Shown: piece after piece, positions 1 to 64,000 of the stretch
Layout: each line of letters begins with the position of its first letter
Position numbering within the stretch: position 1 is the stretch's first letter
IMG/VR virus record: IMGVR_UViG_3300027770_000026
Span: 62,001 to 126,000 of that record
DNA length: 64,000 bases
Origin: a virus
Strand: one strand, 5' to 3'
The notes under the pieces: generated by a model
Databases searched by the model: none
The model's input: the letters and a program-made list of their open reading frames with translations, nothing else
What the model was told of the DNA's origin: nothing
Made by a program: the position numbers and the translations under genes

Positions 1-288
1 CTCCAAATCTACTGCTTCATACAGCATGTTGTGTATAGTCAAGTATCCCGAGTACTGTGCCGGTGCATAAGAATCTGTACCAAACTCAAACACATCGTAT
101 AGTACTCCGCGGTAGCTTTGACGTTCCTTGATCTCGCCTCGGTATATACGTCTAACTACAGCACAGAATAGCATAAGCTGCTGGTCTTTGTCAAGTGCAT
201 TCCACGCTGCTTCGCTGTCTGCATCAAACTGCTTTGCAGCCTCACGCATGGCTTCACCTGCTGCAGCTAGTTCCTGCAGTAGATCCAT
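1..288 (-). CDS. Hypothetical protein, partial at left edge
   Basis: An open minus-strand frame starts at ATG 288-286 and runs without a stop to the window edge, giving 96 residues (starts MDLLQELAAAGEAM). The visible part is an acidic helix followed by a compact region rich in Tyr and Arg. I do not recognise the family. It lies just downstream of the antitoxin-like gene and probably shares its transcript. Confidence 0.7.
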   Translation of the reverse strand, partial: MDLLQELAAAGEAMREAAKQFDADSEAAWNALDKDQQLMLFCAVVRRIYRGEIKERQSYRGVLYDVFEFGTDSYAPAQYSGYLTIHNMLYEAVDLE

Positions 289-295
289 ATTTGTT

Positions 296-610
296 TTATC
301 TGCTGTACTGACCATATATGTATGTTAACACTTCTTCAGGATAAGTTGCAAGTACTTCTCGGGGGGTGCGACTATCAAATGCCAAATTAGGTGACGCCAA
401 CCATTCCTCCACCAACTCGTCGCTGCCTAATATTGGTAGTAGCAACTGGTTAATTTCATTACGAATATGGTTATACCTTAACCAATCACTACACCATCGC
501 ATGTGGTCGTCTCGCTGTATACGAACTTTGTCGTTAGACAGCTCCACATAATCACGAGCGATGGTGTAGATTAGGTCTTCTGCACTAAGTCGATTAGTGT
601 ACTGGCTCAC
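296..610 (-). CDS. MbcA/ParS/Xre-like toxin-binding antitoxin-domain protein
   Basis: A GTG start at 610-608 gives 104 residues and avoids a long overlap with the upstream gene. The C-terminal half carries EEWLASPNLAFDSRTPREVL followed by a Tyr-rich helix. This fits the toxin-binding domain of MbcA/ParS/Xre antitoxins (DUF2384), whose hallmark is a WL..PN.AF.G.TP...L segment. There is no HTH repressor domain and no RES-type toxin beside it, so it would be an orphan antitoxin-like protein that may neutralise a host toxin. The domain call is by eye; the start codon is the less certain part. Confidence 0.55.
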   Translation of the reverse strand: MSQYTNRLSAEDLIYTIARDYVELSNDKVRIQRDDHMRWCSDWLRYNHIRNEINQLLLPILGSDELVEEWLASPNLAFDSRTPREVLATYPEEVLTYIYGQYSR

Positions 611-905
611 TTGGTGTCTCGGTTGCAACTGATGGAACAGTTTCAGCGGGTGCCACTGGCTCTTCTGGATCAGGTTCAGGTGCAAACACTGCCGGTTCAG
701 ACTCGGACGGTGATGTGCAAGTAGTCCATGCAAACTCTCCGGTCAGATCATCAAACCGTGCGCCGCAATTTTGTGTAGCAGCTTTCTGCAGCTTTGCAGT
801 GGCAATATTACTACCAACTACAGCACCAGTACCAAACACAACAATTGCTGCACCAATTACGATACACAGTAGTGTTAACTTTTCAAATCCTGTACGCTCT
901 GACAT
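594..905 (-). CDS. Single-pass membrane protein with Pro/Glu-rich tail
   Basis: 103 residues from ATG 905. One hydrophobic helix spans about residues 10-32. A soluble segment with two Cys (..QNCGARFDD..TTCTS) is followed by an acidic tail rich in Pro, Glu and Val. The layout suggests an inner-membrane anchor with a periplasmic tail. It overlaps the next gene by about 17 bases. No family was recognised. Confidence 0.75.
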   Translation of the reverse strand: MSERTGFEKLTLLCIVIGAAIVVFGTGAVVGSNIATAKLQKAATQNCGARFDDLTGEFAWTTCTSPSESEPAVFAPEPDPEEPVAPAETVPSVATETPSEPVH

Positions 906-920
906 TATGGTCTCCTTATA

Positions 921-1103
921 TTACCATTCTGAATTTTCAAGTCTAAACTTGCTCTTGGGAGCAGCACGGTTTAGTACCTGGATTAGTTCTGCACCAAGCA
1001 GTTCAAAGTTTGGTGCTTCAAATATGGGATGCTCGCTATCGTTATCGATTACAATAATAGGATGCGTTTCGTCGTCTTGATAGATTAAAATTGATTTAAT
1101 CAT
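921..1103 (-). CDS. Small hypothetical protein
   Basis: 60 residues, ATG start overlapping the upstream stop as ATGA (1100-1103). It is a compact acidic/hydrophobic protein beginning MIKSILIYQDDETHPII. No motif was recognised. The translational coupling supports it as a real gene. Confidence 0.65.
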   Translation of the reverse strand: MIKSILIYQDDETHPIIVIDNDSEHPIFEAPNFELLGAELIQVLNRAAPKSKFRLENSEW

Positions 1104-1225
1104 AGTTGTTGTTCCTCATCATACGGCAACCAGTTCTTAGATTGTATCTGCTTAAGTGTATGTAGTACTACTGCAAACACCAAACCAATAAAAAATCCAC
1201 CTAAAAATACCAATGTATCATGCAT
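1100..1225 (-). CDS. 41-residue single-pass membrane peptide
   Basis: ATG at 1225-1223 to TGA at 1102-1100. The protein starts MHDTLVFLGGFFIGLVFAVV, one transmembrane helix, and ends in a polar tail (KNWLPYDEEQQL). Its stop overlaps the next start as ATGA. Its layout resembles the 37-residue membrane peptide at 13693-13806. Confidence 0.6.
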   Translation of the reverse strand: MHDTLVFLGGFFIGLVFAVVLHTLKQIQSKNWLPYDEEQQL

Positions 1226-1235
1226 ATTTTATACT

Positions 1236-1457
1236 TTATGATTCGTCAACAGTAGTTAGTACGTTATGTACATCTGCAATATACCGCCAGGGATCAAAGC
1301 GATGACTGCGGCAACGATGTACAGTATCTAACCATGCCCAATAGCCATCTTCGGACAATACAGGAAACCATGCGTATGCTGTATGCCACTTACGCTGGGC
1401 TTGCATCTTCTCGTCTTTTGCTAAACGTTGAAGATTGGCTCGTTTAGTTGCGGTCAT
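1236..1457 (-). CDS. Hypothetical protein, Trp-rich
   Basis: Start chosen at ATG 1457-1455 (MTATKRANLQ), overlapping the upstream gene by 14 bases; 73 residues. It has a basic N-terminus and a Trp/His/Arg-rich centre (YAWFPVLSEDGYWAWLDTVH). No family was recognised. Confidence 0.65.
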   Translation of the reverse strand: MTATKRANLQRLAKDEKMQAQRKWHTAYAWFPVLSEDGYWAWLDTVHRCRSHRFDPWRYIADVHNVLTTVDES

Positions 1458-1620
1458 TTTTGAGCTGTTCCTCAACAGCAACCGTCGCTAGCATGGCAGG
1501 AGTCCCCATCATAATAATTATAAGTAGCACACCGCTAACACCCGATACTGAATATGCCCAGACGCTCCATACGACAAACCATGCAGCGAGAGAGATTACG
1601 GCAAACTTACGGCGAAACAT
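1444..1620 (-). CDS. Small two-helix membrane protein
   Basis: Start chosen at ATG 1620 (MFRRKFAVISLAAWF), overlapping the upstream stop by 14 bases; 58 residues. Two hydrophobic helices are separated by a Gly/Ser turn and end in a polar tail. Probably an inner-membrane protein of the small accessory set; function unknown. Confidence 0.65.
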   Translation of the reverse strand: MFRRKFAVISLAAWFVVWSVWAYSVSGVSGVLLIIIMMGTPAMLATVAVEEQLKNDRN

Positions 1621-1873
1621 TCGATTGCTCCTTAATAATCTGTATATCTTTAACACACATAAGGTAGTTATCGTTGACTACCCTAACCAACACACCACCT
1701 TGTTGTTGGCATTTATTCATATAGGCTTTTTGCTCTTTTTTGAAGGCGTCATGCATTAGCCTAAAACCAAATACGCCAAAACCTACGATGATTAGGAATG
1801 GTAGTGTCTTTTTGAATACATCCCACGCCTTGCCTAATCGCAGTGCTGTGGTTTCTGTTACGGGAATACGCAT
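1607..1873 (-). CDS. Single-pass membrane protein
   Basis: 88 residues from ATG 1873. One transmembrane helix at about 24-42 is followed by a soluble domain with two Cys (..MNKCQQQGG..LMCVKD..), suggesting an extracytoplasmic disulphide. It is the first gene of the leftward run of small genes. No family was recognised. Confidence 0.7.
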   Translation of the reverse strand: MRIPVTETTALRLGKAWDVFKKTLPFLIIVGFGVFGFRLMHDAFKKEQKAYMNKCQQQGGVLVRVVNDNYLMCVKDIQIIKEQSNVSP

Positions 1874-1968
1874 ATTTTCTCTACTTAGTTGTGCTAGAAC
1901 CGTGTACTAGTATTTTAGCAGGGTGTGCGGGGTAATGCAAGAGCATGTCCAAAATATAAAATTTTGGA

Positions 1969-1974
1969 TAAATA
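1969..1974 (+). promoter_or_regulatory. Late promoter element TAAATA
   Basis: GGATAAATA ends five bases before the ATG at 1980. The position implies transcription starting at or beside the start codon (leaderless class). Confidence 0.6.
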
Positions 1975-1979
1975 TTGGC

Positions 1980-2291
1980 ATGAAGTCCACCACCCTAAAA
2001 GTTGCCCTAGCAGTTATTACCACTGTGGGTTCAATTGCTGTTGCAGCATTGACCTTGTTTGGTGGTGGGGACGAAAAAGCTGAACCTGCATCTAATACAC
2101 CGTCTATTGTATTGAGTCCTTCAATGAACCAATCTAGCGTTAATAGCAATACTAATACTGCAACAAATCAAAGTTCAAAGCCCGAACGTCCACCAGTTGT
2201 AAACAATTATATTATCCAACCTGCAGAAGAAAGCCCCGATGAAGAATACGAAGAAATCGTAGACGACACCGAGGCTACAGTAGAACCTTAG
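1980..2291 (+). CDS. Membrane-anchored protein with Asn/Glu-rich tail
   Basis: ATG 1980 is chosen because the late promoter element sits five bases upstream; 103 residues. An N-terminal hydrophobic helix (about 7-26) is followed by a disordered segment rich in Asn, Ser and Thr and an acidic C-terminus. It converges with the Asn-rich secreted protein, the two stops being two bases apart. Function unknown. Confidence 0.7.
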   Translation: MKSTTLKVALAVITTVGSIAVAALTLFGGGDEKAEPASNTPSIVLSPSMNQSSVNSNTNTATNQSSKPERPPVVNNYIIQPAEESPDEEYEEIVDDTEATVEP

Positions 2292-2293
2292 TT

Positions 2294-3298
2294 TTACTTT
2301 TCAAGCCTAGTAACAATTGTAGGCTGCTTAGGACACTTGTTCTTATACTTGATCTTGGTAATCACTTTAGGTGGTGGTGTAGGATGGAATACCACTTCTC
2401 GAACTACTTCCCTGATAATCTGCTGCGGAGGCGGCGCAAGCGGTGCCACAGTTACTGCCGCAGTGGGGGGAGCCGATGGAATTGGTACGTCTTTGGTGAT
2501 AATTGGAGGCGGTTCACGGCATTCAACCCCAGCAGCAGCCATTGCCTTATCAATCTTTGGATCCTGTCGAGCATAGAAACAAGCTGCACTCGGTAGTCCC
2601 ATTGTTAGCAGCAACTTGGTGTTCTTGATCATAACACAGTTTTCATCAACCACAGTCTTGCCACCGCTTACGCCTAGGATCTGTGTCTGCACTCCGCCTG
2701 TTACCGAACCCAAGCAGGTGTCTGCACCTGCAGTTAGATTGCTGCCAACAGCACTGTTAACTGGGTTCAGTCGTTCACGATAAACATCGCTAAATGACTG
2801 ATTCACCGTAGTAGAGTTACCGCTACCATTACCACTTGCAGTAGCGTTGCCACCTTGTGCAGTTGCTACCGAATAACCGCCATTGGCTACCTGATGCTGT
2901 TCCTGTCCCTGTAGTTGATCCTGAACCTGTGTTTGGTTCTGATCTAGTGCATTAACATTGTCGTTACGGTTGTTGTTAGCATTACTGCTAGTGCTAGTGT
3001 TAGTGTTGCTGCTGTTGACTGTGTTGTTATTACGATTAGCAACATGGTTAACATTGGACAATGTATTGGTGTTATCAATAGCGTTGTTATTAGTATTAGC
3101 ACCATTTAAACTATTATTGTTGGTGTTATTACCAGTGAGTGAATTGGTATTGTTACCAACCAGGCTGTTGGTATTAGTACCAGTAACAGTTCCTGACGTT
3201 CCCACAAGAGGACTACCGCCTTCGTTATCATTGCTGGCCATTGCCACACTAGTACACAATACAGCAGCAATAGCTGCTGATAGAATAAACTTCTTCAT
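2294..3298 (-). CDS. Secreted Asn-rich repeat protein
   Basis: 334 residues from ATG 3298. Residues 1-21 form a classic signal peptide (MKKF..AAVLCTSVAMA). Residues about 30-120 are low-complexity repeats of TN, NTN and NNN type, then a Gln-rich stretch. A more ordered segment follows with four Cys, then a Pro-rich linker and a basic tail. It is predicted to be exported to the periplasm or surface during infection. I know of no enzyme with this layout; a surface or adhesive role is possible. It sits next to other secreted products (thermonuclease, 10657-10968). Confidence 0.75.
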   Translation of the reverse strand: MKKFILSAAIAAVLCTSVAMASNDNEGGSPLVGTSGTVTGTNTNSLVGNNTNSLTGNNTNNNSLNGANTNNNAIDNTNTLSNVNHVANRNNNTVNSSNTNTSTSSNANNNRNDNVNALDQNQTQVQDQLQGQEQHQVANGGYSVATAQGGNATASGNGSGNSTTVNQSFSDVYRERLNPVNSAVGSNLTAGADTCLGSVTGGVQTQILGVSGGKTVVDENCVMIKNTKLLLTMGLPSAACFYARQDPKIDKAMAAAGVECREPPPIITKDVPIPSAPPTAAVTVAPLAPPPQQIIREVVREVVFHPTPPPKVITKIKYKNKCPKQPTIVTRLEK

Positions 3299-3355
3299 TA
3301 AAACTCCTTTAACAGTTATAGGTCGTAGTATACGCAGTCATCAACATGGTGTCAA

Positions 3356-3778
3356 CTATTCGCACCAAGACTTCTTAGCATCACCAAAATATTCTCGAGC
3401 ATGCCCATTTGCGATCAACAATGCGCGAAGACTCTTGCCATCCAATTCAGCATCACCTAAAATACGACCACCAAACTTGTCCCATTCCTTGATAGTGATT
3501 TGAACCTTCTTTGCATCCTTTAATTGCGCTTTAGCAAATGCTGTAGCAGCTTCACCACGAGCAGCTTCACTTGGGCACTTAGCACGACCACCCTTCTCGG
3601 GAGTATCAACACCATAGATACGTATGCGAATAGTCTTACCTAGTTCGCTTGGTAACCAAACTGCTTCAACTTCTAGTGTATCGCCATCAACGGCTCGAAC
3701 TACCTTCCAATCGTAGGGATTGGCATTTGCTGCAAAACTTAGCATAGCAGCGACTGTAAACATGATTAATTTCTTCAT
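3356..3778 (-). CDS. Secreted thermonuclease (SNase-like)
   Basis: 140 residues. Signal peptide at 1-19 ending AANA. The SNase fold shows in VVRAVDGDTLEV, RIYGVDTPE (catalytic Arg and Glu at the spacing of staphylococcal nuclease R35/E43) and FGGRILGDAEL (third catalytic Arg). The family cleaves DNA and RNA with Ca2+. Export points to a periplasmic nuclease, which could degrade incoming DNA or salvage nucleotides. AAGGAG precedes the ATG and a TAAATA element lies about 20 bases upstream. Its length fits the single-domain family. Confidence 0.9.
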   Translation of the reverse strand: MKKLIMFTVAAMLSFAANANPYDWKVVRAVDGDTLEVEAVWLPSELGKTIRIRIYGVDTPEKGGRAKCPSEAARGEAATAFAKAQLKDAKKVQITIKEWDKFGGRILGDAELDGKSLRALLIANGHAREYFGDAKKSWCE

Positions 3779-3797
3779 AACAACTCCTTATTGTGAA

Positions 3798-4619
3798 CTA
3801 TTTAAGTTCAAATACCAGGTTGCTATTAAATTCTGAATTCAGGTAATGACCATGGTAGCCACGTGGATTGCACACTACTCTACAGCCTTCTACCATGTAG
3901 TCCATGCTGTCGTGCATGTGACCATGGAACCAATACTTGATATGCGGTGCCGAGATCATAATGTTTTCCAAGTCGCTAGCATATGCGTCGTTCAACAAGC
4001 TACCCTTGTAGATTTCATGTACGCTATTGTAGCTAGGTGCATGGTGGCTCATCACAATGAGCTTACGCATGTCTAGTGCAAGATCTTCTACGCACTTGCT
4101 TAGTTCGTGCATAAACTGTTCATGATCCGCTAGCGCATCGTTGGGGTAAAACTGCGGACGATAAGCACGATAGCCACTGGATTCTGCTGACTTGCGAATG
4201 TGCTCGTGATCCGTCATACCACACTGCGCTGCATTCATGCTCATAGGATTGGCATTGCGATAGTTAGTCCACATGGTACCACCAAAGATGGTCCAATCAT
4301 CTACAGTGACTGCTTGCTTTTCTAATAGCGTTACATTGGTACCCGCAAGGTACTCACAAAGTATAGCGGCATTGTTATCAAACACACCACCGTAGTGTTC
4401 ATGGTTACCCATGATATAGTACACAGTATTGTACTTGCTGCATTCGTTGTGAAAGAACATATCGCAGGTTTCGCGATGCCGTATTGCGTCTCGATCGGTA
4501 CGTTCGGCGCGAAAACAATCGGCTACGCAGATATCGCCGGCTAGCAGTAGTACATCGCCTCCAGGCAGTGTCATATCTCCAAACTCCAAGTGGAGGTCAC
4601 TCATTAGCTGTAGTTTCAT
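3798..4619 (-). CDS. Calcineurin-like metallophosphoesterase
   Basis: 273 residues. All metal-binding motifs are visible: SDLHLEF (D8, H10), LLAGDICVAD, MGNHEHYGG, MSHHAPS and FHGHMHDS. Members hydrolyse phosphomono- or phosphodiesters with two metal ions; the substrate cannot be read from the sequence. It starts in an ATGA overlap with the upstream small membrane protein. No signal peptide, so it acts in the cytoplasm. Similar stand-alone enzymes are common in large phages. Confidence 0.9.
   Translation of the reverse strand: MKLQLMSDLHLEFGDMTLPGGDVLLLAGDICVADCFRAERTDRDAIRHRETCDMFFHNECSKYNTVYYIMGNHEHYGGVFDNNAAILCEYLAGTNVTLLEKQAVTVDDWTIFGGTMWTNYRNANPMSMNAAQCGMTDHEHIRKSAESSGYRAYRPQFYPNDALADHEQFMHELSKCVEDLALDMRKLIVMSHHAPSYNSVHEIYKGSLLNDAYASDLENIMISAPHIKYWFHGHMHDSMDYMVEGCRVVCNPRGYHGHYLNSEFNSNLVFELK
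3799..3804 (-). promoter_or_regulatory. Late promoter element TAAATA
   Basis: TTAAATAG on the minus strand, about 20 bases before the thermonuclease ATG, with AAGGAG between them. Confidence 0.45.
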
Positions 4620-4750
4620 GTGCGTAGTTTCTCAAACAACTTCTTGGTATTAGTATACAGGAAATTTACAATGGCGCCGACAGTTCCAATAACAATTATA
4701 ACCAAAGCAAATCCAAAAGCAACAGCTAATCCCGCAAGTTCTGGTTTCAT
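4616..4750 (-). CDS. 44-residue membrane protein
   Basis: ATG 4750 follows the upstream stop by one base (MKPELAGLAVAFGFALVIIV). One long hydrophobic helix and a basic tail (NTKKLFEKLRT). The stop overlaps the phosphoesterase start as ATGA. Confidence 0.6.
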   Translation of the reverse strand: MKPELAGLAVAFGFALVIIVIGTVGAIVNFLYTNTKKLFEKLRT

Positions 4751-4751
4751 T

Positions 4752-5006
4752 CTACGTTTCAACTTCGTCTTCGTATACGGCATTGGGTGTGATCTTCTTG
4801 GTGCTGGCACGTTTCTTTTTTAACTTGGCCAGTTCGTCTGCTTGCTTCATATCAGTAATAACCTGCAAGTTCAAATAGACGTCACCCAAGGCCATGGTCC
4901 AACGACCATGTTTGGTATCCACATACCACCCCAGGCTTTCCCGAACTTCTATTTTAAGATCCGCAAACTTGGCTTTGAGATCGTGTAGACAGTTAACGCC
5001 CTTCAT
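4752..5006 (-). CDS. Hypothetical protein
   Basis: 84 residues with a basic Lys-rich segment near the C-terminus (AKLKKKRASTKK). The start overlaps the preceding stop as ATGA. No motif was recognised. Confidence 0.65.
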   Translation of the reverse strand: MKGVNCLHDLKAKFADLKIEVRESLGWYVDTKHGRWTMALGDVYLNLQVITDMKQADELAKLKKKRASTKKITPNAVYEDEVET

Positions 5007-5194
5007 GCAAGGATGGCGGTATCCCCACCGTAAGCCACTGTTCGGGCAACGTTATTGTTGATTTCTAATAACTTGAACTTGTGTTCCTTTTGAAACGCAG
5101 TCCAACTATTGAGGATTAGCTCGCGACTTCCGCTCTTGATCAAAACTTGATTTCGATCACCATCAACAATTGCAAAGTATCGCACAGTGTCCAT
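5003..5194 (-). CDS. Small hypothetical protein
   Basis: 63 residues (MDTVRYFAIVDGDRNQ), a likely small alpha/beta protein. CTAAGG lies directly before the ATG and a TAAATA element about 30 bases upstream. No family was recognised. Confidence 0.65.
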   Translation of the reverse strand: MDTVRYFAIVDGDRNQVLIKSGSRELILNSWTAFQKEHKFKLLEINNNVARTVAYGGDTAILA

Positions 5195-5225
5195 CCTTAG
5201 TTGCCCTTTAAAAGAAATAGCAGGT

Positions 5226-5231
5226 TATTTA
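5226..5231 (-). promoter_or_regulatory. Late promoter-like element TAAATA
   Basis: ACATAAATAACC on the minus strand, overlapping the end of the 5229-5474 gene and about 30 bases before the 5194 start. Confidence 0.35.
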
Positions 5232-5474
5232 TGTCTTGAGGTAACGATCCTTGTTCATATACCAACGCAAGAGTTTCTCGCGGCAAAGATCTGGCACATT
5301 AACATAGGGCTGCTCAAGTAGGAAGGGACAGGGAGAGCCCCAACCTCTATTGTCCATAAATTCCGCAAAGCGGCGGCGGTGATCTACCTTAGAGGGATCA
5401 AACTCTACTTGCCAAATTGCATGACGACCAGTGACACGGGGATTGGACTTTTCCATAAACTTCACAGCGGACAT
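5229..5474 (-). CDS. Hypothetical protein
   Basis: 81 residues, basic, rich in Arg and Trp (WQVEFDPSKVDHRRRFAEF). CTGGAGA stands upstream of the ATG. No family was recognised. Confidence 0.65.
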   Translation of the reverse strand: MSAVKFMEKSNPRVTGRHAIWQVEFDPSKVDHRRRFAEFMDNRGWGSPCPFLLEQPYVNVPDLCREKLLRWYMNKDRYLKT

Positions 5475-5528
5475 TGCTGTCTCCAGTAATTTAACTCAAA
5501 GATATTGTAACACGGCTGTAACACTGTG

Positions 5529-5756
5529 TCAATGGATTTTCCCCATAATTTTAGCTGCTGCTACTTCAGCTTCTAGCTCTGCATGTTTGGGCAAAGTTAA
5601 CCAAATATCAAACTCTTCGGGTGGGATTTCTTCCTCTTCATAGCCCAAAAGCATCATAAGATCGGAACTGCGAAGCTCATCCACTCCCTGCTGTTTGAAT
5701 TGGTACATGATGGAAAGGATTTGGTCACGCAGTGGCTGATCGTCATCATCGTTCAT
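5529..5756 (-). CDS. Acidic hypothetical protein
   Basis: 75 residues with strongly acidic segments (MNDDDDQPL; LLGYEEEEIPPEEFDIWL). Start in an ATGA overlap with the upstream gene. Helical and negatively charged, so a DNA-mimic or binding role is conceivable but not shown. Confidence 0.65.
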   Translation of the reverse strand: MNDDDDQPLRDQILSIMYQFKQQGVDELRSSDLMMLLGYEEEEIPPEEFDIWLTLPKHAELEAEVAAAKIMGKIH

Positions 5757-6121
5757 TTGGTTGCTCCAATTTTAAAAGTTTTACCAGTTGGTGCGGCTAT
5801 TCGTTGGAGCTCAATGAATTTTTCTAGATCTAAGGTTGCAAGGTCCTGCCACGTTTCTGCATACCTGCATGTCACCCGAAACAGTGTAGCAGTGTCGCTG
5901 GCTGCGGGCATTAGGTTATCAAAACGGTCCGTGCCGTAGTACCTCAACCTAATAGGAAAGATTTGAGCAATATTCCAGGCCATAGCTTTGTTCTCGGGTG
6001 TGTACTGAACCAGAATACTCTGTTTTGCGTTTACATGCATGTAGCACCAATCCTGCTGCTCAGGATTGAGTATGAGAAAACGTAGTGTAGTGTCGTGTAT
6101 GCTGCCTTTTACAAGGGTCAT
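5753..6121 (-). CDS. Hypothetical protein
   Basis: 122 residues of mixed alpha/beta character (TLVKGSIHDTTLRFLILNPE at the N-terminus). No domain was recognised. Transcribed with the 75-residue acidic protein through an ATGA overlap. Confidence 0.65.
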   Translation of the reverse strand: MTLVKGSIHDTTLRFLILNPEQQDWCYMHVNAKQSILVQYTPENKAMAWNIAQIFPIRLRYYGTDRFDNLMPAASDTATLFRVTCRYAETWQDLATLDLEKFIELQRIAAPTGKTFKIGATK

Positions 6122-6170
6122 GGTACTGTCCTTATCTTAACGCCTGCTTCATTGTTTATCCTATAGATAT

Positions 6171-6208
6171 GAGGGTTTTTCTGTTGCAGGGAAAACTCAC
6201 AAACCCCG
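6171..6208. repeat. 38-bp direct repeat, left copy
   Basis: Same orientation as 8682-8719 and identical at 35 of 38 positions. Read on the minus strand it is a degenerate hairpin, likely a terminator just past the 6215-6451 gene. The two copies bound the plus-strand kinase gene. Confidence 0.8.
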
Positions 6209-6214
6209 TAATGC

Positions 6215-6451
6215 TTAGATCTTACCGTTAGAGATGAACTCGTTGAGGCGCGAAGCCTTAACAATTACATCTTCTTCAGTAAAGTACTGGGGGAACTCTG
6301 GGGTATCGGGCAATGCCTTTTGATTGTGCATTGCTGATTGAACCTGATTGTTCCAGTCTGTCTCAACAAATCCACGCTTGCTGTGGTATTCGTCGTTGAG
6401 CATGTCCTTTGCGAGCCGTACTAGCTCTAGTCTAATTTCAAATGGTGTCAT
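6215..6451 (-). CDS. Conserved phage hypothetical protein
   Basis: 78 residues beginning MTPFEIRLELVRLAKDML. I recall similar small proteins from T4-like cyanophages, but no function is known to me. AAGGAG sits seven bases before the ATG. It diverges from the kinase-fusion gene across an 88-base promoter region. Confidence 0.75.
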   Translation of the reverse strand: MTPFEIRLELVRLAKDMLNDEYHSKRGFVETDWNNQVQSAMHNQKALPDTPEFPQYFTEEDVIVKASRLNEFISNGKI

Positions 6452-6526
6452 CTTCGTCTCCTTGTGTGTATGTGTGTACGCAGGATCGTTCCTGCAATTG
6501 TATATAGCAGATAGTTGTACTATTCA

Positions 6527-6534
6527 TATAAATA
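6527..6534 (+). promoter_or_regulatory. Late promoter TATAAATA
   Basis: Perfect match to the T4 late consensus, ending five bases before the ATG at 6540; the same spacing and a near-identical context occur at 1969. Confidence 0.75.
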
Positions 6535-6539
6535 TTGGT

Positions 6540-8681
6540 ATGAAAATACATGATATACTCACCGAAGCACAGCGTTTTGACTTCGACAAACACCGTGATA
6601 CTATTCTGCGTTTTGTGCAAAATACGCTGGCCGGCAAGCCCAATAACAGACAATTCAATCCCTTTTATGAACTGATTGTGGGTGGCGGGCAAGTGGGTGC
6701 CGCAAACAAATTGGGTATTGATCCCAAGATGGCAGCAACATGGAAACAGTACTTCCAAAGCAAGCCCTTCCTAGGTGGAGCCGGTGAACCTTGGAGTCAG
6801 GTTAACATTGGTGATCAGTACGCTAAGGCCACAGGCGATGACCGAACCCTGAACTTTTATGTTACTGTAAGCAAAGACAAGGACAATATAATGAAGTTCT
6901 TTAGGAACTATCACAGCCTTGCTAGCTACTTACAGCCCATAAGTCAACAGAACCAAACGCCTATCAAGTTTAAAACACACAGTATATTAGACAGCTTTAT
7001 TGGGCACAACGACAGTTTCAAGGTCTACTACTACGATCCTAAACTACGGAACCAAATAGTTGCTGCTGTTAAGAAATGGCTCAGTGACAGTGGTGTAAGC
7101 ACTGCTGCAAGATCACACGAACACGGCGTGGACGTAAAGAGTAATGGTGGTAGCTTTGGACAGTTACTAAGCAATCACGTATACGACGAGTTCACCAAAC
7201 TGATAAAAACAAACGGCGCTAAGGTTACTCCTGAACAGTACTTTGACTGGCTTAAGAAGAATCTCCCTGTGTTAATAGCACAGGTAAAGCCTAAGGAGCA
7301 AATGACAGAATCCTGGAGCAAGGGCTACAAGAAGAGCATTGATTGCTCAAATCCAAAAGGGTTTGGTATGAGAGCCAGCGAATTTATAACTGAAACACCA
7401 CTTGATCCTAGCACATCAAGTAAAATACTAGCTATGGCAACACGGCAAAAATACCAACTGCTGGGACAAGGCGCTGATGCTACTGTATTTGGTAGCTCTA
7501 CTCACCGTCCAAAAACGGTAGTTAAGATAACGTCGGGCGAACTATACACATCTGCAAAAAAAGCCAGCATAGGTTTCGACCACTTTTACGAGTTTTGCCA
7601 ACAGCACCCCGATAGCCCCTACCTGCCAAAGTTTGAGGAACGGGGATTCTTTGAAGTAAACAGGGAAAAGATTCCTTGGGTGCGTATGGAGCGTTTGAAC
7701 GAACATCCACAGGATTTGCATATCTATGCTGCTGTAGATACGCTAATAGAGGAATCATTTAAAAACGAATTTGCTGATTGGAAACTTGTGAAGTCTCTGC
7801 ATCCAAAATTGACCCTACAACAGCTGGGGATGCTTAAGAAATTTTACTCCATGCTCTCGGAACTAACAGACTACTTTTGGAAAAAAAGATCCAAATTGAA
7901 GTGGGATCTAGGAAAACGTAATATTATGTACCGTAGTAACGTTCCTGTTATCACAGATCCGTTCATGGCTAAAGAGCGAGAAGAATATGAAGAATCCTGG
8001 AGTAAGAGCTACAAGAAGAGCATTGATTGCTCAAATCCAAAAGGGTTTAGTCAACGTGCTCACTGTGCGGGACGCAAAGCACGACGTGCGGGCAAGAAGA
8101 CCAAAAGCGGTAGCGTAAGTGAAGAAGGAGAACTACTTTGGTCGTCAATGAATGAAGCTAGAGCCAATAGTGTGGAAGATTACAAGCCCACTGACCAACA
8201 ATTAGATGACCTAAAAAGCAAGTATCTTCCCAATTGGGAAATGTCAGATCATAAAATGTTACAGGCACGCTACATAGCCAAAGATCATCGACGTGCTGAA
8301 AAATTTATCAGGTTCATAAACCAAGTATCCGAACGTATGGATCACTTTGCCAAAGTAACTCAGGATGTATCCGAAGTCACTGTGGAAACAACTACCTTTG
8401 ATGTAAAAGGTCTGACTATTTTGGACTTCCAGTTGGCCTCGGCCATAGACAAATATGCAGAAAGAAATCAAATTGAACAGGCGAGGTCAGGCGGTAATTT
8501 TGAAATGTATGAAAACTTTGCAGATGGCGAGAAGCCTGGTCGCAAAGGACTAGCCAAACGTTCAGGTGTTGACTGTAAGCAAAGTGTGAGTAAATTGCGT
8601 AGTGTTGCTAAGAATAGCACAGGTGAAAAGCAGCGTATAGCACATTGGTGTGCCAATATGAAATCAGGGAAGAAAAAATAA
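6540..8681 (+). CDS. HopA1-like / protein-kinase-like fusion protein
   Basis: 713 residues from the ATG five bases after TATAAATA. N-terminus MKIHDILTE resembles a capsid-targeting sequence. Residues ~95-225 resemble the HopA1 family: FYVTV, IKFKTH (K145), NDSFKVYYY (D158), GGSFGQ (S205-G207). Residues 277-480 look like a protein kinase: glycine loop LGQGADATVF (309-317), K329, catalytic-loop WDLGKRNIM (D456, N461) and TDPF (D473) in place of DFG. A second targeting-like motif, MRASEFITE, begins at M277. The 19-residue segment around YKKSIDCSNPKGF occurs twice, and the C-terminus is Lys-rich. Kinase plus HopA1 is the pairing of class V lanthipeptide synthetases, where Ser/Thr is phosphorylated then dehydrated. 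The kinase fold is fairly secure; the HopA1 call is tentative. A paralogous kinase domain lies at 45100-45720. Confidence 0.75.
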   Translation: MKIHDILTEAQRFDFDKHRDTILRFVQNTLAGKPNNRQFNPFYELIVGGGQVGAANKLGIDPKMAATWKQYFQSKPFLGGAGEPWSQVNIGDQYAKATGDDRTLNFYVTVSKDKDNIMKFFRNYHSLASYLQPISQQNQTPIKFKTHSILDSFIGHNDSFKVYYYDPKLRNQIVAAVKKWLSDSGVSTAARSHEHGVDVKSNGGSFGQLLSNHVYDEFTKLIKTNGAKVTPEQYFDWLKKNLPVLIAQVKPKEQMTESWSKGYKKSIDCSNPKGFGMRASEFITETPLDPSTSSKILAMATRQKYQLLGQGADATVFGSSTHRPKTVVKITSGELYTSAKKASIGFDHFYEFCQQHPDSPYLPKFEERGFFEVNREKIPWVRMERLNEHPQDLHIYAAVDTLIEESFKNEFADWKLVKSLHPKLTLQQLGMLKKFYSMLSELTDYFWKKRSKLKWDLGKRNIMYRSNVPVITDPFMAKEREEYEESWSKSYKKSIDCSNPKGFSQRAHCAGRKARRAGKKTKSGSVSEEGELLWSSMNEARANSVEDYKPTDQQLDDLKSKYLPNWEMSDHKMLQARYIAKDHRRAEKFIRFINQVSERMDHFAKVTQDVSEVTVETTTFDVKGLTILDFQLASAIDKYAERNQIEQARSGGNFEMYENFADGEKPGRKGLAKRSGVDCKQSVSKLRSVAKNSTGEKQRIAHWCANMKSGKKK
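7308..7364 (+). repeat. 57-bp intragenic direct repeat, copy 1
   Basis: Encodes the ESWSKGYKKSIDCSNPKGF segment. Differs from 7991-8047 at only two bases, so it is a recent duplication or is kept uniform by recombination. Confidence 0.85.
7991..8047 (+). repeat. 57-bp intragenic direct repeat, copy 2
   Basis: Second copy, encoding ESWSKSYKKSIDCSNPKGF and followed by a Cys/His/Arg-rich stretch (SQRAHCAGRKARRAG). Confidence 0.85.
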
Positions 8682-8719
8682 GAGGGTTTTTCTGTTGCCA
8701 GGAAAACCCACAAACCCCG
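8682..8719 (-). terminator. tmRNA terminator hairpin; right copy of 38-bp direct repeat
   Basis: On the minus strand GGGTTTT pairs with AAAACCC and CTG with CAG around a GCAA (GNRA) tetraloop, and a T-rich run follows (CTCTTATTTTTT). It stands directly downstream of the tmRNA tag region. It is also the right copy of the repeat at 6171-6208. Confidence 0.8.
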
Positions 8720-8977
8720 GTCTATTCCGCTATTAGGCGGCTAGTGCCATGTCGTAATTGCTATCGTTTGCAGTTACTGTTTTTGCGCTGATTAAGTCAG
8801 TCGCCTCACTGGTAGCCCTTAGTTTATTACTCACCCTGTCAAACCTGGTCGGCCCCAACAACAACACACTTCGTCCTGCAGTACATTCCTAATAGGTGTG
8901 ACACGGTCTGCAAATGTGCTGTTGGTGGAGCCGGGGGGAATCGCACCCCCGTCCAAGATGCCTTTAGTTAAGAGTTT
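8720..8977 (-). ncRNA. ssrA: Circularly permuted (two-piece type) tmRNA
   Basis: Read leftward, the 3' acceptor part comes first. A T-arm (GGGGG-TGCGATT-CCCCC) is followed by CGGCTCC, discriminator A and an encoded CCA ending at 8923. A 66-base spacer (8922-8857) follows. The 5' part then starts GGGGCCG at 8856, which pairs with CGGCTCC, including the G3-U wobble that marks alanine charging. A D-arm analogue with GGTTTGACAGGG, helices at ~8780-8812, an A-rich stretch and the resume codon GCA (8771-8769) come next. The tag reads ANDSNYDMALAA, then TAA TAG, with the stops in the loop of a CCGC/GCGG hairpin. This order is that of permuted tmRNAs processed into two pieces. It would rescue stalled ribosomes with host SmpB. 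Exact mature ends are uncertain. Confidence 0.92.
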
Positions 8978-8983
8978 ACTACC

Positions 8984-8989
8984 ATTATA
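8984..8989 (-). promoter_or_regulatory. Sigma70-like -10 box for tmRNA
   Basis: TATAAT on the minus strand, about seven bases before the inferred tmRNA precursor start. No good -35 box is visible at 16-18 bases. The element falls between the tmRNA and the stop of the 8997-9746 gene. Confidence 0.5.
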
Positions 8990-8996
8990 CACTTAC

Positions 8997-9746
8997 TTAT
9001 AGTTTTTGATCATATGGTACTTCAATCCATCTACGATTATTCCACGTTGTATTGATAGTATGCACAACACCTTTCCTTATATCATGATAAAACAGTCTTG
9101 CTTGTGTTTGTGATGTGATGCTATCAACTAATGCCCAAAAACTGCTCGACACACAATGTATTTCTGTTGCGTTTCTGATCAGAGTAACCCACTTTAACAA
9201 GTTACCCTGATCTAGATCCAAAGTAACATAGATTATTTTGATATTAGGTAACCCGTTCACAACACGATATTGTTCAATGTCAATTGGAAAGCCATCTAGG
9301 TAATGACTGGATGATTTATGAATCAATACATATGGTTCTCCGGGGGTAACTAACGAACAGTACAGTTCATCCGAATCATCAATATGTTTTGGTAAACGAA
9401 AATTAGTATATCTCAAAGAGAAAGGCAAGTTATAAGAATCATAATATTGCTGAGAGAAATTAATTGGGATATGAATTCCGTTTATAACTGTGTAATTAAG
9501 CATCCTTCTCTTAATTTGAGAAAGTCCGCTATCTGATATGTATTGAGGTTCATAATTTGGGTGTACAGATACTACCTTAATATTAGGCCAATCTTGATAC
9601 AGACAACGAGTAGTTTCATAATAGCAAGGTTGAGTCGGAATATGTAATTCTCGACACCGATCGCCATAGTAATGAGCTATACCATTGTGAATAAAAGTAT
9701 CACCGAGGCTTTGATAACCTATAAAGAACAAACGATCAAATATCAC
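8997..9746 (-). CDS. Glycosyltransferase-like protein (paralogue 1)
   Basis: 249 residues, GTG start at 9746. The N-terminus DRLFFIGYQSLGDTFIHNGI resembles the first Rossmann motif of GT-B enzymes of the ADP-heptose transferase kind (a GD near a nucleotide-binding loop). The C-terminal half has a segment ATEIHCVSSSFWALVDS that recurs in its neighbour. The paralogue at 9749-10507 shares many blocks (DRLFF, SLGD, HYYGD, LRYTNFRLP). It could modify surface polysaccharide or a nucleobase; the enzyme class is an inference. Confidence 0.6.
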   Translation of the reverse strand: MIFDRLFFIGYQSLGDTFIHNGIAHYYGDRCRELHIPTQPCYYETTRCLYQDWPNIKVVSVHPNYEPQYISDSGLSQIKRRMLNYTVINGIHIPINFSQQYYDSYNLPFSLRYTNFRLPKHIDDSDELYCSLVTPGEPYVLIHKSSSHYLDGFPIDIEQYRVVNGLPNIKIIYVTLDLDQGNLLKWVTLIRNATEIHCVSSSFWALVDSITSQTQARLFYHDIRKGVVHTINTTWNNRRWIEVPYDQKL

Positions 9747-9748
9747 TT

Positions 9749-10507
9749 TTATACTTTATCGTGATAATTTACAATATTCCAGCAACGACGATTCCATTCA
9801 CTGTTAACACGAGTAACAGAGAAAGCACGAATGTCATGAAAGAACAATTTTGCATTAGTTTGATTAAACATGCTATCTACTAATGCCCAAAAACTACTAG
9901 ATACACAATGTATTTCGCTAGCGTTCTTAATCAACTTAACCCAGCGAAGTAAGTTCCTACCATCCAAACTTTCGTCTACATGTATTACTTTAAGTTGTGG
10001 TAATCCGTTTATTTGTCTAAACCAATCAATATTGATAGATATACCATCCGGATGGTGTCCTGTTTTATTGTGTAATAAAATATAAGGCTCACCGCCCGAC
10101 AATTGATCATATAACTCGTCGCTACCATCTACATAGTTTGGTAAACGAAAGTTAGTATAACGCATGGAAAAAGGTATACTATAGTAGTCGTAGTATTGCA
10201 TGTCAAATGCAACTGGTATTAGCTGCCCGCTTAGATGCACCGAATAAACACTGTTTCTTAGAATGCGAGAAAGTTTATTCTCTGCAACATATTGATCTTC
10301 TCCCTGATTATGCGGCATCAGGGGAACTACAATGATATGGGGATGATCCTGATACAAAGTACGAATAGTATCGTAGTATTTAGGAAGACAAGGTATATGC
10401 AATTCGTCTGTCATATCACCGTAGTAATGTGCAACCCCATTCATTATAAACGCATCGCCAAGACTCATTGGTCCCGTAAAAAACAATCGATCAAAAATCT
10501 TAGTCAC
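9749..10507 (-). CDS. Glycosyltransferase-like protein (paralogue 2)
   Basis: 252 residues, GTG start overlapping the upstream stop (GTGACTAA). Shares with 8997-9746 the blocks DRLFF, SLGDAFIMNGVAHYYGD, LRYTNFRLP and ASEIHCVSSSFWALVDS, so it is a tandem duplicate that has diverged considerably. Function inferred as for paralogue 1. Confidence 0.6.
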   Translation of the reverse strand: MTKIFDRLFFTGPMSLGDAFIMNGVAHYYGDMTDELHIPCLPKYYDTIRTLYQDHPHIIVVPLMPHNQGEDQYVAENKLSRILRNSVYSVHLSGQLIPVAFDMQYYDYYSIPFSMRYTNFRLPNYVDGSDELYDQLSGGEPYILLHNKTGHHPDGISINIDWFRQINGLPQLKVIHVDESLDGRNLLRWVKLIKNASEIHCVSSSFWALVDSMFNQTNAKLFFHDIRAFSVTRVNSEWNRRCWNIVNYHDKV

Positions 10508-10679
10508 AATCTTTCCTATTATCTTTCACGCCACAATGTGGACAATACCAGGTCTTAGGTTGCCACCCTGCATCCATTGTAGCAAAACTCCACCATAGAT
10601 AACAATGGTCACAACTAAAATGCCAAATTGTTTCTCTATAGGGAGTTAGCTTGATGTCATCGATCTCGATGGTACTCAT
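10500..10679 (-). CDS. Small zinc-ribbon protein
   Basis: 59 residues from ATG 10679 (MSTIEIDDIKL). Two CxxC-like pairs (CDHC and CPHC) separated by about 20 residues are a typical zinc ribbon. Could bind nucleic acid or act as an adaptor. An upstream in-frame ATG at 10709 is possible but would lengthen the overlap with the gene before it. Confidence 0.6.
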   Translation of the reverse strand: MSTIEIDDIKLTPYRETIWHFSCDHCYLWWSFATMDAGWQPKTWYCPHCGVKDNRKDCD

Positions 10680-10968
10680 ATTCGTCTGAGTCATTCCAAG
10701 CGTAGTCAAAGTCTGCCATGCAACGTTTCATATGGTGATAATATTGTGGATATCGGTATGGCGCACGTTCTTCACAGAAGCGTAGTGCCTTGCGATAGGG
10801 ATAGCGTTCGGGATAGTAACGTGGCTCACGTTCGCGTTCGTGATGTTTGCCAATATGGTAACCAATGACGCCACCGATGATTGCTGCTACGGCGTCATCT
10901 CCTGCAAATGCTGAATTTGGCACTGCTAGCCCTAAAACCATTGCGGAAACAAGTAGAATATTCTTCAT
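10657..10968 (-). CDS. Secreted basic protein with glycine-zipper segment
   Basis: 103 residues. Signal peptide at 1-22 ending NSAFA. A short helix AIIGGVIGYHIGKHH follows, then a Tyr/Arg/His-rich domain with two Cys. The layout recalls small periplasmic glycine-zipper proteins. GAGGG precedes the ATG and a TAAATA element lies about 18 bases upstream. Confidence 0.7.
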   Translation of the reverse strand: MKNILLVSAMVLGLAVPNSAFAGDDAVAAIIGGVIGYHIGKHHEREREPRYYPERYPYRKALRFCEERAPYRYPQYYHHMKRCMADFDYAWNDSDEYEYHRDR

Positions 10969-10986
10969 TTGAATGCCCTCATAAGA

Positions 10987-10992
10987 TATTTA
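10987..10992 (-). promoter_or_regulatory. Late promoter element TAAATA
   Basis: GTACTAAATATCT on the minus strand, 18 bases before the secreted basic protein's ATG. Confidence 0.5.
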
Positions 10993-11002
10993 GTACAGCG
11001 TA

Positions 11003-11287
11003 CTAGTAGTCCCGTACTTTGTCATGACTAGCACCGCAGCGACCACAGTACCACCAACTCCAACCTAATCCATTGGTGTGGAACTTGGACTTGAGATGCT
11101 CACCATGTTCCTGTACACATTTTTCCTGTATCTCTTTAAGAGCAGGATAGTATACCGTGCGGTCATACTCCTCCATCAGCTCCTGCATCTTCTTCCTGCG
11201 GGCGTCCTGTATCCCCCAGTAAGTATCTGGTGGATCGTTTTTCATTTTGATTGCTCGCGCCATGCGAATGATGTCATCATGGTCCAT
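11003..11287 (-). CDS. Hypothetical protein with possible zinc site
   Basis: 94 residues, helical N-terminal half with many charged residues, then CVQEHGEH and YCGRCGASHD, which could form a zinc site. It overlaps the upstream gene by about 11 bases. No family was recognised. Confidence 0.65.
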   Translation of the reverse strand: MDHDDIIRMARAIKMKNDPPDTYWGIQDARRKKMQELMEEYDRTVYYPALKEIQEKCVQEHGEHLKSKFHTNGLGWSWWYCGRCGASHDKVRDY

Positions 11288-11522
11288 TGAATTCCTTTGG
11301 GTCTACAGGCAGTAGTGTTTCAACAGTACCCTCATGATATGCAAATGCGTCTAAGAATCGCTTAGGTGCACCAACTACACCCGCTAGTTGGTATGCTACT
11401 GCCAGCAGGTCGCGCAGGTGTTCATTCTCGTACTGTAGGCGACGGGCTTCGCGTTCGTGACAACTGCCTGTATGAAAGCCTGCACAGTCACAGTACTGTG
11501 GCGGTACACCTTCTTCATTCAC
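11277..11522 (-). CDS. Hypothetical protein
   Basis: Start chosen at GTG 11522, overlapping the upstream stop as GTGAATGA, which gives 81 residues. An upstream ATG at 11582 would give 101 residues and a 68-base overlap. A Cys/His cluster (YCDCAGFHTGSCH) is followed by a leucine-rich helix. No function was assigned. Confidence 0.55.
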   Translation of the reverse strand: MNEEGVPPQYCDCAGFHTGSCHEREARRLQYENEHLRDLLAVAYQLAGVVGAPKRFLDAFAYHEGTVETLLPVDPKEFNGP

Positions 11523-12072
11523 GGCGGCTGCTACTTGTATTTTTTTGATTATCTGTAACAACGATGTTGTCTTCGTCATCATTCCAGTAATCCATACCTA
11601 TTTTCCACTTGTCGCAATATTGTTTAAAAAATGAATGTAGGAGTGGTTCATACAAATCCATATCATAATCTTTTTCTGGCATAACTGCCAATGGATCCAG
11701 ATGACTATCAAAAAGTACCCTACTGCCATTTAGAATAACATTTTCATCCAATTCCATCATACAATCAAATCTATCAAAAAGTGCCTGCACGACAGCATCG
11801 TTCATTTTTCGTGTTTTACAATATTCAGCTTTTTCTTTTTGAATTTGTTCTCTTTCGAGCGTTTTTTCGTATTCATATTGGCTGTATGTCAGCGTAGCAA
11901 TCCATTCCTGATATTTAATTAATATGTCTGGGGCGCCAAGACGTTTCATTGCACCAACTATCTTTCTTTGTCTAGACCTGTGTTCTCTAGTACGCACCAG
12001 TTCGCTATCTATTTCAACGGTCTCATTATCCGGTTCTTCCATAATTTCTATTTCTTTCTTATTGTACTTTTT
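11515..12072 (-). CDS. Hypothetical acidic/helical protein
   Basis: TTG 12072 follows GGGGAG at a good distance and is preferred, giving 185 residues; ATG 12042 is an alternative. The protein is rich in charged helices (EYEKTLEREQIQKEKAEYC) with an acidic C-terminal domain. No family was recognised. Confidence 0.55.
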   Translation of the reverse strand, partial: KKYNKKEIEIMEEPDNETVEIDSELVRTREHRSRQRKIVGAMKRLGAPDILIKYQEWIATLTYSQYEYEKTLEREQIQKEKAEYCKTRKMNDAVVQALFDRFDCMMELDENVILNGSRVLFDSHLDPLAVMPEKDYDMDLYEPLLHSFFKQYCDKWKIGMDYWNDDEDNIVVTDNQKNTSSSRRE

Positions 12073-12076
12073 CAAG

Positions 12077-12244
12077 TTAATCTCCCCATTCCGTACTGCG
12101 GAGGGTAGCCTGTTCTTCAAGCAGATAGGTTATCTGCTCAATTAGATCTGCGACCTTATCTTTGGCTTGGTCTGACACGGGCAAGTCGTAGATGCGATTT
12201 GCCAAATCGTCAACATCTTCTAAAAACTTATCAAGTGTTCTCAT
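12077..12244 (-). CDS. Small helical protein
   Basis: 55 residues from ATG 12244, overlapping the upstream stop as ATGA (MRTLDKFLEDVDDLANRIYD). Predicted as two amphipathic helices, possibly coiled coil. Function unknown. Confidence 0.65.
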   Translation of the reverse strand: MRTLDKFLEDVDDLANRIYDLPVSDQAKDKVADLIEQITYLLEEQATLRSTEWGD

Positions 12245-12450
12245 TCTATTACCTCCCATGCATCGTGTAATATCATCCAATCCCATATGCAATCTTCAAA
12301 ACAATAAGTTGCATCCGCATGCTCCCTACCATAGGTGTCGCACTTGCGTTCATGCCATTTGGGATAGTAGTCGCGACGAATATAATTCTCGTTTACGGTA
12401 ACTATTTGTCCGTGTGTAGGATCCGGCTCGTTATATGAAAAATATCTCAT
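12241..12450 (-). CDS. Hypothetical protein
   Basis: 69 residues (MRYFSYNEPDPTHGQ), rich in Tyr, Trp and His with three Cys. It starts in an ATGA overlap with the preceding gene. No family was recognised. Confidence 0.65.
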   Translation of the reverse strand: MRYFSYNEPDPTHGQIVTVNENYIRRDYYPKWHERKCDTYGREHADATYCFEDCIWDWMILHDAWEVIE

Positions 12451-12827
12451 TTGATCTTCCGGCCCAGAGTCTGAATCTCAGCTTCGTCGCATACGTATTG
12501 GTAGGCGCCCTTGTTGTAGGCAGGAGCCAGTCGCTTGCTCTTGGCAATGATGGCTTCGCGTACCTCTGGTGCTTCCTTGGCTAACTGCGCAGCATCCATC
12601 ATGCTGTTACGAGCAGTAGCTTGAGATACGTCGTTGGTGGTCACATGCGACTTGAGCGCAAGTGCCGTGTCAGCACCTGGTCGCAGAGGGCGGCCATTGT
12701 AGGTTGGTGAATGGTCAACTTGAAGACGACGAAGCCTGCTGACATCAAGTTTGACGGCAACAGGCCCGGCAGGTTTCTTTTTACTCTTGCGCCGAGGCTT
12801 GTAACGATTATCTACGTAGATCAACAT
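12447..12827 (-). CDS. Hypothetical basic protein
   Basis: 126 residues with a strongly basic N-terminus (YKPRRKSKKKPAGP), which suggests nucleic-acid contact. A mostly helical region follows. The gene is more GC-rich than the small genes downstream. No family was recognised. Confidence 0.65.
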   Translation of the reverse strand: MLIYVDNRYKPRRKSKKKPAGPVAVKLDVSRLRRLQVDHSPTYNGRPLRPGADTALALKSHVTTNDVSQATARNSMMDAAQLAKEAPEVREAIIAKSKRLAPAYNKGAYQYVCDEAEIQTLGRKIK

Positions 12828-12886
12828 TGCAAGTACCTCAAGTTAAAAGTGGTGTTTTAAAAGGATAACACCTAACCTGGGGGACG

Positions 12887-13225
12887 TCAAGCCGCAGTGG
12901 TAGTCTTCGCCTTGGCCTTGCTCTTGGGAGCAACAACCTCGGCAACAACTTCAGCAACAGCCTCTTCAACCTCGTCAGCACCAACCAGTGCCCGCTTGAG
13001 CGCAACGCCAGCGCCTGGGGGGATGTTCTGAACGTTATCCAGAACATACTGCGCAGCAGCAACCTTGGTCATCTCCTCGGGAAGGTCGAGGAAGGTAACC
13101 TCAGTCTGGCCTGCACGGACCAGGAGCGCGGTACGCGCCTTTGCAGTAGTATTGGCGAAACGAGCCTTGTACTGGCCGTTCGTGAGCTTGCTGTAACCAG
13201 CGATCGAGAAAGTCTTGTTCGACAT
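12887..13225 (-). CDS. Small abundant-type phage protein, GC-rich
   Basis: 112 residues from ATG 13225 (MSNKTFSIAGYSKLTNGQYK). The N-terminal domain is beta-rich, and the C-terminus is an Ala/Val/Glu then Lys-rich tail (APKSKAKAKTTTAA). Codons are clearly richer in G and C than in most of the window. A good sigma70 promoter with an operator-like palindrome lies about 70 bases upstream. High expression is likely; function unknown. Confidence 0.75.
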   Translation of the reverse strand: MSNKTFSIAGYSKLTNGQYKARFANTTAKARTALLVRAGQTEVTFLDLPEEMTKVAAAQYVLDNVQNIPPGAGVALKRALVGADEVEEAVAEVVAEVVAPKSKAKAKTTTAA

Positions 13226-13291
13226 GATAAACACCTCAGTTTCAATTAAATTAAGTAAACTATCAAACTAGCACATAAGCCGTGCCGTGCT

Positions 13292-13329
13292 ATTGTACTA
13301 CCAAGTCAAGCCGTTATCAAGCCTTGATA
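13292..13329 (-). promoter_or_regulatory. Sigma70-type promoter with palindromic operator candidate
   Basis: On the minus strand: -35 TTGATA (13320-13315), a 17-base spacer and -10 TACAAT (13297-13292). A perfect palindrome, TATCAAG-C-CTTGATA (13315-13329), overlaps the -35 box and could be a repressor site. It drives the GC-rich gene at 12887-13225. Confidence 0.65.
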
Positions 13330-13331
13330 GC

Positions 13332-13505
13332 TCAAATCCAAGCGTTGTGATATTCTACCGCAACGCACATCTCTACCAAATCCTCAACCTCGTATTGGTC
13401 GGGATCGTTAATACCAAACTCTTCCTCCGCTACGGAGTAGATGAGTCGATCATTACGCAGTTCAGTGCGCAATTCGTTCAAGCAGTTTAGCACCGTATTG
13501 TCCAT
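13332..13505 (-). CDS. 57-residue hypothetical protein
   Basis: ATG 13505 to TGA 13332. An acidic, helical protein starting MDNTVLNCLNELRTELRNDR. It follows the small membrane protein by only a few bases. No family was recognised. Confidence 0.6.
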   Translation of the reverse strand: MDNTVLNCLNELRTELRNDRLIYSVAEEEFGINDPDQYEVEDLVEMCVAVEYHNAWI

Positions 13506-13508
13506 ATG

Positions 13509-13700
13509 TCAAGCCTTTTTGCTAGGATAATAATTAGTGTTCACAAACACGAGCAGCACAAATCCTGCTAGCCACGTCTTGAACGTATAAGGAATGGTCA
13601 AGGGGAACAAGGTGTTCAGTGCCCAAACCAATGCCCACGGGATGAGGATAACCCCCACCAGCAGTGCAATGCCTGCTGTCGTTTTGAGAAAATTAACCAT
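13509..13700 (-). CDS. Two-helix membrane protein
   Basis: 63 residues with two hydrophobic helices (about 8-32 and 41-55) and a short basic tail. It overlaps the upstream 37-residue membrane peptide by eight bases. Function unknown. Confidence 0.65.
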   Translation of the reverse strand: MVNFLKTTAGIALLVGVILIPWALVWALNTLFPLTIPYTFKTWLAGFVLLVFVNTNYYPSKKA

Positions 13701-13806
13701 TGCGGGTTGTCCAGCGGTAGTAAATGCGCTGTGGGATGCCCAACTTGGCGGCCCACAGTACGTCCATGACTACCATCCCCAAAAGAAACATACCCAAGTC
13801 ACGCAT
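13693..13806 (-). CDS. 37-residue membrane peptide
   Basis: ATG 13806 to TAA 13693. The sequence starts MRDLGMFLLGMVVMDVLWAA, a single hydrophobic helix, then a basic tail. Overlap with the next gene supports it. Confidence 0.5.
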   Translation of the reverse strand: MRDLGMFLLGMVVMDVLWAAKLGIPQRIYYRWTTRNG

Positions 13807-13856
13807 TACTATCTCCCTAATCATTTCGTATACTATAATATCTGTGTTTGGGCGTG

Positions 13857-14072
13857 TCAACCACTAATTTTAGAAATTTCTTTGTGTTCTAAAATCACGC
13901 GGTCGCGCACTGCCCCGTAAACCGTAATGGGTTGGTCAAGAACCACATGATGGGAGATGGTGCCGCCGTACTTTACACGGCTCAGCTCCACAGTGCCCGA
14001 GACATCAAACTGATTCATGTAGCGTCCGTAAACCCGGAGCCCTTCCAACTGCCACTGCGTCACTGAGTACAT
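13857..14072 (-). CDS. Hypothetical beta-rich protein
   Basis: 71 residues starting MYSVTQWQLEGLRVYGRYMN. Predicted mostly beta strand. It has its own sigma70-like promoter in the divergent region with the HAD gene. No family was recognised. Confidence 0.65.
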   Translation of the reverse strand: MYSVTQWQLEGLRVYGRYMNQFDVSGTVELSRVKYGGTISHHVVLDQPITVYGAVRDRVILEHKEISKISG

Positions 14073-14103
14073 GTTCTGCTCCTTTCCCTAACCCTATGTG
14101 CAT

Positions 14104-14132
14104 ATTATAGGTTCTGGGTACCCATAACGCAA
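14104..14132 (-). promoter_or_regulatory. Sigma70-type promoter
   Basis: On the minus strand: -35 TTGCGT (14132-14127), 17-base spacer, -10 TATAAT (14109-14104), reading into the 13857-14072 gene. Confidence 0.6.
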
Positions 14133-14208
14133 GAACTAAATTTCCAATAGAATCAATGACTTACGTTTTTGAGTCCAAAATACCTACTTCTAGCCCACGT
14201 TTTCTGCT

Positions 14209-14214
14209 TAAATA
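14209..14214 (+). promoter_or_regulatory. Late promoter element TAAATA
   Basis: CTTAAATA ends five bases before the HAD-protein ATG at 14220 (leaderless class). Confidence 0.6.
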
Positions 14215-14219
14215 GTGTC

Positions 14220-14759
14220 ATGAAACTGACAGAAATTGGGGAGTCCAAGCCCCACTTGTACTTGGATATGGACGGGGTTCAGGCGGACTTTTTCACTGCA
14301 TGGGCTCGTATACACGATAAGGATCGTTACAAAGAGATTGGAGACAAGGAAGCTCGTGAAGCCAGCATTGTCGATATGGCTGCACGGGGTCCGGAGTTCG
14401 TTGAGGACTTCTTTACTAACTTGGAACCCCTGCCAGGTGGCACCAAGCTGGTTGCATGGCTCAAGGCCAACAGCATCCCCTTCACTATTCTCAGTGCTCC
14501 GCTGCGTGACCAGCGTACGGCCAGTGTAAAGGGCAAACGAGCTTGGTTGGACCAGCATAATCCTGGCACTAGCGACACTGCTAAGTTTGATGGCTTTAAG
14601 GAACGCTACGCTGTTACCGGCGGGCGTGTTAACTTGCTAATTGACGACCATAAGAAGTATATTGGTCGTTGGGAGGAAAAGGGCGGCCTTGGTATTCTCT
14701 ACCGCGATGACCATGTTGACGAAGTCATCGGCCGCCTCAAGGAAATCTACGGCGTTTAG
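14220..14759 (+). CDS. HAD-superfamily phosphatase, nucleotidase-like
   Basis: 179 residues from ATG 14220, five bases after TAAATA. Motif I is LYLDMDGVQADFF (D16, D18), motif II is FTILSAP, and the acidic motif IV is NLLIDD. The size and DMDGV motif resemble 5'(3')-deoxyribonucleotidases, which dephosphorylate nucleoside monophosphates; the substrate is inferred. The N-terminus MKLTEIGES fits the capsid-targeting-like pattern. It ends tail to tail with the next gene, the stop codons overlapping. Confidence 0.85.
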   Translation: MKLTEIGESKPHLYLDMDGVQADFFTAWARIHDKDRYKEIGDKEAREASIVDMAARGPEFVEDFFTNLEPLPGGTKLVAWLKANSIPFTILSAPLRDQRTASVKGKRAWLDQHNPGTSDTAKFDGFKERYAVTGGRVNLLIDDHKKYIGRWEEKGGLGILYRDDHVDEVIGRLKEIYGV

Positions 14760-14974
14760 ATTCCTGCCTTACTAAGTCCAGCTGCTGCTAGTGCGGCACT
14801 GGACTTGTCTACTCGTGCCTTAACAAGTTCAACACGTTCCTTTGCTTTAGTGATTGCTTCCTCATTGGGCTCTTTTGAGTTCTTGAGAGTCTTAAGCTTG
14901 CGTCTGGCTAACGTTAGGTCTCGCTGAGCACAAACATATTCCAATTCTGAACTTTGAATTCTACCGTTACGCAT
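14756..14974 (-). CDS. Small coiled-coil protein
   Basis: 72 residues, mostly one charged helix (DLTLARRKLKTLKNSKEPNE) with an Ala-rich end. Its stop overlaps the stop of the convergent HAD gene. Function unknown. Confidence 0.65.
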   Translation of the reverse strand: MRNGRIQSSELEYVCAQRDLTLARRKLKTLKNSKEPNEEAITKAKERVELVKARVDKSSAALAAAGLSKAGI

Positions 14975-14985
14975 ATATATTATCC

Positions 14986-15198
14986 TTAGATTTGATCGGG
15001 GTCTAGCACGATGTCGATACCTGCTACCTTACCAAGATACTTACCAGTCTTGACATCCAACTTCATAATAACTATATGGTTAGTTGGTAAACGTGCCCAT
15101 AGTTTATTTTCTTGGTAATCGATATCAACTATTAAAACAATAACTTCCTTTTTGGAACGATCGCTAGTTACAGCAAGTTTCATACCTTTCTCAATCAT
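14986..15198 (-). CDS. Hypothetical beta-rich protein
   Basis: 70 residues from ATG 15198 (MIEKGMKLAVTSDRSKK), in an ATGA overlap with the exonuclease stop and preceded by GTAAGGA. Probably a small beta-barrel. No family was recognised. Confidence 0.65.
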   Translation of the reverse strand: MIEKGMKLAVTSDRSKKEVIVLIVDIDYQENKLWARLPTNHIVIMKLDVKTGKYLGKVAGIDIVLDPDQI

Positions 15199-15737
15199 AG
15201 AGTCCTTACTCCCAGTTGTTTCAAACAATATTGAACCTGTTCCGCTTGCCACCTAACATCGTACAGTGCATCGTGCGCACCTTTGCCCTTAGCAGGTACG
15301 GTTGGTACAAAACTTAATAGTGTACGACTGTCGCGCCATTGCCAATAATGCCAAGGGCGTGGCATGCTGCAAGTAGTATATGCTGCTTCAAGTAATGGTG
15401 GGTCAAAGTTCATGCCCTGACACCATAGACGATTTGCATTAGCAACAAACTTGCTCAGTTGTTCTAATGCGTTGGGCAGGGTAACACGTGGTCCACTTTC
15501 AAATGCTTTAGCACGTACTTCGGGTGCTTGCTTCTCCCACCATGCAATGGTGTCCGCATCGTAAGAGAGATTCCATTTTTCCAAACAATCGTCTGGATCA
15601 ACTAGTGCTTCAAATTCTACTACAGTATCCGAACGACCCAGTGCATCAAATCTAATGGCTGCAATGCTGAGAATAGCAGAGCCAGGTTGCGTACCCAGCG
15701 TTTCAATGTCGATCATGCAGTCTGGTGGGGCAATCAT
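15195..15737 (-). CDS. DEDD-family 3'-5' exonuclease (DnaQ/ExoX/DexA-like)
   Basis: 180 residues. Exo I motif MIDIETLG (D10, E12), Exo II around NFDPPLLEAA, Exo III HDALYDVRWQA (His and Asp, the DEDDh type). Such enzymes degrade single-stranded DNA or RNA 3' to 5' with two metal ions; T4 DexA is a phage example. It may recycle host DNA or proofread. Translationally coupled to the gene downstream. Confidence 0.85.
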   Translation of the reverse strand: MIAPPDCMIDIETLGTQPGSAILSIAAIRFDALGRSDTVVEFEALVDPDDCLEKWNLSYDADTIAWWEKQAPEVRAKAFESGPRVTLPNALEQLSKFVANANRLWCQGMNFDPPLLEAAYTTCSMPRPWHYWQWRDSRTLLSFVPTVPAKGKGAHDALYDVRWQAEQVQYCLKQLGVRTL

Positions 15738-15738
15738 G

Positions 15739-16524
15739 TTAGGTCCAAAGGTACTTGCGTAGTTTAACTAGTCGCACCATCATTTCCGTATCCTCGTCCT
15801 CATAGTTTTTTTCAATCTTGTGAGACAAGTCTAGTATAGCATGTATACGCGCCTGTGTATATGGTTCTACATATGAATCCATACCAACCTTGTTTACTTC
15901 GCGCCAACGGTTGTATTCGGACCAACCAGATGCGTCAAGTGGCTCCGGACGATGAAAACGGTGGCATGTCCACCAAAAGTATAATTCCAATACTTCTTTA
16001 CCACTAGCGTCTGGAGCTAGTCCACTATTAAACTGAAAGGATGAGTTTTCAGCAATTTGCTCGCGAAAGTATTGAACACCTAATTCTGAACTGCGCCATA
16101 TGCGGAACCAACGACGCCACTTGGGTGGTGCTGTTGGATGATCGTGCTTGTCGCCCCATCCACCGGTGGTAAACAGTGCGCACTCTACTTCTACAAAGTC
16201 TACTAGTTCAGTGAACATACCATGTAGTAGACGATTTTCAAACTCATGCCATTGACCAGGTTCTAGACTGGTCTTCATGTAGTGCGTCTTGTCAATCCAA
16301 CGATTGACTGCATAACAGCGAGCACCCCAAAGTTTATCTTTGGGCCAGCATACAATGTTCTGTAATTTGTTTAGCAGTTCCTCTGCAAGCCAATGTCGTA
16401 CGGGATTGGCAGTCTTGGCTTTGTCTTGCCATTCATCCCATTCATCCAATGTAGCATATGTTGGACGTGGGGTACCACGAATCCAGTGAGCGAGCTTGCT
16501 ATCGCTCCAGTATTTGAATCGCAT
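15739..16524 (-). CDS. Conserved phage hypothetical protein, Trp-rich
   Basis: 261 residues, unusually rich in Trp, His and Arg (e.g. KWRRWFRIWRSSELG). The C-terminal part ends with a pattern HKIEKNYEDEDTEMMVRL that I associate with a widespread T4-like phage protein of unknown role. No catalytic motif was recognised. Confidence 0.7.
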   Translation of the reverse strand: MRFKYWSDSKLAHWIRGTPRPTYATLDEWDEWQDKAKTANPVRHWLAEELLNKLQNIVCWPKDKLWGARCYAVNRWIDKTHYMKTSLEPGQWHEFENRLLHGMFTELVDFVEVECALFTTGGWGDKHDHPTAPPKWRRWFRIWRSSELGVQYFREQIAENSSFQFNSGLAPDASGKEVLELYFWWTCHRFHRPEPLDASGWSEYNRWREVNKVGMDSYVEPYTQARIHAILDLSHKIEKNYEDEDTEMMVRLVKLRKYLWT

Positions 16525-16540
16525 ATTAACCTCTAGTGGG

Positions 16541-16843
16541 TCAGGCTGGTTTAACTTTTACTTCTAATGGATAACCGTTGCGCCGGGCAGCATAAGTGCA
16601 TTCCAACGCTCGCTGTTCTGCCAACTCGTAGTGATAAGTGGCAACAACAGCCTGACCCTGCTCATGGACCAGCATCATGATTTCAAAGCTGCGGGTATTA
16701 TCATATTCAAAAATCTCAGCCAACAATTGAATAACAAAGTCCATACTGGTTACATTGTCATTCATAAAAATCACATTAAACTTTTTGGGTTCTTCTGTTG
16801 TGATGCTATTTTTGATTTTGGGTTTTACTGCAACTTCTGTCAT
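16541..16843 (-). CDS. clpS: ClpS, N-degron adaptor for Clp protease
   Basis: 100 residues, the usual ClpS length. The core reads MNDNVTSMDFVIQLL, MMLVHEQGQAVVATYHYELAE and AARRNGYPLEV. Compared with E. coli ClpS, pocket residues N28, D29, M34 (specificity gate) and H60 are kept, while the second Asp of the NDD motif is Asn (N30). ClpS delivers proteins with bulky N-terminal residues to ClpA-ClpP and inhibits ClpA degradation of ssrA-tagged proteins. It sits beside Hsp20, bS21 and ClpX and in the same genome as a tmRNA, so it may redirect host proteolysis. Confidence 0.93.
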   Translation of the reverse strand: MTEVAVKPKIKNSITTEEPKKFNVIFMNDNVTSMDFVIQLLAEIFEYDNTRSFEIMMLVHEQGQAVVATYHYELAEQRALECTYAARRNGYPLEVKVKPA

Positions 16844-16858
16844 AATGCTATCCTTTTA

Positions 16859-17284
16859 TTAGCTGCGCTTGATTTCGATCTTGCGTGGCTTGAGCTCTTC
16901 TGGTACCTTCTTGACTAATTGTACAGTCAACAGGCCGTTTTTGCAAGTGGCAGATTCAACTTCCACATGCTCACCGAGACGCCAATTCAATTCAAAGTCT
17001 CGATTAGCAATGCCCTTGTACACATAGTCACGTGGCTCTTCATCCGGTACTCGTGAGCCAGTAACGTGCAGCACGTTATTGTCCACAGTAACTTCAATAT
17101 CGTCCGGAGAGAAGCCAGCAACTGCAACAGTGATGCTCCAGGTATTGTCTTCGAGTCGTTCGATATTGTATGGTGGATACTTGGCCTGAGGTAAACCGTT
17201 TCGTCCCATAAGGTCATTGAGATATTCAAACCCTACGGTTAAACGGTTCAGATGGTCGTTGAGATTTGTAGTTGTTACATTCAT
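16859..17284 (-). CDS. hsp20: Small heat-shock protein, Hsp20/IbpA family
   Basis: 141 residues. N-terminal TVGFEYLNDL and YPPYNIERL as in IbpA. The alpha-crystallin domain covers about 40-128 and ends with NGLLTVQL. An IEI motif near the C-terminus (KIEIKRS) is the oligomer-contact I-x-I. The family holds unfolding proteins in a refoldable state. It is common in T4-like cyanophages. The gene has a late promoter and a structured 80-base leader. It stands between ClpS and bS21. Confidence 0.93.
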   Translation of the reverse strand: MNVTTTNLNDHLNRLTVGFEYLNDLMGRNGLPQAKYPPYNIERLEDNTWSITVAVAGFSPDDIEVTVDNNVLHVTGSRVPDEEPRDYVYKGIANRDFELNWRLGEHVEVESATCKNGLLTVQLVKKVPEELKPRKIEIKRS

Positions 17285-17291
17285 TTTATTG

Positions 17292-17364
17292 CTCCTTTAA
17301 AAGCGAGTTGTATGGAACCCCAATTGGGCGTTCCTTGTAGTACGCACACCATGTGCCTACTACA
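17292..17364 (-). promoter_or_regulatory. Structured 5' leader of hsp20
   Basis: A hairpin with 12 of 13 pairs and a TGG loop (17336-17364) begins about at the inferred transcript start. A second stem (GGAAC-CCC / GGG-GTTCC) follows. The ribosome site AAGGAG lies in a short hairpin with CTCGCTT (17292-17307, one bulged G). Could be an RNA thermometer; inference only. Confidence 0.4.
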
Positions 17365-17368
17365 ATTT

Positions 17369-17376
17369 TATTTATA
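17369..17376 (-). promoter_or_regulatory. Late promoter TATAAATA
   Basis: Perfect consensus on the minus strand, 84 bases before the hsp20 ATG, producing the long structured leader. Confidence 0.65.
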
Positions 17377-17395
17377 CACGAACTATCGAGTCAAG

Positions 17396-17617
17396 TCAAG
17401 TTTTAATTTTTTGCTCGCGACGAGTGCGGGCGACAGCTTTGGCTTTAGCACGGCGTGCAACAATGCTGGGCTTGAGGTATTCACGCTTCTTGTCCAGATC
17501 GTCCAAACGTCCACTGTTCTCTACTTTCTTTTTGAACTTGCGCAGCATCTTCTCAAAACTATCGCTGCCGTTATCGTCTACACGTAGACCTTTGATAATT
17601 GGTTCTTTATGTCTCAT
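17396..17617 (-). CDS. rpsU: Ribosomal protein bS21
   Basis: 73 residues, highly basic. The pattern GLRVDDNGSDSFEKMLRKFK, KKREYLKPS and a C-terminal Arg/Lys/Ala-rich helix match bS21. bS21 is the last, exchangeable protein of the small subunit near the anti-Shine-Dalgarno site, and phage copies are thought to replace the host protein and bias initiation. Its ATG overlaps the clpX stop as TAATG, so the two are translationally coupled. Confidence 0.93.
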   Translation of the reverse strand: MRHKEPIIKGLRVDDNGSDSFEKMLRKFKKKVENSGRLDDLDKKREYLKPSIVARRAKAKAVARTRREQKIKT

Positions 17618-18861
17618 TATACACCTTTTTTCTTTTGCTTGTGCTTTATCAAAGGCATTTCTTCTGTACCGTTGATATACTCTTTAGTTATCGTTACTGT
17701 GCTTACTGTTTGTAAATTCTTATGGCTAAGACTGTACTGCAACGGTGTTAACTTCTTCTCTAATATACTGCGCAAACTACGTGCGCCTGTTCCCTGCTTG
17801 ATAGCTTTTTGTGCAATACTACTCAGTGCTTCCGGTGCAAACTTTAATTTTACGGGAGAGAACATAGCTTCATACTGTTTGATGATACTGTCTTTTGGTT
17901 CCGTAAGGATCTTGACCATTTGTTCTTCTGTTAGCATTTCAGTGGAAGTGATAACCGGCAAGCGTCCCATTAGTTCTGGGATCATACCATACTTTACCAA
18001 ATCTGTTGCAGCCAATAAGTCCCAATTAATTTTCTTGTTAGATGTTACATTAGCAGAAAATCCAATACCAGTGCTAGTGGACTGTTGCTGCTCTAGATGT
18101 TTCTCTAGTCCAACAAATGCTCCACTACACACAAAGAGGATATTACTAGTGTCCATCTTAACAGTATCACCTAGTCCAAATGGCTTATCTGGATCTGTGG
18201 GTACACTGATCTCGCAGCCTTCGATCATTTTTAGTAGTGCTTGCTGCACACCTTCGCCCGACACATCTCGTTCTACCGTAGCACCACTGTGTGCCCGTGC
18301 GATCTTGTCAATCTCGTCAATAAAGATTATACCTTGTTCAGCTAGTTGTACATTACCATTAGCTGCTTGCAGCAATCTACTTAGGAGTACATCTGCATCG
18401 TCACCTGCATAACCTGCTTGAGTCAGTGCAGTAGCGTCTCCGATTATCATTGGTACACTTAGCAAGTTAGCAATGGCTTTGACCATTAGAGTTTTACCCG
18501 AACCAGTTGGTCCAAGTAACAAGATGTTGCTCTTATCTACTCGTACACTTTCTTTGTCTGCTTTACGGAACAATCGTTTGTAATGATTGTGTACAGCAAC
18601 ACTAAGGACTACCTTAGCTTTATCCTGACCAATTACAATTGTATCAAGATATTCTTTAATCTCAATCGGTGTTATTATTTTAGGTTTAGTTTTAGGTTGG
18701 GGCGTTTTGACTTCGGGTACTTTTTTAACTAATAGGTCTACTATAGACTGTACACATATGTTGCAGATACCCGCTGTTTCACCAACAATCAGACGCTCAA
18801 CTTCTGCCTGAGTTCGCTGACAAAAACTACAGTGCTTTACCGTATTTTTTTTGGATTGCAT
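17617..18861 (-). CDS. clpX: ClpX, AAA+ unfoldase of ClpXP
   Basis: 414 residues, close to E. coli ClpX. Zinc-binding domain with C11, C14, C33, C36; Walker A GPTGSGKT; pore loop GYAGDD (GYVG in E. coli); Walker [29 protein letters not shown]; the ClpP-docking IGF loop (TGIGFSANV); arginine motif GARSLRSI. The basic RKH loop that helps select ssrA tags is replaced: the equivalent stretch reads [13 protein letters not shown]. It should therefore dock on host ClpP but may select substrates differently. Its start overlaps the upstream gene by 35 bases. Confidence 0.95.
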
Positions 18862-19222
18862 TATTCACCAGTAAGTTAATGTTTTCTTCTACAATGTGTC
18901 GTAATGACAACTTGTACAATGTATTTAAGCTCGCGCTGTCATATTCCATGTAATAGCAATTTGGCAGCGATAGTATGTAGCCTGTTAACCAGTGAAACAA
19001 GTTTGGGTTGTTAAATATTATTAGATTGCTTGTTTCTAGCACTGCTAGAACATACTCAATGTCGTTAGTTTGTGGGGATAGATCGTATAACGCAATGTTA
19101 CCGTCTATTTCAACTTCATTGAGTAATGTTGTAACTTTTTCCTGAACTTCTGAATCTAGGCCGATAACCGTTACTTTGAAACCGGTGTATGTAATATCAG
19201 GTGATGTTAACAGACTGATCAT
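18827..19222 (-). CDS. Hypothetical protein upstream of ClpX
   Basis: 131 residues, possibly a Rossmann-like alpha/beta fold: beta strands [15 protein letters not shown] and NLIIFNNP alternate with helices. It overlaps clpX by 35 bases and the membrane protein upstream by 26. Being coupled to clpX, it could be an adaptor, but nothing in the sequence shows this. Confidence 0.7.
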
Positions 19223-20495
19223 TGTCTAGGTATTTAAGAATGGCGGCACACTGCACCCAACTTAGTTCGTCAACGGTCATGTTATTGTTAGTAAGTTGAT
19301 CCATTAGATTACGCACAGTTTCTAAACTAATTAGTTCAGGCTTCTCCCTCAAAGAGTCAAGAGAAATAATTTTACCATCAAACCTTACGTAGTCGGGACC
19401 AATCTGTTGATAACGATTTGAGATTAGTTCTCTTGTATTATCCGGTGTCTCTTCTACCGGTGCTTCAACTATAACCCAATTACGTTTTGCTGAATCCCAT
19501 GTCATACTTCCGGGTGTGCTGCTAACAGTGTCATAATTGAATACTTCAGCATGTGGCGGTAATTCGTCGATAAGTGGTGTCGAAGCTACCTCATCTGGTA
19601 CAATCTCAAGATCTGCAGGAGTTGAATCAATTTCTAATTCTATCGGAACTACCACTTCCTCTGCTTTAACTTCCGGCACAGGTTCAACTACTGCAACAGG
19701 TGCAGGTGGTTCTACTGGAAGGATGGGATCGACTGCAGTTTTTGCTGCCTGTTCCTTACGGTGCAGTGCCATGCCAAAGTTAGCAGCAATAAGCATGATA
19801 ACTGCTAGTGGGTCAAACACCACAATAAGGATAATGATTACTGAACGCACTGCTTGGTCAAAGTGACTCTTAGCTTGTTCGCCGTAGATTAGTTCTGCAA
19901 TATACTTTAGCGGGCCAATCTCCGCTTCTACTTTGCGATTGCTAATATCCAGCGGAATCTTTTCTTCGTATAACTTGTCAATGTCTGTTTGTAATGCTTT
20001 CTTTTCGTTTGCAACACCACGAAGCTCGCGTTTCATTCGATCACGCTGTGCCAATGCTTGGCTTACACGATCCTTTTCAATTAGCGCGTCAACTGCATGG
20101 TTGAGACGGTCTTCGGTACCAGTTAGTCTTTCCAGCTGCTTTTCCTTAACAGCAATGTCTTGCTCCATACGTTCCAACTGCAAGCTAGTGTCCGATGTTG
20201 CAGCACGTTGTTCCAAGTGTGCTTTTGATAGATAACCAAAGATTCCCATGCTGGTAATGAACATGAGCACAACTACTGCTGCACTCATATAGGCTTTCAG
20301 CGCACGTGGTGCAGCGATCCAATTGTTATACACCCAACTGGCGCAAACTAACTTGGCTACTTCCAATGTACCGCCCATGATCATGATGCTGATTGGGGCA
20401 GCAGAGAAGATAGCAATAAGTCCTGCAACAGAGAACCAAGCTGCAACGCCACTAAGGGCAAGTCCAGTTAAAAGCATTAGAATTGTAGCAAACAT
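19197..20495 (-). CDS. Membrane protein with coiled coil and Pro/Glu-rich tail
   Basis: 432 residues. Several hydrophobic helices at the N-terminus (about 1-92), a long charged coiled coil (about 95-205), another hydrophobic helix (about 218-240), a Pro/Val/Glu-rich linker and a small C-terminal domain. Likely an inner-membrane protein acting on the cell envelope. I recall similar membrane proteins in T4-like cyanophages, with no known function. Confidence 0.75.
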   Translation of the reverse strand: MFATILMLLTGLALSGVAAWFSVAGLIAIFSAAPISIMIMGGTLEVAKLVCASWVYNNWIAAPRALKAYMSAAVVVLMFITSMGIFGYLSKAHLEQRAATSDTSLQLERMEQDIAVKEKQLERLTGTEDRLNHAVDALIEKDRVSQALAQRDRMKRELRGVANEKKALQTDIDKLYEEKIPLDISNRKVEAEIGPLKYIAELIYGEQAKSHFDQAVRSVIIILIVVFDPLAVIMLIAANFGMALHRKEQAAKTAVDPILPVEPPAPVAVVEPVPEVKAEEVVVPIELEIDSTPADLEIVPDEVASTPLIDELPPHAEVFNYDTVSSTPGSMTWDSAKRNWVIVEAPVEETPDNTRELISNRYQQIGPDYVRFDGKIISLDSLREKPELISLETVRNLMDQLTNNNMTVDELSWVQCAAILKYLDNDQSVNIT

Positions 20496-20502
20496 AAGTT
20501 AA

Positions 20503-20508
20503 TATTTA
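20503..20508 (-). promoter_or_regulatory. Late promoter element TAAATA
   Basis: GGATAAATA on the minus strand, seven bases before the membrane-protein ATG at 20495. Confidence 0.5.
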
Positions 20509-20519
20509 TCCCATATGGG

Positions 20520-21299
20520 TTAAGCGAACGGTGAATACTGTTTGATCTTACGGCGTGTTAATGCGCGTTTATAGTGTATCTTGTAGCTACTCAATTTATT
20601 CTTACCATTTAACGCTTCGTATTCTTCATACATGTCAATATACTTGATCAGTCGCTTGATAAAACGTGCCTGTACTCGTATATTATCTAGTTTAGCATAG
20701 CTTGCTAGTTCCGTGCAATGACTATCACGGGTCTTAAATTTAGCAACACGCTTTCGTGCTTCGCGTATACCAAATCTTGCAACTAGCCCTTGTGCTGCGT
20801 TTAGTGCGTAGCTGTCAATCTCATCTGGGTCTTCAAGATATTCACCGTGCCATTCTAAAAATCTATAATTCTTCTTACGACCTTGTTTGAGATGATTTAA
20901 TTCGTGTGTGATTGTTTTGAATATCTCATTAGCTAGCCATTCTTTAGCACCGGGTGTAGAGTAGTCAGGCCAGTCCCAACGATATATCTTTAACTTGATT
21001 GGTTTCTTTTTGCGCTTGTCTAAATGGTCCTCATACACTCCGCCAACAGCAAATGTATCAATTGGTTTATGTTTGCCTTTAAGCGAACAATACACAATGC
21101 GTACATCAATATAGGGACGCAATGGTTCTACTAGGTATAGTAACCAATCACGGAAGGTTGCGTTCTTGAATTGTTTGCTAGCAAATCTAGTCCATAGATA
21201 GTGTTCTACTTCTATGAACCAGTGCTTGCGGTTAAGATTAACAATGTAATCTTCGGTTAATCTAAATCGTAAACTAGGTTTGCGTTTAGATTTAACCAT
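20520..21299 (-). CDS. Putative zinc metalloprotease-like protein (HExxH)
   Basis: 259 residues, basic. The motif ITHELNHLKQG (HELNH) at about residues 131-141 is a zinc-protease signature, and the acidic segment LEDPDEIDSYALNAA downstream could supply a third ligand. Similar SprT-like or phage peptidase proteins exist. Whether it cleaves host proteins or processes phage proteins is unknown. Confidence 0.6.
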   Translation of the reverse strand: MVKSKRKPSLRFRLTEDYIVNLNRKHWFIEVEHYLWTRFASKQFKNATFRDWLLYLVEPLRPYIDVRIVYCSLKGKHKPIDTFAVGGVYEDHLDKRKKKPIKLKIYRWDWPDYSTPGAKEWLANEIFKTITHELNHLKQGRKKNYRFLEWHGEYLEDPDEIDSYALNAAQGLVARFGIREARKRVAKFKTRDSHCTELASYAKLDNIRVQARFIKRLIKYIDMYEEYEALNGKNKLSSYKIHYKRALTRRKIKQYSPFA

Positions 21300-21302
21300 G
21301 CG

Positions 21303-21623
21303 CTAACCGGTAACTAGGCCTGCTGGCGCTTTAACTATACTGCTCGTAAGAGATTCATAATGATCAGCAATTTCCTTTTCAGGTGCTGCTGTTGCCATAA
21401 CAAACTCAATCTTAAGATCAACCAGTTTATCTTTGTCAGCAAACACTGACCACTTGTTCATCATTGGACCGTTTGGTCCCATGCCCAATGCGCAAGGGCG
21501 ACGCAGTTTAACTGAGTCAGAATCCTTACTCTCAATCCTAGCAATAACTTCTTCGCCGGAAGACAGCTTCAGTACTACAACTTCGCCTACTTCCAATACA
21601 CCTGTATTCTTATTGATTAGCAT
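21303..21623 (-). CDS. Sm-like small beta-barrel protein
   Basis: 106 residues. The N-terminal half, VVVLKLSSGEEVIARIES followed by KLRRPCALG, resembles the LSm/Hfq-like barrel seen in conserved phage proteins. An RNA-binding role is possible. It sits two genes from the membrane protein and directly downstream of nrdB. Confidence 0.55.
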   Translation of the reverse strand: MLINKNTGVLEVGEVVVLKLSSGEEVIARIESKDSDSVKLRRPCALGMGPNGPMMNKWSVFADKDKLVDLKIEFVMATAAPEKEIADHYESLTSSIVKAPAGLVTG

Positions 21624-21632
21624 TTGTTTTCC

Positions 21633-22646
21633 TTAAAAGTCAATTGAGTCGAACTTAATATCTTCTGCACGGGCAGTTACTCCACCAATCTGGTAATCGC
21701 TTACTGTACGTTCAAAGAAGTTGGTATGGCTTGCAAGATCCTGCAGTTCAGTGAATGGGAACGGATTGTGTCCGTTGAAGCGGAATTCAATGCCGAGTCG
21801 TGCAAGACGCATGTCTGCAATGAACTTGAGATAGCTTTCCATATCCTTTGCACTGAGTCCTGCAATGCCTAATTCTAGTGTATCCTTGGCAAACTCCATT
21901 TCGCAAGCGATAGCTTCGGTTAGCATTTGTACTACTTTACCTTCTAGCTCGCTGGTCCATAAGTCTGGATATTCGTTACGCACTGTATCCACAATGTCAA
22001 AGGCTACATTCATGTGCATGCTTTCGTCACGGAAGATCCAATTAGTTGCACTAGCCAACCCATGCAACAAGCCCTTGCTGCGTAGGAAGTATACATAAGC
22101 AAACGCACCAAAGAAGAATAGTCCTTCTACTGCGGCAGCAAATGTGATTAGGTTAAGTAGGAACTGCTGACGCTGCTCGTTAGTTTCAATACGATCCATT
22201 TCATTTATACTGTCAATCCATTTGAAGCAGAACTCAGCCTTGTGCTGGATTGCTGGTACGTTGTTGATAGCATCGAATGCTTTGAAGCGTTCCTGATCGT
22301 CTGGTAGATAGTTGTCCAGCAGTGTAAGGTAAGCTTGTACGTGTAGAGCCTCTTCATAGATCTGGCGGCTGTAGTACATACGTGCTTCTGGACTGTTTAC
22401 ATGCTTGTATAGGTTGAGAACTAGGTTGTTACCAACCACGCTGTCGCCTGTGGCAAAGAATGCAACCAAACGTCCAACTACATGTTTCTCCGCAGGTGTT
22501 AACTTGTCGCGCAGGTCAGCAACGTCAGTGCTGAAACTGATTTCATCAACAGTCCAGGTGTTCTTGATGGCGTTTAGATAGTGCTGGTAGAACTGTGGAT
22601 ATTTCATTGGACGTAATGTTAGGTTAAAACCTGGATCGAGTATCAT
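21633..22646 (-). CDS. nrdB: Ribonucleotide reductase beta subunit, class Ia
   Basis: 337 residues. Di-iron ligands are present: D68 (ATGDS), E99 and H102 (YEEALHVQAY), a Glu in EGLFFFGAF, and Glu/His in RDESMHMN. Y106 fits the tyrosyl-radical position (E-x2-H-x3-Y). With NrdA it makes deoxynucleotides from ribonucleotides for phage replication. No intein or intron is seen. It is cotranscribed with nrdA, with a small gene between them. Confidence 0.96.
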   Translation of the reverse strand: MILDPGFNLTLRPMKYPQFYQHYLNAIKNTWTVDEISFSTDVADLRDKLTPAEKHVVGRLVAFFATGDSVVGNNLVLNLYKHVNSPEARMYYSRQIYEEALHVQAYLTLLDNYLPDDQERFKAFDAINNVPAIQHKAEFCFKWIDSINEMDRIETNEQRQQFLLNLITFAAAVEGLFFFGAFAYVYFLRSKGLLHGLASATNWIFRDESMHMNVAFDIVDTVRNEYPDLWTSELEGKVVQMLTEAIACEMEFAKDTLELGIAGLSAKDMESYLKFIADMRLARLGIEFRFNGHNPFPFTELQDLASHTNFFERTVSDYQIGGVTARAEDIKFDSIDF

Positions 22647-22669
22647 ATAGTTTCCTTGTAGAGTTTTAG

Positions 22670-22876
22670 TTATCGCGAAAGCATATCGCCGCCAAACAAA
22701 CTGACGTTCATATTCAGTGCATTATCTGTGGGCTTTTGCTTTTTTGGTAGCTTGTGTTTAGGCTTACGTGAACCACTCAAATATGGATTGGTCACGTGTG
22801 GATTTGCTACGGTTGCAATGCTGCCGGAGCTAGTGCTACCGGCGCTTGCGTCTTCAAGTAGTTCGTGTATTTTCAT
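22670..22876 (-). CDS. Small protein with capsid-targeting-like N-terminus
   Basis: 68 residues. It starts MKIHELLEDASAGSTSSGSI, then a Lys-rich stretch (KPKHKLPKKQKP) and a short end. The beginning fits the M-K-x-x-E-L-x-E pattern shared by many virion-region proteins here. It lies between the two reductase genes, an odd place for a head protein. Confidence 0.65.
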   Translation of the reverse strand: MKIHELLEDASAGSTSSGSIATVANPHVTNPYLSGSRKPKHKLPKKQKPTDNALNMNVSLFGGDMLSR

Positions 22877-22891
22877 ACACGTACTTATACG

Positions 22892-25306
22892 TTACTGGCA
22901 GCTTTCGCACACCTCATCTGCCTCTACTTTTGCAGCAGTTGTAGTGCTGTTTTCAGTAGATGTCAGCTTGTTAATGTTGGTTGCTGCCTTGCTGCGTAGG
23001 TAGTAAGTAGTTTTGACCCCGTTTTCCCAAGCATACATGTACATTGCACTCAATTTTTCAATTTCCGGGGTAGTCATAAACAGGTTTAGACTAGCAGCCT
23101 GGTCAATAAATCGACCACGTGCCACTGCCAAATCAATTAGGGCCCGCTGCTTAATTTCCCAAACAGTCTTGTAGATATTCTTGATATTGTCGGGAATGCT
23201 TGCGATATCCTGAACACTACCATTGGCTGCTTTGATCTGATTCATCATGTCCGGGTTCCACAAACCTAATGCTGTAAGGTCGGCGACCAAGTACTTGTTA
23301 ATAGTGATAAATTCACCGCTCAACGTTTCGCGTTTAAAAAGGTTGCTAATCTGCGGCTCAGTGCATTCATAAGCACCACAGATACCACTAATAGTTGCGG
23401 TAGGTGCAACAGCAATAAGCAAACTATTGCGTAATCCATGTTGTTTAATTTCTTCCTTTAGTTCAATCCATCTCTTATCTTGATTGAGATGATCAGCGCC
23501 GCCTGCTAGATCAAACTGTAGTTTACCCTGTGCAGCATGTGTATGTTCAAAGTCACGATGTGCGCCGTGCTTCTTGGCTAGTTCGCAAGATGTTTTGAGC
23601 GCAACGTAATAAATCTCTTCTTGTATCTTGGCTGCAAGTTCATGTGCAGTCTGGCTTTCAAATCCCAACTTGAGTTGGAACAACATGTCCTGCCACCCCA
23701 TTAAGCCCAGTCCAACTGGACGCCAATGGTTGTTGCTGTTCTTAGCTTCGGGCACTGGATAGAAGTTCTTGTCAATGACACGGTCTAGGAACTTGACAGC
23801 CACTGCTATATTCTTGCGCAGCTTCTTGTAATCAACCTTGCCGTCGTGTGTAACATACTTGGCTAGGTTAATGCTGCCTAGATTGCATACTGCGATCTCG
23901 CCGCTTTCCATTACTTCCAATTCATCAGTCATGGGATTGTAGCCAATCACACGAGCATTGTTAGCATGCTCTGGCAGGAAGTCTTCGCGTTTGACACGAG
24001 TACGCCGGCCAGCAAAGGTTGGCTCGATAATTTCAGTACATAGGTTACTATTACGAACAACATGTCCATTTACTGCACTGTTGCAACGCTTGTTACTGGT
24101 GTCCTTCCAAGTCATCCAACCATTGCCAGTTTCAGCAAGTGTACGCATCATACGAGCATAAACCTTACGTGCTGGCAACTGCTTGACGTATTCCCCAGCT
24201 TCTTCTAGACGCTGATATTCTGTATCAAAGTCTTCGCCAAACAGGTCAAGTAATTGTGGATGCAGGCTGGGTTCAAACAAACTCCACACGCTATCTTCCC
24301 TGAGACGCTTCATAAACAAATCTGGAATCCAGTTAGCTAGATTTAGATTGTAGGCGCGCTTCTCTCTGTCACCAGTGTTGTCACGCAGTTCCAAGAACTC
24401 CATGATGTCCGGATGCCATGTTTCCAAGTATACGCAAGCACTGCCCTTGCGCTTGCCACCTTGATTAACTGCTGCTACGTTTGAACTTAGGCTGTGCAGG
24501 AATGGAATGATACCATTGCTCTTACCGTTAGTGCCCTTGATCAGTGCGCCACTGCCACGTACACGGCTGTAGTTAAGACCAATGCCGCCTGCCCACTTAC
24601 TGAGCTGTGCAATGTCTGCGTGACGCTTTTCAATATCTTCCAGCTCGTCTAGCGGACTATCCAGCAAGTAGCAACTGCTCATCTGACTATGCTGCGTACC
24701 ACTGTTGAACAGCGTTGGCGTGCTAGTCATATATTCGAGACTGCTGAGCAGGTTGTAGAGTTCAACGGCCTCATCAACCGACTCAGCAAGACCGCAACTT
24801 ACTCGCATTAGAAAGTACTGAGGTGTTTCCAACACCAGTCGGCGTGTTGGATGCTTCAGCAAGTAGCGGTCATAAACTGTTCTGATACCGTAATATTCAA
24901 ACAAGTCATTACGTTCAGGCTTTACTGCGTGATTTAATTTACGCTTGTTAGATTGTACAAACTCTTGTACTGTCTTGTCAATAAGGCCAGCCGTAAAACA
25001 TGCGTCTACACTCTGACTAAAACTTTCTACATCCTGGCCACTTACTTCCTTGTCGATGTAGCGGCTTAGTAGGCGCGCAGCAACACGACTGTATTCAGGG
25101 CTTTCTGCAATAAATCCCACTGCAGTTTGAATGCTGAGTAGGTCTAGTTCAGTAGTTGGTACACCATCATACAAACCTCCTACAGTCTTAGTTGCAATCT
25201 TGTAGGGATCAATATCTACTAAACCATCACTCACAAAGCCTAGTGCTCGTGTAATCTTTTCCAAATTAACTTCTTCTAATGCGCCGGAACGCTTGCGTAC
25301 TTTCAT
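22892..25306 (-). CDS. nrdA: Ribonucleotide reductase alpha subunit, class Ia
   Basis: 804 residues. N-terminal ATP-cone (1 to about 90) for allosteric control. Active-site segments: NSGTQHSQMSSCYLL, NSNLCTEIIEP (Asn, Cys and Glu of the radical site), TYYLRS (radical-transfer Tyr pair) and the C-terminal thiol pair CESCQ. Full length and intact. It is the first gene of the nrdA - small gene - nrdB run and has a TAAATA element and an AGGAG site upstream. Confidence 0.97.
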   Translation of the reverse strand: MKVRKRSGALEEVNLEKITRALGFVSDGLVDIDPYKIATKTVGGLYDGVPTTELDLLSIQTAVGFIAESPEYSRVAARLLSRYIDKEVSGQDVESFSQSVDACFTAGLIDKTVQEFVQSNKRKLNHAVKPERNDLFEYYGIRTVYDRYLLKHPTRRLVLETPQYFLMRVSCGLAESVDEAVELYNLLSSLEYMTSTPTLFNSGTQHSQMSSCYLLDSPLDELEDIEKRHADIAQLSKWAGGIGLNYSRVRGSGALIKGTNGKSNGIIPFLHSLSSNVAAVNQGGKRKGSACVYLETWHPDIMEFLELRDNTGDREKRAYNLNLANWIPDLFMKRLREDSVWSLFEPSLHPQLLDLFGEDFDTEYQRLEEAGEYVKQLPARKVYARMMRTLAETGNGWMTWKDTSNKRCNSAVNGHVVRNSNLCTEIIEPTFAGRRTRVKREDFLPEHANNARVIGYNPMTDELEVMESGEIAVCNLGSINLAKYVTHDGKVDYKKLRKNIAVAVKFLDRVIDKNFYPVPEAKNSNNHWRPVGLGLMGWQDMLFQLKLGFESQTAHELAAKIQEEIYYVALKTSCELAKKHGAHRDFEHTHAAQGKLQFDLAGGADHLNQDKRWIELKEEIKQHGLRNSLLIAVAPTATISGICGAYECTEPQISNLFKRETLSGEFITINKYLVADLTALGLWNPDMMNQIKAANGSVQDIASIPDNIKNIYKTVWEIKQRALIDLAVARGRFIDQAASLNLFMTTPEIEKLSAMYMYAWENGVKTTYYLRSKAATNINKLTSTENSTTTAAKVEADEVCESCQ

Positions 25307-25343
25307 CGTAAACTCCTAAGAACTATTGTTAGTATCGTAGTGG

Positions 25344-25349
25344 TATTTA
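25344..25349 (-). promoter_or_regulatory. Late promoter-like element TAAATA
   Basis: CGTAAATACC on the minus strand, 37 bases before the nrdA ATG; a late-type element before an early-type gene, so possibly chance. Confidence 0.35.
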
Positions 25350-25373
25350 CGTTAGTTGCAAGTGATACTCAAA

Positions 25374-26987
25374 TCATTCGATGAGTAAATTGGTTGCAGA
25401 AACTACCAATGTTGCGGCCGTTAATCCAGCATTATCGCAGTCAATTGACACTTCGCTTGTTGCACCGTCCCGTGATGCAGAGAATGAAATATCGTCATCT
25501 ACGGTTGAAGATCCAACATAATTGTACTCTTCTGTTAAGTCAAAACTAGTGGAATGTACTGCTAGTCGTAGTGTACCTGTTCTTGTATAACTAGTACCTA
25601 CTTTAAGTACGTATCGTATTTCCTGATGGTAGGTATTGCCATTGTAGCCTACACTAGGTTTTACACGTATCTCGTATAAATTTTCTGTTGTACCATCACT
25701 CACTGTATAACTGTATGTGCGTAATGTCTCTTTGAGCCCCCAACGGAAACGATCTTCTGAATTAGCGTATGCTATTGTTTGCGCTGCGCCAGACGATGTA
25801 ACGTTAATACGCTGTAGATCACCCGGAGTTAGTTCTGTAGCCAAACGATCAAAGCGATCCATCCAGCTGACACTACCTTCGCCTTCGCTAGTTAATACCG
25901 AATACAATGGAGAACCCGTACCTTGATTGCCCACGTTAACAAAACGATTACTAATACTGGTAAACTTTGTTGTATTTCCTGCGTAAATTGCTTCTCTGCT
26001 GATGTCATGGAAATAGCAATTCTGCACCGTAACGGGATCTAGTATGTCTGGGTCGGTGATATCTAAGTTTATACCAATCCAACAAGTATCAAACAAGCAA
26101 CGATCAAAGCTAATATCGTACAACAATTCAGTTTGCTCGAACGCACGACCTAGCTGACGAAATCTGCTGCCTGTCACTGTGATTTTACCACTTGCACTTG
26201 GACTTCCGGGACTAACAAAACCTAGTCCTATCTGTCCCGAATTAGTTACATCGCTGGAGATATCAGTATACGCACCCAAGAATTCTACACGATCTAATAC
26301 AAGATTCGTTGTGCTACGTAATTCTGTCATGTCTGTATCGGTTGTTGCCCAGAATGTAACATCACGTATTAATATGTTATTAGGTAGTTGGGTTGACACT
26401 AATCCCATCGAACCACCACTGTCGCCGTTTCCGTCTACTGTTCTAATTAAAGGAACAGTGCTATTTGTTTTGATAATAGTATTGCCCATACCGTCGCCAA
26501 CAATAATAGTGTTAGGAGGTAATTCTAGTGCGGAGCCAATTAGATATGTGCCCGCAGGGAAATACAAGGTCATACGTGTTTGTTGATCGCCTGTTCTGAA
26601 CAGATCACTTAGTGCTTGGTTGATTGCACCGCTACACTCGTTACCGTCACCGTCGGCTCCAAAGTCTCTAACTGATACAGTATCGTTAAGCTTGCTAGCA
26701 ATTGTACGCTCTACACCTGATGCAACGGGTGCTGCTACGCTATTGCTTGTAAATGTGAATGAGTTTGCTGTCGATCCTAAAAAGCCCAGCAACGATGCTA
26801 GATCAGAATGTTCTGTTAGTATTTCAGTATTACCAACATATGGCGCACCTTCTGCTAGGCTACCATTACCAATGTACAACTGTTGAGAATCTATTGCCCA
26901 ACCAAGTTCGCCACTAGCTAGTGGTGTAGGCAAATCTGCGCGATCGCCTCTGCGGTGTTGAATTCGAGTGATGTTGACAATGGCCAT
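25374..26987 (-). CDS. Tail fibre / spike with pectate-lyase-like beta helix
   Basis: 537 residues. Residues 1-45 (RIQHRRGDRADLPTPLASGE, then IDSQQLYIGNG) form the short tail-attachment domain common in phage fibres. Residues ~105-360 begin VRDFGADGDG and LYFPAGTYLIG, the start of a pectate_lyase_3 beta helix. The C-terminal part is a beta domain with Tyr/Ser/Thr-rich strands. Likely binds, and possibly cleaves, host surface polysaccharide. TATAAATA lies about 25 bases upstream. Confidence 0.85.
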   Translation of the reverse strand: MAIVNITRIQHRRGDRADLPTPLASGELGWAIDSQQLYIGNGSLAEGAPYVGNTEILTEHSDLASLLGFLGSTANSFTFTSNSVAAPVASGVERTIASKLNDTVSVRDFGADGDGNECSGAINQALSDLFRTGDQQTRMTLYFPAGTYLIGSALELPPNTIIVGDGMGNTIIKTNSTVPLIRTVDGNGDSGGSMGLVSTQLPNNILIRDVTFWATTDTDMTELRSTTNLVLDRVEFLGAYTDISSDVTNSGQIGLGFVSPGSPSASGKITVTGSRFRQLGRAFEQTELLYDISFDRCLFDTCWIGINLDITDPDILDPVTVQNCYFHDISREAIYAGNTTKFTSISNRFVNVGNQGTGSPLYSVLTSEGEGSVSWMDRFDRLATELTPGDLQRINVTSSGAAQTIAYANSEDRFRWGLKETLRTYSYTVSDGTTENLYEIRVKPSVGYNGNTYHQEIRYVLKVGTSYTRTGTLRLAVHSTSFDLTEEYNYVGSSTVDDDISFSASRDGATSEVSIDCDNAGLTAATLVVSATNLLIE

Positions 26988-27009
26988 AGCGTTTCCTAAT
27001 CCTGTGCTG

Positions 27010-27017
27010 TATTTATA
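27010..27017 (-). promoter_or_regulatory. Late promoter TATAAATA
   Basis: Perfect consensus on the minus strand, about 22 bases before the tail-fibre ATG, with TAGGAAA between. Confidence 0.65.
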
Positions 27018-27030
27018 GCCAGATTAGGTT

Positions 27031-27711
27031 TTAGGTGCTATGGTATTTTTGATAGTATTGATCTACTCGTTCCCACCACTTGGTTTGATGCGCGGCCCAT
27101 TCGTCTCCCTCAATTTCAAATATCTGAGGCTCTAGGTCCTTGGTGCAAACCAGTACAACACCCTTTTTAATATCAGTTCCGTAGACTTCGTTGTGACATT
27201 CTGCGTATGCTACCAGCTGGCAGAAGTAATCCTCAATCCATTCACGCTTCTTGGGCTTGTTACTTTGTTTGAAGTCCATGATTGCAGGCGTACCTTTCCA
27301 TGTTCCCGCAAGGTCACAGGTTCCTGCATACAGTTCAGGAAAATACAGAGGAATTTCGTTACCCCATGCTTCAGTCAGATTGGGCTTTAGAACCTGTTCA
27401 ATCATTACGGTGGCCATCTTATGGGCGTGTTGCTGTACTAGATTACTACCTGGAGTCTTTTCTGCTTGGTGCAACCAGTTTTCAATAAACTTGTGCATGG
27501 TTGTACCACGCCCAGCAGCTTCCGTGGTAATGCGTTGTGCTTCCACTTCGCCCACACGTTTACGCCACGCAATTAAGTGCGTTTTGTCCTTAGTCTTATC
27601 GAGGATTGTGGTAACACTAGGTAGTGCAACATTACCCGGAGTAACGTAATAACGTCCCCGTGTTGTGCTTTCTCTAGTAAGTGCGTGATATTTGTATGGG
27701 TTTGTTAGCAT
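27031..27711 (-). CDS. PD-(D/E)XK nuclease, RecB/Cas4-like
   Basis: 226 residues from ATG 27711; an in-frame GTG at 27729 is the alternative. Motifs: RGTTMHKFIENWL, GTCDLAGTWKG, AIMDFKQSNKP (D...DxK active site) and DYFCQLVAYAECHN, the Gln/Tyr motif of RecB-type nucleases. Such phage exonucleases act in recombination or DNA processing. A palindrome GATACA-AATA-TGTATC lies just before the ATG. Confidence 0.8.
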   Translation of the reverse strand: MLTNPYKYHALTRESTTRGRYYVTPGNVALPSVTTILDKTKDKTHLIAWRKRVGEVEAQRITTEAAGRGTTMHKFIENWLHQAEKTPGSNLVQQHAHKMATVMIEQVLKPNLTEAWGNEIPLYFPELYAGTCDLAGTWKGTPAIMDFKQSNKPKKREWIEDYFCQLVAYAECHNEVYGTDIKKGVVLVCTKDLEPQIFEIEGDEWAAHQTKWWERVDQYYQKYHST

Positions 27712-27727
27712 GATACAAATATGTATC
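27712..27727. promoter_or_regulatory. 16-bp palindrome before nuclease start
   Basis: GATACA AATA TGTATC, directly upstream of ATG 27711. It could be an operator, or an mRNA hairpin that covers the ribosome site. Confidence 0.3.
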
Positions 27728-27741
27728 ACCTGCTAAAAGGT

Positions 27742-28089
27742 TTACCAAGTAATGTACCACAGGAACGTGGTGTTGCTAGTTGCTGCGTTTGCTACACGCT
27801 TGATGCCGTAGCCTAATTTACTAAAGTTATCAATCACAGCCTGCATGTTTGCACTTTTAGTATCATCTTCTACTGTGCCTTTCCATACATTGTAATATGC
27901 TTGAGCTGTGGTGAGCGGTGAACCTGCTGTGGTATTGGTCATAGTTGTACTACCACCAACAGCAGGATCGCGTAATGAGCTAGCTTGTATTGCTGCTAGC
28001 ACCGCACTTTCAATGGTGTGTATTTCGTTTAGCACAGTGGTGTTACCTACTGCTTGGCTACGTGCTTGTGTTGCGGTAGGGAAACTCAC
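27742..28089 (-). CDS. Putative virion structural protein
   Basis: 115 residues, GTG start in a GTGA overlap. The pattern MSFPTATQARSQAVGNTTVL then AQAYYNVWKG and a C-terminal FLWYITW matches, by memory, a small structural protein family of T4-like cyanophages. It is next to two prohead-core-like genes and the tail fibre. Confidence 0.6.
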   Translation of the reverse strand: MSFPTATQARSQAVGNTTVLNEIHTIESAVLAAIQASSLRDPAVGGSTTMTNTTAGSPLTTAQAYYNVWKGTVEDDTKSANMQAVIDNFSKLGYGIKRVANAATSNTTFLWYITW

Positions 28090-28565
28090 AGACTTCTCCT
28101 CTTAGCAGCACGGGCTGCTGCTTTTCTTAATAGATCTGGACCAGCTGGTGCCTCGATTGCTGCTTCAGGTTCTGCCATAGCAGGCTCTGCACCCATTGGT
28201 GCACCGCCCATACCCATATCACCTTCGGGAGCAGGTTCTTCAGGTGGCATTTCTTCACCTTCGGGCGGCATGTCCATAATGGGTTCAGCTGCGGCTGCAG
28301 CAATGTCCGAGGCAACACCAGTTGCATCTACTTCAATATTGGTTTCGTCAAAGTTGCTAAACTTACTAGCTAGTTCCGGATTACTATTCATTACTGTTTC
28401 TAAATCTGACTTAGATAGTTCACCTGGATAGTCAATCATATGAGCTAATTGAGTGTAGTCGATAGAATAGGGCTCGCCCGTAGTCTTACTACGAGCAAGC
28501 ATAACTCCAATCGCATCTTTGATTCGAGAATTGATAGGATCCTCGATTAGCTCCATTAATCGCAT
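28086..28565 (-). CDS. Acidic prohead-core-like protein
   Basis: 159 residues. N-terminus MRLMELIEDPINSR fits the capsid-targeting pattern. The second half is low complexity in Met, Pro, Glu, Ala and Gly, ending in a basic tail (RKAAARAAKRRSL). Such composition suits a scaffold or internal head protein. Function inferred from composition and place only. Confidence 0.6.
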   Translation of the reverse strand: MRLMELIEDPINSRIKDAIGVMLARSKTTGEPYSIDYTQLAHMIDYPGELSKSDLETVMNSNPELASKFSNFDETNIEVDATGVASDIAAAAAEPIMDMPPEGEEMPPEEPAPEGDMGMGGAPMGAEPAMAEPEAAIEAPAGPDLLRKAAARAAKRRSL

Positions 28566-28566
28566 T

Positions 28567-29124
28567 TTACTTCTTTTTCTTCTTCTGCATCATTAGCATT
28601 TTAGCTGGCAGCTTCTTCTTAGCGCGTTTGGCTTCAAAAATCTTTCTTTCAATTGATTCAATCATGGCCTTCATTCTGCGCTCACGTGATTCACGCTTGC
28701 TGCGACCCAATGGTTCCTCGCCGCCTGCTGCAGTATCACCCATCGCTGCGCTCATATCCTCTTCACCTTCTGGTGCTGCGCCTTCTTCACCGCCTAGATC
28801 CATTGCTTGCTCAATGTCAGCTTCGCCACCCATTGGCATACTGCCGTCACCTGTGATAGCCAGTGTAGCTTGGTCCACTTGCTTGTTTGATTCTGTAACA
28901 GCGTCAATTGCTGATTGCAATGCATTGCTTACTGCAGTTTCAAACTTAGTTGCTGTATCGTTGTCGATGCTGGAACGTAGACCTTCTTTAATAGCAGGTA
29001 GCTCTTCAACCTTGAGTTTGGTCAACTTTGCTATCATGTCCTGCAGCTGATCTACCATGTCTCTTGCTGCTAGTTGCAGCTGAGCCTTTTCCAATTCACC
29101 TTCTAATAGTGTTTTTAATGACAT
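28567..29124 (-). CDS. Prohead core / scaffold-like protein
   Basis: 185 residues. N-terminal MSLKTLLEGELEKAQLQLAA, a helical domain, an acidic Gly/Glu/Ala-rich middle and a Lys-rich end (MLMMQKKKKK). The beginning resembles a conserved T4-like head-core protein (gp67/gp68 kind) by memory. Translated with the preceding acidic protein from a TAAATA promoter about 23 bases upstream. Confidence 0.6.
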   Translation of the reverse strand: MSLKTLLEGELEKAQLQLAARDMVDQLQDMIAKLTKLKVEELPAIKEGLRSSIDNDTATKFETAVSNALQSAIDAVTESNKQVDQATLAITGDGSMPMGGEADIEQAMDLGGEEGAAPEGEEDMSAAMGDTAAGGEEPLGRSKRESRERRMKAMIESIERKIFEAKRAKKKLPAKMLMMQKKKKK

Positions 29125-29146
29125 ACAAAAATTCCCGTTGTTATAT

Positions 29147-29152
29147 TATTTA
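29147..29152 (-). promoter_or_regulatory. Late promoter element TAAATA
   Basis: GACTAAATAATAT on the minus strand, 22 bases before the scaffold-like ATG. Confidence 0.5.
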
Positions 29153-29548
29153 GTCTAAAATATTTAATACCAGCCGCGCAAGCGACTGCATGTGTTCTCT
29201 GTGACGCTGCTCAGCCTGCTGCTGTTTGGCCACAAGTGGATCATCATTATCGTCCACTGCTTTGGCAATAGATTTCATGTGATTATCAAGTGAGCCTGCT
29301 TGCTCATCCAGTTGCTTGATCTGATTAGCAGTATAGTTATCATTCATTTGTAAACACCTTGCATAGCCCATAGCACCCATTCTGGTACTAAAGTTTTCTA
29401 CTACGCCCTTGCCCGTCATTATCCAATTACCTGATTGCCGATGACTGATCTTATAGGGACCAACTCGCACATAACGTGCGCTCTGTTCTCTGTAGGGCAA
29501 TAGATCAAACTGTTCGATAATTCTCTTGACACCGTCTAGCTTTTTCAT
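29150..29548 (-). CDS. Conserved phage hypothetical protein
   Basis: 132 residues. A beta-rich middle with YVRVGPYKISHRQSGNW is followed by helices ending in a Gln/His/Arg-rich segment. It overlaps the 55-residue gene upstream as ATGA. The first part resembles a protein family I recall from cyanophages; no function. Confidence 0.65.
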   Translation of the reverse strand: MKKLDGVKRIIEQFDLLPYREQSARYVRVGPYKISHRQSGNWIMTGKGVVENFSTRMGAMGYARCLQMNDNYTANQIKQLDEQAGSLDNHMKSIAKAVDDNDDPLVAKQQQAEQRHREHMQSLARLVLNILD

Positions 29549-29712
29549 TCCACTAACCCCTTTATTTTGAGACTGTGCAGAACGATTTCACGTTCCCGCT
29601 CAGTTAATTTACTCGTTTTTGGGTCATGGCGTAACTTTTTCAACAGGTCGCGTTCCTCATTACTGAGATGAACTTTCATTCGTATCTGACCCGTTAGTTC
29701 GTGTAGTTTCAT
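29545..29712 (-). CDS. 55-residue helical protein
   Basis: ATG 29712 to TGA 29545, starting MKLHELTGQIRMKVHLSNEE. The N-terminus weakly fits the capsid-targeting pattern; the rest is charged helix. Both ends overlap or abut neighbouring genes, which supports it. Confidence 0.65.
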   Translation of the reverse strand: MKLHELTGQIRMKVHLSNEERDLLKKLRHDPKTSKLTEREREIVLHSLKIKGLVE

Positions 29713-29713
29713 T

Positions 29714-30019
29714 TTAGTGTGGCGTTGACATTATCATAGCAACCAGTCCTAATAGACCAGCAATTACTGTTGCACTGCTGGTAATGATGGCGGTTCTGAG
29801 GCTTTGACTTTCTTTGATATTTTCTTCGCGCAAGGCCTTGATCTCCACGAGATATTCCTGCCGCATATCTTTAACATCTTCTGCTAAACTATCAACTTTT
29901 TCTTCCACGCTGCTGATACGTTCTTGTAAACGTTGGTAACGCTGCCAGCACAGTTCTACGTGTGCTTCAAGATTTTCTTTTTCAATACCGGTCGCAATAG
30001 ACATAGGTGACTCCGACAT
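29714..30019 (-). CDS. Coiled-coil protein with C-terminal membrane anchor
   Basis: 101 residues. A long charged coiled coil (about 18-78) then one hydrophobic helix (ATVIAGLLGLVAMIMS) at the C-terminus. The tail-anchored layout with coiled coil is seen in small envelope proteins such as spanins or regulators; role unknown. Confidence 0.7.
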   Translation of the reverse strand: MSESPMSIATGIEKENLEAHVELCWQRYQRLQERISSVEEKVDSLAEDVKDMRQEYLVEIKALREENIKESQSLRTAIITSSATVIAGLLGLVAMIMSTPH

Positions 30020-30056
30020 AATTCCACCCTCGTTTGAGAAGGGGTACTGTTATGTA

Positions 30057-30362
30057 TCAGTCCCCAGTTGAATTATTTATGGCAATTGACTCAAAAGTTA
30101 ATAACGATTCCGCAAGTACTACTTTGCCTTTATGGTGCACCATAAGAACAGATAAGTCCTGTTTGAGCAATGCTTGATCGTCACCCCAGTATTCGGGACG
30201 CTCGAGGAATATTACTAATTCGCCTTGCTTCTTATTATTGATCAAGCTAACAACTTCAATCTGACTACGAAATCCTGCAGATGTAGTGAGTAGATTAAGA
30301 TTTTTTCGACCAATGGGGTCAGCTGGATCTATATTGAATTTGGTTGTAATTTTAATGTTCAT
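30057..30362 (-). CDS. Hypothetical protein
   Basis: 101 residues from ATG 30362 (MNIKITTKFNIDPADPIGRK), preceded by AGGA; an in-frame GTG at 30392 would add 10 residues. Predicted alpha/beta. No family was recognised. Confidence 0.6.
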   Translation of the reverse strand: MNIKITTKFNIDPADPIGRKNLNLLTTSAGFRSQIEVVSLINNKKQGELVIFLERPEYWGDDQALLKQDLSVLMVHHKGKVVLAESLLTFESIAINNSTGD

Positions 30363-30397
30363 ACAGTATCTATCCTGATCTTGGATGAACACCCAAA

Positions 30398-30423
30398 AAG
30401 AAAGGGCCTTGCGACCCTTTCTT
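30398..30423 (-). terminator. Rho-independent terminator
   Basis: Perfect 9-bp stem AAGAAAGGG/CCCTTTCTT with an 8-base loop, then T-rich on the minus strand. Identical to the one at 30898-30923. Confidence 0.85.
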
Positions 30424-30444
30424 AATTAACAGTTTAAAAAACTA

Positions 30445-30837
30445 TTACAGCTCTAGATCCTTAGCTGTTACTGTTGATGCACTTAGGTCAACTGCACCAA
30501 CTAGGTTCAGCGCACGGATTGCATCACGTAGTCCGGTTGCTGCTGTGAGATCTGCATTAGCACCGCCTGGGTACTCAACGGCAAATGACTGCTTGGTTGC
30601 TGAACCAATATAACCATCGTTTACACCAGCAAATACTGAACCAATGTATGCGATTGTGCCGTAGTTCTGAATTGTGTTGATCACTGCAGTTATTGCGCCC
30701 GAAGGGCCTGTTTCTGCTGCTACGTTCGATGCACCAGCTGAGCCAATGTACGCAACTGTGATAAACTTTAGCGATGTACCCTGTAGGTTGACATTGCCTA
30801 CTGTTGCTGCTGGGTTAACTTTTGTAATACCTACCAT
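30445..30837 (-). CDS. Putative abundant virion protein (paralogue A)
   Basis: 130 residues starting MVGITKVNPAATVGNVNLQG. Low-charge, Ala/Gly/Val-rich beta protein. It shares M-x-GI-x-K-x-NP-x-AT and a following FITVAYI segment with the next gene. Each has its own late promoter and the same terminator, as expected for a highly expressed structural protein. No family name is known to me. Confidence 0.65.
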   Translation of the reverse strand: MVGITKVNPAATVGNVNLQGTSLKFITVAYIGSAGASNVAAETGPSGAITAVINTIQNYGTIAYIGSVFAGVNDGYIGSATKQSFAVEYPGGANADLTAATGLRDAIRALNLVGAVDLSASTVTAKDLEL

Positions 30838-30878
30838 AAAATAATCTCCTAGTAATGTAGTCTCTTGGACTATGCTTT

Positions 30879-30884
30879 TATTTA
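30879..30884 (-). promoter_or_regulatory. Late promoter element TAAATA
   Basis: GCATAAATAAA on the minus strand, about 41 bases before the paralogue A ATG, with TAGGAGA before the start codon. Confidence 0.55.
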
Positions 30885-30897
30885 TGCAAAACTCAAA

Positions 30898-30923
30898 AAG
30901 AAAGGGCCTTGCGACCCTTTCTT
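30898..30923 (-). terminator. Rho-independent terminator
   Basis: Same 26-base sequence as 30398-30423, here ending the paralogue B transcript. Confidence 0.85.
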
Positions 30924-30944
30924 TATCAAAATAATACTATTGTA

Positions 30945-31283
30945 TTACTTGGTCAGTGTTGTAGTTGCTACTGTAGCTGAGTTGTTTGCCTCTGTTGCAG
31001 CAACTGCGGTCTGCAATGCTGTAATTGATGTTGCGTCAACTGGACCACCGCTTACACCAAACATCTGCTGTGAACCAGTGTCGTACAATGGGCCAATTGC
31101 TTCAATTGTGTAGCCCATGTTGTCAAACACGCGAAGAACCTGCTGCTGAATACCTGTTACACCAGCTGGTGTTGCACCACTTACGTCGTCGATGTAGTCA
31201 ACAATCAAGAATGTAATATCGCGACCAACTAGCTCAACGCCTGTTGTTGTTGCTGATGGGTTTGCCTTTGAAATACCTGCCAT
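30945..31283 (-). CDS. Putative abundant virion protein (paralogue B)
   Basis: 112 residues starting MAGISKANPSATTTGVELVG. Paralogue of 30445-30837 by its N-terminal block. Beta-rich with a Thr/Ala-rich tail. It has TATAAATA about 45 bases upstream and TAGGAGA before the ATG. Confidence 0.65.
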   Translation of the reverse strand: MAGISKANPSATTTGVELVGRDITFLIVDYIDDVSGATPAGVTGIQQQVLRVFDNMGYTIEAIGPLYDTGSQQMFGVSGGPVDATSITALQTAVAATEANNSATVATTTLTK

Positions 31284-31328
31284 AAAATTAATCTCCTATA
31301 TATTTGCTTGCTGCTGCAAGCTGTAATG

Positions 31329-31336
31329 TATTTATA
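31329..31336 (-). promoter_or_regulatory. Late promoter TATAAATA
   Basis: Perfect consensus on the minus strand upstream of paralogue B. Confidence 0.65.
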
Positions 31337-31354
31337 CTCTAAAGGAAAAATGGG

Positions 31355-31993
31355 CTACTTTCCCAGTCTTTTCCCTATCTGATAACCAATTGTTGCCACT
31401 GCACCCACCGTAAGTGCCCACATCAGCAAGCTCTTGCCCATGCTAGTATGGGCTTTTGTGGAGCCAATGTCCAACATGTCGCTTTTTCCGCCAAACGGCC
31501 CGTAGTACCGCGCCATGTCTGCTAGTAATTCTTCACGCTGATGCACAGATAAGTGTTCAAAATCGCCCACGCGACGACGAACACCCGTTAGCATGGAACT
31601 GGATATGTCAAAACTGCGTTGTGCATCCATGGTAAACTTAGCATAGTCTGAATTCTTTGCTCTTCCCACACTAGCATCACGTAGAATTTTCATTAACAAG
31701 GGTATATTGATAACGCCGTGTCTGATGCCTAGCTTGGTGCGATGCTCGGGACTGTTTAATGCTGTGGCTGCGTTGTACAAGTCAGTACCAAACATACGCC
31801 AACGCATGAACATGCCGCTGTCTAGAGAATTCTTTGCATACTTTTGTGCGGCTTTTTCGTTTTGAAACAGTACTACTGCACCAAGTTCTAGAAACAACAA
31901 ACGCATAACACTGTCAGGTCCAACTTTGCTTAGTTGTCCCACGCGGCTTAGTGCCCGTCCTTCGTCTAGTTGTTGTATGAATTCTAATTGCAT
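31355..31993 (-). CDS. Hypothetical protein with C-terminal membrane helix
   Basis: 212 residues. N-terminus MQLEFIQQLDEG is a loose variant of the capsid-targeting pattern. Mostly helical, Arg-rich, ending in a hydrophobic helix (LLMWALTVGAVATIGYQIG) and a basic tail. TAAATA ends five bases before the ATG. A membrane-active ejected protein is possible; inference. Confidence 0.65.
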   Translation of the reverse strand: MQLEFIQQLDEGRALSRVGQLSKVGPDSVMRLLFLELGAVVLFQNEKAAQKYAKNSLDSGMFMRWRMFGTDLYNAATALNSPEHRTKLGIRHGVINIPLLMKILRDASVGRAKNSDYAKFTMDAQRSFDISSSMLTGVRRRVGDFEHLSVHQREELLADMARYYGPFGGKSDMLDIGSTKAHTSMGKSLLMWALTVGAVATIGYQIGKRLGK

Positions 31994-31998
31994 GTGAG

Positions 31999-32004
31999 TA
32001 TTTA
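31999..32004 (-). promoter_or_regulatory. Late promoter element TAAATA
   Basis: CGCTAAATAC on the minus strand, five bases before ATG 31993 (leaderless class). Confidence 0.6.
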
Positions 32005-32448
32005 GCGTTCGTCAGCTTGTTGCATGAGTTCAACGCTGTCGTCGTCTTGCAGCAGTTCACGAAAGCCTGGATGCATGGGCTTAGGCCAATGTCCGTAGCT
32101 GATCCATTTGAATTCAGAATTTTCCCAGTTCAGCTTTGGTTCAAACTCTTCGAGAACAATTCCCAAGTAATTAAAATATACACTTTCATCTGAGATGTTT
32201 ACTAGCATGGGCATGAGATTGATTTCACCAAAATAGCCTGCTTCTTCACCTACTTCACGAAGCACTGTGGTCTCAGGTGATTCACCTGCTTCCATCTTGC
32301 CACCCCATGTGCTCCAATGATTGGGATAACTTATTTCTCTATTACTACGACGTGCAACACAGAACCTACGTGTCTCGGGGCAGAAGAATATACAGCCTGC
32401 AGCACGACGCTTCGTTTCGTTGGTAGGATGGAACTCATTTATTTTCAT
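32002..32448 (-). CDS. Nudix hydrolase
   Basis: 148 residues. Complete Nudix box from G50: GKMEAGESPE then REVGEEAG (G-x5-E-x7-REV-x-EE-x-G). Nudix enzymes hydrolyse nucleoside diphosphates linked to another moiety (NTPs, ADP-ribose, NAD, RNA caps). The N-terminus MKINEF and TNE resembles the targeting sequence, so it may be head-packaged. Start overlaps the nucleotidyltransferase stop. Confidence 0.92.
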   Translation of the reverse strand: MKINEFHPTNETKRRAAGCIFFCPETRRFCVARRSNREISYPNHWSTWGGKMEAGESPETTVLREVGEEAGYFGEINLMPMLVNISDESVYFNYLGIVLEEFEPKLNWENSEFKWISYGHWPKPMHPGFRELLQDDDSVELMQQADER

Positions 32449-33536
32449 TAATAGTTATTCCATACTGATCGAACTTTTTCCAATCCTAAACGAATCTTTT
32501 CTTTGTCGCGATCAGCTTTGGCTTGTGCTTCTGGTGTTGCCGCCTTGGCTCGCTTGCTGGATTCTATATCTCGATTGGCCTTGTCTTCGTATGTGGTCCA
32601 AAATGCATCGCGGAATGCATCGGCGTTGGGGAATGCTTCTAAGTGTCCTTTGCCGTACATGTTGTTTGCAGTAAAGCTACGTGCAAGTCCATGCACGCCT
32701 GCAACCAGGTCACTTATGCGTGAATGCGATGGGTCCATGTGTACCTGTGGATTGACCCCAGGGTGCTGCGTTAGTAGTACGTCTATCTTAGCAGGACCCT
32801 GCTTATCCTGTACCTTATACTCGTGATCAAAAATATCACGGATAAAAGTATCCGGCTCATCTGATAGTGTGTATAAGGTTACATCCTTACGGGTAGTAAA
32901 TGGCACACGCTTGCCGTCTCTTGCTTTGTATTGTACGCCCGCATGTTGTATGCTGAAGCCCAGCAGCTCGCCTAGTACGGAGAACATGTTGCCATGTAGC
33001 AATCCTTTTAGTCCACGCTCGGGTGTGACTCTTGCTTTACCCCAACGCGCATTAGCGTGAGGCATGAGGTCTACTTGTGCGTACATGCTGCCGTTGGTTG
33101 CATCACTGATGTCTAGTATCAAGTGACCACGGAACTGATTTGTACCTTCTTCATTCCTCTTTAGTGTATCTTCGTGTACGTAAGGCGGCTTGGTAGTTTC
33201 GATAAACTCCAACCACTTTGCATACCAATAATTCTGTAGTTGTGTGTATGCTAGTCCTGCGTATAGATCCAACTTGGGAACTTCAATCTGCAGATCCACA
33301 TCACCATATTCTGTATCGGGTTTTTCTTTGAGGTCTTGCCGCCAATGGCTGCTACTACCTGTTGGAGATCCTACACGTATTTCGTGCCAACCTTTATCGT
33401 TGGCGTATGTATTAAAGTCTTGTACAAACTTTTCTACTATTTTAATAATCTTGGGTACTATAGCAGGTGTGAGTCGTGTGCCCTGTGTTACGACACTGTC
33501 CCATCCACCTTCACGTAGTATTTCGCGTATGCGCAT
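32448..33536 (-). CDS. Polymerase-beta-type nucleotidyltransferase
   Basis: 362 residues. N-terminus MRIREILRE|GG is a strong targeting/cleavage-like motif. The NTase core has VGSPTGSSSHWR and YGDVDLQIEVP (GS...DxD) and a later AQVDLM that could be the third Asp. A Lys/Arg/Ala-rich C-terminus follows. It may transfer a nucleotide to RNA, protein or a small molecule. Coupled to the Nudix gene, a possibly related chemistry. Confidence 0.75.
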   Translation of the reverse strand: MRIREILREGGWDSVVTQGTRLTPAIVPKIIKIVEKFVQDFNTYANDKGWHEIRVGSPTGSSSHWRQDLKEKPDTEYGDVDLQIEVPKLDLYAGLAYTQLQNYWYAKWLEFIETTKPPYVHEDTLKRNEEGTNQFRGHLILDISDATNGSMYAQVDLMPHANARWGKARVTPERGLKGLLHGNMFSVLGELLGFSIQHAGVQYKARDGKRVPFTTRKDVTLYTLSDEPDTFIRDIFDHEYKVQDKQGPAKIDVLLTQHPGVNPQVHMDPSHSRISDLVAGVHGLARSFTANNMYGKGHLEAFPNADAFRDAFWTTYEDKANRDIESSKRAKAATPEAQAKADRDKEKIRLGLEKVRSVWNNY

Positions 33537-33552
33537 TATTATTCTCTAAAAA

Positions 33553-33576
33553 ACAGTGGGCGTTACCGCCCACTGT
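33553..33576 (-). terminator. Rho-independent terminator
   Basis: Perfect 10-bp stem ACAGTGGGCG/CGCCCACTGT with a 4-base loop, then TTTTTTAG on the minus strand, just past the 33594-34757 gene. Confidence 0.88.
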
Positions 33577-33593
33577 ATATAGCTCAATTGCTA

Positions 33594-34757
33594 TTAGGCG
33601 TTCTCGACTTGTACGCTGGTGTTGAGTACAGCAGCAGTTAATTTCCAAGGAACTGTAACTCCGCTTGCAAACTCATATGCTGCACCATTAATAGCCTTGC
33701 GTGTCAATAGCGCACGGTGAGCTGTTAGTTTGGTTACATAATATTCGTTTGTGTCGCTGTCAACTGCAACAATAGTTGCTTCACCAGCAGCCGGACCTGC
33801 AGCTACTAGCTTGACTTGGCTTTGGCCTTGTGCAGTGTCTACTAGATAACGACGGCTTGCTTCCTGCTTGATGATATCACCAGCTACTGCTGAACTTCCG
33901 CCAACGACCCATGCAGTGATCTTGATAGCATTTGCCTTAGTTGAAGTTAGTGTGATAGTCTGTAGTGTTACGCTTTGTGTAACGCTTGAACTTGGAGCAG
34001 TATAATAACCTGCACCAGCAGTTGTGATCACTACTGACTTAGCACGATATGTTGGCGTAATTGTTAGACCAGCACCGTATGTATCACATACAGCAGCTTG
34101 TGCACCTGTTACTAGTGCTTCAAATTCGCCACGGTTAACTGGGGTCAGTGCCGTGACTGTGCCGTATGTTACACCGCGTGTGAATGTTGCACCTGTTACA
34201 GTTGAACCACCAATTGCTAGTGGACTGGTTGCAGCTACTGCATCAGCATAGGTAGCATACAGTGTTGCAGCAGTTGCTGTTGTTGGTGCTCCAACGTAGT
34301 AAATCTGTCCGCCAGCAATAGTTGTACCACCAATGGTCAAGTTACCAGTAACTGTTCCAGTAATGTGAATACTGGTACCAGAAATCATTGCAGTTGTAGT
34401 GGTGGTGAAGCTGATCTGAGTGTTAGCAGAGTTAGCTATGCTTGATAGTGCGCTGGATGTTACAGTTGCAGTGTATGTTGATGTTGTTGTACCACCAACA
34501 AAACTGATTGCACCTGCTGTAATAGGATAAGCACGAGTCTGTGTGCCACCAATCGCAACACTTAACACTTCTGATGTGATAGTACCTAGTGCTAGTACAC
34601 CACCTGACGCTACTGGAACGTCAGGGTTACCAAATGTGATCAACGGACGAGTGGTGTATGAACCTGCAGCATTAACTGCTGCGCTTGCTACACCTTCACC
34701 ACCTACTGGTGGGCTGTTTGTATTACCAAAATATTTCTTATGAATCGGGCGTCCCAT
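33594..34757 (-). CDS. Putative virion protein, Thr/Gly-rich beta repeat
   Basis: 387 residues beginning MGRPIHKKYFGNTNSPPVGG. The bulk is low-charge beta-rich repeats full of Thr, Ala, Gly and Val, like decoration or fibre proteins. It has a TAAATA promoter and its own terminator, implying high late expression. The MGRP..KKYFG start is one I recall from T4-like virion proteins. Confidence 0.7.
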   Translation of the reverse strand: MGRPIHKKYFGNTNSPPVGGEGVASAAVNAAGSYTTRPLITFGNPDVPVASGGVLALGTITSEVLSVAIGGTQTRAYPITAGAISFVGGTTTSTYTATVTSSALSSIANSANTQISFTTTTTAMISGTSIHITGTVTGNLTIGGTTIAGGQIYYVGAPTTATAATLYATYADAVAATSPLAIGGSTVTGATFTRGVTYGTVTALTPVNRGEFEALVTGAQAAVCDTYGAGLTITPTYRAKSVVITTAGAGYYTAPSSSVTQSVTLQTITLTSTKANAIKITAWVVGGSSAVAGDIIKQEASRRYLVDTAQGQSQVKLVAAGPAAGEATIVAVDSDTNEYYVTKLTAHRALLTRKAINGAAYEFASGVTVPWKLTAAVLNTSVQVENA

Positions 34758-34839
34758 TTTGTTTCTCCTTAAGTGAGTTAAAGTCGTTCTAGGACTTACG
34801 CGGTGGGGACCGCATAACTCTGTTATTGAACAGACAATG

Positions 34840-34845
34840 TATTTA
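34840..34845 (-). promoter_or_regulatory. Late promoter element TAAATA
   Basis: GCTAAATACA on the minus strand, about 82 bases before ATG 34757. The leader contains a GCGGT-CCCC-ACCGC hairpin. Confidence 0.5.
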
Positions 34846-34847
34846 GC

Positions 34848-35849
34848 TTATTTTGCGGAGAAGTGTACTTTGGGCATTGCGTCACGATCGCTACCCCAAA
34901 TCTGTGGAGAAGATACACGCATCTTGTCCATTACGTCTGCAATGTCAGTGAAGTACAGGGAAGTTTGGCTAGGATAGTCTAGCATGAGAATGCCAGAGAA
35001 TCCACTGGTTGCTACGTAATTATAAAAGCTGGACATACCATATCCGCGACGTATACCTTCGAGGTCACCGCGAACTAGTGCGGCATGCAGTTCTGTTGTC
35101 TTATCCGTAAAGCGGAACATGTTCTTGACCACGCTATCAGCTACAGACTTGCGTTGGGGTGCGGTCAGAGTAGGGAAATAGTTTTGCACATAGTCTATCG
35201 CAGTAAGTGATTGCTTGCCCGACAGATCAATGCCAACACTGGTCAGTGTCTGCTCCACGGCCTGTGGCTGAAACTTGGATTTAGCGGGGTCGTACAATCG
35301 ACCAGCATTGACCACACGCGACTTTATTTCAACTGCTTGCTTGCCTACCTGTATGTCGCCGCCGCCTTCGCTGCTGCCTGACCATTTGATATGTGGATTG
35401 AGCAATGCAAATGCTCGCTCGCCAGGACCAATTCCAGCACTTCTGAGCGCACTGTGACTGCTCAGTGAATTAAACAGTGCAACCGACATTGGGCCACCCA
35501 TCATCCAACTGCTAAAAGATTGAATCTGGTTTGTGGCAAGTAGTTCCGATGCATCAACATAGCCCGACGAGCCATAGCTCTTGAGCATGGCTTCTTTGGA
35601 TTCAAAACTGCCCGGTAGTCGTTCCACAATGTCAGTAAATACCGACAGGTGTTCCTTGACCATACCGTTGGCCAATGATATGTTTTCGCAAAGATGTTCG
35701 ATGTGCTTGCGATTAAGAATGGTGTAAACCTGGTTGAGCATTTCCACATCTTCGGATGCATTTACTAGCTTGTTGATTTCCAAACGGATGTCCACTGACA
35801 TCTTGTCAGTATCCTCGATCAGAAACGTATCAAAATCCAAACACTTCAT
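34848..35849 (-). CDS. Putative PD-(D/E)XK nuclease, virion region
   Basis: 333 residues from ATG 35849, with GGAG seven bases upstream and an ATGA overlap with the GH19-like gene. The segment SSEGGGDIQVGKQAVEIKS has the E...D...ExK arrangement of PD-(D/E)XK nucleases. The N-terminus MKCLDFDTFLIED could be a targeting variant. A head-packaged nuclease that attacks host DNA is a possible role; not shown. Confidence 0.6.
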   Translation of the reverse strand: MKCLDFDTFLIEDTDKMSVDIRLEINKLVNASEDVEMLNQVYTILNRKHIEHLCENISLANGMVKEHLSVFTDIVERLPGSFESKEAMLKSYGSSGYVDASELLATNQIQSFSSWMMGGPMSVALFNSLSSHSALRSAGIGPGERAFALLNPHIKWSGSSEGGGDIQVGKQAVEIKSRVVNAGRLYDPAKSKFQPQAVEQTLTSVGIDLSGKQSLTAIDYVQNYFPTLTAPQRKSVADSVVKNMFRFTDKTTELHAALVRGDLEGIRRGYGMSSFYNYVATSGFSGILMLDYPSQTSLYFTDIADVMDKMRVSSPQIWGSDRDAMPKVHFSAK

Positions 35850-36331
35850 TTTGTACTCCAGACCCATGCAGCACTACGTGCGGCACCAATGGGTGTTTCT
35901 AAGTATGTAGGTATTTTCAGCAGGTCAATGCCCAATGCTTTGCTACACTTAAAGTAGTTATCTTTTCCAACGATTTTTATAAATCCCCGTCCACGATAGT
36001 CCCATCCATCGGGTCGAGGTTCGTTTCCATTGCCATATTTACCACTGTAAACCCGTATGGCAATCTTGTCCTGTTTGTGTTCGTATAGGCTTGCTAGTGT
36101 ATAGTCAGGAAACTGTTTGGGAAAGTGTTTTTGCAAATCTGCAGCAGAATATTTGAAAGTTTCCGTCAATTTAGTTAAATTATCGCTGGCTTTCACAATG
36201 TCAACGATAAAATTGGGGCTATCTATCCTAAATTCTGCCATTGCGTCTAGTATAGCAGGCAGATATTTGTTGGCTAACACAGGTTTGACATTTGGAAACT
36301 GTTCCAAAAATTGTTCTATGGTAATGTGCAT
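35846..36331 (-). CDS. GH19-like lysozyme fold, catalytic Glu missing
   Basis: 161 residues. YRGRGFIKIVGKDNY is the GH19 substrate-binding motif, and FKYSAADLQKHFP matches the family. Aligning from YSA backwards, the first catalytic Glu (HES in active enzymes) falls on A48 (KAS), while the second Glu (TETFKYS) remains. It is probably inactive or altered, perhaps a structural or binding relic. An intact paralogue lies at 49134-50090. TAAATA ends four bases before the ATG. Confidence 0.75.
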   Translation of the reverse strand: MHITIEQFLEQFPNVKPVLANKYLPAILDAMAEFRIDSPNFIVDIVKASDNLTKLTETFKYSAADLQKHFPKQFPDYTLASLYEHKQDKIAIRVYSGKYGNGNEPRPDGWDYRGRGFIKIVGKDNYFKCSKALGIDLLKIPTYLETPIGAARSAAWVWSTK

Positions 36332-36335
36332 GTTG

Positions 36336-36341
36336 TATTTA
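36336..36341 (-). promoter_or_regulatory. Late promoter element TAAATA
   Basis: GGATTAAATAC on the minus strand, four bases before ATG 36331 (leaderless class); overlaps the end of the gene upstream. Confidence 0.5.
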
Positions 36342-37037
36342 ATCCAAACTTAGCTGTTGGATTAAAGAATGGTTAATGAATTCACTTAGCTTGTCAAGAT
36401 ATCCCTGATTGCGTAATACCTTAAAGGTCAGGTTCTCTACACCATACTGACCATTCTTTGCAAGGCCTGCTTTGCGCATGTTGTTGATCTTGTCTTTAAT
36501 CTCACGCGCCTCGTCAACATCACCGTGTTCAATCGTTTGATCAACCTGACTCATGTAGCTTTTAACACGGGCACTCACATTGCGATCATTTACTGCTGGT
36601 TGTTCCTTGCGTGGCTTCTCTATCCATTTGTCGCGTAATACTGAATAGCAGCCATTGGTAACATTAACTTGATCGATGTCTTGTGCATATAATTCTACTG
36701 GATGTCCGTGAATTTCAACGGGCATATTAAAATTCCACAAACGCTTTTTAGCGTCAAACAATTGTTCTACCAGTTCAGGATCGCAAGTTAGTTTCTTCTT
36801 GTCAACGATTAGGTGTAAGTCAAAGTCACTGTAGTCTGTATAGTTGTAACTGGCCAGACTGCCCGTTAGCTGTACGTCAACTAGGGGTAGCGGATCTATT
36901 TTAAGACTACGTGCGAATTGAAGTGCAGTTTGCAATAAATGCACCTGCACTTCTTTATCTAGCTTGCCCTGATTCCAAACTTTAGGATTAAGCTTGTCAT
37001 GGAATTGAACATTCTTATCAACGTAGCTCTGTTCCAT
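36339..37037 (-). CDS. Nucleotidyltransferase-fold protein
   Basis: 232 residues. VQLTGSLASYNYTDYSDFDLH (residues about 56-76) gives the GS...DxD signature, and PVELYAQD offers the third acidic residue. The C-terminal half is helical and charged. It is a family I recall from T4-like phages; the transferred nucleotide and target are unknown. Start overlaps the upstream stop as TAATG. Confidence 0.75.
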   Translation of the reverse strand: MEQSYVDKNVQFHDKLNPKVWNQGKLDKEVQVHLLQTALQFARSLKIDPLPLVDVQLTGSLASYNYTDYSDFDLHLIVDKKKLTCDPELVEQLFDAKKRLWNFNMPVEIHGHPVELYAQDIDQVNVTNGCYSVLRDKWIEKPRKEQPAVNDRNVSARVKSYMSQVDQTIEHGDVDEAREIKDKINNMRKAGLAKNGQYGVENLTFKVLRNQGYLDKLSEFINHSLIQQLSLD

Positions 37038-37903
37038 TACACTGGATACTTACACTTGCCCTTGGTTTCTTCGGGTGGTAGGTACTTGCCGTAATACTTG
37101 ACAATGAGACAGTTGAGGAAGTCTGTGTATTCGGGAATCTTGCTCAACAGCGCGATATCCGCTTGGTTAATTGCCGAGTCTCGCTCGTCCATGAACTGAC
37201 CTGATTCGTAGTGTAGCTGCCACTTTCTCAGCTTACCGCCTGCCTTGGCCATGATAATGTACAGTGGACCTTGGCTGTGATAGTGGGTAAATCTATTGTT
37301 GGTGTCGCCTGCGGTACACCAGCGTGTGCCCGAGCCAATTCTGCAAGCAGCTTCCTCAGTTTGTGGAATGTAGACCTTGAAGTTAGGAGTGTCAATTACC
37401 TTGTTTGCACCCTGCATTTCCTGACGTGCAACTTCCTTGCCGGATACGTCTTCTGCACCGCCTGACAGGTCGGCTAGGTCGTAGAGATCGTTTAGGCTCT
37501 TTAGCTGTAGTAGGTCAGCAACACCATTGGGATACTTGGCTAACAGTTCTTCATTGCCTGGCTCTTTGAGCTTGGTCAGAATGGTACGCTGCGACTTCTT
37601 GAACTTGTCAATGTCTGTCTTAACTTGGTTGAGGTCTTCCATCTTGAACTGACCAGCAATGTACATGTTAGCAATGAACTGTAGATTCTTGCCCTGTGGA
37701 TCAGGGTCTGCTTTCTTAAGTGCTGCTACTATGTCCCTGGAGTCTGGTTGTTTTCCTGCTGGTGTAGGATATGAATTGTCCTTTTGCGCCGCAGCTTCTA
37801 GCTTGGCCTTGAGGTTAGTGGCAATATAATCTGCACGGTCTTCCAATAGCATGGAAGCCCAGTTGCCACGTGATTCTACAATTCGTATTTCTCTAATCTT
37901 CAT
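37037..37903 (-). CDS. RWCTA-motif phage protein (paralogue 1)
   Basis: 288 residues. N-terminus MKIREIRIVES fits the targeting pattern. The C-terminal domain has FKVYIPQTEEAACRIGSGTR then WCTA, GPLYIIM, KWQLHYESGQFMDERD. The same blocks occur in 46979-48124. Cys, His and Asp in conserved blocks hint at an enzyme, but the activity is not known to me. GGAG precedes the ATG after a TAAATA promoter. Confidence 0.65.
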   Translation of the reverse strand: MKIREIRIVESRGNWASMLLEDRADYIATNLKAKLEAAAQKDNSYPTPAGKQPDSRDIVAALKKADPDPQGKNLQFIANMYIAGQFKMEDLNQVKTDIDKFKKSQRTILTKLKEPGNEELLAKYPNGVADLLQLKSLNDLYDLADLSGGAEDVSGKEVARQEMQGANKVIDTPNFKVYIPQTEEAACRIGSGTRWCTAGDTNNRFTHYHSQGPLYIIMAKAGGKLRKWQLHYESGQFMDERDSAINQADIALLSKIPEYTDFLNCLIVKYYGKYLPPEETKGKCKYPV

Positions 37904-37924
37904 ACCAAATTCTCCATTATGCTT

Positions 37925-37930
37925 TATTTA
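37925..37930 (-). promoter_or_regulatory. Late promoter element TAAATA
   Basis: GAACTAAATAAAG on the minus strand, 21 bases before ATG 37903, with ATGGAGA as ribosome site. Confidence 0.55.
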
Positions 37931-37932
37931 GT

Positions 37933-39231
37933 TCAGAGGTTCTTAATATATTCTTTATACTTTGCGGGACTTTGCTTTTGTAGCAAACGGTCAAACGCTG
38001 GCCACCCGTTATTGTCACGATTGCGGCTATAATTTGCAATACTGCCTGCAGCAATTGTGCCACTTATAACAGCATTGACCATAATGGGAGCTATCACTTT
38101 TTCAAGTTGTACTAGAAAACGCTCTGAGGCATCATTATAATCTGCAGATTCTGTTAGTTCGGCTGCAAAATCTAATAGTTGCCGCGGCGAACTGTATTTT
38201 ACTATAGTGGGTATGCAGCCAGTCCATATGGAGCTGGTGCCGTGCTCGCTTACTAACGCATTTAGCGAATATACTACAAGGTCCTCAGCATCTTGTTCTT
38301 TAACTGCATGATCCAATAGCCAGGGTTCAAATGCTTTCACTCTATCCCCAATGAATCTCACATACGCTAATGCTGTTCTAGTATCGTTGAGTAGCATGAC
38401 CGCATGCTCTACAAAGGCATTACGATCAATGCCTTCTTCATCCTCGCTAGATGCTACATAGTTGTCTAGCAGTGTTTTTAGCAGTGCTTGATCACGTTCT
38501 ATTATCCCGTATATTGCTGGATTTATTTTATTATCAAAGTCAGTATATTCTAGGTAACCTGCTGCTGCTTGCGGGTCATTTAATTTCACAATATAGGGTT
38601 CAAGTTCAGGCAATCTGCTACTGGTATAATCACTTTTTTCATTGAGATATGCTATAAGCGATTGTGGAGACTTTGCAATTGCAGGTAATGCTTCCTTCCA
38701 CAACCTGTCGGTTAGTAACCGAGATTCGTAGTGGGCAATGCCCGCAGGGTCTTGCATTATGCGAGCTTGTATTTCGGATGTGGGCTTTATCATTGCAGCA
38801 TCGATATAGTACACCAGCTGCCTGACTGTTCCTGAAGCCATTATGGTGTTTAGGGCTTCAGGCCATACCATTGGTTTGTTAGTATTTTGAGCCCGTCTCC
38901 AAATGTATACCTCAATGAGTTCTGGATCGTTTACTATGAGTTTTTCAATTGACGGATCCCTCTTAGTGCCATTACTCATTCCACCATTCATAGTATATGC
39001 AAGTAATGCTTTCTGAAATACGTTTGAATCCTTTATATACAAGGGCATCCAGGCTAGTAGTTCCCCGCGGCGGGTTTTGCGATCCTCGGGGGTTTTTTCG
39101 CGATAATTGATCCGATGTAGCTTGCACTGCTTCCGCCAAACATATGACGGAATATGCTGTTCTCGCGTTTTATAACCCACTAATTTAGTGGGCGCAGTGT
39201 GAAATTTAAATAGGTCTATTGAATCAAACAT
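37933..39231 (-). CDS. YH-x2-P repeat family protein, member 7
   Basis: 432 residues, the longest of the tandem family. N-terminal block DLFKFHTAPTKLVGYK matches the shared (L/I)-(Y/F)-x-(Y/F)-H-x-x-P-x-x-L-x-G-Y motif. The rest is helical repeats with blocks such as LPELEPYIVKL. Repeats of this kind (DUF4116-like) are usually protein-binding solenoids. Last gene of the array on the minus strand. Confidence 0.7.
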   Translation of the reverse strand: MFDSIDLFKFHTAPTKLVGYKTREQHIPSYVWRKQCKLHRINYREKTPEDRKTRRGELLAWMPLYIKDSNVFQKALLAYTMNGGMSNGTKRDPSIEKLIVNDPELIEVYIWRRAQNTNKPMVWPEALNTIMASGTVRQLVYYIDAAMIKPTSEIQARIMQDPAGIAHYESRLLTDRLWKEALPAIAKSPQSLIAYLNEKSDYTSSRLPELEPYIVKLNDPQAAAGYLEYTDFDNKINPAIYGIIERDQALLKTLLDNYVASSEDEEGIDRNAFVEHAVMLLNDTRTALAYVRFIGDRVKAFEPWLLDHAVKEQDAEDLVVYSLNALVSEHGTSSIWTGCIPTIVKYSSPRQLLDFAAELTESADYNDASERFLVQLEKVIAPIMVNAVISGTIAAGSIANYSRNRDNNGWPAFDRLLQKQSPAKYKEYIKNL

Positions 39232-39234
39232 ATG

Positions 39235-39981
39235 TTATCTTCTTGCTATCTTGTTTTCTTTGTCGGCTACCCACTGTCTATGCAGCTGATCAATTTCACT
39301 TTGACTTGTGCCAGTATGACGCAGCGCATTATAGAAATATGGATACCATTCGTCAGAATTGGCTTTAACAATGGGCTCTAACTCCGGATGACGCACGCCT
39401 GTTTCCCAAGTAAAATCAATGACCAGACGTGTACTCTGTTTAATTATATCCATTAATTTACTGGGTATTTGTATATCATTTTCAAAAAGATATCCTGCAT
39501 ACTCAATTAGTATAGTATTGCGAGTATCTCTTTTATATGAGTCAGTTGTGTCCATATTCGTCAGTACGTTTTCCAATTCAGGCCAACGCTCCCCAATGGC
39601 CTCTTTGACATATTTCATTATTATTTCCGACTTGCTGATGAGCTTGAAATTTAATAGTCTGGGTTCTATTCCGGGCAATCTTTTTCCTAGTTTAGAAGCA
39701 TATCCCACAGCAAGATGTGGACTTAGTGCTAGTACTTCTTGCACATCTAGGCCAAGATCACCTGTTTCTATTGAATACCACATGGCGTCTGCTGCATCGT
39801 GCATGAATAGTGGTTTACGTTTAACTATCTGAGATCGTTCCATGGGAATTTTATCACGGAAGAATCTCACAAAGTCAGGATGTATGTCCATTACAGCCTT
39901 TGCTGCAGTTAAAGTCTCAGGATTGCTGTGGTAATTGTACAGCATAAAATCAATTTCTTGCGATGGATCCATCTCTTCCAT
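39235..39981 (-). CDS. YH-x2-P repeat family protein, member 6
   Basis: 248 residues. The motif FMLYNYHSNPETL lies at residues 12-24. Helical repeats with ERWPELENVL and VRHPELEPIV follow. The family block is less well kept after the motif (no GY). Starts five bases or less after the 76-residue gene. Confidence 0.7.
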   Translation of the reverse strand: MEEMDPSQEIDFMLYNYHSNPETLTAAKAVMDIHPDFVRFFRDKIPMERSQIVKRKPLFMHDAADAMWYSIETGDLGLDVQEVLALSPHLAVGYASKLGKRLPGIEPRLLNFKLISKSEIIMKYVKEAIGERWPELENVLTNMDTTDSYKRDTRNTILIEYAGYLFENDIQIPSKLMDIIKQSTRLVIDFTWETGVRHPELEPIVKANSDEWYPYFYNALRHTGTSQSEIDQLHRQWVADKENKIARR

Positions 39982-39982
39982 A

Positions 39983-40213
39983 TTATTTGTCCTTGTCCGC
40001 TACGGGCTTTTCGCCTGTGAGATAGGGCTTGCTAAACCACAGTTTAAACCATGCATCAGTACCGGGCTTGATATTTTTCTCGCGTTCTATTTTACGCTTC
40101 TCGGTGCCAGTCATGCTGACATTGCTGCCAGGGTATTTACTCCAGTCTACTGGCTTGGAGCTGTTAGCATAGTGATCCAACCCCGCTAGTTTACGTAGTT
40201 CATCGAGGTTCAT
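39983..40213 (-). CDS. Small conserved phage protein
   Basis: 76 residues (MNLDELRKLAGLDHYAN), with a C-terminal block GTDAWFKLWFSKPYLTGE. I recall similar small proteins in T4-like cyanophages. It splits the tandem array and overlaps the 39-residue mini-member by 14 bases. Confidence 0.65.
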   Translation of the reverse strand: MNLDELRKLAGLDHYANSSKPVDWSKYPGSNVSMTGTEKRKIEREKNIKPGTDAWFKLWFSKPYLTGEKPVADKDK

Positions 40214-40319
40214 ATTTTTTGATATCCCAATTTAAATTCACGGCCATTAAATCCGTAACGAGCAATGGCACTAATTTTTTATCCACATGATACTTGTATA
40301 AATTTAATACTTGTTTCAT
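40200..40319 (-). CDS. 39-residue mini-member of the YH family
   Basis: ATG 40319 to TGA 40200, in an ATGA overlap with member 5. Starts MKQVLNLYKYHVDKKLVPLL, which carries the LNLYxYH block but loses the Pro and GY. Either a truncated remnant or a bare motif peptide. Confidence 0.5.
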   Translation of the reverse strand: MKQVLNLYKYHVDKKLVPLLVTDLMAVNLNWDIKKYEPR

Positions 40320-41095
40320 CGGAAAACCCTTCCTTTAAATCCGCGCTCTTTTATCAATTGATATCTTGCTGAAAGATTGTGTAATTGCGCTAGATACAAA
40401 TTCCACGGTGAGTCAAAGTGTGGATAATCTTTAAGTTTTACTGAAGGTGATTCTTCATCCCAGTCGATGTCAACCGGTAGATCCATGTAATCTTCCTCGG
40501 CAGTTTCCAACCACTCTCGCCTATTAGGATTCCAATTGTAGATAGCATCCTCTAGCTCGGGTATACGTTCCCATCGTTTGCCGCCTGTGACGGCCTGATG
40601 GAAAGCTGTTACAGGATCGTCACTTATGCGGGCTAAGACTTTTTTCACAAAGTCAGGATACTTTTTTATCAGATCTTTAAGCTCAAAATGCCCAAGATAT
40701 TCGTTTAGTATTTCTGGTGCGGCTTTTATTATCTGATCAAAATACTCAGGTGCAACTATACCTAGCACATCACTGGTATAATCCGCTATCGATTCGGGAT
40801 CAGTTGCTATAATCTGCTCTACTGCGCCACGTCGTGGCCACAACTGGTCTGACACACCCTGCTTTGTGGTGCAATTCTGATAGATTTTTGCCGAACGATA
40901 TGCTATGTCTGGATCTTTTCCCAGTACGGACTGATATTTGTGTATTGCAGCAACTGCCATTTTTGCCTCGGTTGGCCCTCTCCAATAGTCAGTGTTGGCT
41001 ACTTGTTTAAACGCAATAGTTGGCACAGTTAATTGCTTATCATAGCCAATTAACTCGTTGGGAGAGCTGTGATATGTATATAAATTAAGTCTCAT
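40316..41095 (-). CDS. YH-x2-P repeat family protein, member 5
   Basis: 259 residues from ATG 41095 (MRLNLYTYHSSPNELIGYDK), the clearest form of the family motif, followed by VPTIAFKQV. Then helical repeats (KRWERIPELEDAIYN). The start overlaps member 4 by 11 bases; a longer in-frame start exists but would run 100 bases into member 4. Confidence 0.7.
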   Translation of the reverse strand: MRLNLYTYHSSPNELIGYDKQLTVPTIAFKQVANTDYWRGPTEAKMAVAAIHKYQSVLGKDPDIAYRSAKIYQNCTTKQGVSDQLWPRRGAVEQIIATDPESIADYTSDVLGIVAPEYFDQIIKAAPEILNEYLGHFELKDLIKKYPDFVKKVLARISDDPVTAFHQAVTGGKRWERIPELEDAIYNWNPNRREWLETAEEDYMDLPVDIDWDEESPSVKLKDYPHFDSPWNLYLAQLHNLSARYQLIKERGFKGRVFR

Positions 41096-41804
41096 AACCG
41101 GCTGCGCTTGCGTCTGATACTGCTTGTCTTCCGTCTTGGAAGGCCAAAGTACTAAGGTAATATTCCCATGCTGTTTTGTAAGATGTTGTGAGGCCATGGT
41201 GTCGTGTAAAGCTAAGGTGATTTAACTGAGGACTATTCTTAATGAGATCCTGCCAGTCATCCTCGGACATGCGCAATAATACGGGCTCTATTACAGTATT
41301 ACGCCGCGTGGACCGAGCAGAATATGCAATTGAAGCTGCAATATCTTTACTGAGCATTTTCAGCACCTTATATTTAAAATCAGGATCCACGTAATAGTTG
41401 TCTTTTACCAGATAGCCTAGATATTTTGCCACAAATACTGGATCCAGTTGACCTAGTATGTCTAGATATCTTGGATCCCGTTGTAATTTACTGCCAATAT
41501 GATATTTTAAATGCTCGTCACGATGCTGGGGCGAACGCAACAGTGCCATTTCAACTTCGCCACCAACAGGCCATAAATTATCAATTTCGCTATTTTTGTA
41601 TATTTCCGCTGCACGTATTGCAACGTCTAGGTCTTTACCCAGTACATCCTGATACTGTTTCATTAGTCTGACTTTTGCGTCAGTGCCAGGTATGTTTCTA
41701 ATTTTATCAAATAGAATTGTAGGGATCATCTCATGGGATTCATACCCTATTAATTCCATTGGATCAGTGTGAAATGCAAAAATGTTTCGTTTAATATTTG
41801 TCAT
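41085..41804 (-). CDS. YH-x2-P repeat family protein, member 4
   Basis: 239 residues from ATG 41804, one base after the member 3 stop. Motif IFAFHTDPMELIGYESHEMI, then helical repeats (IEPVLLRM). Confidence 0.7.
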   Translation of the reverse strand: MTNIKRNIFAFHTDPMELIGYESHEMIPTILFDKIRNIPGTDAKVRLMKQYQDVLGKDLDVAIRAAEIYKNSEIDNLWPVGGEVEMALLRSPQHRDEHLKYHIGSKLQRDPRYLDILGQLDPVFVAKYLGYLVKDNYYVDPDFKYKVLKMLSKDIAASIAYSARSTRRNTVIEPVLLRMSEDDWQDLIKNSPQLNHLSFTRHHGLTTSYKTAWEYYLSTLAFQDGRQAVSDASAAGYET

Positions 41805-41805
41805 T

Positions 41806-42651
41806 TTATTTTGTAAATCTCGATGCACGGCGTCGTGCTGCTTCTGCTTCACGTGGGGTTAGCATGCTCAGATAAAGGTCCCACGCAGTTTCATCTGACG
41901 GGAATCCTGTTTCACCGCGCCAATTTTTATTTTTATTAAAATATATTATGCGTTCTGCTTTTAGGAAAGGTGTACGCACATCTGCAATTTGTACATACAT
42001 TAAGCTTGCTAGCACATCTTGTGCTATAATATCTTCTAGTTTGCCTCTGAATTCAGGTGGAGTTCCAGCCCAATCTTCGTGTCCATGATCTTCAAGATAA
42101 TCCACTGCATCTCGCGGAGATAACTGTAATAGTGTGGGCTCTAGTTCGGGAATATGGCGCGTGACCACGAACCTTGCAAAGCGCGAAGCAAATACAGGAT
42201 CCTGTTTAATTAATTCAAATTCACGACTGTTCTTGGGCCATATGAGGTCTTTACCGTTGCCTTCATATCTAACGGATAAAGGCATTTGGTTTACTTGATC
42301 AAGAATATTGCGTAATGTTTCTTTTGGTCCAGGATATACTGCGGTACTGCGTAATAATTGCTGTATAAGGTTGAGTAATTCCTTGCTGGCACTTTTACAT
42401 AATCGTGTAATATGATATACTTCCTCAACCGATTCGGCATAACGATGTCGATTATTAATTAATTTAGTTAGAACTCTAAAAGTATTTTCCACAAGAAGTA
42501 TTAGGTCGTTGTCATGTGGCCCTCTTATTAATTTATTTTGTAGTGCGTTTGTCTGCATACTAAGTTGATTTTTAATATAGGGCAGCAGATTCATGCGCTC
42601 TTTATAGCCACTTAATTTAGAGGGTGTATCGTGATAGTCGTATAGTCGCAT
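41806..42651 (-). CDS. YH-x2-P repeat family protein, member 3
   Basis: 281 residues. Motif MRLYDYHDTPSKLSGYKERM at the very N-terminus. The rest is helical with an IPELEPTLLQL repeat block. Start overlaps the member 2 stop as TAATG. Confidence 0.7.
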   Translation of the reverse strand: MRLYDYHDTPSKLSGYKERMNLLPYIKNQLSMQTNALQNKLIRGPHDNDLILLVENTFRVLTKLINNRHRYAESVEEVYHITRLCKSASKELLNLIQQLLRSTAVYPGPKETLRNILDQVNQMPLSVRYEGNGKDLIWPKNSREFELIKQDPVFASRFARFVVTRHIPELEPTLLQLSPRDAVDYLEDHGHEDWAGTPPEFRGKLEDIIAQDVLASLMYVQIADVRTPFLKAERIIYFNKNKNWRGETGFPSDETAWDLYLSMLTPREAEAARRRASRFTK

Positions 42652-43406
42652 TAGTTTTGATGCTCGCGCTTGTTATCAATTTGTCGCATTCTCAGCGTCA
42701 AATCATCCGCGTCACTGGGATTCTTCATGCCTTTGGCTATTTCTCCCACTGCCCATCTGATCAATGCCCCACTGTTTGGATCTGCAGCATATTCTTGCAT
42801 TAGTAATTCCTCGCCCTCGGCCCAACGTTTTTTAATCATAGCTAGGAATACTGCTGTTGCCGTTACGTCTGACAACATGCGTTCACGCGCACGTTCCCAA
42901 AAACTTGCAGGCGTTTGGTTGTATTTCTTTCCTTCAAATTGTGCAGCATACAATGCAATATCCATTGCAGGAGCTGTGAGAATCCGCTCGTTGTATTGTG
43001 AATCCAATGGCAAATCAACTATGCGTTCCGCGTATTTCATACGATCTGATATGGTTCCGTCTTGATCAATTCTGTTGCGCATGTCAACATTAACGCCAAA
43101 CTTTTCCATGTATCTTATCAGATTTGTTAAATCCCGTGCATTGGCTGCTGCAAATTTTTCTTCGTTTCCGTATAACGGGGCACCTTGATACATGAAGGCA
43201 AATTCTGCAGCAAGATCAGGATCTTGCGTTATTGTTTTTCTATAATGACGCAGTGCCTGTTCATGATCGCCGGTAAGTTTGCGACTTGAACTTGCCGACG
43301 GGACCAAGGAGCGCAATCGCTGATATGCTATCGCAGGTATTTCACTTTGATAGTCATCGCCTACTAAGTGCGGGCCAGTATAATAATTGTATAGATTTAA
43401 AGGCAT
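42651..43406 (-). CDS. YH-x2-P repeat family protein, member 2
   Basis: 251 residues. Motif variant LNLYNYYTGPHLVGDDYQSE with Tyr for His, then IPAIAYQRL. Helical body with KRWAEGEELL. TAAATA ends four bases before the ATG. Confidence 0.7.
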   Translation of the reverse strand: MPLNLYNYYTGPHLVGDDYQSEIPAIAYQRLRSLVPSASSSRKLTGDHEQALRHYRKTITQDPDLAAEFAFMYQGAPLYGNEEKFAAANARDLTNLIRYMEKFGVNVDMRNRIDQDGTISDRMKYAERIVDLPLDSQYNERILTAPAMDIALYAAQFEGKKYNQTPASFWERARERMLSDVTATAVFLAMIKKRWAEGEELLMQEYAADPNSGALIRWAVGEIAKGMKNPSDADDLTLRMRQIDNKREHQN

Positions 43407-43410
43407 GCAG

Positions 43411-43416
43411 TATTTA
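43411..43416 (-). promoter_or_regulatory. Late promoter element TAAATA
   Basis: GCTAAATACTGC on the minus strand, four bases before ATG 43406 (leaderless class). Confidence 0.55.
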
Positions 43417-43436
43417 GCTGCAGGTTGGGATATGGG

Positions 43437-44168
43437 TTAGTCTCCCGGTACGTAACCCCACTTCTTAGCAGCTTCCGTACGTTCAGGAAAATCTGCTAGG
43501 TATGTTCTAACATAGTTGGCTTTTACTAATGTGCGCTCGCCTTCGGGCCAAGGTGCTTTGACCACACGCTGAATATAGGTCAGTGTAGGGTATCCCATTC
43601 TGAGGATAGTGGGTTCTGCTGCAGGCCAACGTTTACCCATTATCTGAGCGTAGAAAACCAAAAACTTGTTTTTATATTTTAGTTCGTCGTGTGTTCTTTC
43701 GGGTAAATCTAGTAGAATTTTTTCCAAGTCTGGCCAGGATTTTAAACCCACTTGCTGCATATAGAACATGGTATGATGCAGGGTGTCTGAATCGATATTA
43801 CTTTTTATTATTTTCTGTATTGCTAATTTTTCAAATTCTGGCCAATGACCTTTAAAAAATTGATGTACGTATGGTGCTAACTGTTGAATTTCAACATCTA
43901 AATCCTTATGCAATATTGCATGTTCAATTGCAGGCGATCGTTTATTGGCAATTGCAGTAGCATAAAACAATGCTTGACCAACATCGCCGGCAGCAGCCAG
44001 AGCTTTTTGCAGATATTCATCTTGCTGCTCGTATGCTTCTTCAGGAAAATCATCAGGATCTAATTCTCCCCCGTAGTATGACGCAAGAGTACGAAGCTGC
44101 GCACGGTCTGAACCAATTAGCTGCTTGGGATCATTATGATATCCCCATAAGTTCATACTTAAACTCAT
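43437..44168 (-). CDS. YH-x2-P repeat family protein, member 1
   Basis: 243 residues. Motif MNLWGYHNDPKQLIGSDRAQ. The repeats are clearest here: HWPEFEKLAI, SWPDLEKILL, RWPAAEPTIL and PWPEGERTLV, spaced about 30-40 residues. The gene overlaps the HEGRNRM-protein stop as ATGA and opens the array. Confidence 0.7.
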   Translation of the reverse strand: MSLSMNLWGYHNDPKQLIGSDRAQLRTLASYYGGELDPDDFPEEAYEQQDEYLQKALAAAGDVGQALFYATAIANKRSPAIEHAILHKDLDVEIQQLAPYVHQFFKGHWPEFEKLAIQKIIKSNIDSDTLHHTMFYMQQVGLKSWPDLEKILLDLPERTHDELKYKNKFLVFYAQIMGKRWPAAEPTILRMGYPTLTYIQRVVKAPWPEGERTLVKANYVRTYLADFPERTEAAKKWGYVPGD

Positions 44169-45100
44169 GACTCATCCAGTTCCCATGGACCGTAGTTTTT
44201 AGTCTTAACCATCCATTTAAGTGCAGCAGTTCTGTCGTATTTGCGATACTGCCCTGGGTCGTTGGCATTTACTTTGCCCAATTCGTAGTACTGTTCCTTG
44301 CGCATCACAATGTTTCTGCCATTACTGGTATCAAGTACAACATCGCCTACTTCATTCCAAGCATGCTCATGGCGCACACCTTCGATGCCACCCTGTCCGG
44401 TAACCATAGCGTGTACTAGCACTAGCCCCGGTATCTCATCGCGTATTACGTTCTTACCCGCAGCCTTAAAGCAATCGCCTAGTTCTTTGGCCTCACGTAG
44501 TTTCTTCTTACGCATTAGCAGTGCAGGATATCCATCACGGTTCACTTTGCTACCAAACTTAGCGGCTTCAATGGAGGTTTGATTTAATCCCACATCCTGT
44601 GTAACATTCTGCGGAGTAATACGTCCCACACCTTCGTTAACCATGCGCTTAAACAATGGTCCACGCTTTAAAGCTCGTGTACGCTCCAGGTACATACCCT
44701 GGTTCAGTGCTTCAATTATCTTGGGAGTTAGGTCACGATTACGTATGTCGTCCCTAAAGAACAGGTGTGTCTCTATAGGTATATTGCCTTCTAGCTCTTG
44801 CACAATCTGCATGCGATTACGACCTTCGTGGCTCACTACTTGTGCGGGCTCGGAATAGTCGCTGGAATCAAACCAAGCTACGGGTATTTGTATAATAAGG
44901 AAAGGTGCGCCAATTGCAGCACCGTCCTCGATAGCTTTTTCTACGTGTGTGTTTCTGTTGTCACGCGGCAAAAATGCAGCAAGGTCTAGAAATACAGATG
45001 GCTTCATTAGCACACGAAGACCGCGGTAGTCTACTTCTTGGTTATAGGGCGTTGCGCCCAGACCCTTACGGTTGTCAATTGTTACTTCGCTGATCTTCAT
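44165..45100 (-). CDS. HEGRNRM-motif protein, ParB-like plus second domain
   Basis: 311 residues. N-terminus MKISEV weakly fits the targeting pattern. Residues ~20-150 end in VVSHEGRNRMQIVQEL, reminiscent of ParB-type nuclease/CTPase folds. The C-terminal domain has DCFKAAGKNVI, EHAWNEVGDVVLDTSNG and a Tyr-rich end, where Cys, His and Asp/Asn could form a papain-like triad. Neither assignment is secure. Start abuts the kinase-like gene (TAATG). Confidence 0.6.
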   Translation of the reverse strand: MKISEVTIDNRKGLGATPYNQEVDYRGLRVLMKPSVFLDLAAFLPRDNRNTHVEKAIEDGAAIGAPFLIIQIPVAWFDSSDYSEPAQVVSHEGRNRMQIVQELEGNIPIETHLFFRDDIRNRDLTPKIIEALNQGMYLERTRALKRGPLFKRMVNEGVGRITPQNVTQDVGLNQTSIEAAKFGSKVNRDGYPALLMRKKKLREAKELGDCFKAAGKNVIRDEIPGLVLVHAMVTGQGGIEGVRHEHAWNEVGDVVLDTSNGRNIVMRKEQYYELGKVNANDPGQYRKYDRTAALKWMVKTKNYGPWELDES

Positions 45101-45720
45101 TACAATTCCTCGGCAAACCAGGGATCAATTACTACCAGTGTGCCGTCTCTGCGCCGCATGACGTTTTCTGTGTGCAAGTCCCAGCCTAAATTATTTAGCA
45201 ATCCGGTGTTGTATAACAGTTGCAGTAGAACATACAGCACATGATACTTTTCCCAAGCACGTGGCTTAATACGTCTGATACTGTTTATTATTTCAGGATT
45301 GTCATACGTAGCCCATTCTGCGGAATCCTGCAGCTTGTGGTGTACCTGCGCCCACTTTATGTCCTTGCGAGCGTATTCACTCAGCTGCCATACTACAGCT
45401 TCTTGTGTGCTGCCCTTGCGCACGGGATATAGTCGTTCCATTGCGATACGGTGATAGTGTATGCCATTGTGTATAAATGGTTCATGATGTTTGCCGCTGG
45501 GTAGTGTATGGAATCTTGGTAGATTTTCAATATCACTGTTACGTTGGCAAAAGTGATAGAACTTCTTAAAGGTGCGTACAGCATGGCTTAGTTTACCTTC
45601 GGGCATGAGTATTTTAATCACATGCTCGCTGCTACTGGTCCACACGCTAGCGTCTGCGCCATGCCCAAGCTTTTTATAGCCCTGACGATGCAGATCATGC
45701 TCTAGATCTTCTAATATCAT
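45100..45720 (-). CDS. Protein-kinase-like protein
   Basis: 206 residues. Glycine loop LGHGADASVW (18-27), Lys in VIKIL, hinge MERL, catalytic loop GWDLHTENVM (D181, N186), and IDPWF (D199) in place of DFG. This matches the kinase domain of the 6540-8681 fusion (LGQGADATVF, WDLGKRNIM, TDPF), so the two are paralogues. Both lack the usual HRD His. Likely phosphorylates a host or virion target; position next to the amidoligase may matter. Confidence 0.75.
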   Translation of the reverse strand: MILEDLEHDLHRQGYKKLGHGADASVWTSSSEHVIKILMPEGKLSHAVRTFKKFYHFCQRNSDIENLPRFHTLPSGKHHEPFIHNGIHYHRIAMERLYPVRKGSTQEAVVWQLSEYARKDIKWAQVHHKLQDSAEWATYDNPEIINSIRRIKPRAWEKYHVLYVLLQLLYNTGLLNNLGWDLHTENVMRRRDGTLVVIDPWFAEEL

Positions 45721-46982
45721 TTGGGCAATTTAACGGGAGTTTGTTTACGAGTCATTAGTGCAGCAAGATCGCTGCGATTAATGTAGCCAATTCTATACTG
45801 TTCCATTGGCGGTAAATCTCGCATAGATTTAAATTTGGCACTTGGTACACTGTATATCAGCTTGTAGACCTTGGTTAGGTATTCTTGTCGATATGCTTGC
45901 GGATCCACAGCAGCTTCTAATGCTACTACCAATCGGTTCACTGTGTCAACGATTTTTTCAACGGGTTCACTAAGCCAATCCCCGCCCGCTGAACGTAGTT
46001 CAATGCGGTCAGACTGAAAGTTAACACTAAGTCTACCAAATATTCGTAGAGCTTTTTGTGCTGCAGCCATATCACCTGTACGTAGTGCATCGGCGATTTC
46101 TAGTTCAGCTGCGGGAGATGCTATTTTACCCGATGCGCGAACACGATTAGCTGCGCTGGGAGCATAGCTATTAAGTTCTCTCTTAAATTGTTTCAGCACA
46201 TATTCATCGCCAAGCAGTGTAATCAACTTGAGATAATCCAGCTTGTCGTAGTTTGGTACGCTGACGTTAATGTGCAGTCCGCAAGTGCGATTGGTTTCTG
46301 CTTTTACTTTATATGCATAAAATTTAACATTATTAATGGCGTCTATAATGTCGTCTACAGCCATGGGATAGCTGACAATCTCCGCACCAATCCATTCTTC
46401 ATTACCGTCGTGGTGTTGCACAGTGCTGTCCGTTTCAAAGGTAAAATGATTGGGTTCACGTGGTCCACCATGTCCATTAAATGGTACAGTGGCATAGCCT
46501 GTTATTTTTGAAAAGCGATCTGCAGCTACTTTTATTTCTTCTAGTGCAGTACTACTAGTGGGATTTTCATAAGGCCAATCCACAATGTGGTCATACCCTT
46601 CATATACTGTCAAAGTATAATCTAGGTCTTCAGCTTCTAGAAAATCTTGCTGTTCATTTTGTACTGCATTACGAATAAATTGTTCGTAGTCATCATCTTC
46701 AATATCCAGTTCTTCTGATAGTGCTACCGCCCAGTCGTGTAGTCTACGTTCAAGCTGGGCGTTCAGTCTCGCAATTGATCCACTGCTATTAACCCCTAAT
46801 TCCCCAAAGAACTCTAGTATTTCGTCAATGCTGGTAACACGACGATTGTAAGTAAAGTCTGGAACAATTACATTATCATCACGTGGAACCAGCATCTCAA
46901 ATTCAATGCCAACTAATGCCTTGCTGCCATAAGCCTGCGCAGCAAGCCGCTGCGAACTCATTTTGATCTCGCTGAGTCTCAT
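45717..46982 (-). CDS. Amidoligase_2 family ligase
   Basis: 421 residues. N-terminus MRLSEIKMSS fits the targeting pattern. Signature blocks of the glutamine-synthetase-like amidoligase family: VGIEFEM (residues 24-30), FETDSTV, GAEIVSYPM and TCGLHINVS. These enzymes join a carboxyl to an amine using ATP and are proposed to modify proteins or make peptides. The metal/ATP Glu residues (E27, E29) are present. Overlaps both neighbours by four bases. Confidence 0.8.
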   Translation of the reverse strand: MRLSEIKMSSQRLAAQAYGSKALVGIEFEMLVPRDDNVIVPDFTYNRRVTSIDEILEFFGELGVNSSGSIARLNAQLERRLHDWAVALSEELDIEDDDYEQFIRNAVQNEQQDFLEAEDLDYTLTVYEGYDHIVDWPYENPTSSTALEEIKVAADRFSKITGYATVPFNGHGGPREPNHFTFETDSTVQHHDGNEEWIGAEIVSYPMAVDDIIDAINNVKFYAYKVKAETNRTCGLHINVSVPNYDKLDYLKLITLLGDEYVLKQFKRELNSYAPSAANRVRASGKIASPAAELEIADALRTGDMAAAQKALRIFGRLSVNFQSDRIELRSAGGDWLSEPVEKIVDTVNRLVVALEAAVDPQAYRQEYLTKVYKLIYSVPSAKFKSMRDLPPMEQYRIGYINRSDLAALMTRKQTPVKLPK

Positions 46983-48124
46983 TTTTTGTCTAGTTTCAAC
47001 GCAGAACGTGCAATTGCGCTCTTAGCAGTTTCCTCGATTGGTACGCAATTGTTCACACGCACACCATCTTTTACTTTGGTCTTAGGGTTGCCAATCTTTT
47101 TACCTTTCCAGCATTTGGGATCTAGTCGTGTTTTGATTGCTTTCTTTTCCAACAAGTTCTGCTGTTGTTCTGGTGGGCTTTCTTCGTCCCCGCTAGCCCA
47201 CGATATTGGAAAGATACGGCCGAGATTTAATATTTCGTGCCCAACATCATATTCTGTTCCGATGAACTCAGATGCTTTAGACTTTTTCTTAATTTCATCT
47301 GCATTCTTAGCCATTAGTTCCCCTATCTTTTTCATAAGACCGGGAAACAAACTGGCAAACCTTAGATCGTTAATGTCTAGACTATGTCTGTTTTCCTGTT
47401 CCGCATTTACTAACTGACGGGTTGACGCATGCAATTGCCACTTGCCGTTTTTATTCTCAAGATTTGTTTTGTCTGCAATCATGATAATTGGACCGTCAGG
47501 CATGTATCTACGTGACCAAGTTAGTCCGTTGCTACCGCCCGTACAGAAGTTGGCCTGTATGCCTTCAGCATTATTGAACGTATAGCAAGAACCATAGTTG
47601 TAGGGAATCATTATATAGAAACGATCATCGTTCATTAGCACAGTTTCGCTTCTCTCACGCTTGTGCTTTTCAACCATTTCTTGATTCTTAATTTGATCCA
47701 ATTGCGAGCTGTACTTGCGCATGGCTTTTTGTATGTCTTCAATGTTTTTAAATCTATTAAAGTCCTGATCCTTAGGCTCTAGCAAAGACCGTATGTTAAG
47801 TGCATGCCATTTGCCCAGCGTGTCTGCAGCTTCGCCGCTGATGTCTTCCCAGTTTGCATGTCCGTTTGCATACTGGCGTGCAACCCATAGGTCAAACTTA
47901 CCGCCCGACAAGTCACCATAGTTACTGGTGCTCATTACTCGATCCAGCATGTCGCTCCAGGCTTGTACGATTTTCTGTTCACTGGGACGTGGTCCCAACT
48001 TGGCAACTACATAGGGAGGAAGTGTGCCATCTGTATTCCAGTTAATCGCTATGAACTTGGCTAGTCTGGGATCTGCTTTTAGCTTTTCTGCAACGTTTGC
48101 TTCTAGTATTTTTTCTAATCTCAT
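46979..48124 (-). CDS. RWCTA-type phage protein (paralogue 2)
   Basis: 381 residues. N-terminus MRLEKILEANV fits the targeting pattern. Shares with 37037-37903 the blocks RFYIMIPYNYGSCYTFNNAE, FCTGGSN, GPIIMIAD and KWQLHASTRQLVN. Here the RWCTA block is degenerate (NFCTG). Ends in a basic domain with CWKGKKIG and NNCVPIEE. Function unknown. Confidence 0.65.
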   Translation of the reverse strand: MRLEKILEANVAEKLKADPRLAKFIAINWNTDGTLPPYVVAKLGPRPSEQKIVQAWSDMLDRVMSTSNYGDLSGGKFDLWVARQYANGHANWEDISGEAADTLGKWHALNIRSLLEPKDQDFNRFKNIEDIQKAMRKYSSQLDQIKNQEMVEKHKRERSETVLMNDDRFYIMIPYNYGSCYTFNNAEGIQANFCTGGSNGLTWSRRYMPDGPIIMIADKTNLENKNGKWQLHASTRQLVNAEQENRHSLDINDLRFASLFPGLMKKIGELMAKNADEIKKKSKASEFIGTEYDVGHEILNLGRIFPISWASGDEESPPEQQQNLLEKKAIKTRLDPKCWKGKKIGNPKTKVKDGVRVNNCVPIEETAKSAIARSALKLDKK

Positions 48125-48133
48125 AGTATGATC

Positions 48134-49114
48134 CTATTTTACCAACATCATGTAGCGTTTGAAGTAGTAGAGTACTTCAGACAGAATCTTTCCATCGCCG
48201 CCGCTAGCTCTCTCTAGAATTTCACGAAAGTGATCCGCTGCTACGTCAACAGTGACGTTTTCTCCCCATCCACCTAAACGAGCAGTGCTTATATCAAACT
48301 CTCTTACTGCAGTCATGTTAATGGCATAACTCACTGCTTTTCTTACTAGATCAGTTGAATTGGAATCTTCCACACCATTTTCTAGTTGGGACAATACTTT
48401 GTTAATTATCTTTAGTCTGTTTATTATTTTGCTTGCACGTTCATATCCTTTAGCCTTGATAGCAATGCTTAACACACCCGATAGTTCGGCATCTGCTTGT
48501 ATTATAGTTTTCTTTACTATGGGTTTGAATTTGCGTACTATTACATCTTGTGTAATAGTTCCTTTGCTTGTTGTAGCTAATGTGGTGCGAAGTTGTCGTT
48601 TGTTTTGCTGCTTGTCAGTTTCTCGGGCACTGTAAACTTTTTTTATTTTGCCAACAGCAACACGTATCGCTTTTAGCATCTCATCTTTTCGCTCAATTGC
48701 CATATCAATAACATTGTCATTGATATTAACTCTAGAGGAAACAACGTTATCAATTTCTTTTTGCGCACGTTCAATTGCTGTGGTAACTATGCCAGTATCT
48801 GGATCTACATTGTCGGACCCAGTTAACCATGCATTGTTGGACAACACAAGGGTATAGCTGTTGTGTGGGCCGCTGCGGCGTATTGCTGCAACGCCGTTAT
48901 CGCATTTGAATAGCAACCAAGCTCGTAGTGTCTTAAAATCAGCCCAATTGATTTGATTTTTATCGAGGGGAAGGAATTCCAAGTTGTGCGGTGCTGCTTT
49001 TTGTTTGTGTAGATATTTCAACAGTCGATGAACATCTTCGCTACTGCCCAGTGTAGCGGATATTGTGCTAGCTTCGTCTAGTTGTGTGGTAGATACAGTC
49101 ACGCCATACTCCAT
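48134..49114 (-). CDS. Hypothetical virion-region protein
   Basis: 326 residues, mixed fold, basic middle (SARETDKQQNKRQLRTT) and long helices. No family was recognised. TAAATA lies 12 bases before the ATG. Late gene by promoter and neighbours. Confidence 0.65.
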   Translation of the reverse strand: MEYGVTVSTTQLDEASTISATLGSSEDVHRLLKYLHKQKAAPHNLEFLPLDKNQINWADFKTLRAWLLFKCDNGVAAIRRSGPHNSYTLVLSNNAWLTGSDNVDPDTGIVTTAIERAQKEIDNVVSSRVNINDNVIDMAIERKDEMLKAIRVAVGKIKKVYSARETDKQQNKRQLRTTLATTSKGTITQDVIVRKFKPIVKKTIIQADAELSGVLSIAIKAKGYERASKIINRLKIINKVLSQLENGVEDSNSTDLVRKAVSYAINMTAVREFDISTARLGGWGENVTVDVAADHFREILERASGGDGKILSEVLYYFKRYMMLVK

Positions 49115-49126
49115 AATCGTATAGAG

Positions 49127-49132
49127 TATTTA
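49127..49132 (-). promoter_or_regulatory. Late promoter element TAAATA
   Basis: AGCTAAATACTC on the minus strand, 12 bases before ATG 49114. Confidence 0.55.
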
Positions 49133-49133
49133 G

Positions 49134-50090
49134 CTATTCGTCTAGATCAGTGATGTTCAATCCTAGACGTTTGAGGTCTCGCATGTAGCGATGTTCCTCT
49201 TCCTCACTGCCAAAACTCAGCATGGTTTGCGGCGGGCCTGTACCAAAGTCCTTAGGATCTGCGTCATCTAGATCGTTGATATGTGTGCCCAGCTTGTACC
49301 AGTCGTATACGTCGCGTACACCCACTTTTACTGTACCTTTGGGGAAGGGAATTAAACTATGCTTGTGACTTTCTTCGCCCTCTTCGCCTTGCTCATCGTC
49401 GGCGTCTTCGTTGGTTTGTTCAGCATCGTCTACATCTTTTTTGTACTTTTTGTACAGCTCGCGTCTACGATCCAAATGACTCAACCCTGCATTAATTTTG
49501 CGGGTAGTAGCGGTCATACCTTTCTTTACCGTATTACCTACACGGGACTTCCAATACCATACTGCAATTCGTGCTGCATGTTTAGGTTCTGCTGCTAGGT
49601 CAGGATTGTTTACTAGGTCTAAGCCCAGTGCTTTGCCAGCTTTAGCGTAGTTATAACGTCCAGTTAATTGAATGTAACCTCGGCCGTGGAACAGTTCTCC
49701 ATCCCCGTCTTCTGTGTTGCCCAATAACTTTGCAGTTGTGGGATTGTATTTCTTTTCGTACTTGTGAAAGTGTGGATCATTATCGTTTGGCGTTTCGTGC
49801 ATGCGAGTAAAGCCCATGCTTTCGTGTGCTGTATGTGCTAGAAACTGTGCAAGCTCGTCGCCCGCCATCTTTGCATCAAGTGCTGCACGTAGTATTATGC
49901 GCTCGGGCTGTAGTAGTTCGTGCGCAGAATGAATCACTTGAACAGGGTTAGCACCAAGTTCTTGTTTGTAGTGATCCAATACGCCCTTGCTGATTGCGCC
50001 AATTCCAAATGCTGCAAGTAGAATAGCTCCAATCTTTTCCTTAATCGATGCTTCTTCTAGTGTTTGTTCAGTAAGCTCATGTGCTCGCAT
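49134..50090 (-). CDS. GH19-family lysozyme/chitinase-like enzyme, targeted N-terminus
   Basis: 318 residues. N-terminus MRAHELTE fits the targeting pattern. A hydrophobic stretch (21-34) follows. The GH19 domain keeps both catalytic Glu (AHESMGF, E90; RMHE, E99) and HGRGYIQLTGRYNY. The C-terminal third is an acidic linker and a small unknown domain. It would cut peptidoglycan; its N-terminus suggests carriage in the virion rather than use as an endolysin. Confidence 0.85.
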   Translation of the reverse strand: MRAHELTEQTLEEASIKEKIGAILLAAFGIGAISKGVLDHYKQELGANPVQVIHSAHELLQPERIILRAALDAKMAGDELAQFLAHTAHESMGFTRMHETPNDNDPHFHKYEKKYNPTTAKLLGNTEDGDGELFHGRGYIQLTGRYNYAKAGKALGLDLVNNPDLAAEPKHAARIAVWYWKSRVGNTVKKGMTATTRKINAGLSHLDRRRELYKKYKKDVDDAEQTNEDADDEQGEEGEESHKHSLIPFPKGTVKVGVRDVYDWYKLGTHINDLDDADPKDFGTGPPQTMLSFGSEEEEHRYMRDLKRLGLNITDLDE

Positions 50091-52091
50091 TTACCACTTC
50101 CTACAAGACCAATAACGAGCTTTGGTTCTTGGTCCCGGAGTTTCGCAGTGATGACGTGCGCGGAAGCTTCTACGGCGGGCAGGATTGCTCTTCTTGATGC
50201 GCATGTTAGGATCGCCAAAGTTTACTTTCTTAATGTTGCCAGTCTTGGGATCCTTCACATAGACCTTAAATTTTTTAACATCGCCCTGCATGGGTTTACC
50301 CAATTGCACCTTGTGTCCGTGATATTCAGCTTCCATGATAGAGGAAGCATCTAGCATGGCCATTGTTGCGTTGTCTGCAGCTAGTAGTACAGTGTCGTGA
50401 TTGGCACGTAGCACTGTGGTTTCGATCAGTGTGTTGCCCATTTCAATAAAGAATACGTCGCCTTCGGATACATCTTCACTCTTGTTATTCTTGTGTTGAA
50501 ACAGATTGAATGCTTGACGAGCTGTTGCTGGCATGCTACCGATGTAGAATTTCATTGCAGGGACTCTGTCATACTGCTTAGTTAATACAGTCTCTGGCTT
50601 ATCCAGGTTTACTGTTGCTGTCATCTCACCGTCGCGTGATTTTATTGTAAGTGTTGCTTTAGTGGCATCAATTTTCTCAAACTTTATGACGAGGAAGGTC
50701 CCAGATATGCCATCGCCAATACCAGAGTGATTCTTTACTTTAACACGAATTGGCTGATCTTTGTAAGCATCATACCATTCCATGTCAGCATTGCTACCAT
50801 GCCATTTAGGATCTGCTGAGTTTCCTGTTCCCTCTTCCATTGGTCCAGCTTGTCCTGCACGACGTTGATTAGCGTCTAGTTTTTCAGACACACGTTGTCC
50901 TAGTTGCTTTTTAATCCATGGTATTACTGTATCGTTAATATACTTTTGTGCAGCAGGATCATCGTTAGGGTCTACCCCAGGCTTTAGTTTAGGCAAGGAT
51001 TTCAATTGTGACAGAATCTTTCCTTTAACTGCTGGATCAGCTTTGCTAAGTGCTATGCTGATAAATTGTTCACCTTCTTGGTGTCTACCTTGCATAAAAT
51101 ACACTATTGCTTTGGCTAGTTTAGCATCGCTAAATCCAGCACCCATAGCACCAAACGCTCCGCCTATCTGATTACCGGTATTTTCTTCTACATCCTGTTC
51201 GTGTATTGGATCACCATATTCAGTCCAACGGTCGTGTTTTGGATCAAAAATGGGTTTGTCGTTAATAGCAGCATCGCGGAACATTTTAGCTATTTCCTTG
51301 CTCATGCCGTACTTGTCTTCAAACTCTTCGTCACTTATGTTGGGATCATGTATGTCGTCGTCAATTTCTGGGTTGTCTAGCTCGGCGTCAAGTCTTGACA
51401 TTTTGCTTTCATGTACTGTAGCTGGCTCTAGGTCTGCTAGATCAACTTCTGATCCAACAGGCTCATGGCCATCATCAATTTCAAAATCTACTAGCGCAGC
51501 ATTGTCGGCTAATAGCTTTACTAGCACGCCATATAGTTCTGGATGACCTTTGACTCTGACTTCATCACCTGGACTAAAACGTGCAGGCATGTTTATTTGT
51601 TTTTCCGTAATATGAGGGCGTGGGCCAGCAGGAGTTGGCTCTGCCTTAGTTGGCTTGACTTCCCATTTGCGCCCAGTTTGTACACTCTTTCGATTGCACA
51701 TTTTTTCTAATCTATCCATCTCACTACGTTGTGCAAGGCTATTGTCTGGGCCTGCACCCTTAAATACTCGCCACGAACGACCGTTAATAAAGACTTGAAA
51801 GTTTGTAGTTACCGCAGTCGAAGCTGAAGGGGTAATAGTATCATTTGGTTCCTGAGAAGTTGATCGCCATGACCATACTTTGCCGCTCTCTGCAGTTTTG
51901 CGTTGGCACATGCCTGCTATACGATTTTCCTCACGCACCTGTTCGGGACTGTCATCCGGACCTTTACCTGGCAATATCTTCCAAGGTTGACCGTCGATAC
52001 GTATTTCAAAATTGTTTACTTCATGTTCTACGCCATGATTGCGGTCGCGGCTGGCCATATTCTCGTTAACTTGTATATCGTGTAGTCTCAT
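50091..52091 (-). CDS. Multidomain virion-region protein with duplicated N-terminal module
   Basis: 666 residues. N-terminus MRLHDIQVNE fits the targeting pattern. Two copies of a ~55-residue module follow: FEIRIDGQPWKILPGKGPD... and FQVFINGRSWRVFKGAGPD.... Then a KOW/SH3-like segment (PGDEVRVKGHPELYG), an acidic linker, a helical domain, a beta domain, and a C-terminal basic Cys motif (GDPNMRIKKSNPARRRSFRA then RHHCETPGPRTKARYWSC). I recall that last motif as a recurrent C-terminus in T4-like phage proteins. Function unknown. Confidence 0.7.
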   Translation of the reverse strand: MRLHDIQVNENMASRDRNHGVEHEVNNFEIRIDGQPWKILPGKGPDDSPEQVREENRIAGMCQRKTAESGKVWSWRSTSQEPNDTITPSASTAVTTNFQVFINGRSWRVFKGAGPDNSLAQRSEMDRLEKMCNRKSVQTGRKWEVKPTKAEPTPAGPRPHITEKQINMPARFSPGDEVRVKGHPELYGVLVKLLADNAALVDFEIDDGHEPVGSEVDLADLEPATVHESKMSRLDAELDNPEIDDDIHDPNISDEEFEDKYGMSKEIAKMFRDAAINDKPIFDPKHDRWTEYGDPIHEQDVEENTGNQIGGAFGAMGAGFSDAKLAKAIVYFMQGRHQEGEQFISIALSKADPAVKGKILSQLKSLPKLKPGVDPNDDPAAQKYINDTVIPWIKKQLGQRVSEKLDANQRRAGQAGPMEEGTGNSADPKWHGSNADMEWYDAYKDQPIRVKVKNHSGIGDGISGTFLVIKFEKIDATKATLTIKSRDGEMTATVNLDKPETVLTKQYDRVPAMKFYIGSMPATARQAFNLFQHKNNKSEDVSEGDVFFIEMGNTLIETTVLRANHDTVLLAADNATMAMLDASSIMEAEYHGHKVQLGKPMQGDVKKFKVYVKDPKTGNIKKVNFGDPNMRIKKSNPARRRSFRARHHCETPGPRTKARYWSCRKW

Positions 52092-52390
52092 AGCTTTTTA
52101 ATACTCTTAATGAACTCAGTAAGGTCAGTATCACTGACATCACTTGCTTGTTCTTCTATACGACGAAGACTGTTAGTAAATTTACTAGCATCTCGCGCAC
52201 GTACTGCATTTAGTAACTTGCGTTCTAGGTTTTCTGCAGTTTCGCGGTCGTAAGATTCGTGAATGCTATCAAGAAAATTAATAAAACTACTCAGCACGTG
52301 ACTGGCACGGCTATTGATTACTTCCTGGCGACTCTTATTTGGTACCAAGTCATTAATCTCTTCAAGTATGCTGCGAGTTTTACGCTTCAT
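52088..52390 (-). CDS. Conserved helical phage protein
   Basis: 100 residues, all helix (MKRKTRSILEEINDLVPNKS, then SRASHVLSSFINFLDSI). Matches by memory a small family in T4-like cyanophages with no known role. Overlaps the next gene as ATGA. Confidence 0.7.
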   Translation of the reverse strand: MKRKTRSILEEINDLVPNKSRQEVINSRASHVLSSFINFLDSIHESYDRETAENLERKLLNAVRARDASKFTNSLRRIEEQASDVSDTDLTEFIKSIKKL

Positions 52391-52401
52391 ATATGTTACT
52401 C

Positions 52402-53238
52402 TTAGATGTTATCTAGTTTCTGAGCAAATTCACTTAGAATTTGATCGTCAATACTTTCTTTGACAATTTTAACCTGCTGCGGGCCAAGTTTCTTCATGCC
52501 GCCTGCCTTTTGTGTAGCTTGTCTTGCTTGTGCTGCTTGCCCGCGTTGTGCAATTGTTTGGCGTTCGGGTTTAGGAGCAGCTGGTTGTGGTTCAGGCGCA
52601 GCGGGTGCTGGTTGTGGTTGTGGTTCAGGCGCAGCGGGTGCTGGTTGTGGTTGCGGGGCAGGTGCAGCAGGTGCTGGTTGTGGTTGTGGTTCAGGCGCAG
52701 CGGGTGCTGGTTGTGGTTGCGGGGCAGGTGCAGCAGGTTGTGGTTCAGGTGCTGCTTGCTGAGGTGTAGGTTGTAGTTGTGGTGTAGGTTGTACTTGGGG
52801 AGCAGCGGTTTGTGGCTGGTCCTGTGCAGCTTGCTGATTGCCTCCACTTTGTGGATTTGCTACAGCATCTCTACGAGAAGACTGCTGTAAATATCCAACT
52901 AGTACTTTACCCAGCTGGCGCATGCTTAATTTTGCATCACCGTCAATTCCTGCTTTCTGTATAGCAGTATTCATTATGCCCTGATCAAATCTACCTTGCT
53001 GGATGCTAACTACATTAACGAGATCATTGGCGCTTACGGCCCGTTCGCCCGATTGCCCCATCCATTTCTTTACCTGCTTGTATAGATTGTTAGCTTCGTG
53101 CGCTACATCTAGCTTACCTAAGGCTTTCTGACTGCCAAGTGTTGCGCCTAGCTTATATAAGCCTCGCTTCCATAGCGGCACTGCACCTATCTCATCGAGA
53201 AATTCTTGTTCTTTAACAGCAAATTCAGAAATCTTCAT
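52402..53238 (-). CDS. Virion-region protein with PAAPEPQPQ repeats
   Basis: 278 residues. N-terminus MKISEFAVKEQEFLDE fits the targeting pattern. An ordered helical domain (about 20-130) precedes a Pro/Gln/Ala repeat (about 135-225) built of PQPQPAPAAPE-like units, then a basic helical end. Possibly an internal head protein with a flexible linker. Confidence 0.65.
   Translation of the reverse strand: MKISEFAVKEQEFLDEIGAVPLWKRGLYKLGATLGSQKALGKLDVAHEANNLYKQVKKWMGQSGERAVSANDLVNVVSIQQGRFDQGIMNTAIQKAGIDGDAKLSMRQLGKVLVGYLQQSSRRDAVANPQSGGNQQAAQDQPQTAAPQVQPTPQLQPTPQQAAPEPQPAAPAPQPQPAPAAPEPQPQPAPAAPAPQPQPAPAAPEPQPQPAPAAPEPQPAAPKPERQTIAQRGQAAQARQATQKAGGMKKLGPQQVKIVKESIDDQILSEFAQKLDNI
52580..52745 (-). 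repeat. Tandem repeat within coding sequence (PAAPEPQPQ units)
   Basis: Repeated about 30-60 base blocks of the GGTTGTGGTTCAGGCGCAGC kind. They encode the Pro/Gln/Ala linker and are prone to copy-number change. Confidence 0.8.
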
Positions 53239-53260
53239 TAGATTAACTCCAGCATTGCTT

Positions 53261-53266
53261 TATTTA
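53261..53266 (-). promoter_or_regulatory. Late promoter element TAAATA
   Basis: TTGCTAAATAAAG on the minus strand, 22 bases before ATG 53238, with TGGAG as ribosome site. Confidence 0.55.
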
Positions 53267-53282
53267 GCAAGGCTGCAATCAA

Positions 53283-54713
53283 TTATTGATTCAAATTGCC
53301 CAGCATCTGTTTGAGACGACTGCTACTGGTGTTTGCTGTAATCTTCCCAACGGGTTCGTCCCATGCTGCACTAGGTGAATCTGACCCAGTATTAAATGTT
53401 GTACCTGGATCTGCAGCAATTGTACTACGTGTTTTAATGTTCTGATATAATGCTGTAGATGCGGGTTGATTGTTACTGTTAGTGCTGTTCTTAATACGCA
53501 GTGTTTCTGTGTCAAACTCAAGTTCAACCTTGCGTCCTACCCCGTTACTGCTGCGTGTTTTCATAAACTGTACCTGATACAGCCCACGCTCACGCATGGC
53601 TCTACTGGTAAAGATACCAATCACGTTGTCTGCAGTGTTGATCTTACTCATACCACCTGCAATATGACTGTGGTCAAACTCCACTTCCTCAACTGCTGCA
53701 CGGTTAAGCTGACTGCCAGTAATGCAAATAGCGTTCAGTTCTTTGGCCAAGTTGCGCATCTCTTCACTTACGTACTTGTCCTTCACGAACAAGTTACCTG
53801 GGTCTATAGTCTTGCTATTGGGACTGCACAAGTCCAGATAGTCAATAGCAACAAAGTCTGGTTTGTGCCCTGTGCGTGTGGTGTATTCTTTGATGTAACT
53901 GCGGAAGTCGTTACAACTGCTGCCTGATGGCATGTACTTGATCTGAAGTGCTCCTGACCGCTTGCCCGCCATACGCACCTTAAGCTCAACGTCGTCGATA
54001 CGTTTAAATACATCGCGCGAACTGACTTCTGCAACCATACTGTCCAGTCGCATGCTGCACAGTGCTTCGCTAAGTTCCAGTGTAAAGTAAATGCCGTTTA
54101 ATCCTGCTAGTACCCAGTTGAGACTGAGGTTCTGCATAAGCAAGCTCTTGCCTGAACCTGAGCCACCTGCCCAAATAGTAAGCTCGCCGCGATTTAGTCC
54201 ACCATACAGTGCATGGTCAATATCGGTCCAACCGCTGCTGATCTGTCCGTTACCGTCTCGCAATCCAGTCAGTCGAGCGCGGGGGTCTTCAAAGTAATTG
54301 GTACCAATATCCTTGGTAAGCCCAATCTGTACTGCGGCTTTGATCTTGTTTTCTACATCGCCATAGTGTCCCTTTTCCAACATATCTGCACTGGCAATGA
54401 TTGCTCGCTCTAATGCCTTATGCCTTGCAAAGGTTTCAAACTCATCCATCAACCAGTCAAGGTGAGCGGGAGTAATACCCTCAATTCGATCAAACTTTTG
54501 ATTAGTAGTAGCCTGTATCTGTTCTAGTGTGGGCAGTACCTTGTATTCGCTAACGTGGGTGTTAATGAATTCTGCAGTGGGTCGCAGATTACGATCAAAG
54601 CTTTCTGGATCAAAGATACTTTGTACACGCACAAAGGTTTCGGCATCATGCAACAGCATCTGCAGATACAGTTTTTGGATATCTATATCGTAGTTTTTAA
54701 TTTGTTCTTTCAT
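53283..54713 (-). CDS. Replicative DNA helicase, DnaB/gp41-like
   Basis: 476 residues. Helical N-domain, then RecA-like core: Walker A GGSGSGKSLLM, Walker B region DFVAIDYLDL, and CITGSQLNRAA. It unwinds DNA at the fork as a hexamer and works with the primase just upstream, which it overlaps by 17 bases. The tail is Ser/Thr/Asn-rich. Confidence 0.9.
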   Translation of the reverse strand: MKEQIKNYDIDIQKLYLQMLLHDAETFVRVQSIFDPESFDRNLRPTAEFINTHVSEYKVLPTLEQIQATTNQKFDRIEGITPAHLDWLMDEFETFARHKALERAIIASADMLEKGHYGDVENKIKAAVQIGLTKDIGTNYFEDPRARLTGLRDGNGQISSGWTDIDHALYGGLNRGELTIWAGGSGSGKSLLMQNLSLNWVLAGLNGIYFTLELSEALCSMRLDSMVAEVSSRDVFKRIDDVELKVRMAGKRSGALQIKYMPSGSSCNDFRSYIKEYTTRTGHKPDFVAIDYLDLCSPNSKTIDPGNLFVKDKYVSEEMRNLAKELNAICITGSQLNRAAVEEVEFDHSHIAGGMSKINTADNVIGIFTSRAMRERGLYQVQFMKTRSSNGVGRKVELEFDTETLRIKNSTNSNNQPASTALYQNIKTRSTIAADPGTTFNTGSDSPSAAWDEPVGKITANTSSSRLKQMLGNLNQ

Positions 54714-55695
54714 GCTTGAGCTTGTGCCTTAATTGTTTGATTCGCAAAGTAGCGGATACTTTATTGCGAGTTGCTGATGTAATTATGCTTAGTAAAGTGG
54801 CTTCCCGACCATATCGGACTACGGCATCATTAATATCTTTGCAGTCTTGCCAGTGCGGGATACTAATAGCCCATCCCCATCCCCATGCTAACACTCGCTC
54901 GGCTACCCTAAGCCCAGTTTCGTCTTGGTCGGCTACCCATATAATCTGTTTACCTGATCGTTCAATATGTTCTCGCTGTTTATTAGACATTGAACTACCT
55001 AGTACAGCAACACCACCTATTATATCAGCATCGAGTACACCTTCACACACAATCATCACTGTCCAGTCTGGGTGCTGATGATCTAGCCCATATACATATC
55101 CGTTAGGCACATAACTAAGATACTTTGGTTTTGTTTTTCCTATACTTCTCGCAGTCCATCCTACGTTTTTATTATGCCATGTAAACGGAATAATCCAGCG
55201 ATTGGGCATGTCCGGCGACCAGTAATACTTGCCGAGATCCAGTTGTCTTGCTAGTATGCGATTGCATACTTCGACGAGTTGTTGATTATCAGCATGTTCA
55301 ACTAGTGCTTGTGCGATAGGAATTGCTTGCTCGGGCAAATCGTGAAGGGGAAATGCTGCTGCTACGGTGTCTCGCGTGTTTAAAAGAGGTATGTCCTCTT
55401 TTAGTCTCAATGCTATCATTGACAGTTGAGACAACTGGTCATCACTTGCACCAAGTTTATGTATGAAGTCTCTATTCTTAACTGACAGTAATCGACCGGG
55501 CATCCAACCAGTTTTAAACTGGCAATTAAAACAATGCCAATTCCAAGATCCGTCAACATCTGATCGCAGACCGCCTCGCCCTCTGCGGTCATCGCAGCAC
55601 ACAGCGTTACCACTAATCCAACCTGTTGGACTAAGTTTGGTTTTCCTACCCTGTCTCCAAAGATCAACTACAGTTTGTGTTAAGGCATTAGTCAT
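54697..55695 (-). CDS. DNA primase, TOPRIM (gp61/DnaG-like)
   Basis: 332 residues. N-terminal zinc site (VCCDD and WHCFNCQFKTGW), then the TOPRIM core with VMIVCEGVLDAD and IIWVADQDETG. It makes RNA primers for lagging-strand synthesis. It precedes the helicase in the same transcript. Confidence 0.87.
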   Translation of the reverse strand: MTNALTQTVVDLWRQGRKTKLSPTGWISGNAVCCDDRRGRGGLRSDVDGSWNWHCFNCQFKTGWMPGRLLSVKNRDFIHKLGASDDQLSQLSMIALRLKEDIPLLNTRDTVAAAFPLHDLPEQAIPIAQALVEHADNQQLVEVCNRILARQLDLGKYYWSPDMPNRWIIPFTWHNKNVGWTARSIGKTKPKYLSYVPNGYVYGLDHQHPDWTVMIVCEGVLDADIIGGVAVLGSSMSNKQREHIERSGKQIIWVADQDETGLRVAERVLAWGWGWAISIPHWQDCKDINDAVVRYGREATLLSIITSATRNKVSATLRIKQLRHKLKHERTN

Positions 55696-55735
55696 ACATG
55701 TATTGTATACTTAAATGCTGGTCAAAATCAAGTTT

Positions 55736-56440
55736 TTAAAACAATCTATAGTATAAAGTTTGGATAGTGCCGCTGCTATAAATGGACGGTGTAAAACGGA
55801 AACGAAGGCGTTCATAGATACCATAAAAATTGTTGTAACTGTTTGTTGTTCCCGCAGTGAGCGTTATGGTATATGCTGTTGCCCATGTTGCGTTGGTCAT
55901 GTTGTTTGATACTTCAACAGTTAGTTTACCGTCTGCTCCTGCATCTTTGAATACTGCAATGGTATGCATGGGACTGAGTTGGCTACCTGTTAGCGCATCT
56001 AATGTGACTACGCCACTTAGTATGTCATTGGTAACATTGGTAGTGTTTGCGTCCAATGTCCATGTGTCCAATACTGCAGATACTAGTGCGTCATCTGCGT
56101 AGCTCCAATCTGATATCTCAAGTGAACCTTCGGTTGCACCGTTTTGTTCTAGGTATAGTGGACGCTCTAGTCCTTCACCGTCATCAATACTTAAACCCCA
56201 TTTGTATAATGCAGGTTCAAGATCCGCAATCTCGTGACGACTAATGTCTAACGCTAGTCTGTTAGTGAAGCCTTCTCGAAAGTTGAGCTCTTTACTGAGT
56301 ACAGGAATTTCATTGAAGTCCACTGCACGGAATCGTATCACATATGTTCTAACTGGTATAGGCTGTTGATCAAAGTCCTGCACTTGTATATCAAATACGT
56401 TGTCTACACCTTTGAATAGTTTTATAGGTTTATTCCACAT
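55736..56440 (-). CDS. Putative virion protein, Ig-like (paralogue 3)
   Basis: 234 residues. The first ~120 residues, starting MWNKPIKLFKGVDNVFDIQV and including FTNRLALDIS and RPLYLEQNGATEGSLEIS, repeat in the next two genes. A second beta domain (about 125-234) is unique to this copy. Likely a baseplate, fibre or head decoration protein; the class is inferred. Confidence 0.65.
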   Translation of the reverse strand: MWNKPIKLFKGVDNVFDIQVQDFDQQPIPVRTYVIRFRAVDFNEIPVLSKELNFREGFTNRLALDISRHEIADLEPALYKWGLSIDDGEGLERPLYLEQNGATEGSLEISDWSYADDALVSAVLDTWTLDANTTNVTNDILSGVVTLDALTGSQLSPMHTIAVFKDAGADGKLTVEVSNNMTNATWATAYTITLTAGTTNSYNNFYGIYERLRFRFTPSIYSSGTIQTLYYRLF

Positions 56441-56451
56441 GCTTGTTCACC

Positions 56452-56796
56452 TTATGAGATTGGACTATTTTCAACTTGAAGTGTACCTTCGATGTCGCCG
56501 TTTAATGCTAGGAATAAAGGACGAGTTTTGTTGTCCTCATCTACTACGGTAATGCCCCAAACATATGACCCTAGGTCGATACTGTCTAGATCGGCAACTA
56601 GTAAATCTACTGCTAGCTTATCTGTACACCCTTCAACGAAACCTAGTGCTTTGTCTATAATTATGTTAGCTTCTCGATCTCTAACTTTAAAATGAAAAGA
56701 GTATTCGCTAACAGACAAGGATTGTTGTTCTTGGTCTTTTACTGCAACGTCGATGAAATTATCCACGCCCTTAAACACTTTTATACTTCTAGACAT
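56452..56796 (-). CDS. Putative virion protein, Ig-like (paralogue 2)
   Basis: 114 residues, only the shared domain: IKVFKGVDNFIDVAVKDQEQ, FKVRDREANI, DKLAVDLLVADLDSIDLGSY and RPLFLALNGDIEGTLQVE. Confidence 0.65.
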   Translation of the reverse strand: MSRSIKVFKGVDNFIDVAVKDQEQQSLSVSEYSFHFKVRDREANIIIDKALGFVEGCTDKLAVDLLVADLDSIDLGSYVWGITVVDEDNKTRPLFLALNGDIEGTLQVENSPIS

Positions 56797-56799
56797 GGG

Positions 56800-57231
56800 T
56801 TACACCGCGCCAAAGAACCATCTTGCAACCTGTATTGAACCCTCTGCGTTACCGTTAAGTTCTAGGTACAGAGGACGTTTTAACCCATTTTCATCTGTGA
56901 GACTTATGCCCCAAGTATACATTCCAATGTTTACATCTGCTAGATCTGCTTCTAGAATATTAAGTGCTAGGCGATTGGTAAATCCAGTTTTGATAGCAAT
57001 ATCTTTATCTAATAAGAGAGTCTGCTCTCTGTCTCGCACACGGAAGTTGAAAGTGTAAAGGTTAACAGTAGTTGGCTGTAAATCAAAGTCATTGACTACA
57101 ATATCAATGAAATTGTCTGCACCCTTGTACACTCGCAGTGGCTTGTTCCACATAACTGTGTTACGCACAGTATTTGGTTTGTTAAACCTTGCCATCACTT
57201 CTGGGTTGAATAAATAAGCTGTAATTTGCAT
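56800..57231 (-). CDS. Putative virion protein, Ig-like (paralogue 1)
   Basis: 143 residues from ATG 57231, five bases after TATAAATA. A 26-residue extension precedes the shared domain, which starts MWNKPLRVYKGADNFIDIVV at ATG 57153, the alternative start. Blocks FTNRLALNIL and RPLYLELNGNAEGSIQVA are shared with the other two copies. Confidence 0.65.
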   Translation of the reverse strand: MQITAYLFNPEVMARFNKPNTVRNTVMWNKPLRVYKGADNFIDIVVNDFDLQPTTVNLYTFNFRVRDREQTLLLDKDIAIKTGFTNRLALNILEADLADVNIGMYTWGISLTDENGLKRPLYLELNGNAEGSIQVARWFFGAV

Positions 57232-57236
57232 AAGAG

Positions 57237-57244
57237 TATTTATA
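57237..57244 (-). promoter_or_regulatory. Late promoter TATAAATA
   Basis: Perfect consensus on the minus strand, five bases before ATG 57231 (leaderless class). Confidence 0.65.
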
Positions 57245-57247
57245 CCC

Positions 57248-57625
57248 GTGACAACACCTAAACTACCAGAACTATTAAAAAAGTTTCCCTTTCTAGCAGT
57301 AGTCAGCTACTGTGGAGAAGAATATGTGGGAATAATACAAAACAGTGACGGTAATTTTATAAACTTTTATGATTTCCAAGCAATAGAGTCAGACGATCTA
57401 AAAACATACTTCCTCAGAATGGGAGAACAATGGTGGTGGGAAAGTAATAGAATAATCCCCATCAACTTGTTCTTAAAGGACGATTTCCACCCATTCAGAC
57501 CCTGTCTTAAAACGTTCAGCACCAAAGAAATCAAAATTATTGCGGGACATATGGTTAGTTTACACGATTTCTTTAAGAAGCGTATCAAACGACGCAGTGT
57601 TCAACTAGTCAAGCGGGTTAAGTAA
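57248..57625 (+). CDS. Hypothetical plus-strand protein
   Basis: 125 residues, GTG start at 57248. N-terminal half is beta-rich (FPFLAVVSYCGEEYVGIIQN), C-terminus basic (FKKRIKRRSVQLVKRVK). An Sm-like or small RNA/DNA-binding fold is possible. It is one of four plus-strand genes seen here and overlaps the convergent DnaE-like gene by 21 bases. Confidence 0.65.
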   Translation: MTTPKLPELLKKFPFLAVVSYCGEEYVGIIQNSDGNFINFYDFQAIESDDLKTYFLRMGEQWWWESNRIIPINLFLKDDFHPFRPCLKTFSTKEIKIIAGHMVSLHDFFKKRIKRRSVQLVKRVK

Positions 57626-58186
57626 CTGCTCGCATAGGAGGTTCATATGGACTGCCGCAAGATGAGCGTAAGCAATGCTGTGCGATTGTTTGAATCCAAA
57701 CTTGCCATCATTGGACTTCAACCAAACAGTCTTTTCAACTTCTGCCCAGAGCTGTCCTGTCAGGTGTCGCTTTGCGGGGCGGAGTATAGCCAAGAACATA
57801 GCAAGGTGTTTGATGCTAGTGATGGGCTCGGGCATAGCACGGATTGAATCATAGTGCCCATGGATGTGGATCACTTGGTCTACAAATTCACAATTCTCCA
57901 ATAGTTCCCACAAGGGTTCTTGATTCATCAATTGAATCAAATGTTCTTCATCCCGCACCTGCTGATAAACGTGTACGTTAAGTAAGTCTATCTTAAAGAA
58001 GCCCAACTCCTCTGCTGTATGATAATCTACTGCAGACAATCTAGTTAATGGATCAGTGGGAATGTATTGAAAATATACCCCAGTAGGGTGCTTACCCGCT
58101 ATTCCATCTTTGATACTACTAGCCGGAACGTGTCGTACCAGTTCCATTAACTGTGTTCGATCACCTAGATCGATATCAACGTCCAT
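57605..58186 (-). CDS. DnaE/PolIII-alpha-like fragment
   Basis: 193 residues. MDVDIDLGDR resembles the PDxDxDF catalytic motif of bacterial Pol III alpha (D4, D6). GKHPTGVYFQYIP, AVDYHTAEELGFFKIDLLNV and the DEEHLIQLM block match the region that follows it in DnaE. The full protein exceeds 1,100 residues, so this is a stand-alone piece with no PHP or tau-binding domain seen. It may be a repurposed polymerase fragment. Stop and start overlaps tie it to its neighbours. Confidence 0.55.
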   Translation of the reverse strand: MDVDIDLGDRTQLMELVRHVPASSIKDGIAGKHPTGVYFQYIPTDPLTRLSAVDYHTAEELGFFKIDLLNVHVYQQVRDEEHLIQLMNQEPLWELLENCEFVDQVIHIHGHYDSIRAMPEPITSIKHLAMFLAILRPAKRHLTGQLWAEVEKTVWLKSNDGKFGFKQSHSIAYAHLAAVHMNLLCEQLLNPLD

Positions 58187-58890
58187 TAGTTAATGCCTAC
58201 CTGTTCACATATGCTGCAAACAAACTCTATCTGATCTGTTTCTTCTTTGATCTTATTATACCACACAGTTGGATCAATATAACGGATAATCAGATGCACC
58301 TGATCGTCGTTGAACCTTGATAGCAGTTCTTGTCCAGTCTTAGTGCCGTACAACAGCCAAGGACTAACCCTACCGCTGATAATATCATGCACAATCTTGT
58401 TAGTATTTGCATGATATAGATATTGATCCAATGTTAATTTATTCTGTTCAGCCCATTCCTGCATATGATGGAATGTTCGTTCGATACCATTCTCTGCTGA
58501 TTCGTTTGCTAGCAGTTGTGTGAGATAGCGTTCGTATGTGGTGTCGCGGGACCAATACTCTAACTTGATATTATTCTTAATTACCCAATCTACAAACAAC
58601 ATGGGATTGACCACATCCATACTGCGAATGTATTTGGCAAACTTAGTAAAGCCGTTGTAGTATGGACTGTCGGCAAACTGCTCCCATGTTTTACTCTTGC
58701 GTTGAGTCTGTTGATAGAACTTGTCGTATACAGTAAATGCTAATTTACCATCGGCAGTTTGTCCTTCTTGATGGCGTAACTTCTGCCTGCAAGTATGCGA
58801 TAGTAATGTACGTTCACGTTTGAATTCACGCTTGCAAAACTCGCAAGCAAAGTCATTCAAAGTCTGACTCAAATTCTCTGTATTCATCAT
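58186..58890 (-). CDS. C2H2-type zinc-finger phage protein
   Basis: 234 residues. N-terminal CEFCKREFKRERTLLSHTC is a C2H2/C2HC finger (about residues 16-34), and the C-terminus has CSICEQVGIN. The helical middle (about 50-200) resembles a conserved T4-like cyanophage protein by memory. Position beside replication genes suggests DNA binding. Confidence 0.7.
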   Translation of the reverse strand: MMNTENLSQTLNDFACEFCKREFKRERTLLSHTCRQKLRHQEGQTADGKLAFTVYDKFYQQTQRKSKTWEQFADSPYYNGFTKFAKYIRSMDVVNPMLFVDWVIKNNIKLEYWSRDTTYERYLTQLLANESAENGIERTFHHMQEWAEQNKLTLDQYLYHANTNKIVHDIISGRVSPWLLYGTKTGQELLSRFNDDQVHLIIRYIDPTVWYNKIKEETDQIEFVCSICEQVGIN

Positions 58891-59299
58891 TTATTACCTC
58901 TAGCTCCTGATCAGAAACTGTTTCTGACAGTAGTTCTAAGTCTGCTTGTTTGGCTGCGGGATACAATCGTAGTAGTGCATCTAGCTTCTTGTTTTTCTTT
59001 TTAAACTCGCGCCCAAGATACTCATGTTTAATACGTTGTGTACTGCCCACTTGGGAATACATCAACCACATAAACTTGGGATACCTAGCCAGTGTAAAGT
59101 AGTTGATATTAACCATGCGGTTGGTTTCCTCCACGTACCAGGATTCCAGCACAGGATTACTATTAACTGTGCTAACCCAACGTAGCATGATGTAAGGGCT
59201 AAATGCCTTACGCTCATCGTCGGTTAGGTTATCGTAGAACGTTTTATCTCTGCGGTCTACTGCAGCCAATATACGGAATATATCTAACTTAGCAGCCAT
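58853..59299 (-). CDS. Putative clamp-loader small subunit (gp62-like)
   Basis: 148 residues from ATG 59299 (TAATG overlap; a TTG six bases upstream is the alternative). LDIFRILAAVDRRDKTFYDN, FSPYIMLRWVS and ARYPKFMWLMYSQVG resemble gp62 of T4-like cyanophages, which with gp44 loads the sliding clamp. No gp44 or gp45 is in the window. The tail is acidic. Confidence 0.45.
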   Translation of the reverse strand: MAAKLDIFRILAAVDRRDKTFYDNLTDDERKAFSPYIMLRWVSTVNSNPVLESWYVEETNRMVNINYFTLARYPKFMWLMYSQVGSTQRIKHEYLGREFKKKNKKLDALLRLYPAAKQADLELLSETVSDQELEVINDEYREFESDFE

Positions 59300-59799
59300 T
59301 ACCAAAGCTCGTCAATCTTCACAATCTGTTGTGTACGACTAATCTCTCGAGCAAAGAACACACAATTGGGATTACTTCCTTCTGTAAGTGGTACTGCTAA
59401 TAGATGCCCCGATTTAAGCTTGGGGAAGTACCACTTGACTTCGGGATATACATCTACAATATCAATCTTCTCAAAGAGAGGACGGAAACCAGTTAGTGGA
59501 TTTACTGTTAGTGTTTCGAACCCACGCTCGCTGATACTAGTAAGCGGTATAACTTCTAGATCGCCAATCTCAGGATCACCTATCATTACCTGCCAGTCCA
59601 ATGGCATCTTAATTGTATGTTTACCTATTTCTAGTATTGCAGCAGGGGCAGTAAAGCTTTCTAGAAAGATCAAGGGAATAAAAAAGTAATCCGGATCGTT
59701 TGGATCGCTGTTGTCTAGTACTGCAAAACGCAAGTCGTCTACCTCTGCAGGTAGTTCTAGCATGCTCATACTAATGTTTTCAATTGTGAGAATATTCAT
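59299..59799 (-). CDS. Conserved phage hypothetical protein
   Basis: 166 residues from ATG 59799 (TGATG overlap with the helicase stop). Blocks PLDWQVMIGDPEIGDLEVIP and VKWYFPKLKSGHLLAVPL recur, by memory, in T4-like marine phages next to replication genes. Function unknown. Confidence 0.7.
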   Translation of the reverse strand: MNILTIENISMSMLELPAEVDDLRFAVLDNSDPNDPDYFFIPLIFLESFTAPAAILEIGKHTIKMPLDWQVMIGDPEIGDLEVIPLTSISERGFETLTVNPLTGFRPLFEKIDIVDVYPEVKWYFPKLKSGHLLAVPLTEGSNPNCVFFAREISRTQQIVKIDELW

Positions 59800-61241
59800 C
59801 AAATGTTTACCTTTTGTAGTTCCCATTCATAATTTGCATCGTTATAAAACTGTTTGCGTTTGGTCATGTGTCGCTTGCTGAACTTGCAACTGCTAGTCAC
59901 ATCCCAAATCTCTACACTGTCCTTGTCCTGCGCCTTGCGTAATCCACGTCCGATGCTCTGTATAGTGCGCACGAAACTCTTGCCTGGCTCTACTAGTACA
60001 ATGTGAAACAAGCGTGGTAAGTTAATGCCCACTGCTGCTACACCATATGTCGCAACAATTACCTTACCTTCTGCTGTAGCTACTTCGTCGTAGTGTTCTT
60101 GCCTGTCCTGACTTTTAACACCGCCCGAAATAAACACTGCGTTGGGTATACGATCTACCAATTCTTGTCCTGCTTCGATGCGGTCTACAAGTACTAGTGT
60201 ATTGCCTTGCGCACTGATTTGCTTGACTAGTTTGGACATGTAATCTATTCGTTTAGTATCTGTTAGTAGATACTTGAGTTCGCTTTGGTAGTTGGAGAAG
60301 GTGCGTTGGTCCTGTATCTGTACAATATTAACTTTACACTGTGCAAGTACGCCCTGATCCTGCAGATCTGCTGCACGGATCTTGTTTACTACAGCACCAA
60401 TTCCCACATGTAAACAACGCCATTCAAACTCTTCTTTGGGAATGGTTCCTGTCAACCCCCAACGAATTGGCACTTGCGCAAACGGCCCACTTAGCATGGC
60501 TTTGAGTACATCGCCCTTGGCCATGTGGGCTTCGTCTACAATGATGCAGTTAACACCTTGAGCAAACTCCGGCCACTCAACAGGTGCTGTACCGTCTTTG
60601 GTTTTCTTGCCGAGACTATTCAGACTTTGCCATGTGCAAATGGTATGTGTCTTTTGATATTCTTTCTGACTACCATAGAAAACCCCCACATCTAGACCAA
60701 TTAGCTGATAGTCTTTGAGTGTTTGTTTAACCAAGTCCACGTTGGGTACAATGGTTAAGGTACGCCCATACTTCTCTGCGCGGCTGCACAGTGTAGCAGT
60801 CATTATGGTCTTGCCCGCACCTGTGCTAATCTCTTGTATGCTCTGTGGCTCCGCGAGAAATGCATTGATTGCTTCCACTTGATAGTCACGCAGCGTTACA
60901 GGAGTACCAGCAGAAGTATGATTCTCGGGCCAGGATATATGAGCTAGGCTTTGTTCAGTTACTGATTCGAACTCTAGTTCCCACCCCTGCCTGTAGTCTT
61001 CAATTTCAATATCTAGATGTTCAATCTCAGGAAGGATTTCTTCCAGAAGTTTGAGATAGGTTGTGCCGCTAGCGGCAAAGAACTGAATACACCCGTCCCA
61101 ACGTCCCAATCTTACAGCGGGTAGATGTCGTGCATACGGCACTTGGTATTTGAACTTGCTGACTAACTTGCGCCGCATCATGGGCTCAAGTCCTTCAATC
61201 TTAATGTTGACTTCGTCGCGGATAATGATTTTTACTGTCAT
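59799..61241 (-). CDS. uvsW: UvsW-like SF2 DNA helicase
   Basis: 480 residues. N-terminal domain with RLGRWDGCIQFF, Walker A STGAGKT, DEAH box VDEAHM, motif III GLTGT, and motif VI QSIGRGLRK. UvsW unwinds branched DNA and R-loops and switches T4 from origin- to recombination-driven replication. Full length for the family. Confidence 0.93.
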   Translation of the reverse strand: MTVKIIIRDEVNIKIEGLEPMMRRKLVSKFKYQVPYARHLPAVRLGRWDGCIQFFAASGTTYLKLLEEILPEIEHLDIEIEDYRQGWELEFESVTEQSLAHISWPENHTSAGTPVTLRDYQVEAINAFLAEPQSIQEISTGAGKTIMTATLCSRAEKYGRTLTIVPNVDLVKQTLKDYQLIGLDVGVFYGSQKEYQKTHTICTWQSLNSLGKKTKDGTAPVEWPEFAQGVNCIIVDEAHMAKGDVLKAMLSGPFAQVPIRWGLTGTIPKEEFEWRCLHVGIGAVVNKIRAADLQDQGVLAQCKVNIVQIQDQRTFSNYQSELKYLLTDTKRIDYMSKLVKQISAQGNTLVLVDRIEAGQELVDRIPNAVFISGGVKSQDRQEHYDEVATAEGKVIVATYGVAAVGINLPRLFHIVLVEPGKSFVRTIQSIGRGLRKAQDKDSVEIWDVTSSCKFSKRHMTKRKQFYNDANYEWELQKVNI

Positions 61242-61301
61242 AGATACAAGTGTACTAGGTATATGTATTTAAAGCAAGATGCATAGCCGTAATAGTTGGG
61301 C

Positions 61302-61307
61302 TAAATA
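61302..61307 (+). promoter_or_regulatory. Late promoter element TAAATA
   Basis: GGGCTAAATAC, four bases before ATG 61312 (leaderless class). Confidence 0.6.
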
Positions 61308-61311
61308 CCAC

Positions 61312-61929
61312 ATGCGGGCAACAGAATTCATAACGGAATCACTTGATAAACCCTACCCATGGCGACAGGCAAGAGCCAAATACGCTATGGCAAAATATGT
61401 GTTCCGTGCCAACAGTATACTCAAACGCTATCAGATATCATTTGATGTACGAGGAGACAATCGTGTAGAAGTTGGTTTTGGTCGTTACACTCTGACGCGC
61501 GGTTTAGACCTGGGAAAGACCAAAGATAGTTATCAGGAGGCACAGAGAATCTTTGCTACAGTTGGTGCTGTCATAATGGATTTCCTCAAAAATAATCCCA
61601 GCGTGAACACTATTCATTTCAGTGCCCCTGCAGACAAAGGCGAGACTGAAAAAACATCCAGCAGAATACGACTGTATGGTGCACTAGCCAAACGCCTGCA
61701 ACAACAGTTGGCGTGGCCTAATATAACTCGAGAAGTAGAACCCAATCCTTATACCAATGATCCCGTAGTATATTGGGATATCAGTAAGGATGCCAAAAAG
61801 GTAGAGCCCACACAAGATAGAGATTATGCTGCAGCCCAAGCAGCCAAAAATCCTAACCCTATTTTGGATAAAATATATCCAATGAGAAAAGCTCAAGCAG
61901 TAGACCGAATACTGAGTAAAGGTCTATAA
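61312..61929 (+). CDS. Protein with capsid-targeting-like N-terminus
   Basis: 205 residues. Starts MRATEFITESLDKPYPW, nearly the same as the internal MRASEFITE of the 6540-8681 protein and close to T4 IPIII. The body is alpha/beta with a basic end; no enzyme motif was recognised. TAAATA ends four bases upstream. A lone late plus-strand gene between replication genes, as expected for an inserted head-protein gene. Confidence 0.7.
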   Translation: MRATEFITESLDKPYPWRQARAKYAMAKYVFRANSILKRYQISFDVRGDNRVEVGFGRYTLTRGLDLGKTKDSYQEAQRIFATVGAVIMDFLKNNPSVNTIHFSAPADKGETEKTSSRIRLYGALAKRLQQQLAWPNITREVEPNPYTNDPVVYWDISKDAKKVEPTQDRDYAAAQAAKNPNPILDKIYPMRKAQAVDRILSKGL

Positions 61930-61932
61930 AAA

Positions 61933-61953
61933 AGCCCCGCACTAGGCGGGGCT
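61933..61953. terminator. Terminator between convergent genes
   Basis: Perfect 8-bp stem AGCCCCGC/GCGGGGCT with a 5-base loop. On the minus strand TTTTTT follows, so it ends the AAA-ATPase transcript and may also act on the plus strand. Confidence 0.88.
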
Positions 61954-61977
61954 CCAAGTTGGCACTTGCGGAATTGA

Positions 61978-63066
61978 TTAGCGCATGCAGGTCATGCGCG
62001 TCAGCTCCTGCCAACGGTTGGGGTTAATCTTGTAAAGGTCAGCCACCTTAAGCGCGGCGCGCAAGCTGATCTCGCGCATCTTGTTCGCATTCTCAGTGAT
62101 GAAATTCACAATCTCCGTCGACTGCTCTTCAGTGAAGCCGTACTTCTCAGCGTCGAACAGCGTACCCGTAGCAGCAATCTGACGCAACCGCAGCAGCTTC
62201 TCGCGCGTGGTGTGGATGGTCAGGTCCAAGTAGTGGCAGCGCGACTGGAGTGCGTCAATGTGATCCTTCAGCTTCTTGCTCTTGATGTTATCGAACTTCA
62301 AATTAGTAATGAAGATCACCGAACCCTTAAAGTCGAAAGCGTTGGGGATACCCTCACGACGCAGCAATGCGCTATCGCTGTTCCAGTGAATGCGCCGCCG
62401 GCTGCTGCTGTCGAGCGCAGCCTTGAGGATGTTGAGGCTGAGGTCTTCAAGCAAGATGCTGTCGCAGTCGTCAAACACCAACACGCAGTTGGAGTCGCTG
62501 AAGTCAAACAGCTTCTTGTAGAGGCCAATGGGCGTCATCGCACCCTTGACCACTTCGTGCTTGACGACCTTGATCAGCTTGTCAAACATGCTCGCTGTCT
62601 CTAGCGTCTGTTCAACGCCGTAGCTCTTGCCCACGCCTGGGGCACCGCTCACAATCATTGCGCGGATGTTGCCTTCCTTAGCAGCCATCGTCATCTCGTT
62701 GAGCACCTCAAAGCGGGCACCCACACGTTGCATGATCTGCTCGTCGGTCTCGTCAGTGTCAACGGGCGTCTCGTACATGACGTCGTCATCCTCGCTCTTG
62801 TTAACAACAGCAGGCGTGAACGCAATCACGTTGTTGGGAATTTCGCTAGCAGCAACGGGCTGGATAGAGCGAATGCTCTCTACCGTAATACGGATGTTCT
62901 TACCGGCGTAGTCGCCCATGTCGTTGCCAGCAAGTACAGTAACGAAGCCGCCCTTGGCGCCTTCCTTGTAATCCTGCACAAGGCGGAACGTCTGATTGCG
63001 GATCTGCATACCGCGATACTTACCGCTAGTAATACGAACGAAATTTGCCATTTGCTTGTTCTCCAT
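61978..63066 (-). CDS. AAA+ ATPase with N-terminal beta domain
   Basis: 362 residues from ATG 63066 (AGGGA before it); ATG 63051 is the alternative. N-terminal RITSGKYRGMQIRN and LAGNDMGDYAGKNIRI form a KOW/OB-like domain. The AAA core has Walker A GAPGVGKSYGVE, Walker B CVLVFDDCDSIL and sensor VIFITNL. A helical lid follows. Codons are GC-rich compared with neighbours. It may act as a chaperone or in replication; the exact role is unknown. It has a sigma70 promoter. Confidence 0.85.
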   Translation of the reverse strand: MENKQMANFVRITSGKYRGMQIRNQTFRLVQDYKEGAKGGFVTVLAGNDMGDYAGKNIRITVESIRSIQPVAASEIPNNVIAFTPAVVNKSEDDDVMYETPVDTDETDEQIMQRVGARFEVLNEMTMAAKEGNIRAMIVSGAPGVGKSYGVEQTLETASMFDKLIKVVKHEVVKGAMTPIGLYKKLFDFSDSNCVLVFDDCDSILLEDLSLNILKAALDSSSRRRIHWNSDSALLRREGIPNAFDFKGSVIFITNLKFDNIKSKKLKDHIDALQSRCHYLDLTIHTTREKLLRLRQIAATGTLFDAEKYGFTEEQSTEIVNFITENANKMREISLRAALKVADLYKINPNRWQELTRMTCMR

Positions 63067-63088
63067 ATCGTTGTTCCCTATGTGTCGT

Positions 63089-63116
63089 ATTATACAGCCA
63101 TCCAGGTGCAGTGCAA
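63089..63116 (-). promoter_or_regulatory. Sigma70-type promoter
   Basis: On the minus strand: -35 TTGCAC (63116-63111), 16-base spacer, -10 TATAAT (63094-63089), reading into the AAA ATPase. Confidence 0.65.
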
Positions 63117-63138
63117 CTCTTTTTGGCAGAAAGAATTC

Positions 63139-63224
63139 TAATAAAATCAATAACTTAGCAAGGGCGCACGTAAGTCATTGACTCTACAGGGATTTTAGTT
63201 TTCCCAATAAAATCAACAACTTAC
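63139..63224. repeat. Short repeats TCAAYAACTTA in direct and inverted orientation
   Basis: AATAAAATCAATAACTTA and AATAAAATCAACAACTTACG lie in direct orientation, with an inverted TAAGTCATTGA between them. The 190-base intergenic stretch from 63067 to 63257 holds these and the promoter, and no gene. A fourth related copy (AATAGAATCAATGACTTACG) lies at 14147-14166. It could be a regulator or replication site. Confidence 0.45.
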
Positions 63225-63257
63225 GCAGCCTGGGGCTATTTTGAGCGTTTTTTAGGG

Positions 63258-63446
63258 TTAATCTACCCCAAAATCGTCGTCTAAATCGTCATCAACTTGG
63301 TTTTGCCACTTGCGCAGGTCTGCAGCAGTAGCACGACGGTAGTCGTGATCAGATGGTTCCACGCGATGCTTGAATTGGTCATCCTCGCGCAGGGCCCGGG
63401 CAACAGGGTTACGCTTGATAACCTTGCTGGGATTCTTCGACTTCAT
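63258..63446 (-). CDS. Small basic/acidic phage protein
   Basis: 62 residues from ATG 63446 (MKSKNPSKVIKRNPVARALR), with AAGGAG 14 bases upstream; a GTG at 63461 is the alternative. Basic N-terminus and an acidic end (DDDLDDDFGVD). I recall similar proteins near replication genes in T4-like phages. Confidence 0.65.
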   Translation of the reverse strand: MKSKNPSKVIKRNPVARALREDDQFKHRVEPSDHDYRRATAADLRKWQNQVDDDLDDDFGVD

Positions 63447-63457
63447 AACGCTCTTTT

Positions 63458-64000
63458 TCACTCCTTAACAAGATAAAGCACACGATTTAGTTTGGTGGTG
63501 TTGCCGTCTATGTGCGCCTTAACGGTACCACGTATGTAAACGTAATCATCTTCGTAAACATCTTGCTTGCTATGCCAGTAGAGGTAGAGATTGCCATCGT
63601 CTCCCAGCAAAATATGTCCATTGGTTTCTTGATATACTGTGTTCTTTGAAGGAAATACACGCAACACAGTACCACGTACTTCAATACGGTCCTTGAGCTT
63701 GCCCACACAACGAGAGGTCAGTTTGGACCGTTCAATCAGCTCGCCACGACGCTGATTTTCGCGATGTGTAATATAGTAGCCGGGCTGGTTAACCCCAAAC
63801 GTAAAGTTAGTAGATTGGTTAACATCAACTTCTTCCTGCATAAACAGGGTGACTACAATCTTGCCATAGTTGCTGATCTTGCCTGCAATCATATCCAGCA
63901 AGCGACCACGCTGATACTCAATCAGTTCCTGCGCAAGAGCTCGGTCGTCCTCTGTAATTAGAGAGTCATCAGCTAGTGCTGCTTGAGCAAACTGTTGGCG
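63458..64000 (-). CDS. Hypothetical OB-like protein, partial at right edge
   Basis: The frame is open to the window end, so the true start lies beyond 64000; 180 codons are visible. The C-terminal part (IEVRGTVLRVFPSKNTVYQE, then YVYIRGTVKAHIDG) looks like an OB or beta-barrel fold. A nucleic-acid-binding role is possible. Confidence 0.65.
   Translation of the reverse strand, partial: RQQFAQAALADDSLITEDDRALAQELIEYQRGRLLDMIAGKISNYGKIVVTLFMQEEVDVNQSTNFTFGVNQPGYYITHRENQRRGELIERSKLTSRCVGKLKDRIEVRGTVLRVFPSKNTVYQETNGHILLGDDGNLYLYWHSKQDVYEDDYVYIRGTVKAHIDGNTTKLNRVLYLVKE

Follow-up and report, generated by a model that had tools for sequence, protein, structure and literature searches.

The stretch of viral DNA analysed here (the window: 64,000 nucleotides, positions 62,001 to 126,000 of IMG/VR record IMGVR_UViG_3300027770_000026) carries a phage-encoded, circularly permuted (two-piece) tmRNA gene at 8983-8733 on the minus strand, with the paired architecture and open tag frame of this RNA class and with conserved counterparts in related phages. 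In a covariance-model check set in advance, the full Rfam tmRNA_permuted model (RF04321) matched this interval at 142.1 bits, well over the gathering score of 47 (E 6e-28 over all Rfam), and beta_tmRNA (RF01850), the best model of its clan, matched 9038-8659 (-) at 124.5 bits. Independently of Rfam, ARAGORN called a tmRNA* at 9015-8642 (-) with the tag ANDSNYDMALAA followed by a double stop; the limits set by ARAGORN and beta_tmRNA lie somewhat beyond the interval first noted (8720-8977). A chance match is ruled out by the E value together with the covariation across homologues described below. Both Rfam models and ARAGORN concur with the initial annotation, which had proposed a phage-encoded permuted tmRNA bearing its own ALAA-ending tag.

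The CCA-bearing 3′ half of the acceptor precedes the 5′ half, and the two halves, 66 nt apart, pair over 7/7 bp including G3-U. The predicted acceptor piece (8923-8983, minus strand), delineated by the Rfam match, co-folding and covariation, comprises the 5′ strand of the outer helix (8983-8979), the 5′ strand of the P2 helix (8960-8954), the T-arm (8950-8934), the acceptor 3′ half CGGCTCC (8933-8927) and, at its 3′ end, an encoded ACCA (8926-8923). Next comes a 66-nt intervening sequence (8857-8922, minus strand) which, judging from its fold, forms a long hairpin prolonging the acceptor stem and is predicted to be excised from the precursor; its counterparts in phage homologues span 44-88 nt. 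The coding piece up to the stop (8733-8856, minus strand), delineated by the same three lines of evidence, starts with the acceptor 5′ half GGGGCCG (8856-8850) and contains the D-loop analogue GGUUUGAC, the 3′ strands of P2 (8838-8832) and of the outer helix (8815-8811) and an A-rich stretch leading into the tag reading frame. This frame, identified by ARAGORN and in the sequence, runs from the resume codon GCA at 8771 through the tag (8771-8736) and closes with the double stop TAA TAG (8735-8730). All parts described initially (T-arm, CGGCTCC, CCA, 66-nt gap, GGGGCCG, D-arm analogue, GCA, tag and double stop) are present, on the minus strand. The D-loop motif, GGUUU-GAC, lacks one base of the usual GGUUUCGAC. 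When the two pieces were co-folded with no constraint imposed, the acceptor stem, the T-arm, P2 and the outer helix were recovered. Downstream, a 3′ hairpin, GGGTTTTCCTG-GCAA-CAGAAAAACCC (8684-8709, minus strand; -18.4 kcal/mol, z -1.9), precedes a T-rich tract (about 8683-8671); its motif CTTGG/CCTGG..AACAGAA is common to phage homologues (L070, L101, L105, L046 and others) and it aligns with the 3′ stem of the beta_tmRNA model. The hairpin and the tract constitute a structural element and a probable terminator.

The paired architecture is under selection. A pattern scan of IMG/VR, in which acceptor positions 5 and 6 were left free, returned at least 120 rows and gave 92 distinct phage sequences among the matches listed; the window gene, with its short D-loop and an intervening sequence of 66 nt, does not fit the pattern and is absent from this set. 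All 92 of these listed sequences have Watson-Crick pairs at both positions, compared with the 53 (position 5) and 75 (position 6) that independent columns would give, and four pair types occur at position 5 and three at position 6. In an alignment of 14 sequences, we scored a 19-pair core formed by the acceptor, T-arm and P2 helices and excluded the outer helix from the pair count, as MAFFT had shifted its columns by one in some sequences. The core is 97.4% paired, with both-side changes in 13/19 pairs; the T-arm has 100% of its cells paired and double changes in 5/5 pairs, and P2 92.9% of its cells paired and double changes in 6/7 pairs. The covariation score of the core is 0.51, versus 0.17 for shuffled and 0.06-0.10 for slid alignments; shuffle tests are inflated by relatedness, yet the score collapses in the slid controls, which retain it. 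Pairing of the two acceptor halves, on which the first identification hinged, is conserved in homologous phages.

tmRNA releases ribosomes that have stalled and marks their incomplete products for degradation. We put at roughly 85% the probability that the window encodes a bona fide permuted tmRNA (ssrA) gene of a large aquatic phage lineage, which rescues ribosomes together with host SmpB and ClpXP. We infer that the gene is expressed, processed into two pieces, charged and used for tagging during infection. Host tRNA-processing enzymes would cut the transcript into the acceptor and coding pieces which, as the fold, the covariation and known permuted tmRNAs suggest, would stay joined via the acceptor, P2 and outer helices. 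By analogy with established trans-translation, G3-U would let host AlaRS attach alanine to the phage tmRNA, which host SmpB and EF-Tu would then bring to ribosomes that have stalled on broken mRNAs; translation would resume at GCA and append ANDSNYDMALAA, and the ALAA end would direct the tagged product to host ClpXP. This scheme assumes that the phage tmRNA is compatible with host SmpB, AlaRS and ClpXP; the likely benefit would be that ribosomes remain available even as mRNAs are truncated by the infection.

Neither SmpB (PF01668, E <= 10) nor ClpP (PF00574) was matched in the 265,892-base record, which may be incomplete; the phage must therefore use the host proteins unless its own are encoded outside the record. 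The window does encode a 414-aa ClpX (17617-18861, minus strand; TIGR00382 447.6 bits, cut-off 370.75, full length) about 9 kb from the tmRNA and near a small heat-shock protein of the Hsp20 family (16859-17284, minus strand; phrog_432, E 9.7e-38). ClpX is the unfoldase that reads ssrA-type tags, and its IGF loop docks on ClpP. Aligned with E. coli ClpX, the phage protein keeps the zinc finger, Walker A, Walker B and the IGF loop. Among the six residues that contact the tag (Y153, V154, T199, V202, R228 and H230, E. coli numbering; PMC7652416), it keeps only Tyr153 and Val202, the other four being changed (V154A, T199E, R228K, H230F). In the ClpX of the related record G001 (L122), the pore-2 and RKH loops are changed too; RKH is kept in most other phage ClpX proteins compared. 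Since tag-contact residues are altered, the phage ClpX is predicted to read the ALAA tag poorly, and tagged proteins would therefore be expected to go to host ClpXP. We had considered that the phage might carry its own tag plus its own reader, a scenario marked down once these residues proved changed.

A different role for this protein appears unlikely, but deserves to be spelled out: the phage would write its own tag and supply a ClpX blind to the standard tag that docks on host ClpP, the two genes forming one re-routed path that alters the choice of proteins for destruction, whether tagged or untagged, so that ClpXP degradation would be re-routed or blocked while ribosomes are still rescued. 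In keeping with such a path, the tmRNA and ClpX genes occur together both in the window phage and in G001, and the zinc finger, Walker and IGF motifs are intact but 4/6 tag-contact residues are not. Permuted tmRNAs were also found in 21/49 ClpX-bearing records of at least 36 kb versus 3/23 arbitrary ones (Fisher p 0.016), in sets whose records are partly related and include many fragments. Genome size and relatedness confound this association, however: for records of at least 100 kb the figures are 12/20 versus 2/7 (p 0.21). Of the records of about 50 kb and upwards that had been selected for a tmRNA, only 1/22 has ClpX; we regard the association as suggestive only. T199E and H230F, moreover, argue that the phage ClpX does not itself read the ALAA tag. 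A ClpX with altered tag-binding residues raises the question of whether the phage gains ribosome rescue only, or also a changed choice of host ClpP substrates.

It seems still less probable that the phage tmRNA is a decoy, competing with the host tmRNA for its partners and hindering rescue. When expressed in E. coli, a form from mycobacteriophage DS6A that has no tag frame inhibits the endogenous tmRNA (PMC11915505), and the one-base deletion in the D-loop of the window gene also speaks for this reading. A pure decoy would have no need of a tag, however, and the window gene retains its full tag and double stop, as the relatives retain open ALAA-like tags.

The initial annotation had regarded such a gene with this tag as unusual in a T4-like phage, a view that the wider survey overturns: permuted tmRNA genes are common in aquatic phages and have been described before. 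By 2022 the tally of phage genomes with such a gene stood at 53, including 50 marine or aquatic ones (PMC9004378), and the tmRNA and SmpB of huge phages were already published (PMC7162821). IMG/VR contains well over 100 of these genes; our scan rows include at least some 100 ARAGORN two-piece calls with many different tags, and in the phage relatives among the matches listed the tags remain open and end in ALAA or a similar sequence. Among 50 IMG/VR contigs drawn by an arbitrary 14-mer, 23 of them at least 36 kb long, three carry a permuted tmRNA, all of them within these 23. As for the likeness to T4, it was looked at only through PHROG matches to a DnaB-like helicase, a primase, a helicase and a DNA polymerase.

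The window gene shares its gene order, acceptor, T-arm, P2, encoded CCA, GCA resume codon and ALAA tag end with RF04321 and RF01850, and departs from both in the D-loop motif that is one base short; its tag is absent from the other loci compared. A complete permuted tmRNA is likewise present in other aquatic phages, namely OM43 phage Melnitz and pelagimyophages (PMC9004378). The Melnitz tmRNA is of alphaproteobacterial type, whereas the window gene best fits beta_tmRNA within the clan, and Melnitz has a glutamine riboswitch (PMC9004378), of which the Rfam scan found none in the window. As in huge phages (PMC7162821), phage ribosome-rescue parts stand alongside tRNAs, 19 of which lie within one 20-kb stretch of the record; in contrast to the huge phages with SmpB (PMC7162821), none was found in this record. 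Sinorhizobium jumbo phage AP-J-162, a different phage, also carries both a tmRNA and clpX, which its authors do not analyse jointly (PMC11242549).

Sequence comparison indicates that the gene was inherited among phages rather than captured recently. About 30 proteins of record G001 (33-71% identity) are collinear with the window, and this record has a diverged permuted tmRNA in the corresponding position, with the tag ANDSAYALAA on our reading. The closest full-length tmRNAs among the matches listed come from viral contigs L070 (73%), L101 and L105 (both 68%), which share the tag ANDDYYEMALAA; in L101 and L105, the gene beside the tmRNA is homologous (54% identity) to the window ORF 6215-6451, separated by about 2.3 kb from the tmRNA of the window. 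In 399 bacterial genomes, sampled from one phylum so that a closer host gene may still exist, the match is limited to about 30-42 nt of the T-arm and acceptor. That the gene is instead a functionless host ssrA gene or fragment, decayed or recently captured, for example when an element integrated at ssrA was excised imprecisely, is largely refuted already and highly improbable: host ssrA genes do serve as integration sites and leave fragments in prophages (PMC9004378), but this gene is complete, shows compensatory changes across phages, has a diverged orthologue in the corresponding position of G001 and finds its full-length matches in viral contigs rather than in the bacterial genomes sampled. 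A host call from similarity to bacterial tmRNAs was dropped, the match being confined to the T-arm and acceptor. RNR genes, tried as a lead to close relatives, pointed to G074 and G075, where nothing but the RNR genes is shared over the stretches compared and neither tmRNA nor ClpX was seen.

Upstream of the window tmRNA, an element TATAAGTA (9002-8995, minus strand), with one mismatch to the T4-type late TATAAATA, and a TATAAT (8989-8984, minus strand) are possible promoter elements; no convincing -35 was seen in the sequence upstream of TATAAT, and by consensus the putative promoter appears weak. We also scanned the 75 nt upstream of 90 distinct phage permuted tmRNAs among the matches listed. 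Sigma-70-like promoters precede 42/90 of these copies (shuffles 8.8, sd 2.5) and the exact late TATAAATA precedes 18/90 (shuffles 1.5, sd 1.4), usually at a distance of 14-18 nt from the assumed tmRNA start; the two counts are not independent, as the motifs may overlap at the -10 region. With the window gene, a class that is widespread in environmental phages, and of which many copies have promoter-like sites, gains a well-supported two-piece tmRNA inherited within phages. A 249-aa gene that matched no family (8997-9746, minus strand) ends directly before the tmRNA; with the neighbouring 252-aa ORF it forms a pair of similar, adjacent reading frames (FDRLFFxG..SLGD; 8997-10507, minus strand), neither of which has an NCBIfam match.

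Several further observations concern the records examined alongside the window. Record G016 (516,805 bases) has a complete tagging and degradation set of permuted tmRNA, SmpB (172 bits), ClpP and ClpX (L212, L366, L385 and L144), with the tag ANDNVDMKDMALAA on our reading; ORFs near its smpB look phage-like (rIIA/rIIB-like, by eye only). SmpB, ClpX and ClpP are present in G012 (359,044 bases; L365), with no tmRNA above the cut-off. ClpP-family genes occur in 17/32 viral records, nearly all of which had been chosen for ClpX, and several have two (L379-L386 and others). A literature search on the freshwater-2 RNA returned nothing; the window has a match to this Rfam family (34755-34834, minus strand; 64.7 bits) directly before a 387-aa ORF (33594-34757), with the model end on the AUG, and this could be a phage 5′ leader element. 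In L105, a related phage contig that also bears a permuted tmRNA, an Rfam COG2908 RNA lies at 5726-5769. Finally, adjacent ORFs of 240-430 aa at 37933-44168 (minus strand) have similar N-termini (LxxYHxxPxxLIGY and the like) and look like a tandem gene family.

Follow-up and report, generated by a model that had tools for sequence, protein, structure and literature searches.

A conserved clpX-bS21-hsp20-clpS block and a separate permuted tmRNA in a jumbo-phage record without ClpP

The DNA analysed here (the window, 64,000 nucleotides) is part of a viral record of 265,892 bp (~266 kb; G000), whose two contig ends both lie inside a single minus-strand gene with collagen-like repeats, suggesting a nearly complete genome broken at the repeat. 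Judged by its sequence, the uncultured virus behind G000 is a jumbo phage, from a lineage to which Pseudomonas phage PA5oct is related; its capsid protein is 65% identical to those of PA5oct and Paride, and its portal protein 48%. A host assignment by tmRNA similarity gave no match at E ≤ 1e-12 among 399 genomes of the Hydrogenophilus order. The five genes that an earlier note had named, those of a tmRNA, ClpX, ClpS, Hsp20 and bS21, proved real (Table 1), with Rfam/ARAGORN and Pfam scores over the gathering thresholds, and gene order in the window confirmed that clpX, bS21, hsp20 and clpS are consecutive. These four form a tight block within a longer minus-strand gene run, and the bS21 start codon shares one base with the clpX stop. 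Elsewhere in G000, outside the window, there are genes for a full ClpA, another ClpS and a protein with a DnaJ domain.

Table 1. Features of the locus, in window coordinates unless stated otherwise
Feature	Position	Strand	Evidence or remark
Permuted (two-piece) tmRNA gene, precursor	8659..9038	-	Rfam, ARAGORN
tmRNA mRNA-like piece: acceptor 5' strand GGGGCCG, tag frame, downstream pseudoknot region	8683..8856 (3' end approximate)	-	
tmRNA tag reading frame: ANDSNYDMALAA, then two stops	8730..8771	-	ARAGORN coordinates, sequence reading
tmRNA tRNA-like 3' piece: T arm, acceptor strand, CCA end	8923..8990	-	Sequence reading
Rv2179c-like 3'-5' exonuclease	15195..15737	-	PF16473, E 1.8e-37
261-aa protein, no assigned function	15739..16524	-	Same place in relative L001
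ClpS N-degron adaptor, 100 aa	16541..16843	-	PF02617, E 5.3e-24
Hsp20 small heat-shock chaperone, 141 aa	16859..17284	-	PF00011, E 1.7e-18; phrog_432, E 9.7e-38
Ribosomal protein bS21, 73 aa	17396..17617	-	PF01165, E 2.2e-9; TIGR00030
ClpX, 414 aa: zinc-binding domain, Walker A/B, IGF loop; altered pore and RKH loops	17617..18861	-	Pfam, NCBIfam, residues
131-aa protein overlapping clpX start	18827..19222	-	Only in two nearest relatives, L001 and L002
432-aa predicted membrane/coiled-coil protein	19197..20495	-	Upstream of clpX in most phage loci
Ribonucleotide reductase small subunit (context)	21633..22646	-	
Ribonucleotide reductase large subunit (context)	22892..25306	-	
ClpA (outside the window)	G000 1550-3769	-	Clp_N domain, two AAA modules, ClpP-docking tripeptide

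The window ClpX scored 482.5 bits against NF003745 (cut-off 359) and 447.6 against TIGR00382 (cut-off 370.75), and it carries a C4 zinc-binding domain, Walker A (GPTGSGKT), Walker B (IDEIDK), sensor-2 (GAR) and an IGF-type ClpP-docking loop (TGIGFSA). bS21 exceeded both curated cut-offs (PF01165, 37.3 bits against 27; TIGR00030, 36.3 against 28.95), and the alpha-crystallin domain of Hsp20 (PF00011) reached 67 bits against 20.8. The window ClpS scored below the NCBIfam equivalog cut-offs for ClpS; it keeps the pocket residues N34, D35, M40, M62 and H66 and, among the ClpA contacts, E79, with R at K84. In a residue survey of 48 phage ClpS, each of N34, D35, H66, E79 and K84 was conserved in 45-48 of them. 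The second ClpS (PF02617, E 1.5e-12) deviates at the ClpA-contact positions in an alignment judged by eye.

The tmRNA was complete according to two Rfam models, RF04321 tmRNA_permuted (142.1 bits, threshold 47; match at 8733-8983) and RF01850 beta_tmRNA (124.5 bits, threshold 84), and ARAGORN called a 'tmRNA*' at 8642-9015(-) with the same tag. The tRNA-like 3' piece comes first with an encoded CCA, and its acceptor strand CGGCTCCACCA pairs with GGGGCCG of the other piece, including G3-U70, the alanine identity element. The tag, (A)ANDSNYDMALAA, retains the adaptor-binding AANDxNY part and the LAA end. Two-piece tmRNAs are likewise present in the aquatic phages Melnitz (Methylophilales) and Mosig (Pelagibacter) (PMC9004378), and no Clp genes were seen in the inspected Mosig region. 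Stenotrophomonas phages (Mendera and relatives) have a tmRNA that aligns with 58% of the query at about 70% identity.

The tmRNA and clpX are 8.6 kb apart and separated by a plus-strand gene (14169-14759), which places the tmRNA outside the clpX operon. In the nearest relative the distance is about 11 kb, and ARAGORN found no tmRNA within 10 kb of clpX in any of 40 relatives' loci; whole-record searches detected one in 21 of 48 IMG/VR relatives. tmRNA genes are also common in viral contigs without ClpX, and one such contig encodes the tag ANDSAYALAA, the same as that of the nearest relative's tmRNA (L384). The tmRNA does not belong to the clpX-bS21-hsp20-clpS block.

Scored as the same four genes in the same order and strand within 4 kb, the block is present, with invariant order, in 32 of 46 clusters of divergent phage ClpX, and the ClpX proteins of block-bearing large phages are only about 40-50% identical. 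It is also present in the cultured Pseudomonas jumbo phages PA5oct and Paride (Wroclawvirus, Arenbergviridae; MK797984 and OR805295), whose arrangement, nrdA-nrdB-...-clpX-bS21-(two genes)-hsp20-clpS, matches that of G000, including the order nrdA-nrdB-block shared with PA5oct. Like G000, both have ClpA and DnaJ, and their ClpX lacks the canonical RKH motif; unlike G000, they encode ClpP and FtsH, and no permuted tmRNA was found in them. In four relatives of >300 kb chosen by capsid gene, hsp20-clpS, ClpA and ClpP were present in all four, whereas clpX, bS21 and tmRNA were each present in two. Co-occurrence in relatives, which the earlier note had proposed to check for these genes, is therefore borne out for the four-gene block, but not for the tmRNA, which is outside it and widespread without ClpX; and the description 'portable kit' was an overstatement, as the gene set is a mosaic across the four large relatives.

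Such a kit was already known in outline, since bS21 with Hsp20 and Clp neighbours has been published: Chen et al. 2022 (PMC9723584) counted Hsp20 (n = 127) and two Clp groups (n = 50 and 47) at most 10 genes from phage bS21. The consulted text of that paper gives neighbour counts, and a fixed block order, ClpX pore changes and a missing ClpP are not described in it. One-genome sets like that of G000 are reported for Agrobacterium phage Atu_ph07 (PMC6102473) and Sinorhizobium phage AP-J-162 (PMC11242549), comprising ClpX, ClpA, ClpS and a Clp peptidase, or ClpX, Hsp20, bS21 and tmRNA. The consulted portions of these descriptions differ in giving no single compact block, and Atu_ph07 is reported there without a tmRNA.

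The simplest way to connect these genes, and close to the earlier proposal, is a single pathway in which proteins that the phage tmRNA has tagged are degraded by phage ClpX together with host ClpP. Both components are present, the tag ends in LAA and the IGF loop is intact. Permuted tmRNA was found in 12 of 17 deduplicated ClpX-bearing IMG/VR records of at least 100 kb against none of 12 control contigs, a weak control drawn by an arbitrary 15-mer and consisting mostly of smaller contigs; a scan for the ribonucleotide reductase large subunit, tried as an unbiased control set, yielded only seven loci. However, at the ssrA-contact positions Y153, V154, T199, V202, R228 and H230 (for the roles of these residues, see PMC7652416 and PMC9035409), the window ClpX has Y, A, E, V, K and F, so that four of six are replaced (V154A, T199E, R228K, H230F); R200, like Y153, is kept. 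These residues place the protein outside the ssrA-reading subtype, while its identity as ClpX stands. According to PMC7652416 and PMC9035409, the pore-2 and RKH loops of E. coli ClpX had a restoring role. The substitutions suggest that the window ClpX no longer reads the tag written by its own tmRNA, a loss predicted from homologous positions.

Nor did retention of the RKH motif follow the presence of a tmRNA: relatives with a tmRNA kept it in 16 cases and lost it in six, and those without kept it in 18 and lost it in six (p = 1). Among relatives, tmRNA presence thus does not track retention of the ssrA-reading pocket. Moreover, the ClpX zinc finger was found in none of about 20 large tmRNA-bearing viral contigs, and the tmRNA lies outside the block. 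The single pathway is consequently very unlikely. Loss of RKH as a general trait of phage ClpX was rejected because the majority keep it, and since this holds for most block-borne ClpX, the ssrA-blind state is no property of the block.

The pore loops of the window ClpX differ from those of all 80 bacterial ClpX compared, and phage ClpX did not nest among host ClpX in the tree; six 'viral' clusters that grouped with bacterial ClpX were excluded from the phage counts. Acinetobacter phage MD-2021a, the closest ClpX in INPHARED, was rejected as an apparently bacterial sequence (tig-clpP-clpX). The divergent pore loops and the separate placement of phage ClpX in the tree argue against general stress relief, whereby extra dosage of host-like proteostasis factors, of unchanged specificity, would let the cell survive longer for large-phage replication: the pore loops go beyond what simple dosage would lead one to expect. 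The joint presence of Hsp20, a DnaJ-domain protein, ClpA and tmRNA favours that explanation, which was proposed for Atu_ph07 with its seven Clp-family proteins (PMC6102473), and Paride is an example of a relative able to replicate on dormant hosts (PMC10761892, which shows no Clp link). We regard stress relief as quite unlikely.

ClpP, SmpB and SspB had been noted as not visible in the window, and none of them was found in the whole record either; the same searches did return matches elsewhere, both in control genomes and in other records, and are thus shown to work. Every other IMG/VR record with a clear ClpA match, and each of the three cultured phages with one, had PF00574 matches. A ClpP-family peptidase is thus kept by nearly all ClpA-bearing relatives and is absent from the G000 record, although that record may contain a divergent peptidase or a ClpP gene may lie in the repeat gap. 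ClpA scored 758.8 bits against TIGR02639, under the equivalog cut-off of 993, and its docking tripeptide is LGF where E. coli has IGL.

A record without ClpP could mean that ClpX and ClpA act as ClpP-free unfoldases in virion assembly or replication-complex remodelling. The block adjoins ribonucleotide reductase genes, and ClpX has a zinc-binding domain, which in E. coli ClpX serves lambda O and Mu repressor handling. Translocase or assembly roles were also proposed for jumbo-phage ClpA/ClpX by Iyer et al. (PMC7824862). Such a role would allow the docking tripeptides to drift, yet both unfoldases keep them, and nearly all ClpA-bearing relatives retain the peptidase. ClpP-free action is accordingly unlikely. 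With the IGF loop of ClpX and the LGF tripeptide of ClpA intact and no peptidase of the phage's own, the two unfoldases are most naturally read as using host ClpP.

The best explanation, to which we assign a probability of about 0.5, is that host ClpP would be re-aimed by phage ClpX and ClpA-ClpS, with the tags left to host SspB-ClpXP. During infection, ClpX and ClpA would dock on the host ClpP barrel via their IGF/LGF loops and steer it to substrates without an ssrA tag: N-degron proteins would arrive through ClpS and ClpA, and ClpX would bring other, unspecified proteins, perhaps ones bound by its zinc-binding domain. The phage tmRNA, charged by host AlaRS (G3-U70 is kept) and aided by host SmpB, would rescue stalled ribosomes; as its tag keeps AANDxNY and the LAA end, it would be handled by host SspB-ClpXP if the host has SspB. 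In 30S subunits, phage bS21 would take the place of its host counterpart or add to it, and unfolded proteins would be held by Hsp20. These items probably share a theme, in that protein fate is maintained and redirected while a long infection lasts, instead of making up one tag-and-destroy pathway. Points against this explanation are the R at K84 of the window ClpS, the deviant ClpA contacts of the second ClpS, the ClpS and ClpA scores below the NCBIfam equivalog cut-offs and the possibility of a divergent or missed peptidase. The earlier idea of a takeover through the host protease core and SmpB therefore survives in part: specificity factors (ClpX, ClpA and two ClpS) occur without a peptidase and with intact docking tripeptides, but one path that runs from tmRNA to ClpX is not supported. 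A stricter version, that an ssrA-blind ClpX, an own ClpA, two ClpS and a surrendered ClpP together turn host ClpP away from C-terminal ssrA tags and towards N-degrons and other signals, its own tmRNA's tags being left to host SspB-ClpXP, is offered only tentatively.

If true, re-aiming of host ClpP would be a natural swap by a virus of bacterial protease specificity factors with a borrowed catalytic core. It would make sharp predictions at named residues, provide a handle on the substrates of phage Clp proteins and help explain the persistence of the compact block despite ClpX divergence. The question is testable, because PA5oct and Paride carry the block and are culturable.

The 432-aa protein encoded upstream of clpX was rejected as a dedicated ClpX partner because in XacN1, RAS14 and Mosig its gene has different surroundings; the protein is DUF4407-like in four of 28 relatives.

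The five genes that the earlier note had read as a portable translation-rescue and proteolysis kit (tmRNA, ClpX, bS21, Hsp20, and ClpS) were confirmed where it had placed them by ARAGORN, Rfam, and Pfam. The four protein genes are consecutive, and all scored above the Pfam gathering thresholds. The stop codon of clpX and the start codon of bS21 overlap by 1 base. Upstream of clpX, the next two genes each overlap their neighbours as well, which makes translational coupling of these genes likely. The tmRNA gene, on the minus strand, was called by ARAGORN and two Rfam models. It is permuted, the tRNA-like piece with CCA preceding the piece with the tag (ANDSNYDMALAA), and a G3-U70 pair could be read from the sequence of its acceptor stem. 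Because this gene lies 8.6 kb from clpX with a plus-strand gene between them, the tmRNA and the Clp block are in separate operons. The DUF4407-like gene adjoins clpX in most phage loci and also occurs elsewhere in other T4-like phages.

Features of the window and of G000, the whole virus record holding it (window coordinates unless G000 is named)
Feature	Coordinates	Strand	Remarks
Long ORF	6348-8681	plus	pterin-4a-carbinolamine dehydratase match in the C-terminal part (PF01329, E 3.2e-16)
NT5C-type 5'-nucleotidase	14169-14759	plus	between tmRNA and Clp block
clpX, bS21, hsp20, clpS	18861-16541	minus	the block
DUF4407-like protein	19197-20495	minus	membrane/coiled-coil
freshwater-2 RNA motif	34755-34834	minus	RF02980, 64.7 bits; candidate cis-regulatory RNA
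ClpA, full-length	G000 1550-3769 (locus L180)	minus	with Clp_N domain; outside window
DnaJ-domain protein	G000		outside window, beside ClpA gene
Probable Hsp10	G000		49% over 69 residues to PA5oct; no Pfam match
Second ClpS-domain protein, 128 aa	G000 53675-54061 (locus L182 13675-14061)	minus	PF02617, E 1.5e-12; outside window
Collagen-like GPQG/YTGS repeat gene	G000 1-1274 and 265252-265892	minus	both ends of record

For co-conservation, 80 IMG/VR loci found by ClpX and 2 cultured phages were grouped into 62 clusters at 90% ClpX identity. At least 4 kb of downstream sequence was present in 51 clusters, 5 of which fell among bacterial ClpX in the tree, leaving 46. In this sample of relatives of one ClpX, whose entries are not independent, although identities to the window ClpX are mostly 42-50%, and whose presence/absence counts are affected by fragmentation of metagenomic contigs, bS21, hsp20, and clpS all followed clpX on its strand, no more than 4 kb downstream, in 32 clusters, invariably in that order. 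The 8 kb examined downstream contained both hsp20 and clpS in 37. In the cultured Pseudomonas jumbo phages PA5oct and Paride, the block has two additional genes inside it and, like that of the window, is located downstream of nrdA-nrdB. One locus, L081 (CAKLQH020000005), labelled Acinetobacter phage MD-2021a, resembles a bacterial chromosome filed as phage (tig-clpP-clpX, leuA, TonB receptor). Independently of ClpX, four records >300 kb were picked by capsid similarity. All four carried hsp20-clpS, ClpA, and ClpP, whereas clpX, bS21, and tmRNA were each present in two. Since the members vary among these records, the gene set is a mosaic around a stable core.

ClpP, SmpB, and SspB, which the earlier note had not seen in the window, were not found in searches of all 265,892 bp of G000 either (the window is positions 62001-126000 of this record), while the same searches did pick up matches among other records and in control genomes. 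An alignment of the G000 ClpA to its E. coli counterpart extends from the N domain to the end; over 702 residues the protein is 38% identical to the ClpA of PA5oct. The second ClpS adjoins a tRNA cluster (21 tRNAs in G000), with the M40 and K84 positions apparently altered. The repeat shared by both ends suggests a circularly permuted genome broken within it, so G000 is likely to be complete. Judged from identities to PA5oct of 65% (capsid), 48% (portal), and 55% (prohead protein), this phage is placed near Arenbergviridae.

The window ClpX retains an intact ClpP-docking IGF loop, and the corresponding loop of the G000 ClpA is LGF, versus IGL in E. coli. Nearly all phage ClpS proteins keep the N-degron pocket residues N34, D35, and H66, as well as the ClpA-contact positions E79 and K84. 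Every other record compared in which ClpA was clearly matched also had a ClpP-family peptidase by PF00574, although some of the weaker hits may be prohead proteases. What sets G000 apart is a pair of unfoldases and a pair of adaptors, with docking loops present and no peptidase. Given these retained loops and the missing peptidase, the simplest reading would be that the phage unfoldases use host ClpP.

The ssrA tag is held in E. coli ClpX by Y153, V154, T199, V202, R228, and H230 (PMC7652416), and putting in E. coli ClpX loops restored ssrA-tag reading (PMC7652416, PMC9035409). The residues at these positions in the window ClpX are Y, A, E, V, K, and F, respectively, while V154, T199, and R228 are kept in 80/80 bacterial ClpX compared and H230 in 79/80. 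Because of these replacements and the published loop results, we predict that the window ClpX has little or no ability to recognize ssrA tags. It forms a fully supported clade on a long branch with the ClpX of its nearest relatives, L001 and L002, which likewise lack H230 and T199; most other phage ClpX retain an RKH-like loop. If phage tmRNA and phage ClpX act as a pair, the RKH loop is expected to be kept more often in tmRNA-bearing phages. The loop was kept in 16 and lost in 6 with tmRNA, and kept in 18 and lost in 6 without (p=1, in a test limited by fragments and relatedness), indicating that tmRNA-bearing phages keep it no more often, contrary to such pairing. The earlier proposal that the host protease core is used is partly supported, by the docking loops and the absent phage ClpP; a single path from tmRNA to ClpX is not supported.

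The association of phage bS21, Hsp20, and Clp genes is itself already known. Chen et al. 2022 counted bS21 with Hsp20 and Clp neighbours (PMC9723584), multiple Clp proteins were reported in single genomes of the jumbo phages Atu_ph07 (PMC6102473) and AP-J-162 (PMC11242549), Iyer et al. proposed that phage ClpS hijacks host ClpAP (PMC7824862), and Al-Shayeb et al. reported tmRNA, SmpB, and bS21 in huge phages (PMC7162821). In the passages of this literature that were consulted, we found no description of the fixed order clpX-bS21-hsp20-clpS, of a tmRNA-carrying phage that has lost ssrA-contact residues, or of ClpX and ClpA occurring together with two ClpS but no ClpP.

Permuted tmRNA, already known as common in aquatic phages (PMC9004378), was present in 21 of 48 ClpX-bearing IMG/VR records, G000 not counted, at distances from clpX that vary; for the nearest relative (L001, record G001) the computed position is ~11 kb downstream of clpX, on its strand. 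Pattern scans yielded well over 100 viral contigs with permuted tmRNA, and none of ~20 large tmRNA-bearing contigs examined had a ClpX zinc finger. Two loci, L169 (record G047) and L172 (record G035), had markedly long predicted tags (ANKKALGFADLTVGMSELRLAA and similar) that differ from the usual ANDN...ALAA and may be ARAGORN misreads. The cultured 160-kb Stenotrophomonas phages Mendera, Moby, BUCT608, and relatives carry a tmRNA ~70% identical to that of the window, unannotated in several of their records.

Follow-up and report, generated by a model that had tools for sequence, protein, structure and literature searches.

The internal proteins of the T-even phages have varied bodies and just a short N-terminal peptide in common (PMC3012670, PMC9026906). 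In the Salmonella giant phage SPN3US, which is of the phiKZ type, head paralogue family B comprises 20 mostly adjacent members, and members of the family were detected in virions (PMC5694885); in the part of that report drawn on here, no common portable tag is mentioned, and the family was set apart from ours by its description, not by sequence. The third system relevant here is the WCT protein family (phrog_28193), whose member EST35_0205 was detected in virions of phage PA5oct by ESI-MS/MS.

The locus described here, positions 37933-44168 of the window (the whole 64,000-nucleotide stretch of viral DNA that was analysed), belongs to a jumbo T4-like phage and consists of seven adjacent minus-strand genes, A to G, and a 39-residue ORF, Y, with a common N-terminal block. 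It resembles the system of T4 internal head proteins (IPI, IPII, IPIII and Alt) in that diverse bodies again follow a common short peptide, in that the phage is of T4 type, with a gp21 protease and gp23, and in that the WCT partners of the array and a 27-copy array of a relative carry L/I-x-E leaders. It differs in that its tag is unlike the T4 CTS and has no cleavage site, in that the bodies are repeat scaffolds in long tandem arrays, and in that we infer packaging from relatives and neighbours, because the copies in the window lack an L/I-x-E leader before or within the tag. Like SPN3US family B, it is a large, mostly adjacent paralogue set in a giant phage. The WCT domain is fused elsewhere to RWPE repeats resembling those of the array, whose members differ in carrying the tag in place of that domain. 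The explanation that we favor, to which we would give somewhat less than an even chance, is that these are diversifying repeat-scaffold binding proteins, packaged in the head with WCT proteins and injected, with the tag as their common docking or targeting peptide.

The tandem array and its N-terminal tag

The tandem expansion and the common N-terminal block of the original prediction were recovered at the same coordinates, as seven contiguous related genes, all on the minus strand. Member A (37933-39231; 432 aa; tag DLFKFHTAPTKLVGYK at 39169-39216) has a degenerate, long RWPE-type repeat body, and member B (39235-39981; 248 aa; tag MLYNYHSNPETLTAAK at 39898-39945) contains RWPELE and RHPELEP blocks. 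Member C (40316-41095; 259 aa, ATG at 41095; tag NLYTYHSSPNELIGYD at 41039-41086) is the nearest relative of member D (41085-41804; 239 aa; tag NIFAFHTDPMELIGYE at 41739-41786), with 36% identity over 160 aa; for both, shorter starts were chosen over the longest ORFs. These are followed by member E (41806-42651; 281 aa; tag RLYDYHDTPSKLSGYK at 42601-42648), member F (42651-43406; 251 aa), which has a degenerate tag (NLYNYYTGPHLVGDDY at 43350-43397), and member G (43437-44168; 243 aa; tag NLWGYHNDPKQLIGSD at 44106-44153), in which the RWPE repeats are the clearest of the set. The mini-member Y (40200-40319; 39 aa; NLYKYH tag start at 40257-40304) holds the first half of the block without a repeat body, and is either a truncated copy or a free tag. 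Between Y and B lies a small unrelated minus-strand gene, ORF X (39983-40213; 76 aa), without a tag match. Since the intergenic distances are only -14 to +30 bp, co-transcription of the array is plausible. No additional copies were found elsewhere in the 265.9 kb record.

The tag spans approximately 16 residues, of the form N-L-Y-x-[YFK]-H-x-[ND]-P-x-x-L-x-G-Y, and is predicted to form two short helical turns. The similarity of the blocks is not due to chance, which was part of what would have undone the original prediction, because their mean identity to that of C (0.475) exceeded every value obtained in 300 shuffles (at most 0.29). A tag profile built solely from other viruses placed C, B, E, D, A and G at ranks 1-6 among the 88 window ORFs (E 1e-7 to 8e-3) and matched Y with an E of 2e-4 in a search among 9 sequences. 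Member F was missed by this profile and is linked to the family through its body, which is related to that of C over 220 aa (E 6e-7).

Searches of Pfam, PHROG, NCBIfam and PADLOC gave no credible family match for the window members; with the PADLOC models, a library that does not cover anti-defence proteins as a class, no member had a match at E<=0.1. At the sensitivity applied, 50,697 deposited phage records yielded no tagged protein, and tblastn of deposited phages with C, G, A, tag/RWPE relatives, the tag alone and a synthetic RWPE repeat returned nothing convincing, in a search where low-complexity masking may hide repeats. Degenerate peptide scans that started from C or G alone turned up no relatives, a profile (A1) search of ten contigs with only a nucleotidyltransferase neighbour in common had no match, and there were no sequence relatives in the PDB.

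Portability of the tag and its association with WCT proteins

In IMG/VR viral contigs the tag stands before RWPE solenoids, leucine-rich-repeat (LRR) proteins and bodies without repeats. It is thus portable, separable from the repeats and borne by unrelated folds in relatives, a property that the original prediction had missed. The tagged bodies of contigs L131-L146 are LRR proteins both by structure model and by their matches to LRR structures in a fold search, unlike the window members, which are alpha-solenoids and have only the tag in common with them. Two further tagged bodies (L068 and L070) contain no repeats and need not be binders. In relatives that keep the gene order of the window (helicase 52-55% and UvsW 48-62% identical), tag-LRR genes adjoin the homologue of 52088-52390; therefore, the bodies differ even between related phages. 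Bacterial and archaeal genomes totalling 257 Gb gave only one match to the tag, in a bacterial genome, and this was dismissed as a chance frame.

The array is accompanied by two minus-strand genes for WCT-domain proteins, a domain for which the members themselves gave no match. The first (37037-37903) lies immediately downstream of A, has the CTS-like N-terminus MKIREIRIVE|S and is a homologue (34%) of EST35_0205, so that the virion evidence concerns the partner, in another phage. The second, more diverged (46979-48124), lies upstream of the array and begins with MRLEKILE|A, which is also CTS-like. WCT genes likewise adjoin tag genes in contig L045 and in G011, the contig with the 27-copy array; many contigs encode the WCT domain in fusion with RWPE repeats, and phrog_28193 covers both. 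The N-termini of WCT proteins are mostly similar to the capsid-targeting peptides of T4, and 28 of 39 have L/I-x-E at residues 6-16, versus 2.7 expected. The record encodes a gp21-type protease (PF03420, E 1.2e-26; record positions 214675-215106) and a gp23-type capsid protein (PF07068, E 4.8e-101; 216524-217486). CTS-like N-termini occur in 9 of the 88 window ORFs versus 2.4 expected, mostly within the 31-53 kb module. Five TATAAATA late boxes were present in the window, a number not above chance, and none was at the array operon.

The repeated proximity of WCT and tag genes, and the fusions of WCT to RWPE repeats, would also suit a different arrangement, in which the proteins are never packaged. 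Instead, the tag would dock them inside the infected cell to a single shared partner of phage or host origin (for example RNA polymerase, a WCT protein or a site on the membrane), the bodies being adaptors, decoys or anti-defence binders. The absence of a cleavage leader from the window copies fits this arrangement, as does the L131 group, where tag-LRR genes adjoin replication genes (helicase/primase) and not head genes, which also weighs against packaging. Conversely, all 27 members of the G011 array begin with MKLRDL[FL]EA, followed by the tag, so that a conserved capsid-targeting-like leader of the L/I-x-E type (MKLRDL[FL]E|A) precedes it, and in L045 and L130 the tag genes stand in the head module, shortly after gp23. 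We consider intracellular docking possible, if on the doubtful side. The same position after gp23, together with tag genes beside tail sheath/tube genes in L141 and baseplate-like genes in L059, could instead indicate minor structural proteins, which the tag would anchor at a single site of the capsid, tail or baseplate for decoration or adhesion, with variable repeats touching the host surface or environment. Diversifying surfaces would suit adhesion, but a leader cleaved by the prohead protease fits an internal and not a surface location, an ordered lattice would hardly be built from so many paralogues of unequal length, and other copies are far from virion genes, which makes a structural role improbable.

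Repeat bodies and their diversification

The bodies in the window are diverged 26-residue RWPE-type helical repeats, as had been predicted. An RWPE-unit profile derived from other viruses placed six members (all but D) within the top seven window ORFs, with weak single scores (best E 5e-4 to 7e-4), and structure prediction, which had been proposed as a check on the solenoid, returned an all-helical alpha-solenoid for C (AlphaFold2, pLDDT 85). In a fold search, designed repeats scored Z values of up to 8.1 and HEAT-like proteins stayed under 7.6; as such values are not specific for helical repeats, naming a known fold was dropped. A TPR identity was rejected, since only F matches Pfam TPR, at 15-21 bits and always under the curated cut-offs; other sub-threshold Pfam matches (Uricase, HTH_35, FF) likewise look like chance or helical-repeat bias, and an ADP-ribosyltransferase, suggested by the YHGS-like start, was abandoned without a supporting family or fold. 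DUF4116 (PF13475) repeats are helical and, we presume, similar to RWPE repeats in period and A/Y spacing; this family had no match in the window genome at E<=10, and the best relative reached 11.2 bits against a cut-off of 24.9.

The G011 array, whose 27 tandem tag genes overlap by 4 bp, allowed selection to be estimated, using an NG86 count that ignores recombination between repeats. Leader and tag are under strong purifying selection with high synonymous divergence (pN/pS 0.02 and 0.05), and the repeats have values of 1.17-1.30, just marginally above 1; change in the repeats is relaxed or diversifying. Among the 124 internal repeat units, 122 are distinct. Hypervariable positions 14, 15, 17, 18, 21 and 22 lie on one helix, and framework residues E6, I9, A16 and Y19 are conserved. 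The diversifying selection and binding role that had been suggested thus draw support mainly from this relative, the window copies being too diverged for dN/dS; with respect to the alternative of binding or defence, diversification toward binding is supported and defence is unproved, with no match to a defence-family model. Although repeat values near 1 and the remnant look of Y and of short copies might suggest a largely neutral expansion by duplication and repeat shuffling, with little function past a start kept by recombination or translation needs, the constraint on leader and tag, the conserved framework and the open frames of all 27 copies make this explanation improbable.

A possible repertoire of tagged binding proteins

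Each protein of this locally expanded set combines the conserved tag of about 16 residues with a diversifying repeat body. Under the packaged-binder explanation, the body would act as a binding scaffold, in which a conserved framework joins the helices, whereas certain positions of one helix differ between units. The tag would be a docking or targeting peptide common to the set, a role suggested because the identical type of tag sits on unrelated folds. We propose that the tag proteins are packed into the head together with WCT-domain proteins and injected into the host, where they might bind varied host or rival factors, e.g., defence or regulatory proteins, much like a diversified version of the T4 internal proteins. 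In its most far-reaching form, which we advance only tentatively and think unlikely, T4-like jumbo phages would possess a repertoire system, in which a fixed address peptide is placed on interchangeable hypervariable alpha-solenoid or LRR binders, encoded in arrays of up to 27 genes. Shuffling of repeats together with selection would diversify these arrays, and the phage head would carry the binders and inject them as a cocktail against variable targets of the host or of rivals.

Because other uncultured viruses carry the tag on entirely different scaffolds, the findings point to an interchangeable toolkit of binding proteins, possibly in the virus particle, that is absent from the annotation databases searched. 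If this is true, a short peptide would mark a class of phage effectors whatever their fold, and could be used to find effectors in uncultured viruses. Phages would then maintain diversified banks of repeat-based binders, a counterpart among viruses of modular recognition repertoires.

A row of tagged repeat genes and its viral relatives

Genes for a gp23 capsid protein and a T4-type prohead protease (S77) identify the record (265,892 bases, of which the window is bases 62001-126000) as a T4-like jumbo phage. On the minus strand at 37933-44168 are seven contiguous genes, A to G, with the 39-residue ORF Y and an unrelated 76-residue ORF, X; intergenic gaps across the row range from -14 to +30 bp. 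This is the arrangement of the original prediction, which also held that the proteins have a common N-terminal block and helical repeat bodies. Both expectations were supported: a clear block near the N-terminus was present in six of the seven genes (NLYTYHSSPNELIGYD in C), with a mean identity to C of 0.475 versus 0.29 for the best of 300 shuffles, which argues against chance, and C was modeled as an all-helical solenoid (AlphaFold2, pLDDT 84.6). Block identity was 40% among the six clear carriers, and the bodies of all seven averaged 25%. The block of F is degenerate, yet this protein has a 220-residue relationship to C (E 6e-7). No further copies were found elsewhere in the 265,892-base record, no credible family for A-G in Pfam, PHROGs, NCBIfam or PADLOC, and no solved fold specifically matching the C solenoid. 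DUF4116 repeats have a period similar to that of the 26-residue RWPE repeats, but the latter did not pass a DUF4116 profile test. Other small tandem paralogue groups of the window, at 8997-10507, 30445-31283 and 55736-57231, comprise two FDRLFF-type, two M[AV]GI-type and three KPxxxxKGxDN-type genes.

Single-protein scans yielded no relatives. The repeat, written as a DNA pattern (W-P-E-x-E, nine residues, A-Y-x-Y-A), matched 109 stretches in IMG/VR, commonly with a period of 78 bp (26 residues), and part of these ORFs begin with the block MNLYxYHSNPExLxGYD, followed by RWPE units. A DNA pattern for this block, or tag, matched 37 IMG/VR stretches versus about one expected by our own estimate from base frequencies; its one match in bacteria and archaea (257 Gb of genomes) was a chance frame. 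When 88 window ORFs were scored with a 20-residue tag profile derived solely from the tag-pattern matches in other viruses, the top six were C, B, E, D, A and G, and an RWPE-unit profile, also from other viruses, placed six members within its top seven, each with a weak score. These rankings indicate that A-G are diverged members of the IMG/VR tag/RWPE family. RWPE repeats also occur behind a second common start block, MIIITPHPDRLEDPDFKDIVGYDDG, in multi-copy genes of L028, L043, L051, L077, L083 and L110.

One tag on different bodies

Three types of body follow the tag: RWPE helical repeats, LRR-like repeats (ITSLPDNLTVGGDLYLSGT..., for example in contigs L131, L132, L135, L136 and L146) and bodies without repeats (L068, L070 and L059). 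The model of a tagged L131 protein had repeated strands (AlphaFold2, pLDDT 88), and its PDB matches were mostly LRR proteins. The tag forms two short turns over the same stretch of residues in both models, confidently on the C solenoid and at low confidence (about 50) on the L131 protein, and its occurrence on both indicates, at the level of predicted structure, that the block is not a cap peculiar to a single fold. L131, L135, L145 and L146 have a gene run in window order (helicase 52-55% and UvsW-like 48-62% identical), with tag-LRR genes near a homologue of window gene 52088-52390, and in L070 tag genes adjoin homologues of 32002-32448, 36339-37037 and the WCT-domain gene discussed below. 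Judged by this gene order and these neighbors, related phages place different bodies behind a single tag, within one and the same genomic niche.

The first genes of contig G011 (84.9 kb) are a tandem row of 27 tag genes, almost all with 4-bp overlaps and every one beginning MKLRDL[FL]EA-M[DN]LYKYHSNPE. In the leader (pS 0.54, pN/pS 0.02) and tag (pS 0.49, pN/pS 0.05) synonymous change is high and amino-acid change rare, whereas the first two repeats have a pS of 0.15 and pN/pS of 1.17 (bootstrap 0.98-1.42) and 1.30 (1.11-1.54). Since the counting takes no account of recombination, and repeats recombine, the difference in selective constraint between tag and repeats is firm but an omega above 1 only suggestive; to that extent the diversification in the original prediction was upheld. 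Among the internal units 122 of 124 are distinct, with variation concentrated at positions 14, 15, 17, 18 (3.5 bits), 21 and 22, and E6, I9, A16 and Y19 near-invariant. Helical spacing suggests that the variable positions form an exposed face.

WCT genes and the virion

The gene at 37037-37903, immediately downstream of A, has a domain that we call WCT (G-T-[KR]-W-C-T...G-P-L-Y). In profile searches many contigs had this domain in fusion with RWPE repeats, and PHROG family 28193 spans both parts, as its positions 117-203 match the 37037-37903 gene and about 225-292 match RWPE proteins. WCT genes are neighbors of tag genes in the window and inside L045, and also at the head of the G011 array. 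Among deposited sequences, the nearest homologues of the window gene are 34-35% identical and come from PA5oct-group jumbo phages of Pseudomonas, and PA5oct EST35_0205, with the N-terminus MKLFEVFTLYE, has a database record as a structural protein by ESI-MS/MS. L/I-x-E occurred at residues 6-16 in 28 of 39 distinct WCT N-termini, which are mutually related and so not independent counts, versus a mean of 2.7 and a maximum of 10 in internal stretches (2000 draws). In T4, gp21 cuts after L/I-x-E, ten N-terminal residues are enough to target a protein to the head, and the varied internal proteins have only the N-terminal targeting peptide in common (PMC9026906, PMC3012670). Several M[KR]xxE[IFL]...[LI]xE-type N-termini are scattered over 28086-61929, mostly in the 31-53 kb module, and point to additional candidates for head targeting.

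Additional observations concern the surroundings. Two GH19-type endolysin/chitinase-like genes flank the array (35846-36331 and 49134-50090), and the end of the second WCT gene (46979-48124) has a KKIGNPKTKxKxGVRVNNCVP segment in common with a 1019-aa ORF (L008:6099-9158) with repeated QGVAEG-type segments. A phage-borne tmRNA gene (8642-9015, minus strand) has the tag peptide ANDSNYDMALAA. Exact TATAAATA, the T4 late-promoter box, occurs on the minus strand at 17369, 27010, 31329 and 57237, each time closely upstream of a minus-strand gene, but its total count does not exceed chance.

Proposed roles: packaged proteins or adaptors

Tag genes have varied settings. In L045 tag and WCT genes follow a portal-like gene, gp21, a gp22-like gene, gp23 and a homing-endonuclease-like gene, and in L130 tag genes follow gp23 and two small genes, the portal, gp22 and homing labels in both being from position and sequence reading only. 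Tag genes lie between tail genes in L141 and adjoin baseplate-like genes in L059 and replication genes in the L131 group. The main rival explanation, which we consider rather unlikely, is that the proteins are an adaptor set that is not packaged and docks via the tag. The best reading, held tentatively, is that each protein would be a tag plus a diversifying binding scaffold, probably packed together with WCT proteins and then injected. T4 capsid-targeting sequence proteins are defined by a cleavage leader, whereas the window copies are without one and so are not classifiable as such, though they may work like internal proteins. Phage SPN3US already has a large family of tandem head-protein genes (PMC5694885), so an expansion of this kind is not in itself novel. 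The new element is a portable tag across unrelated repeat folds, a constrained tag before a diversifying body.
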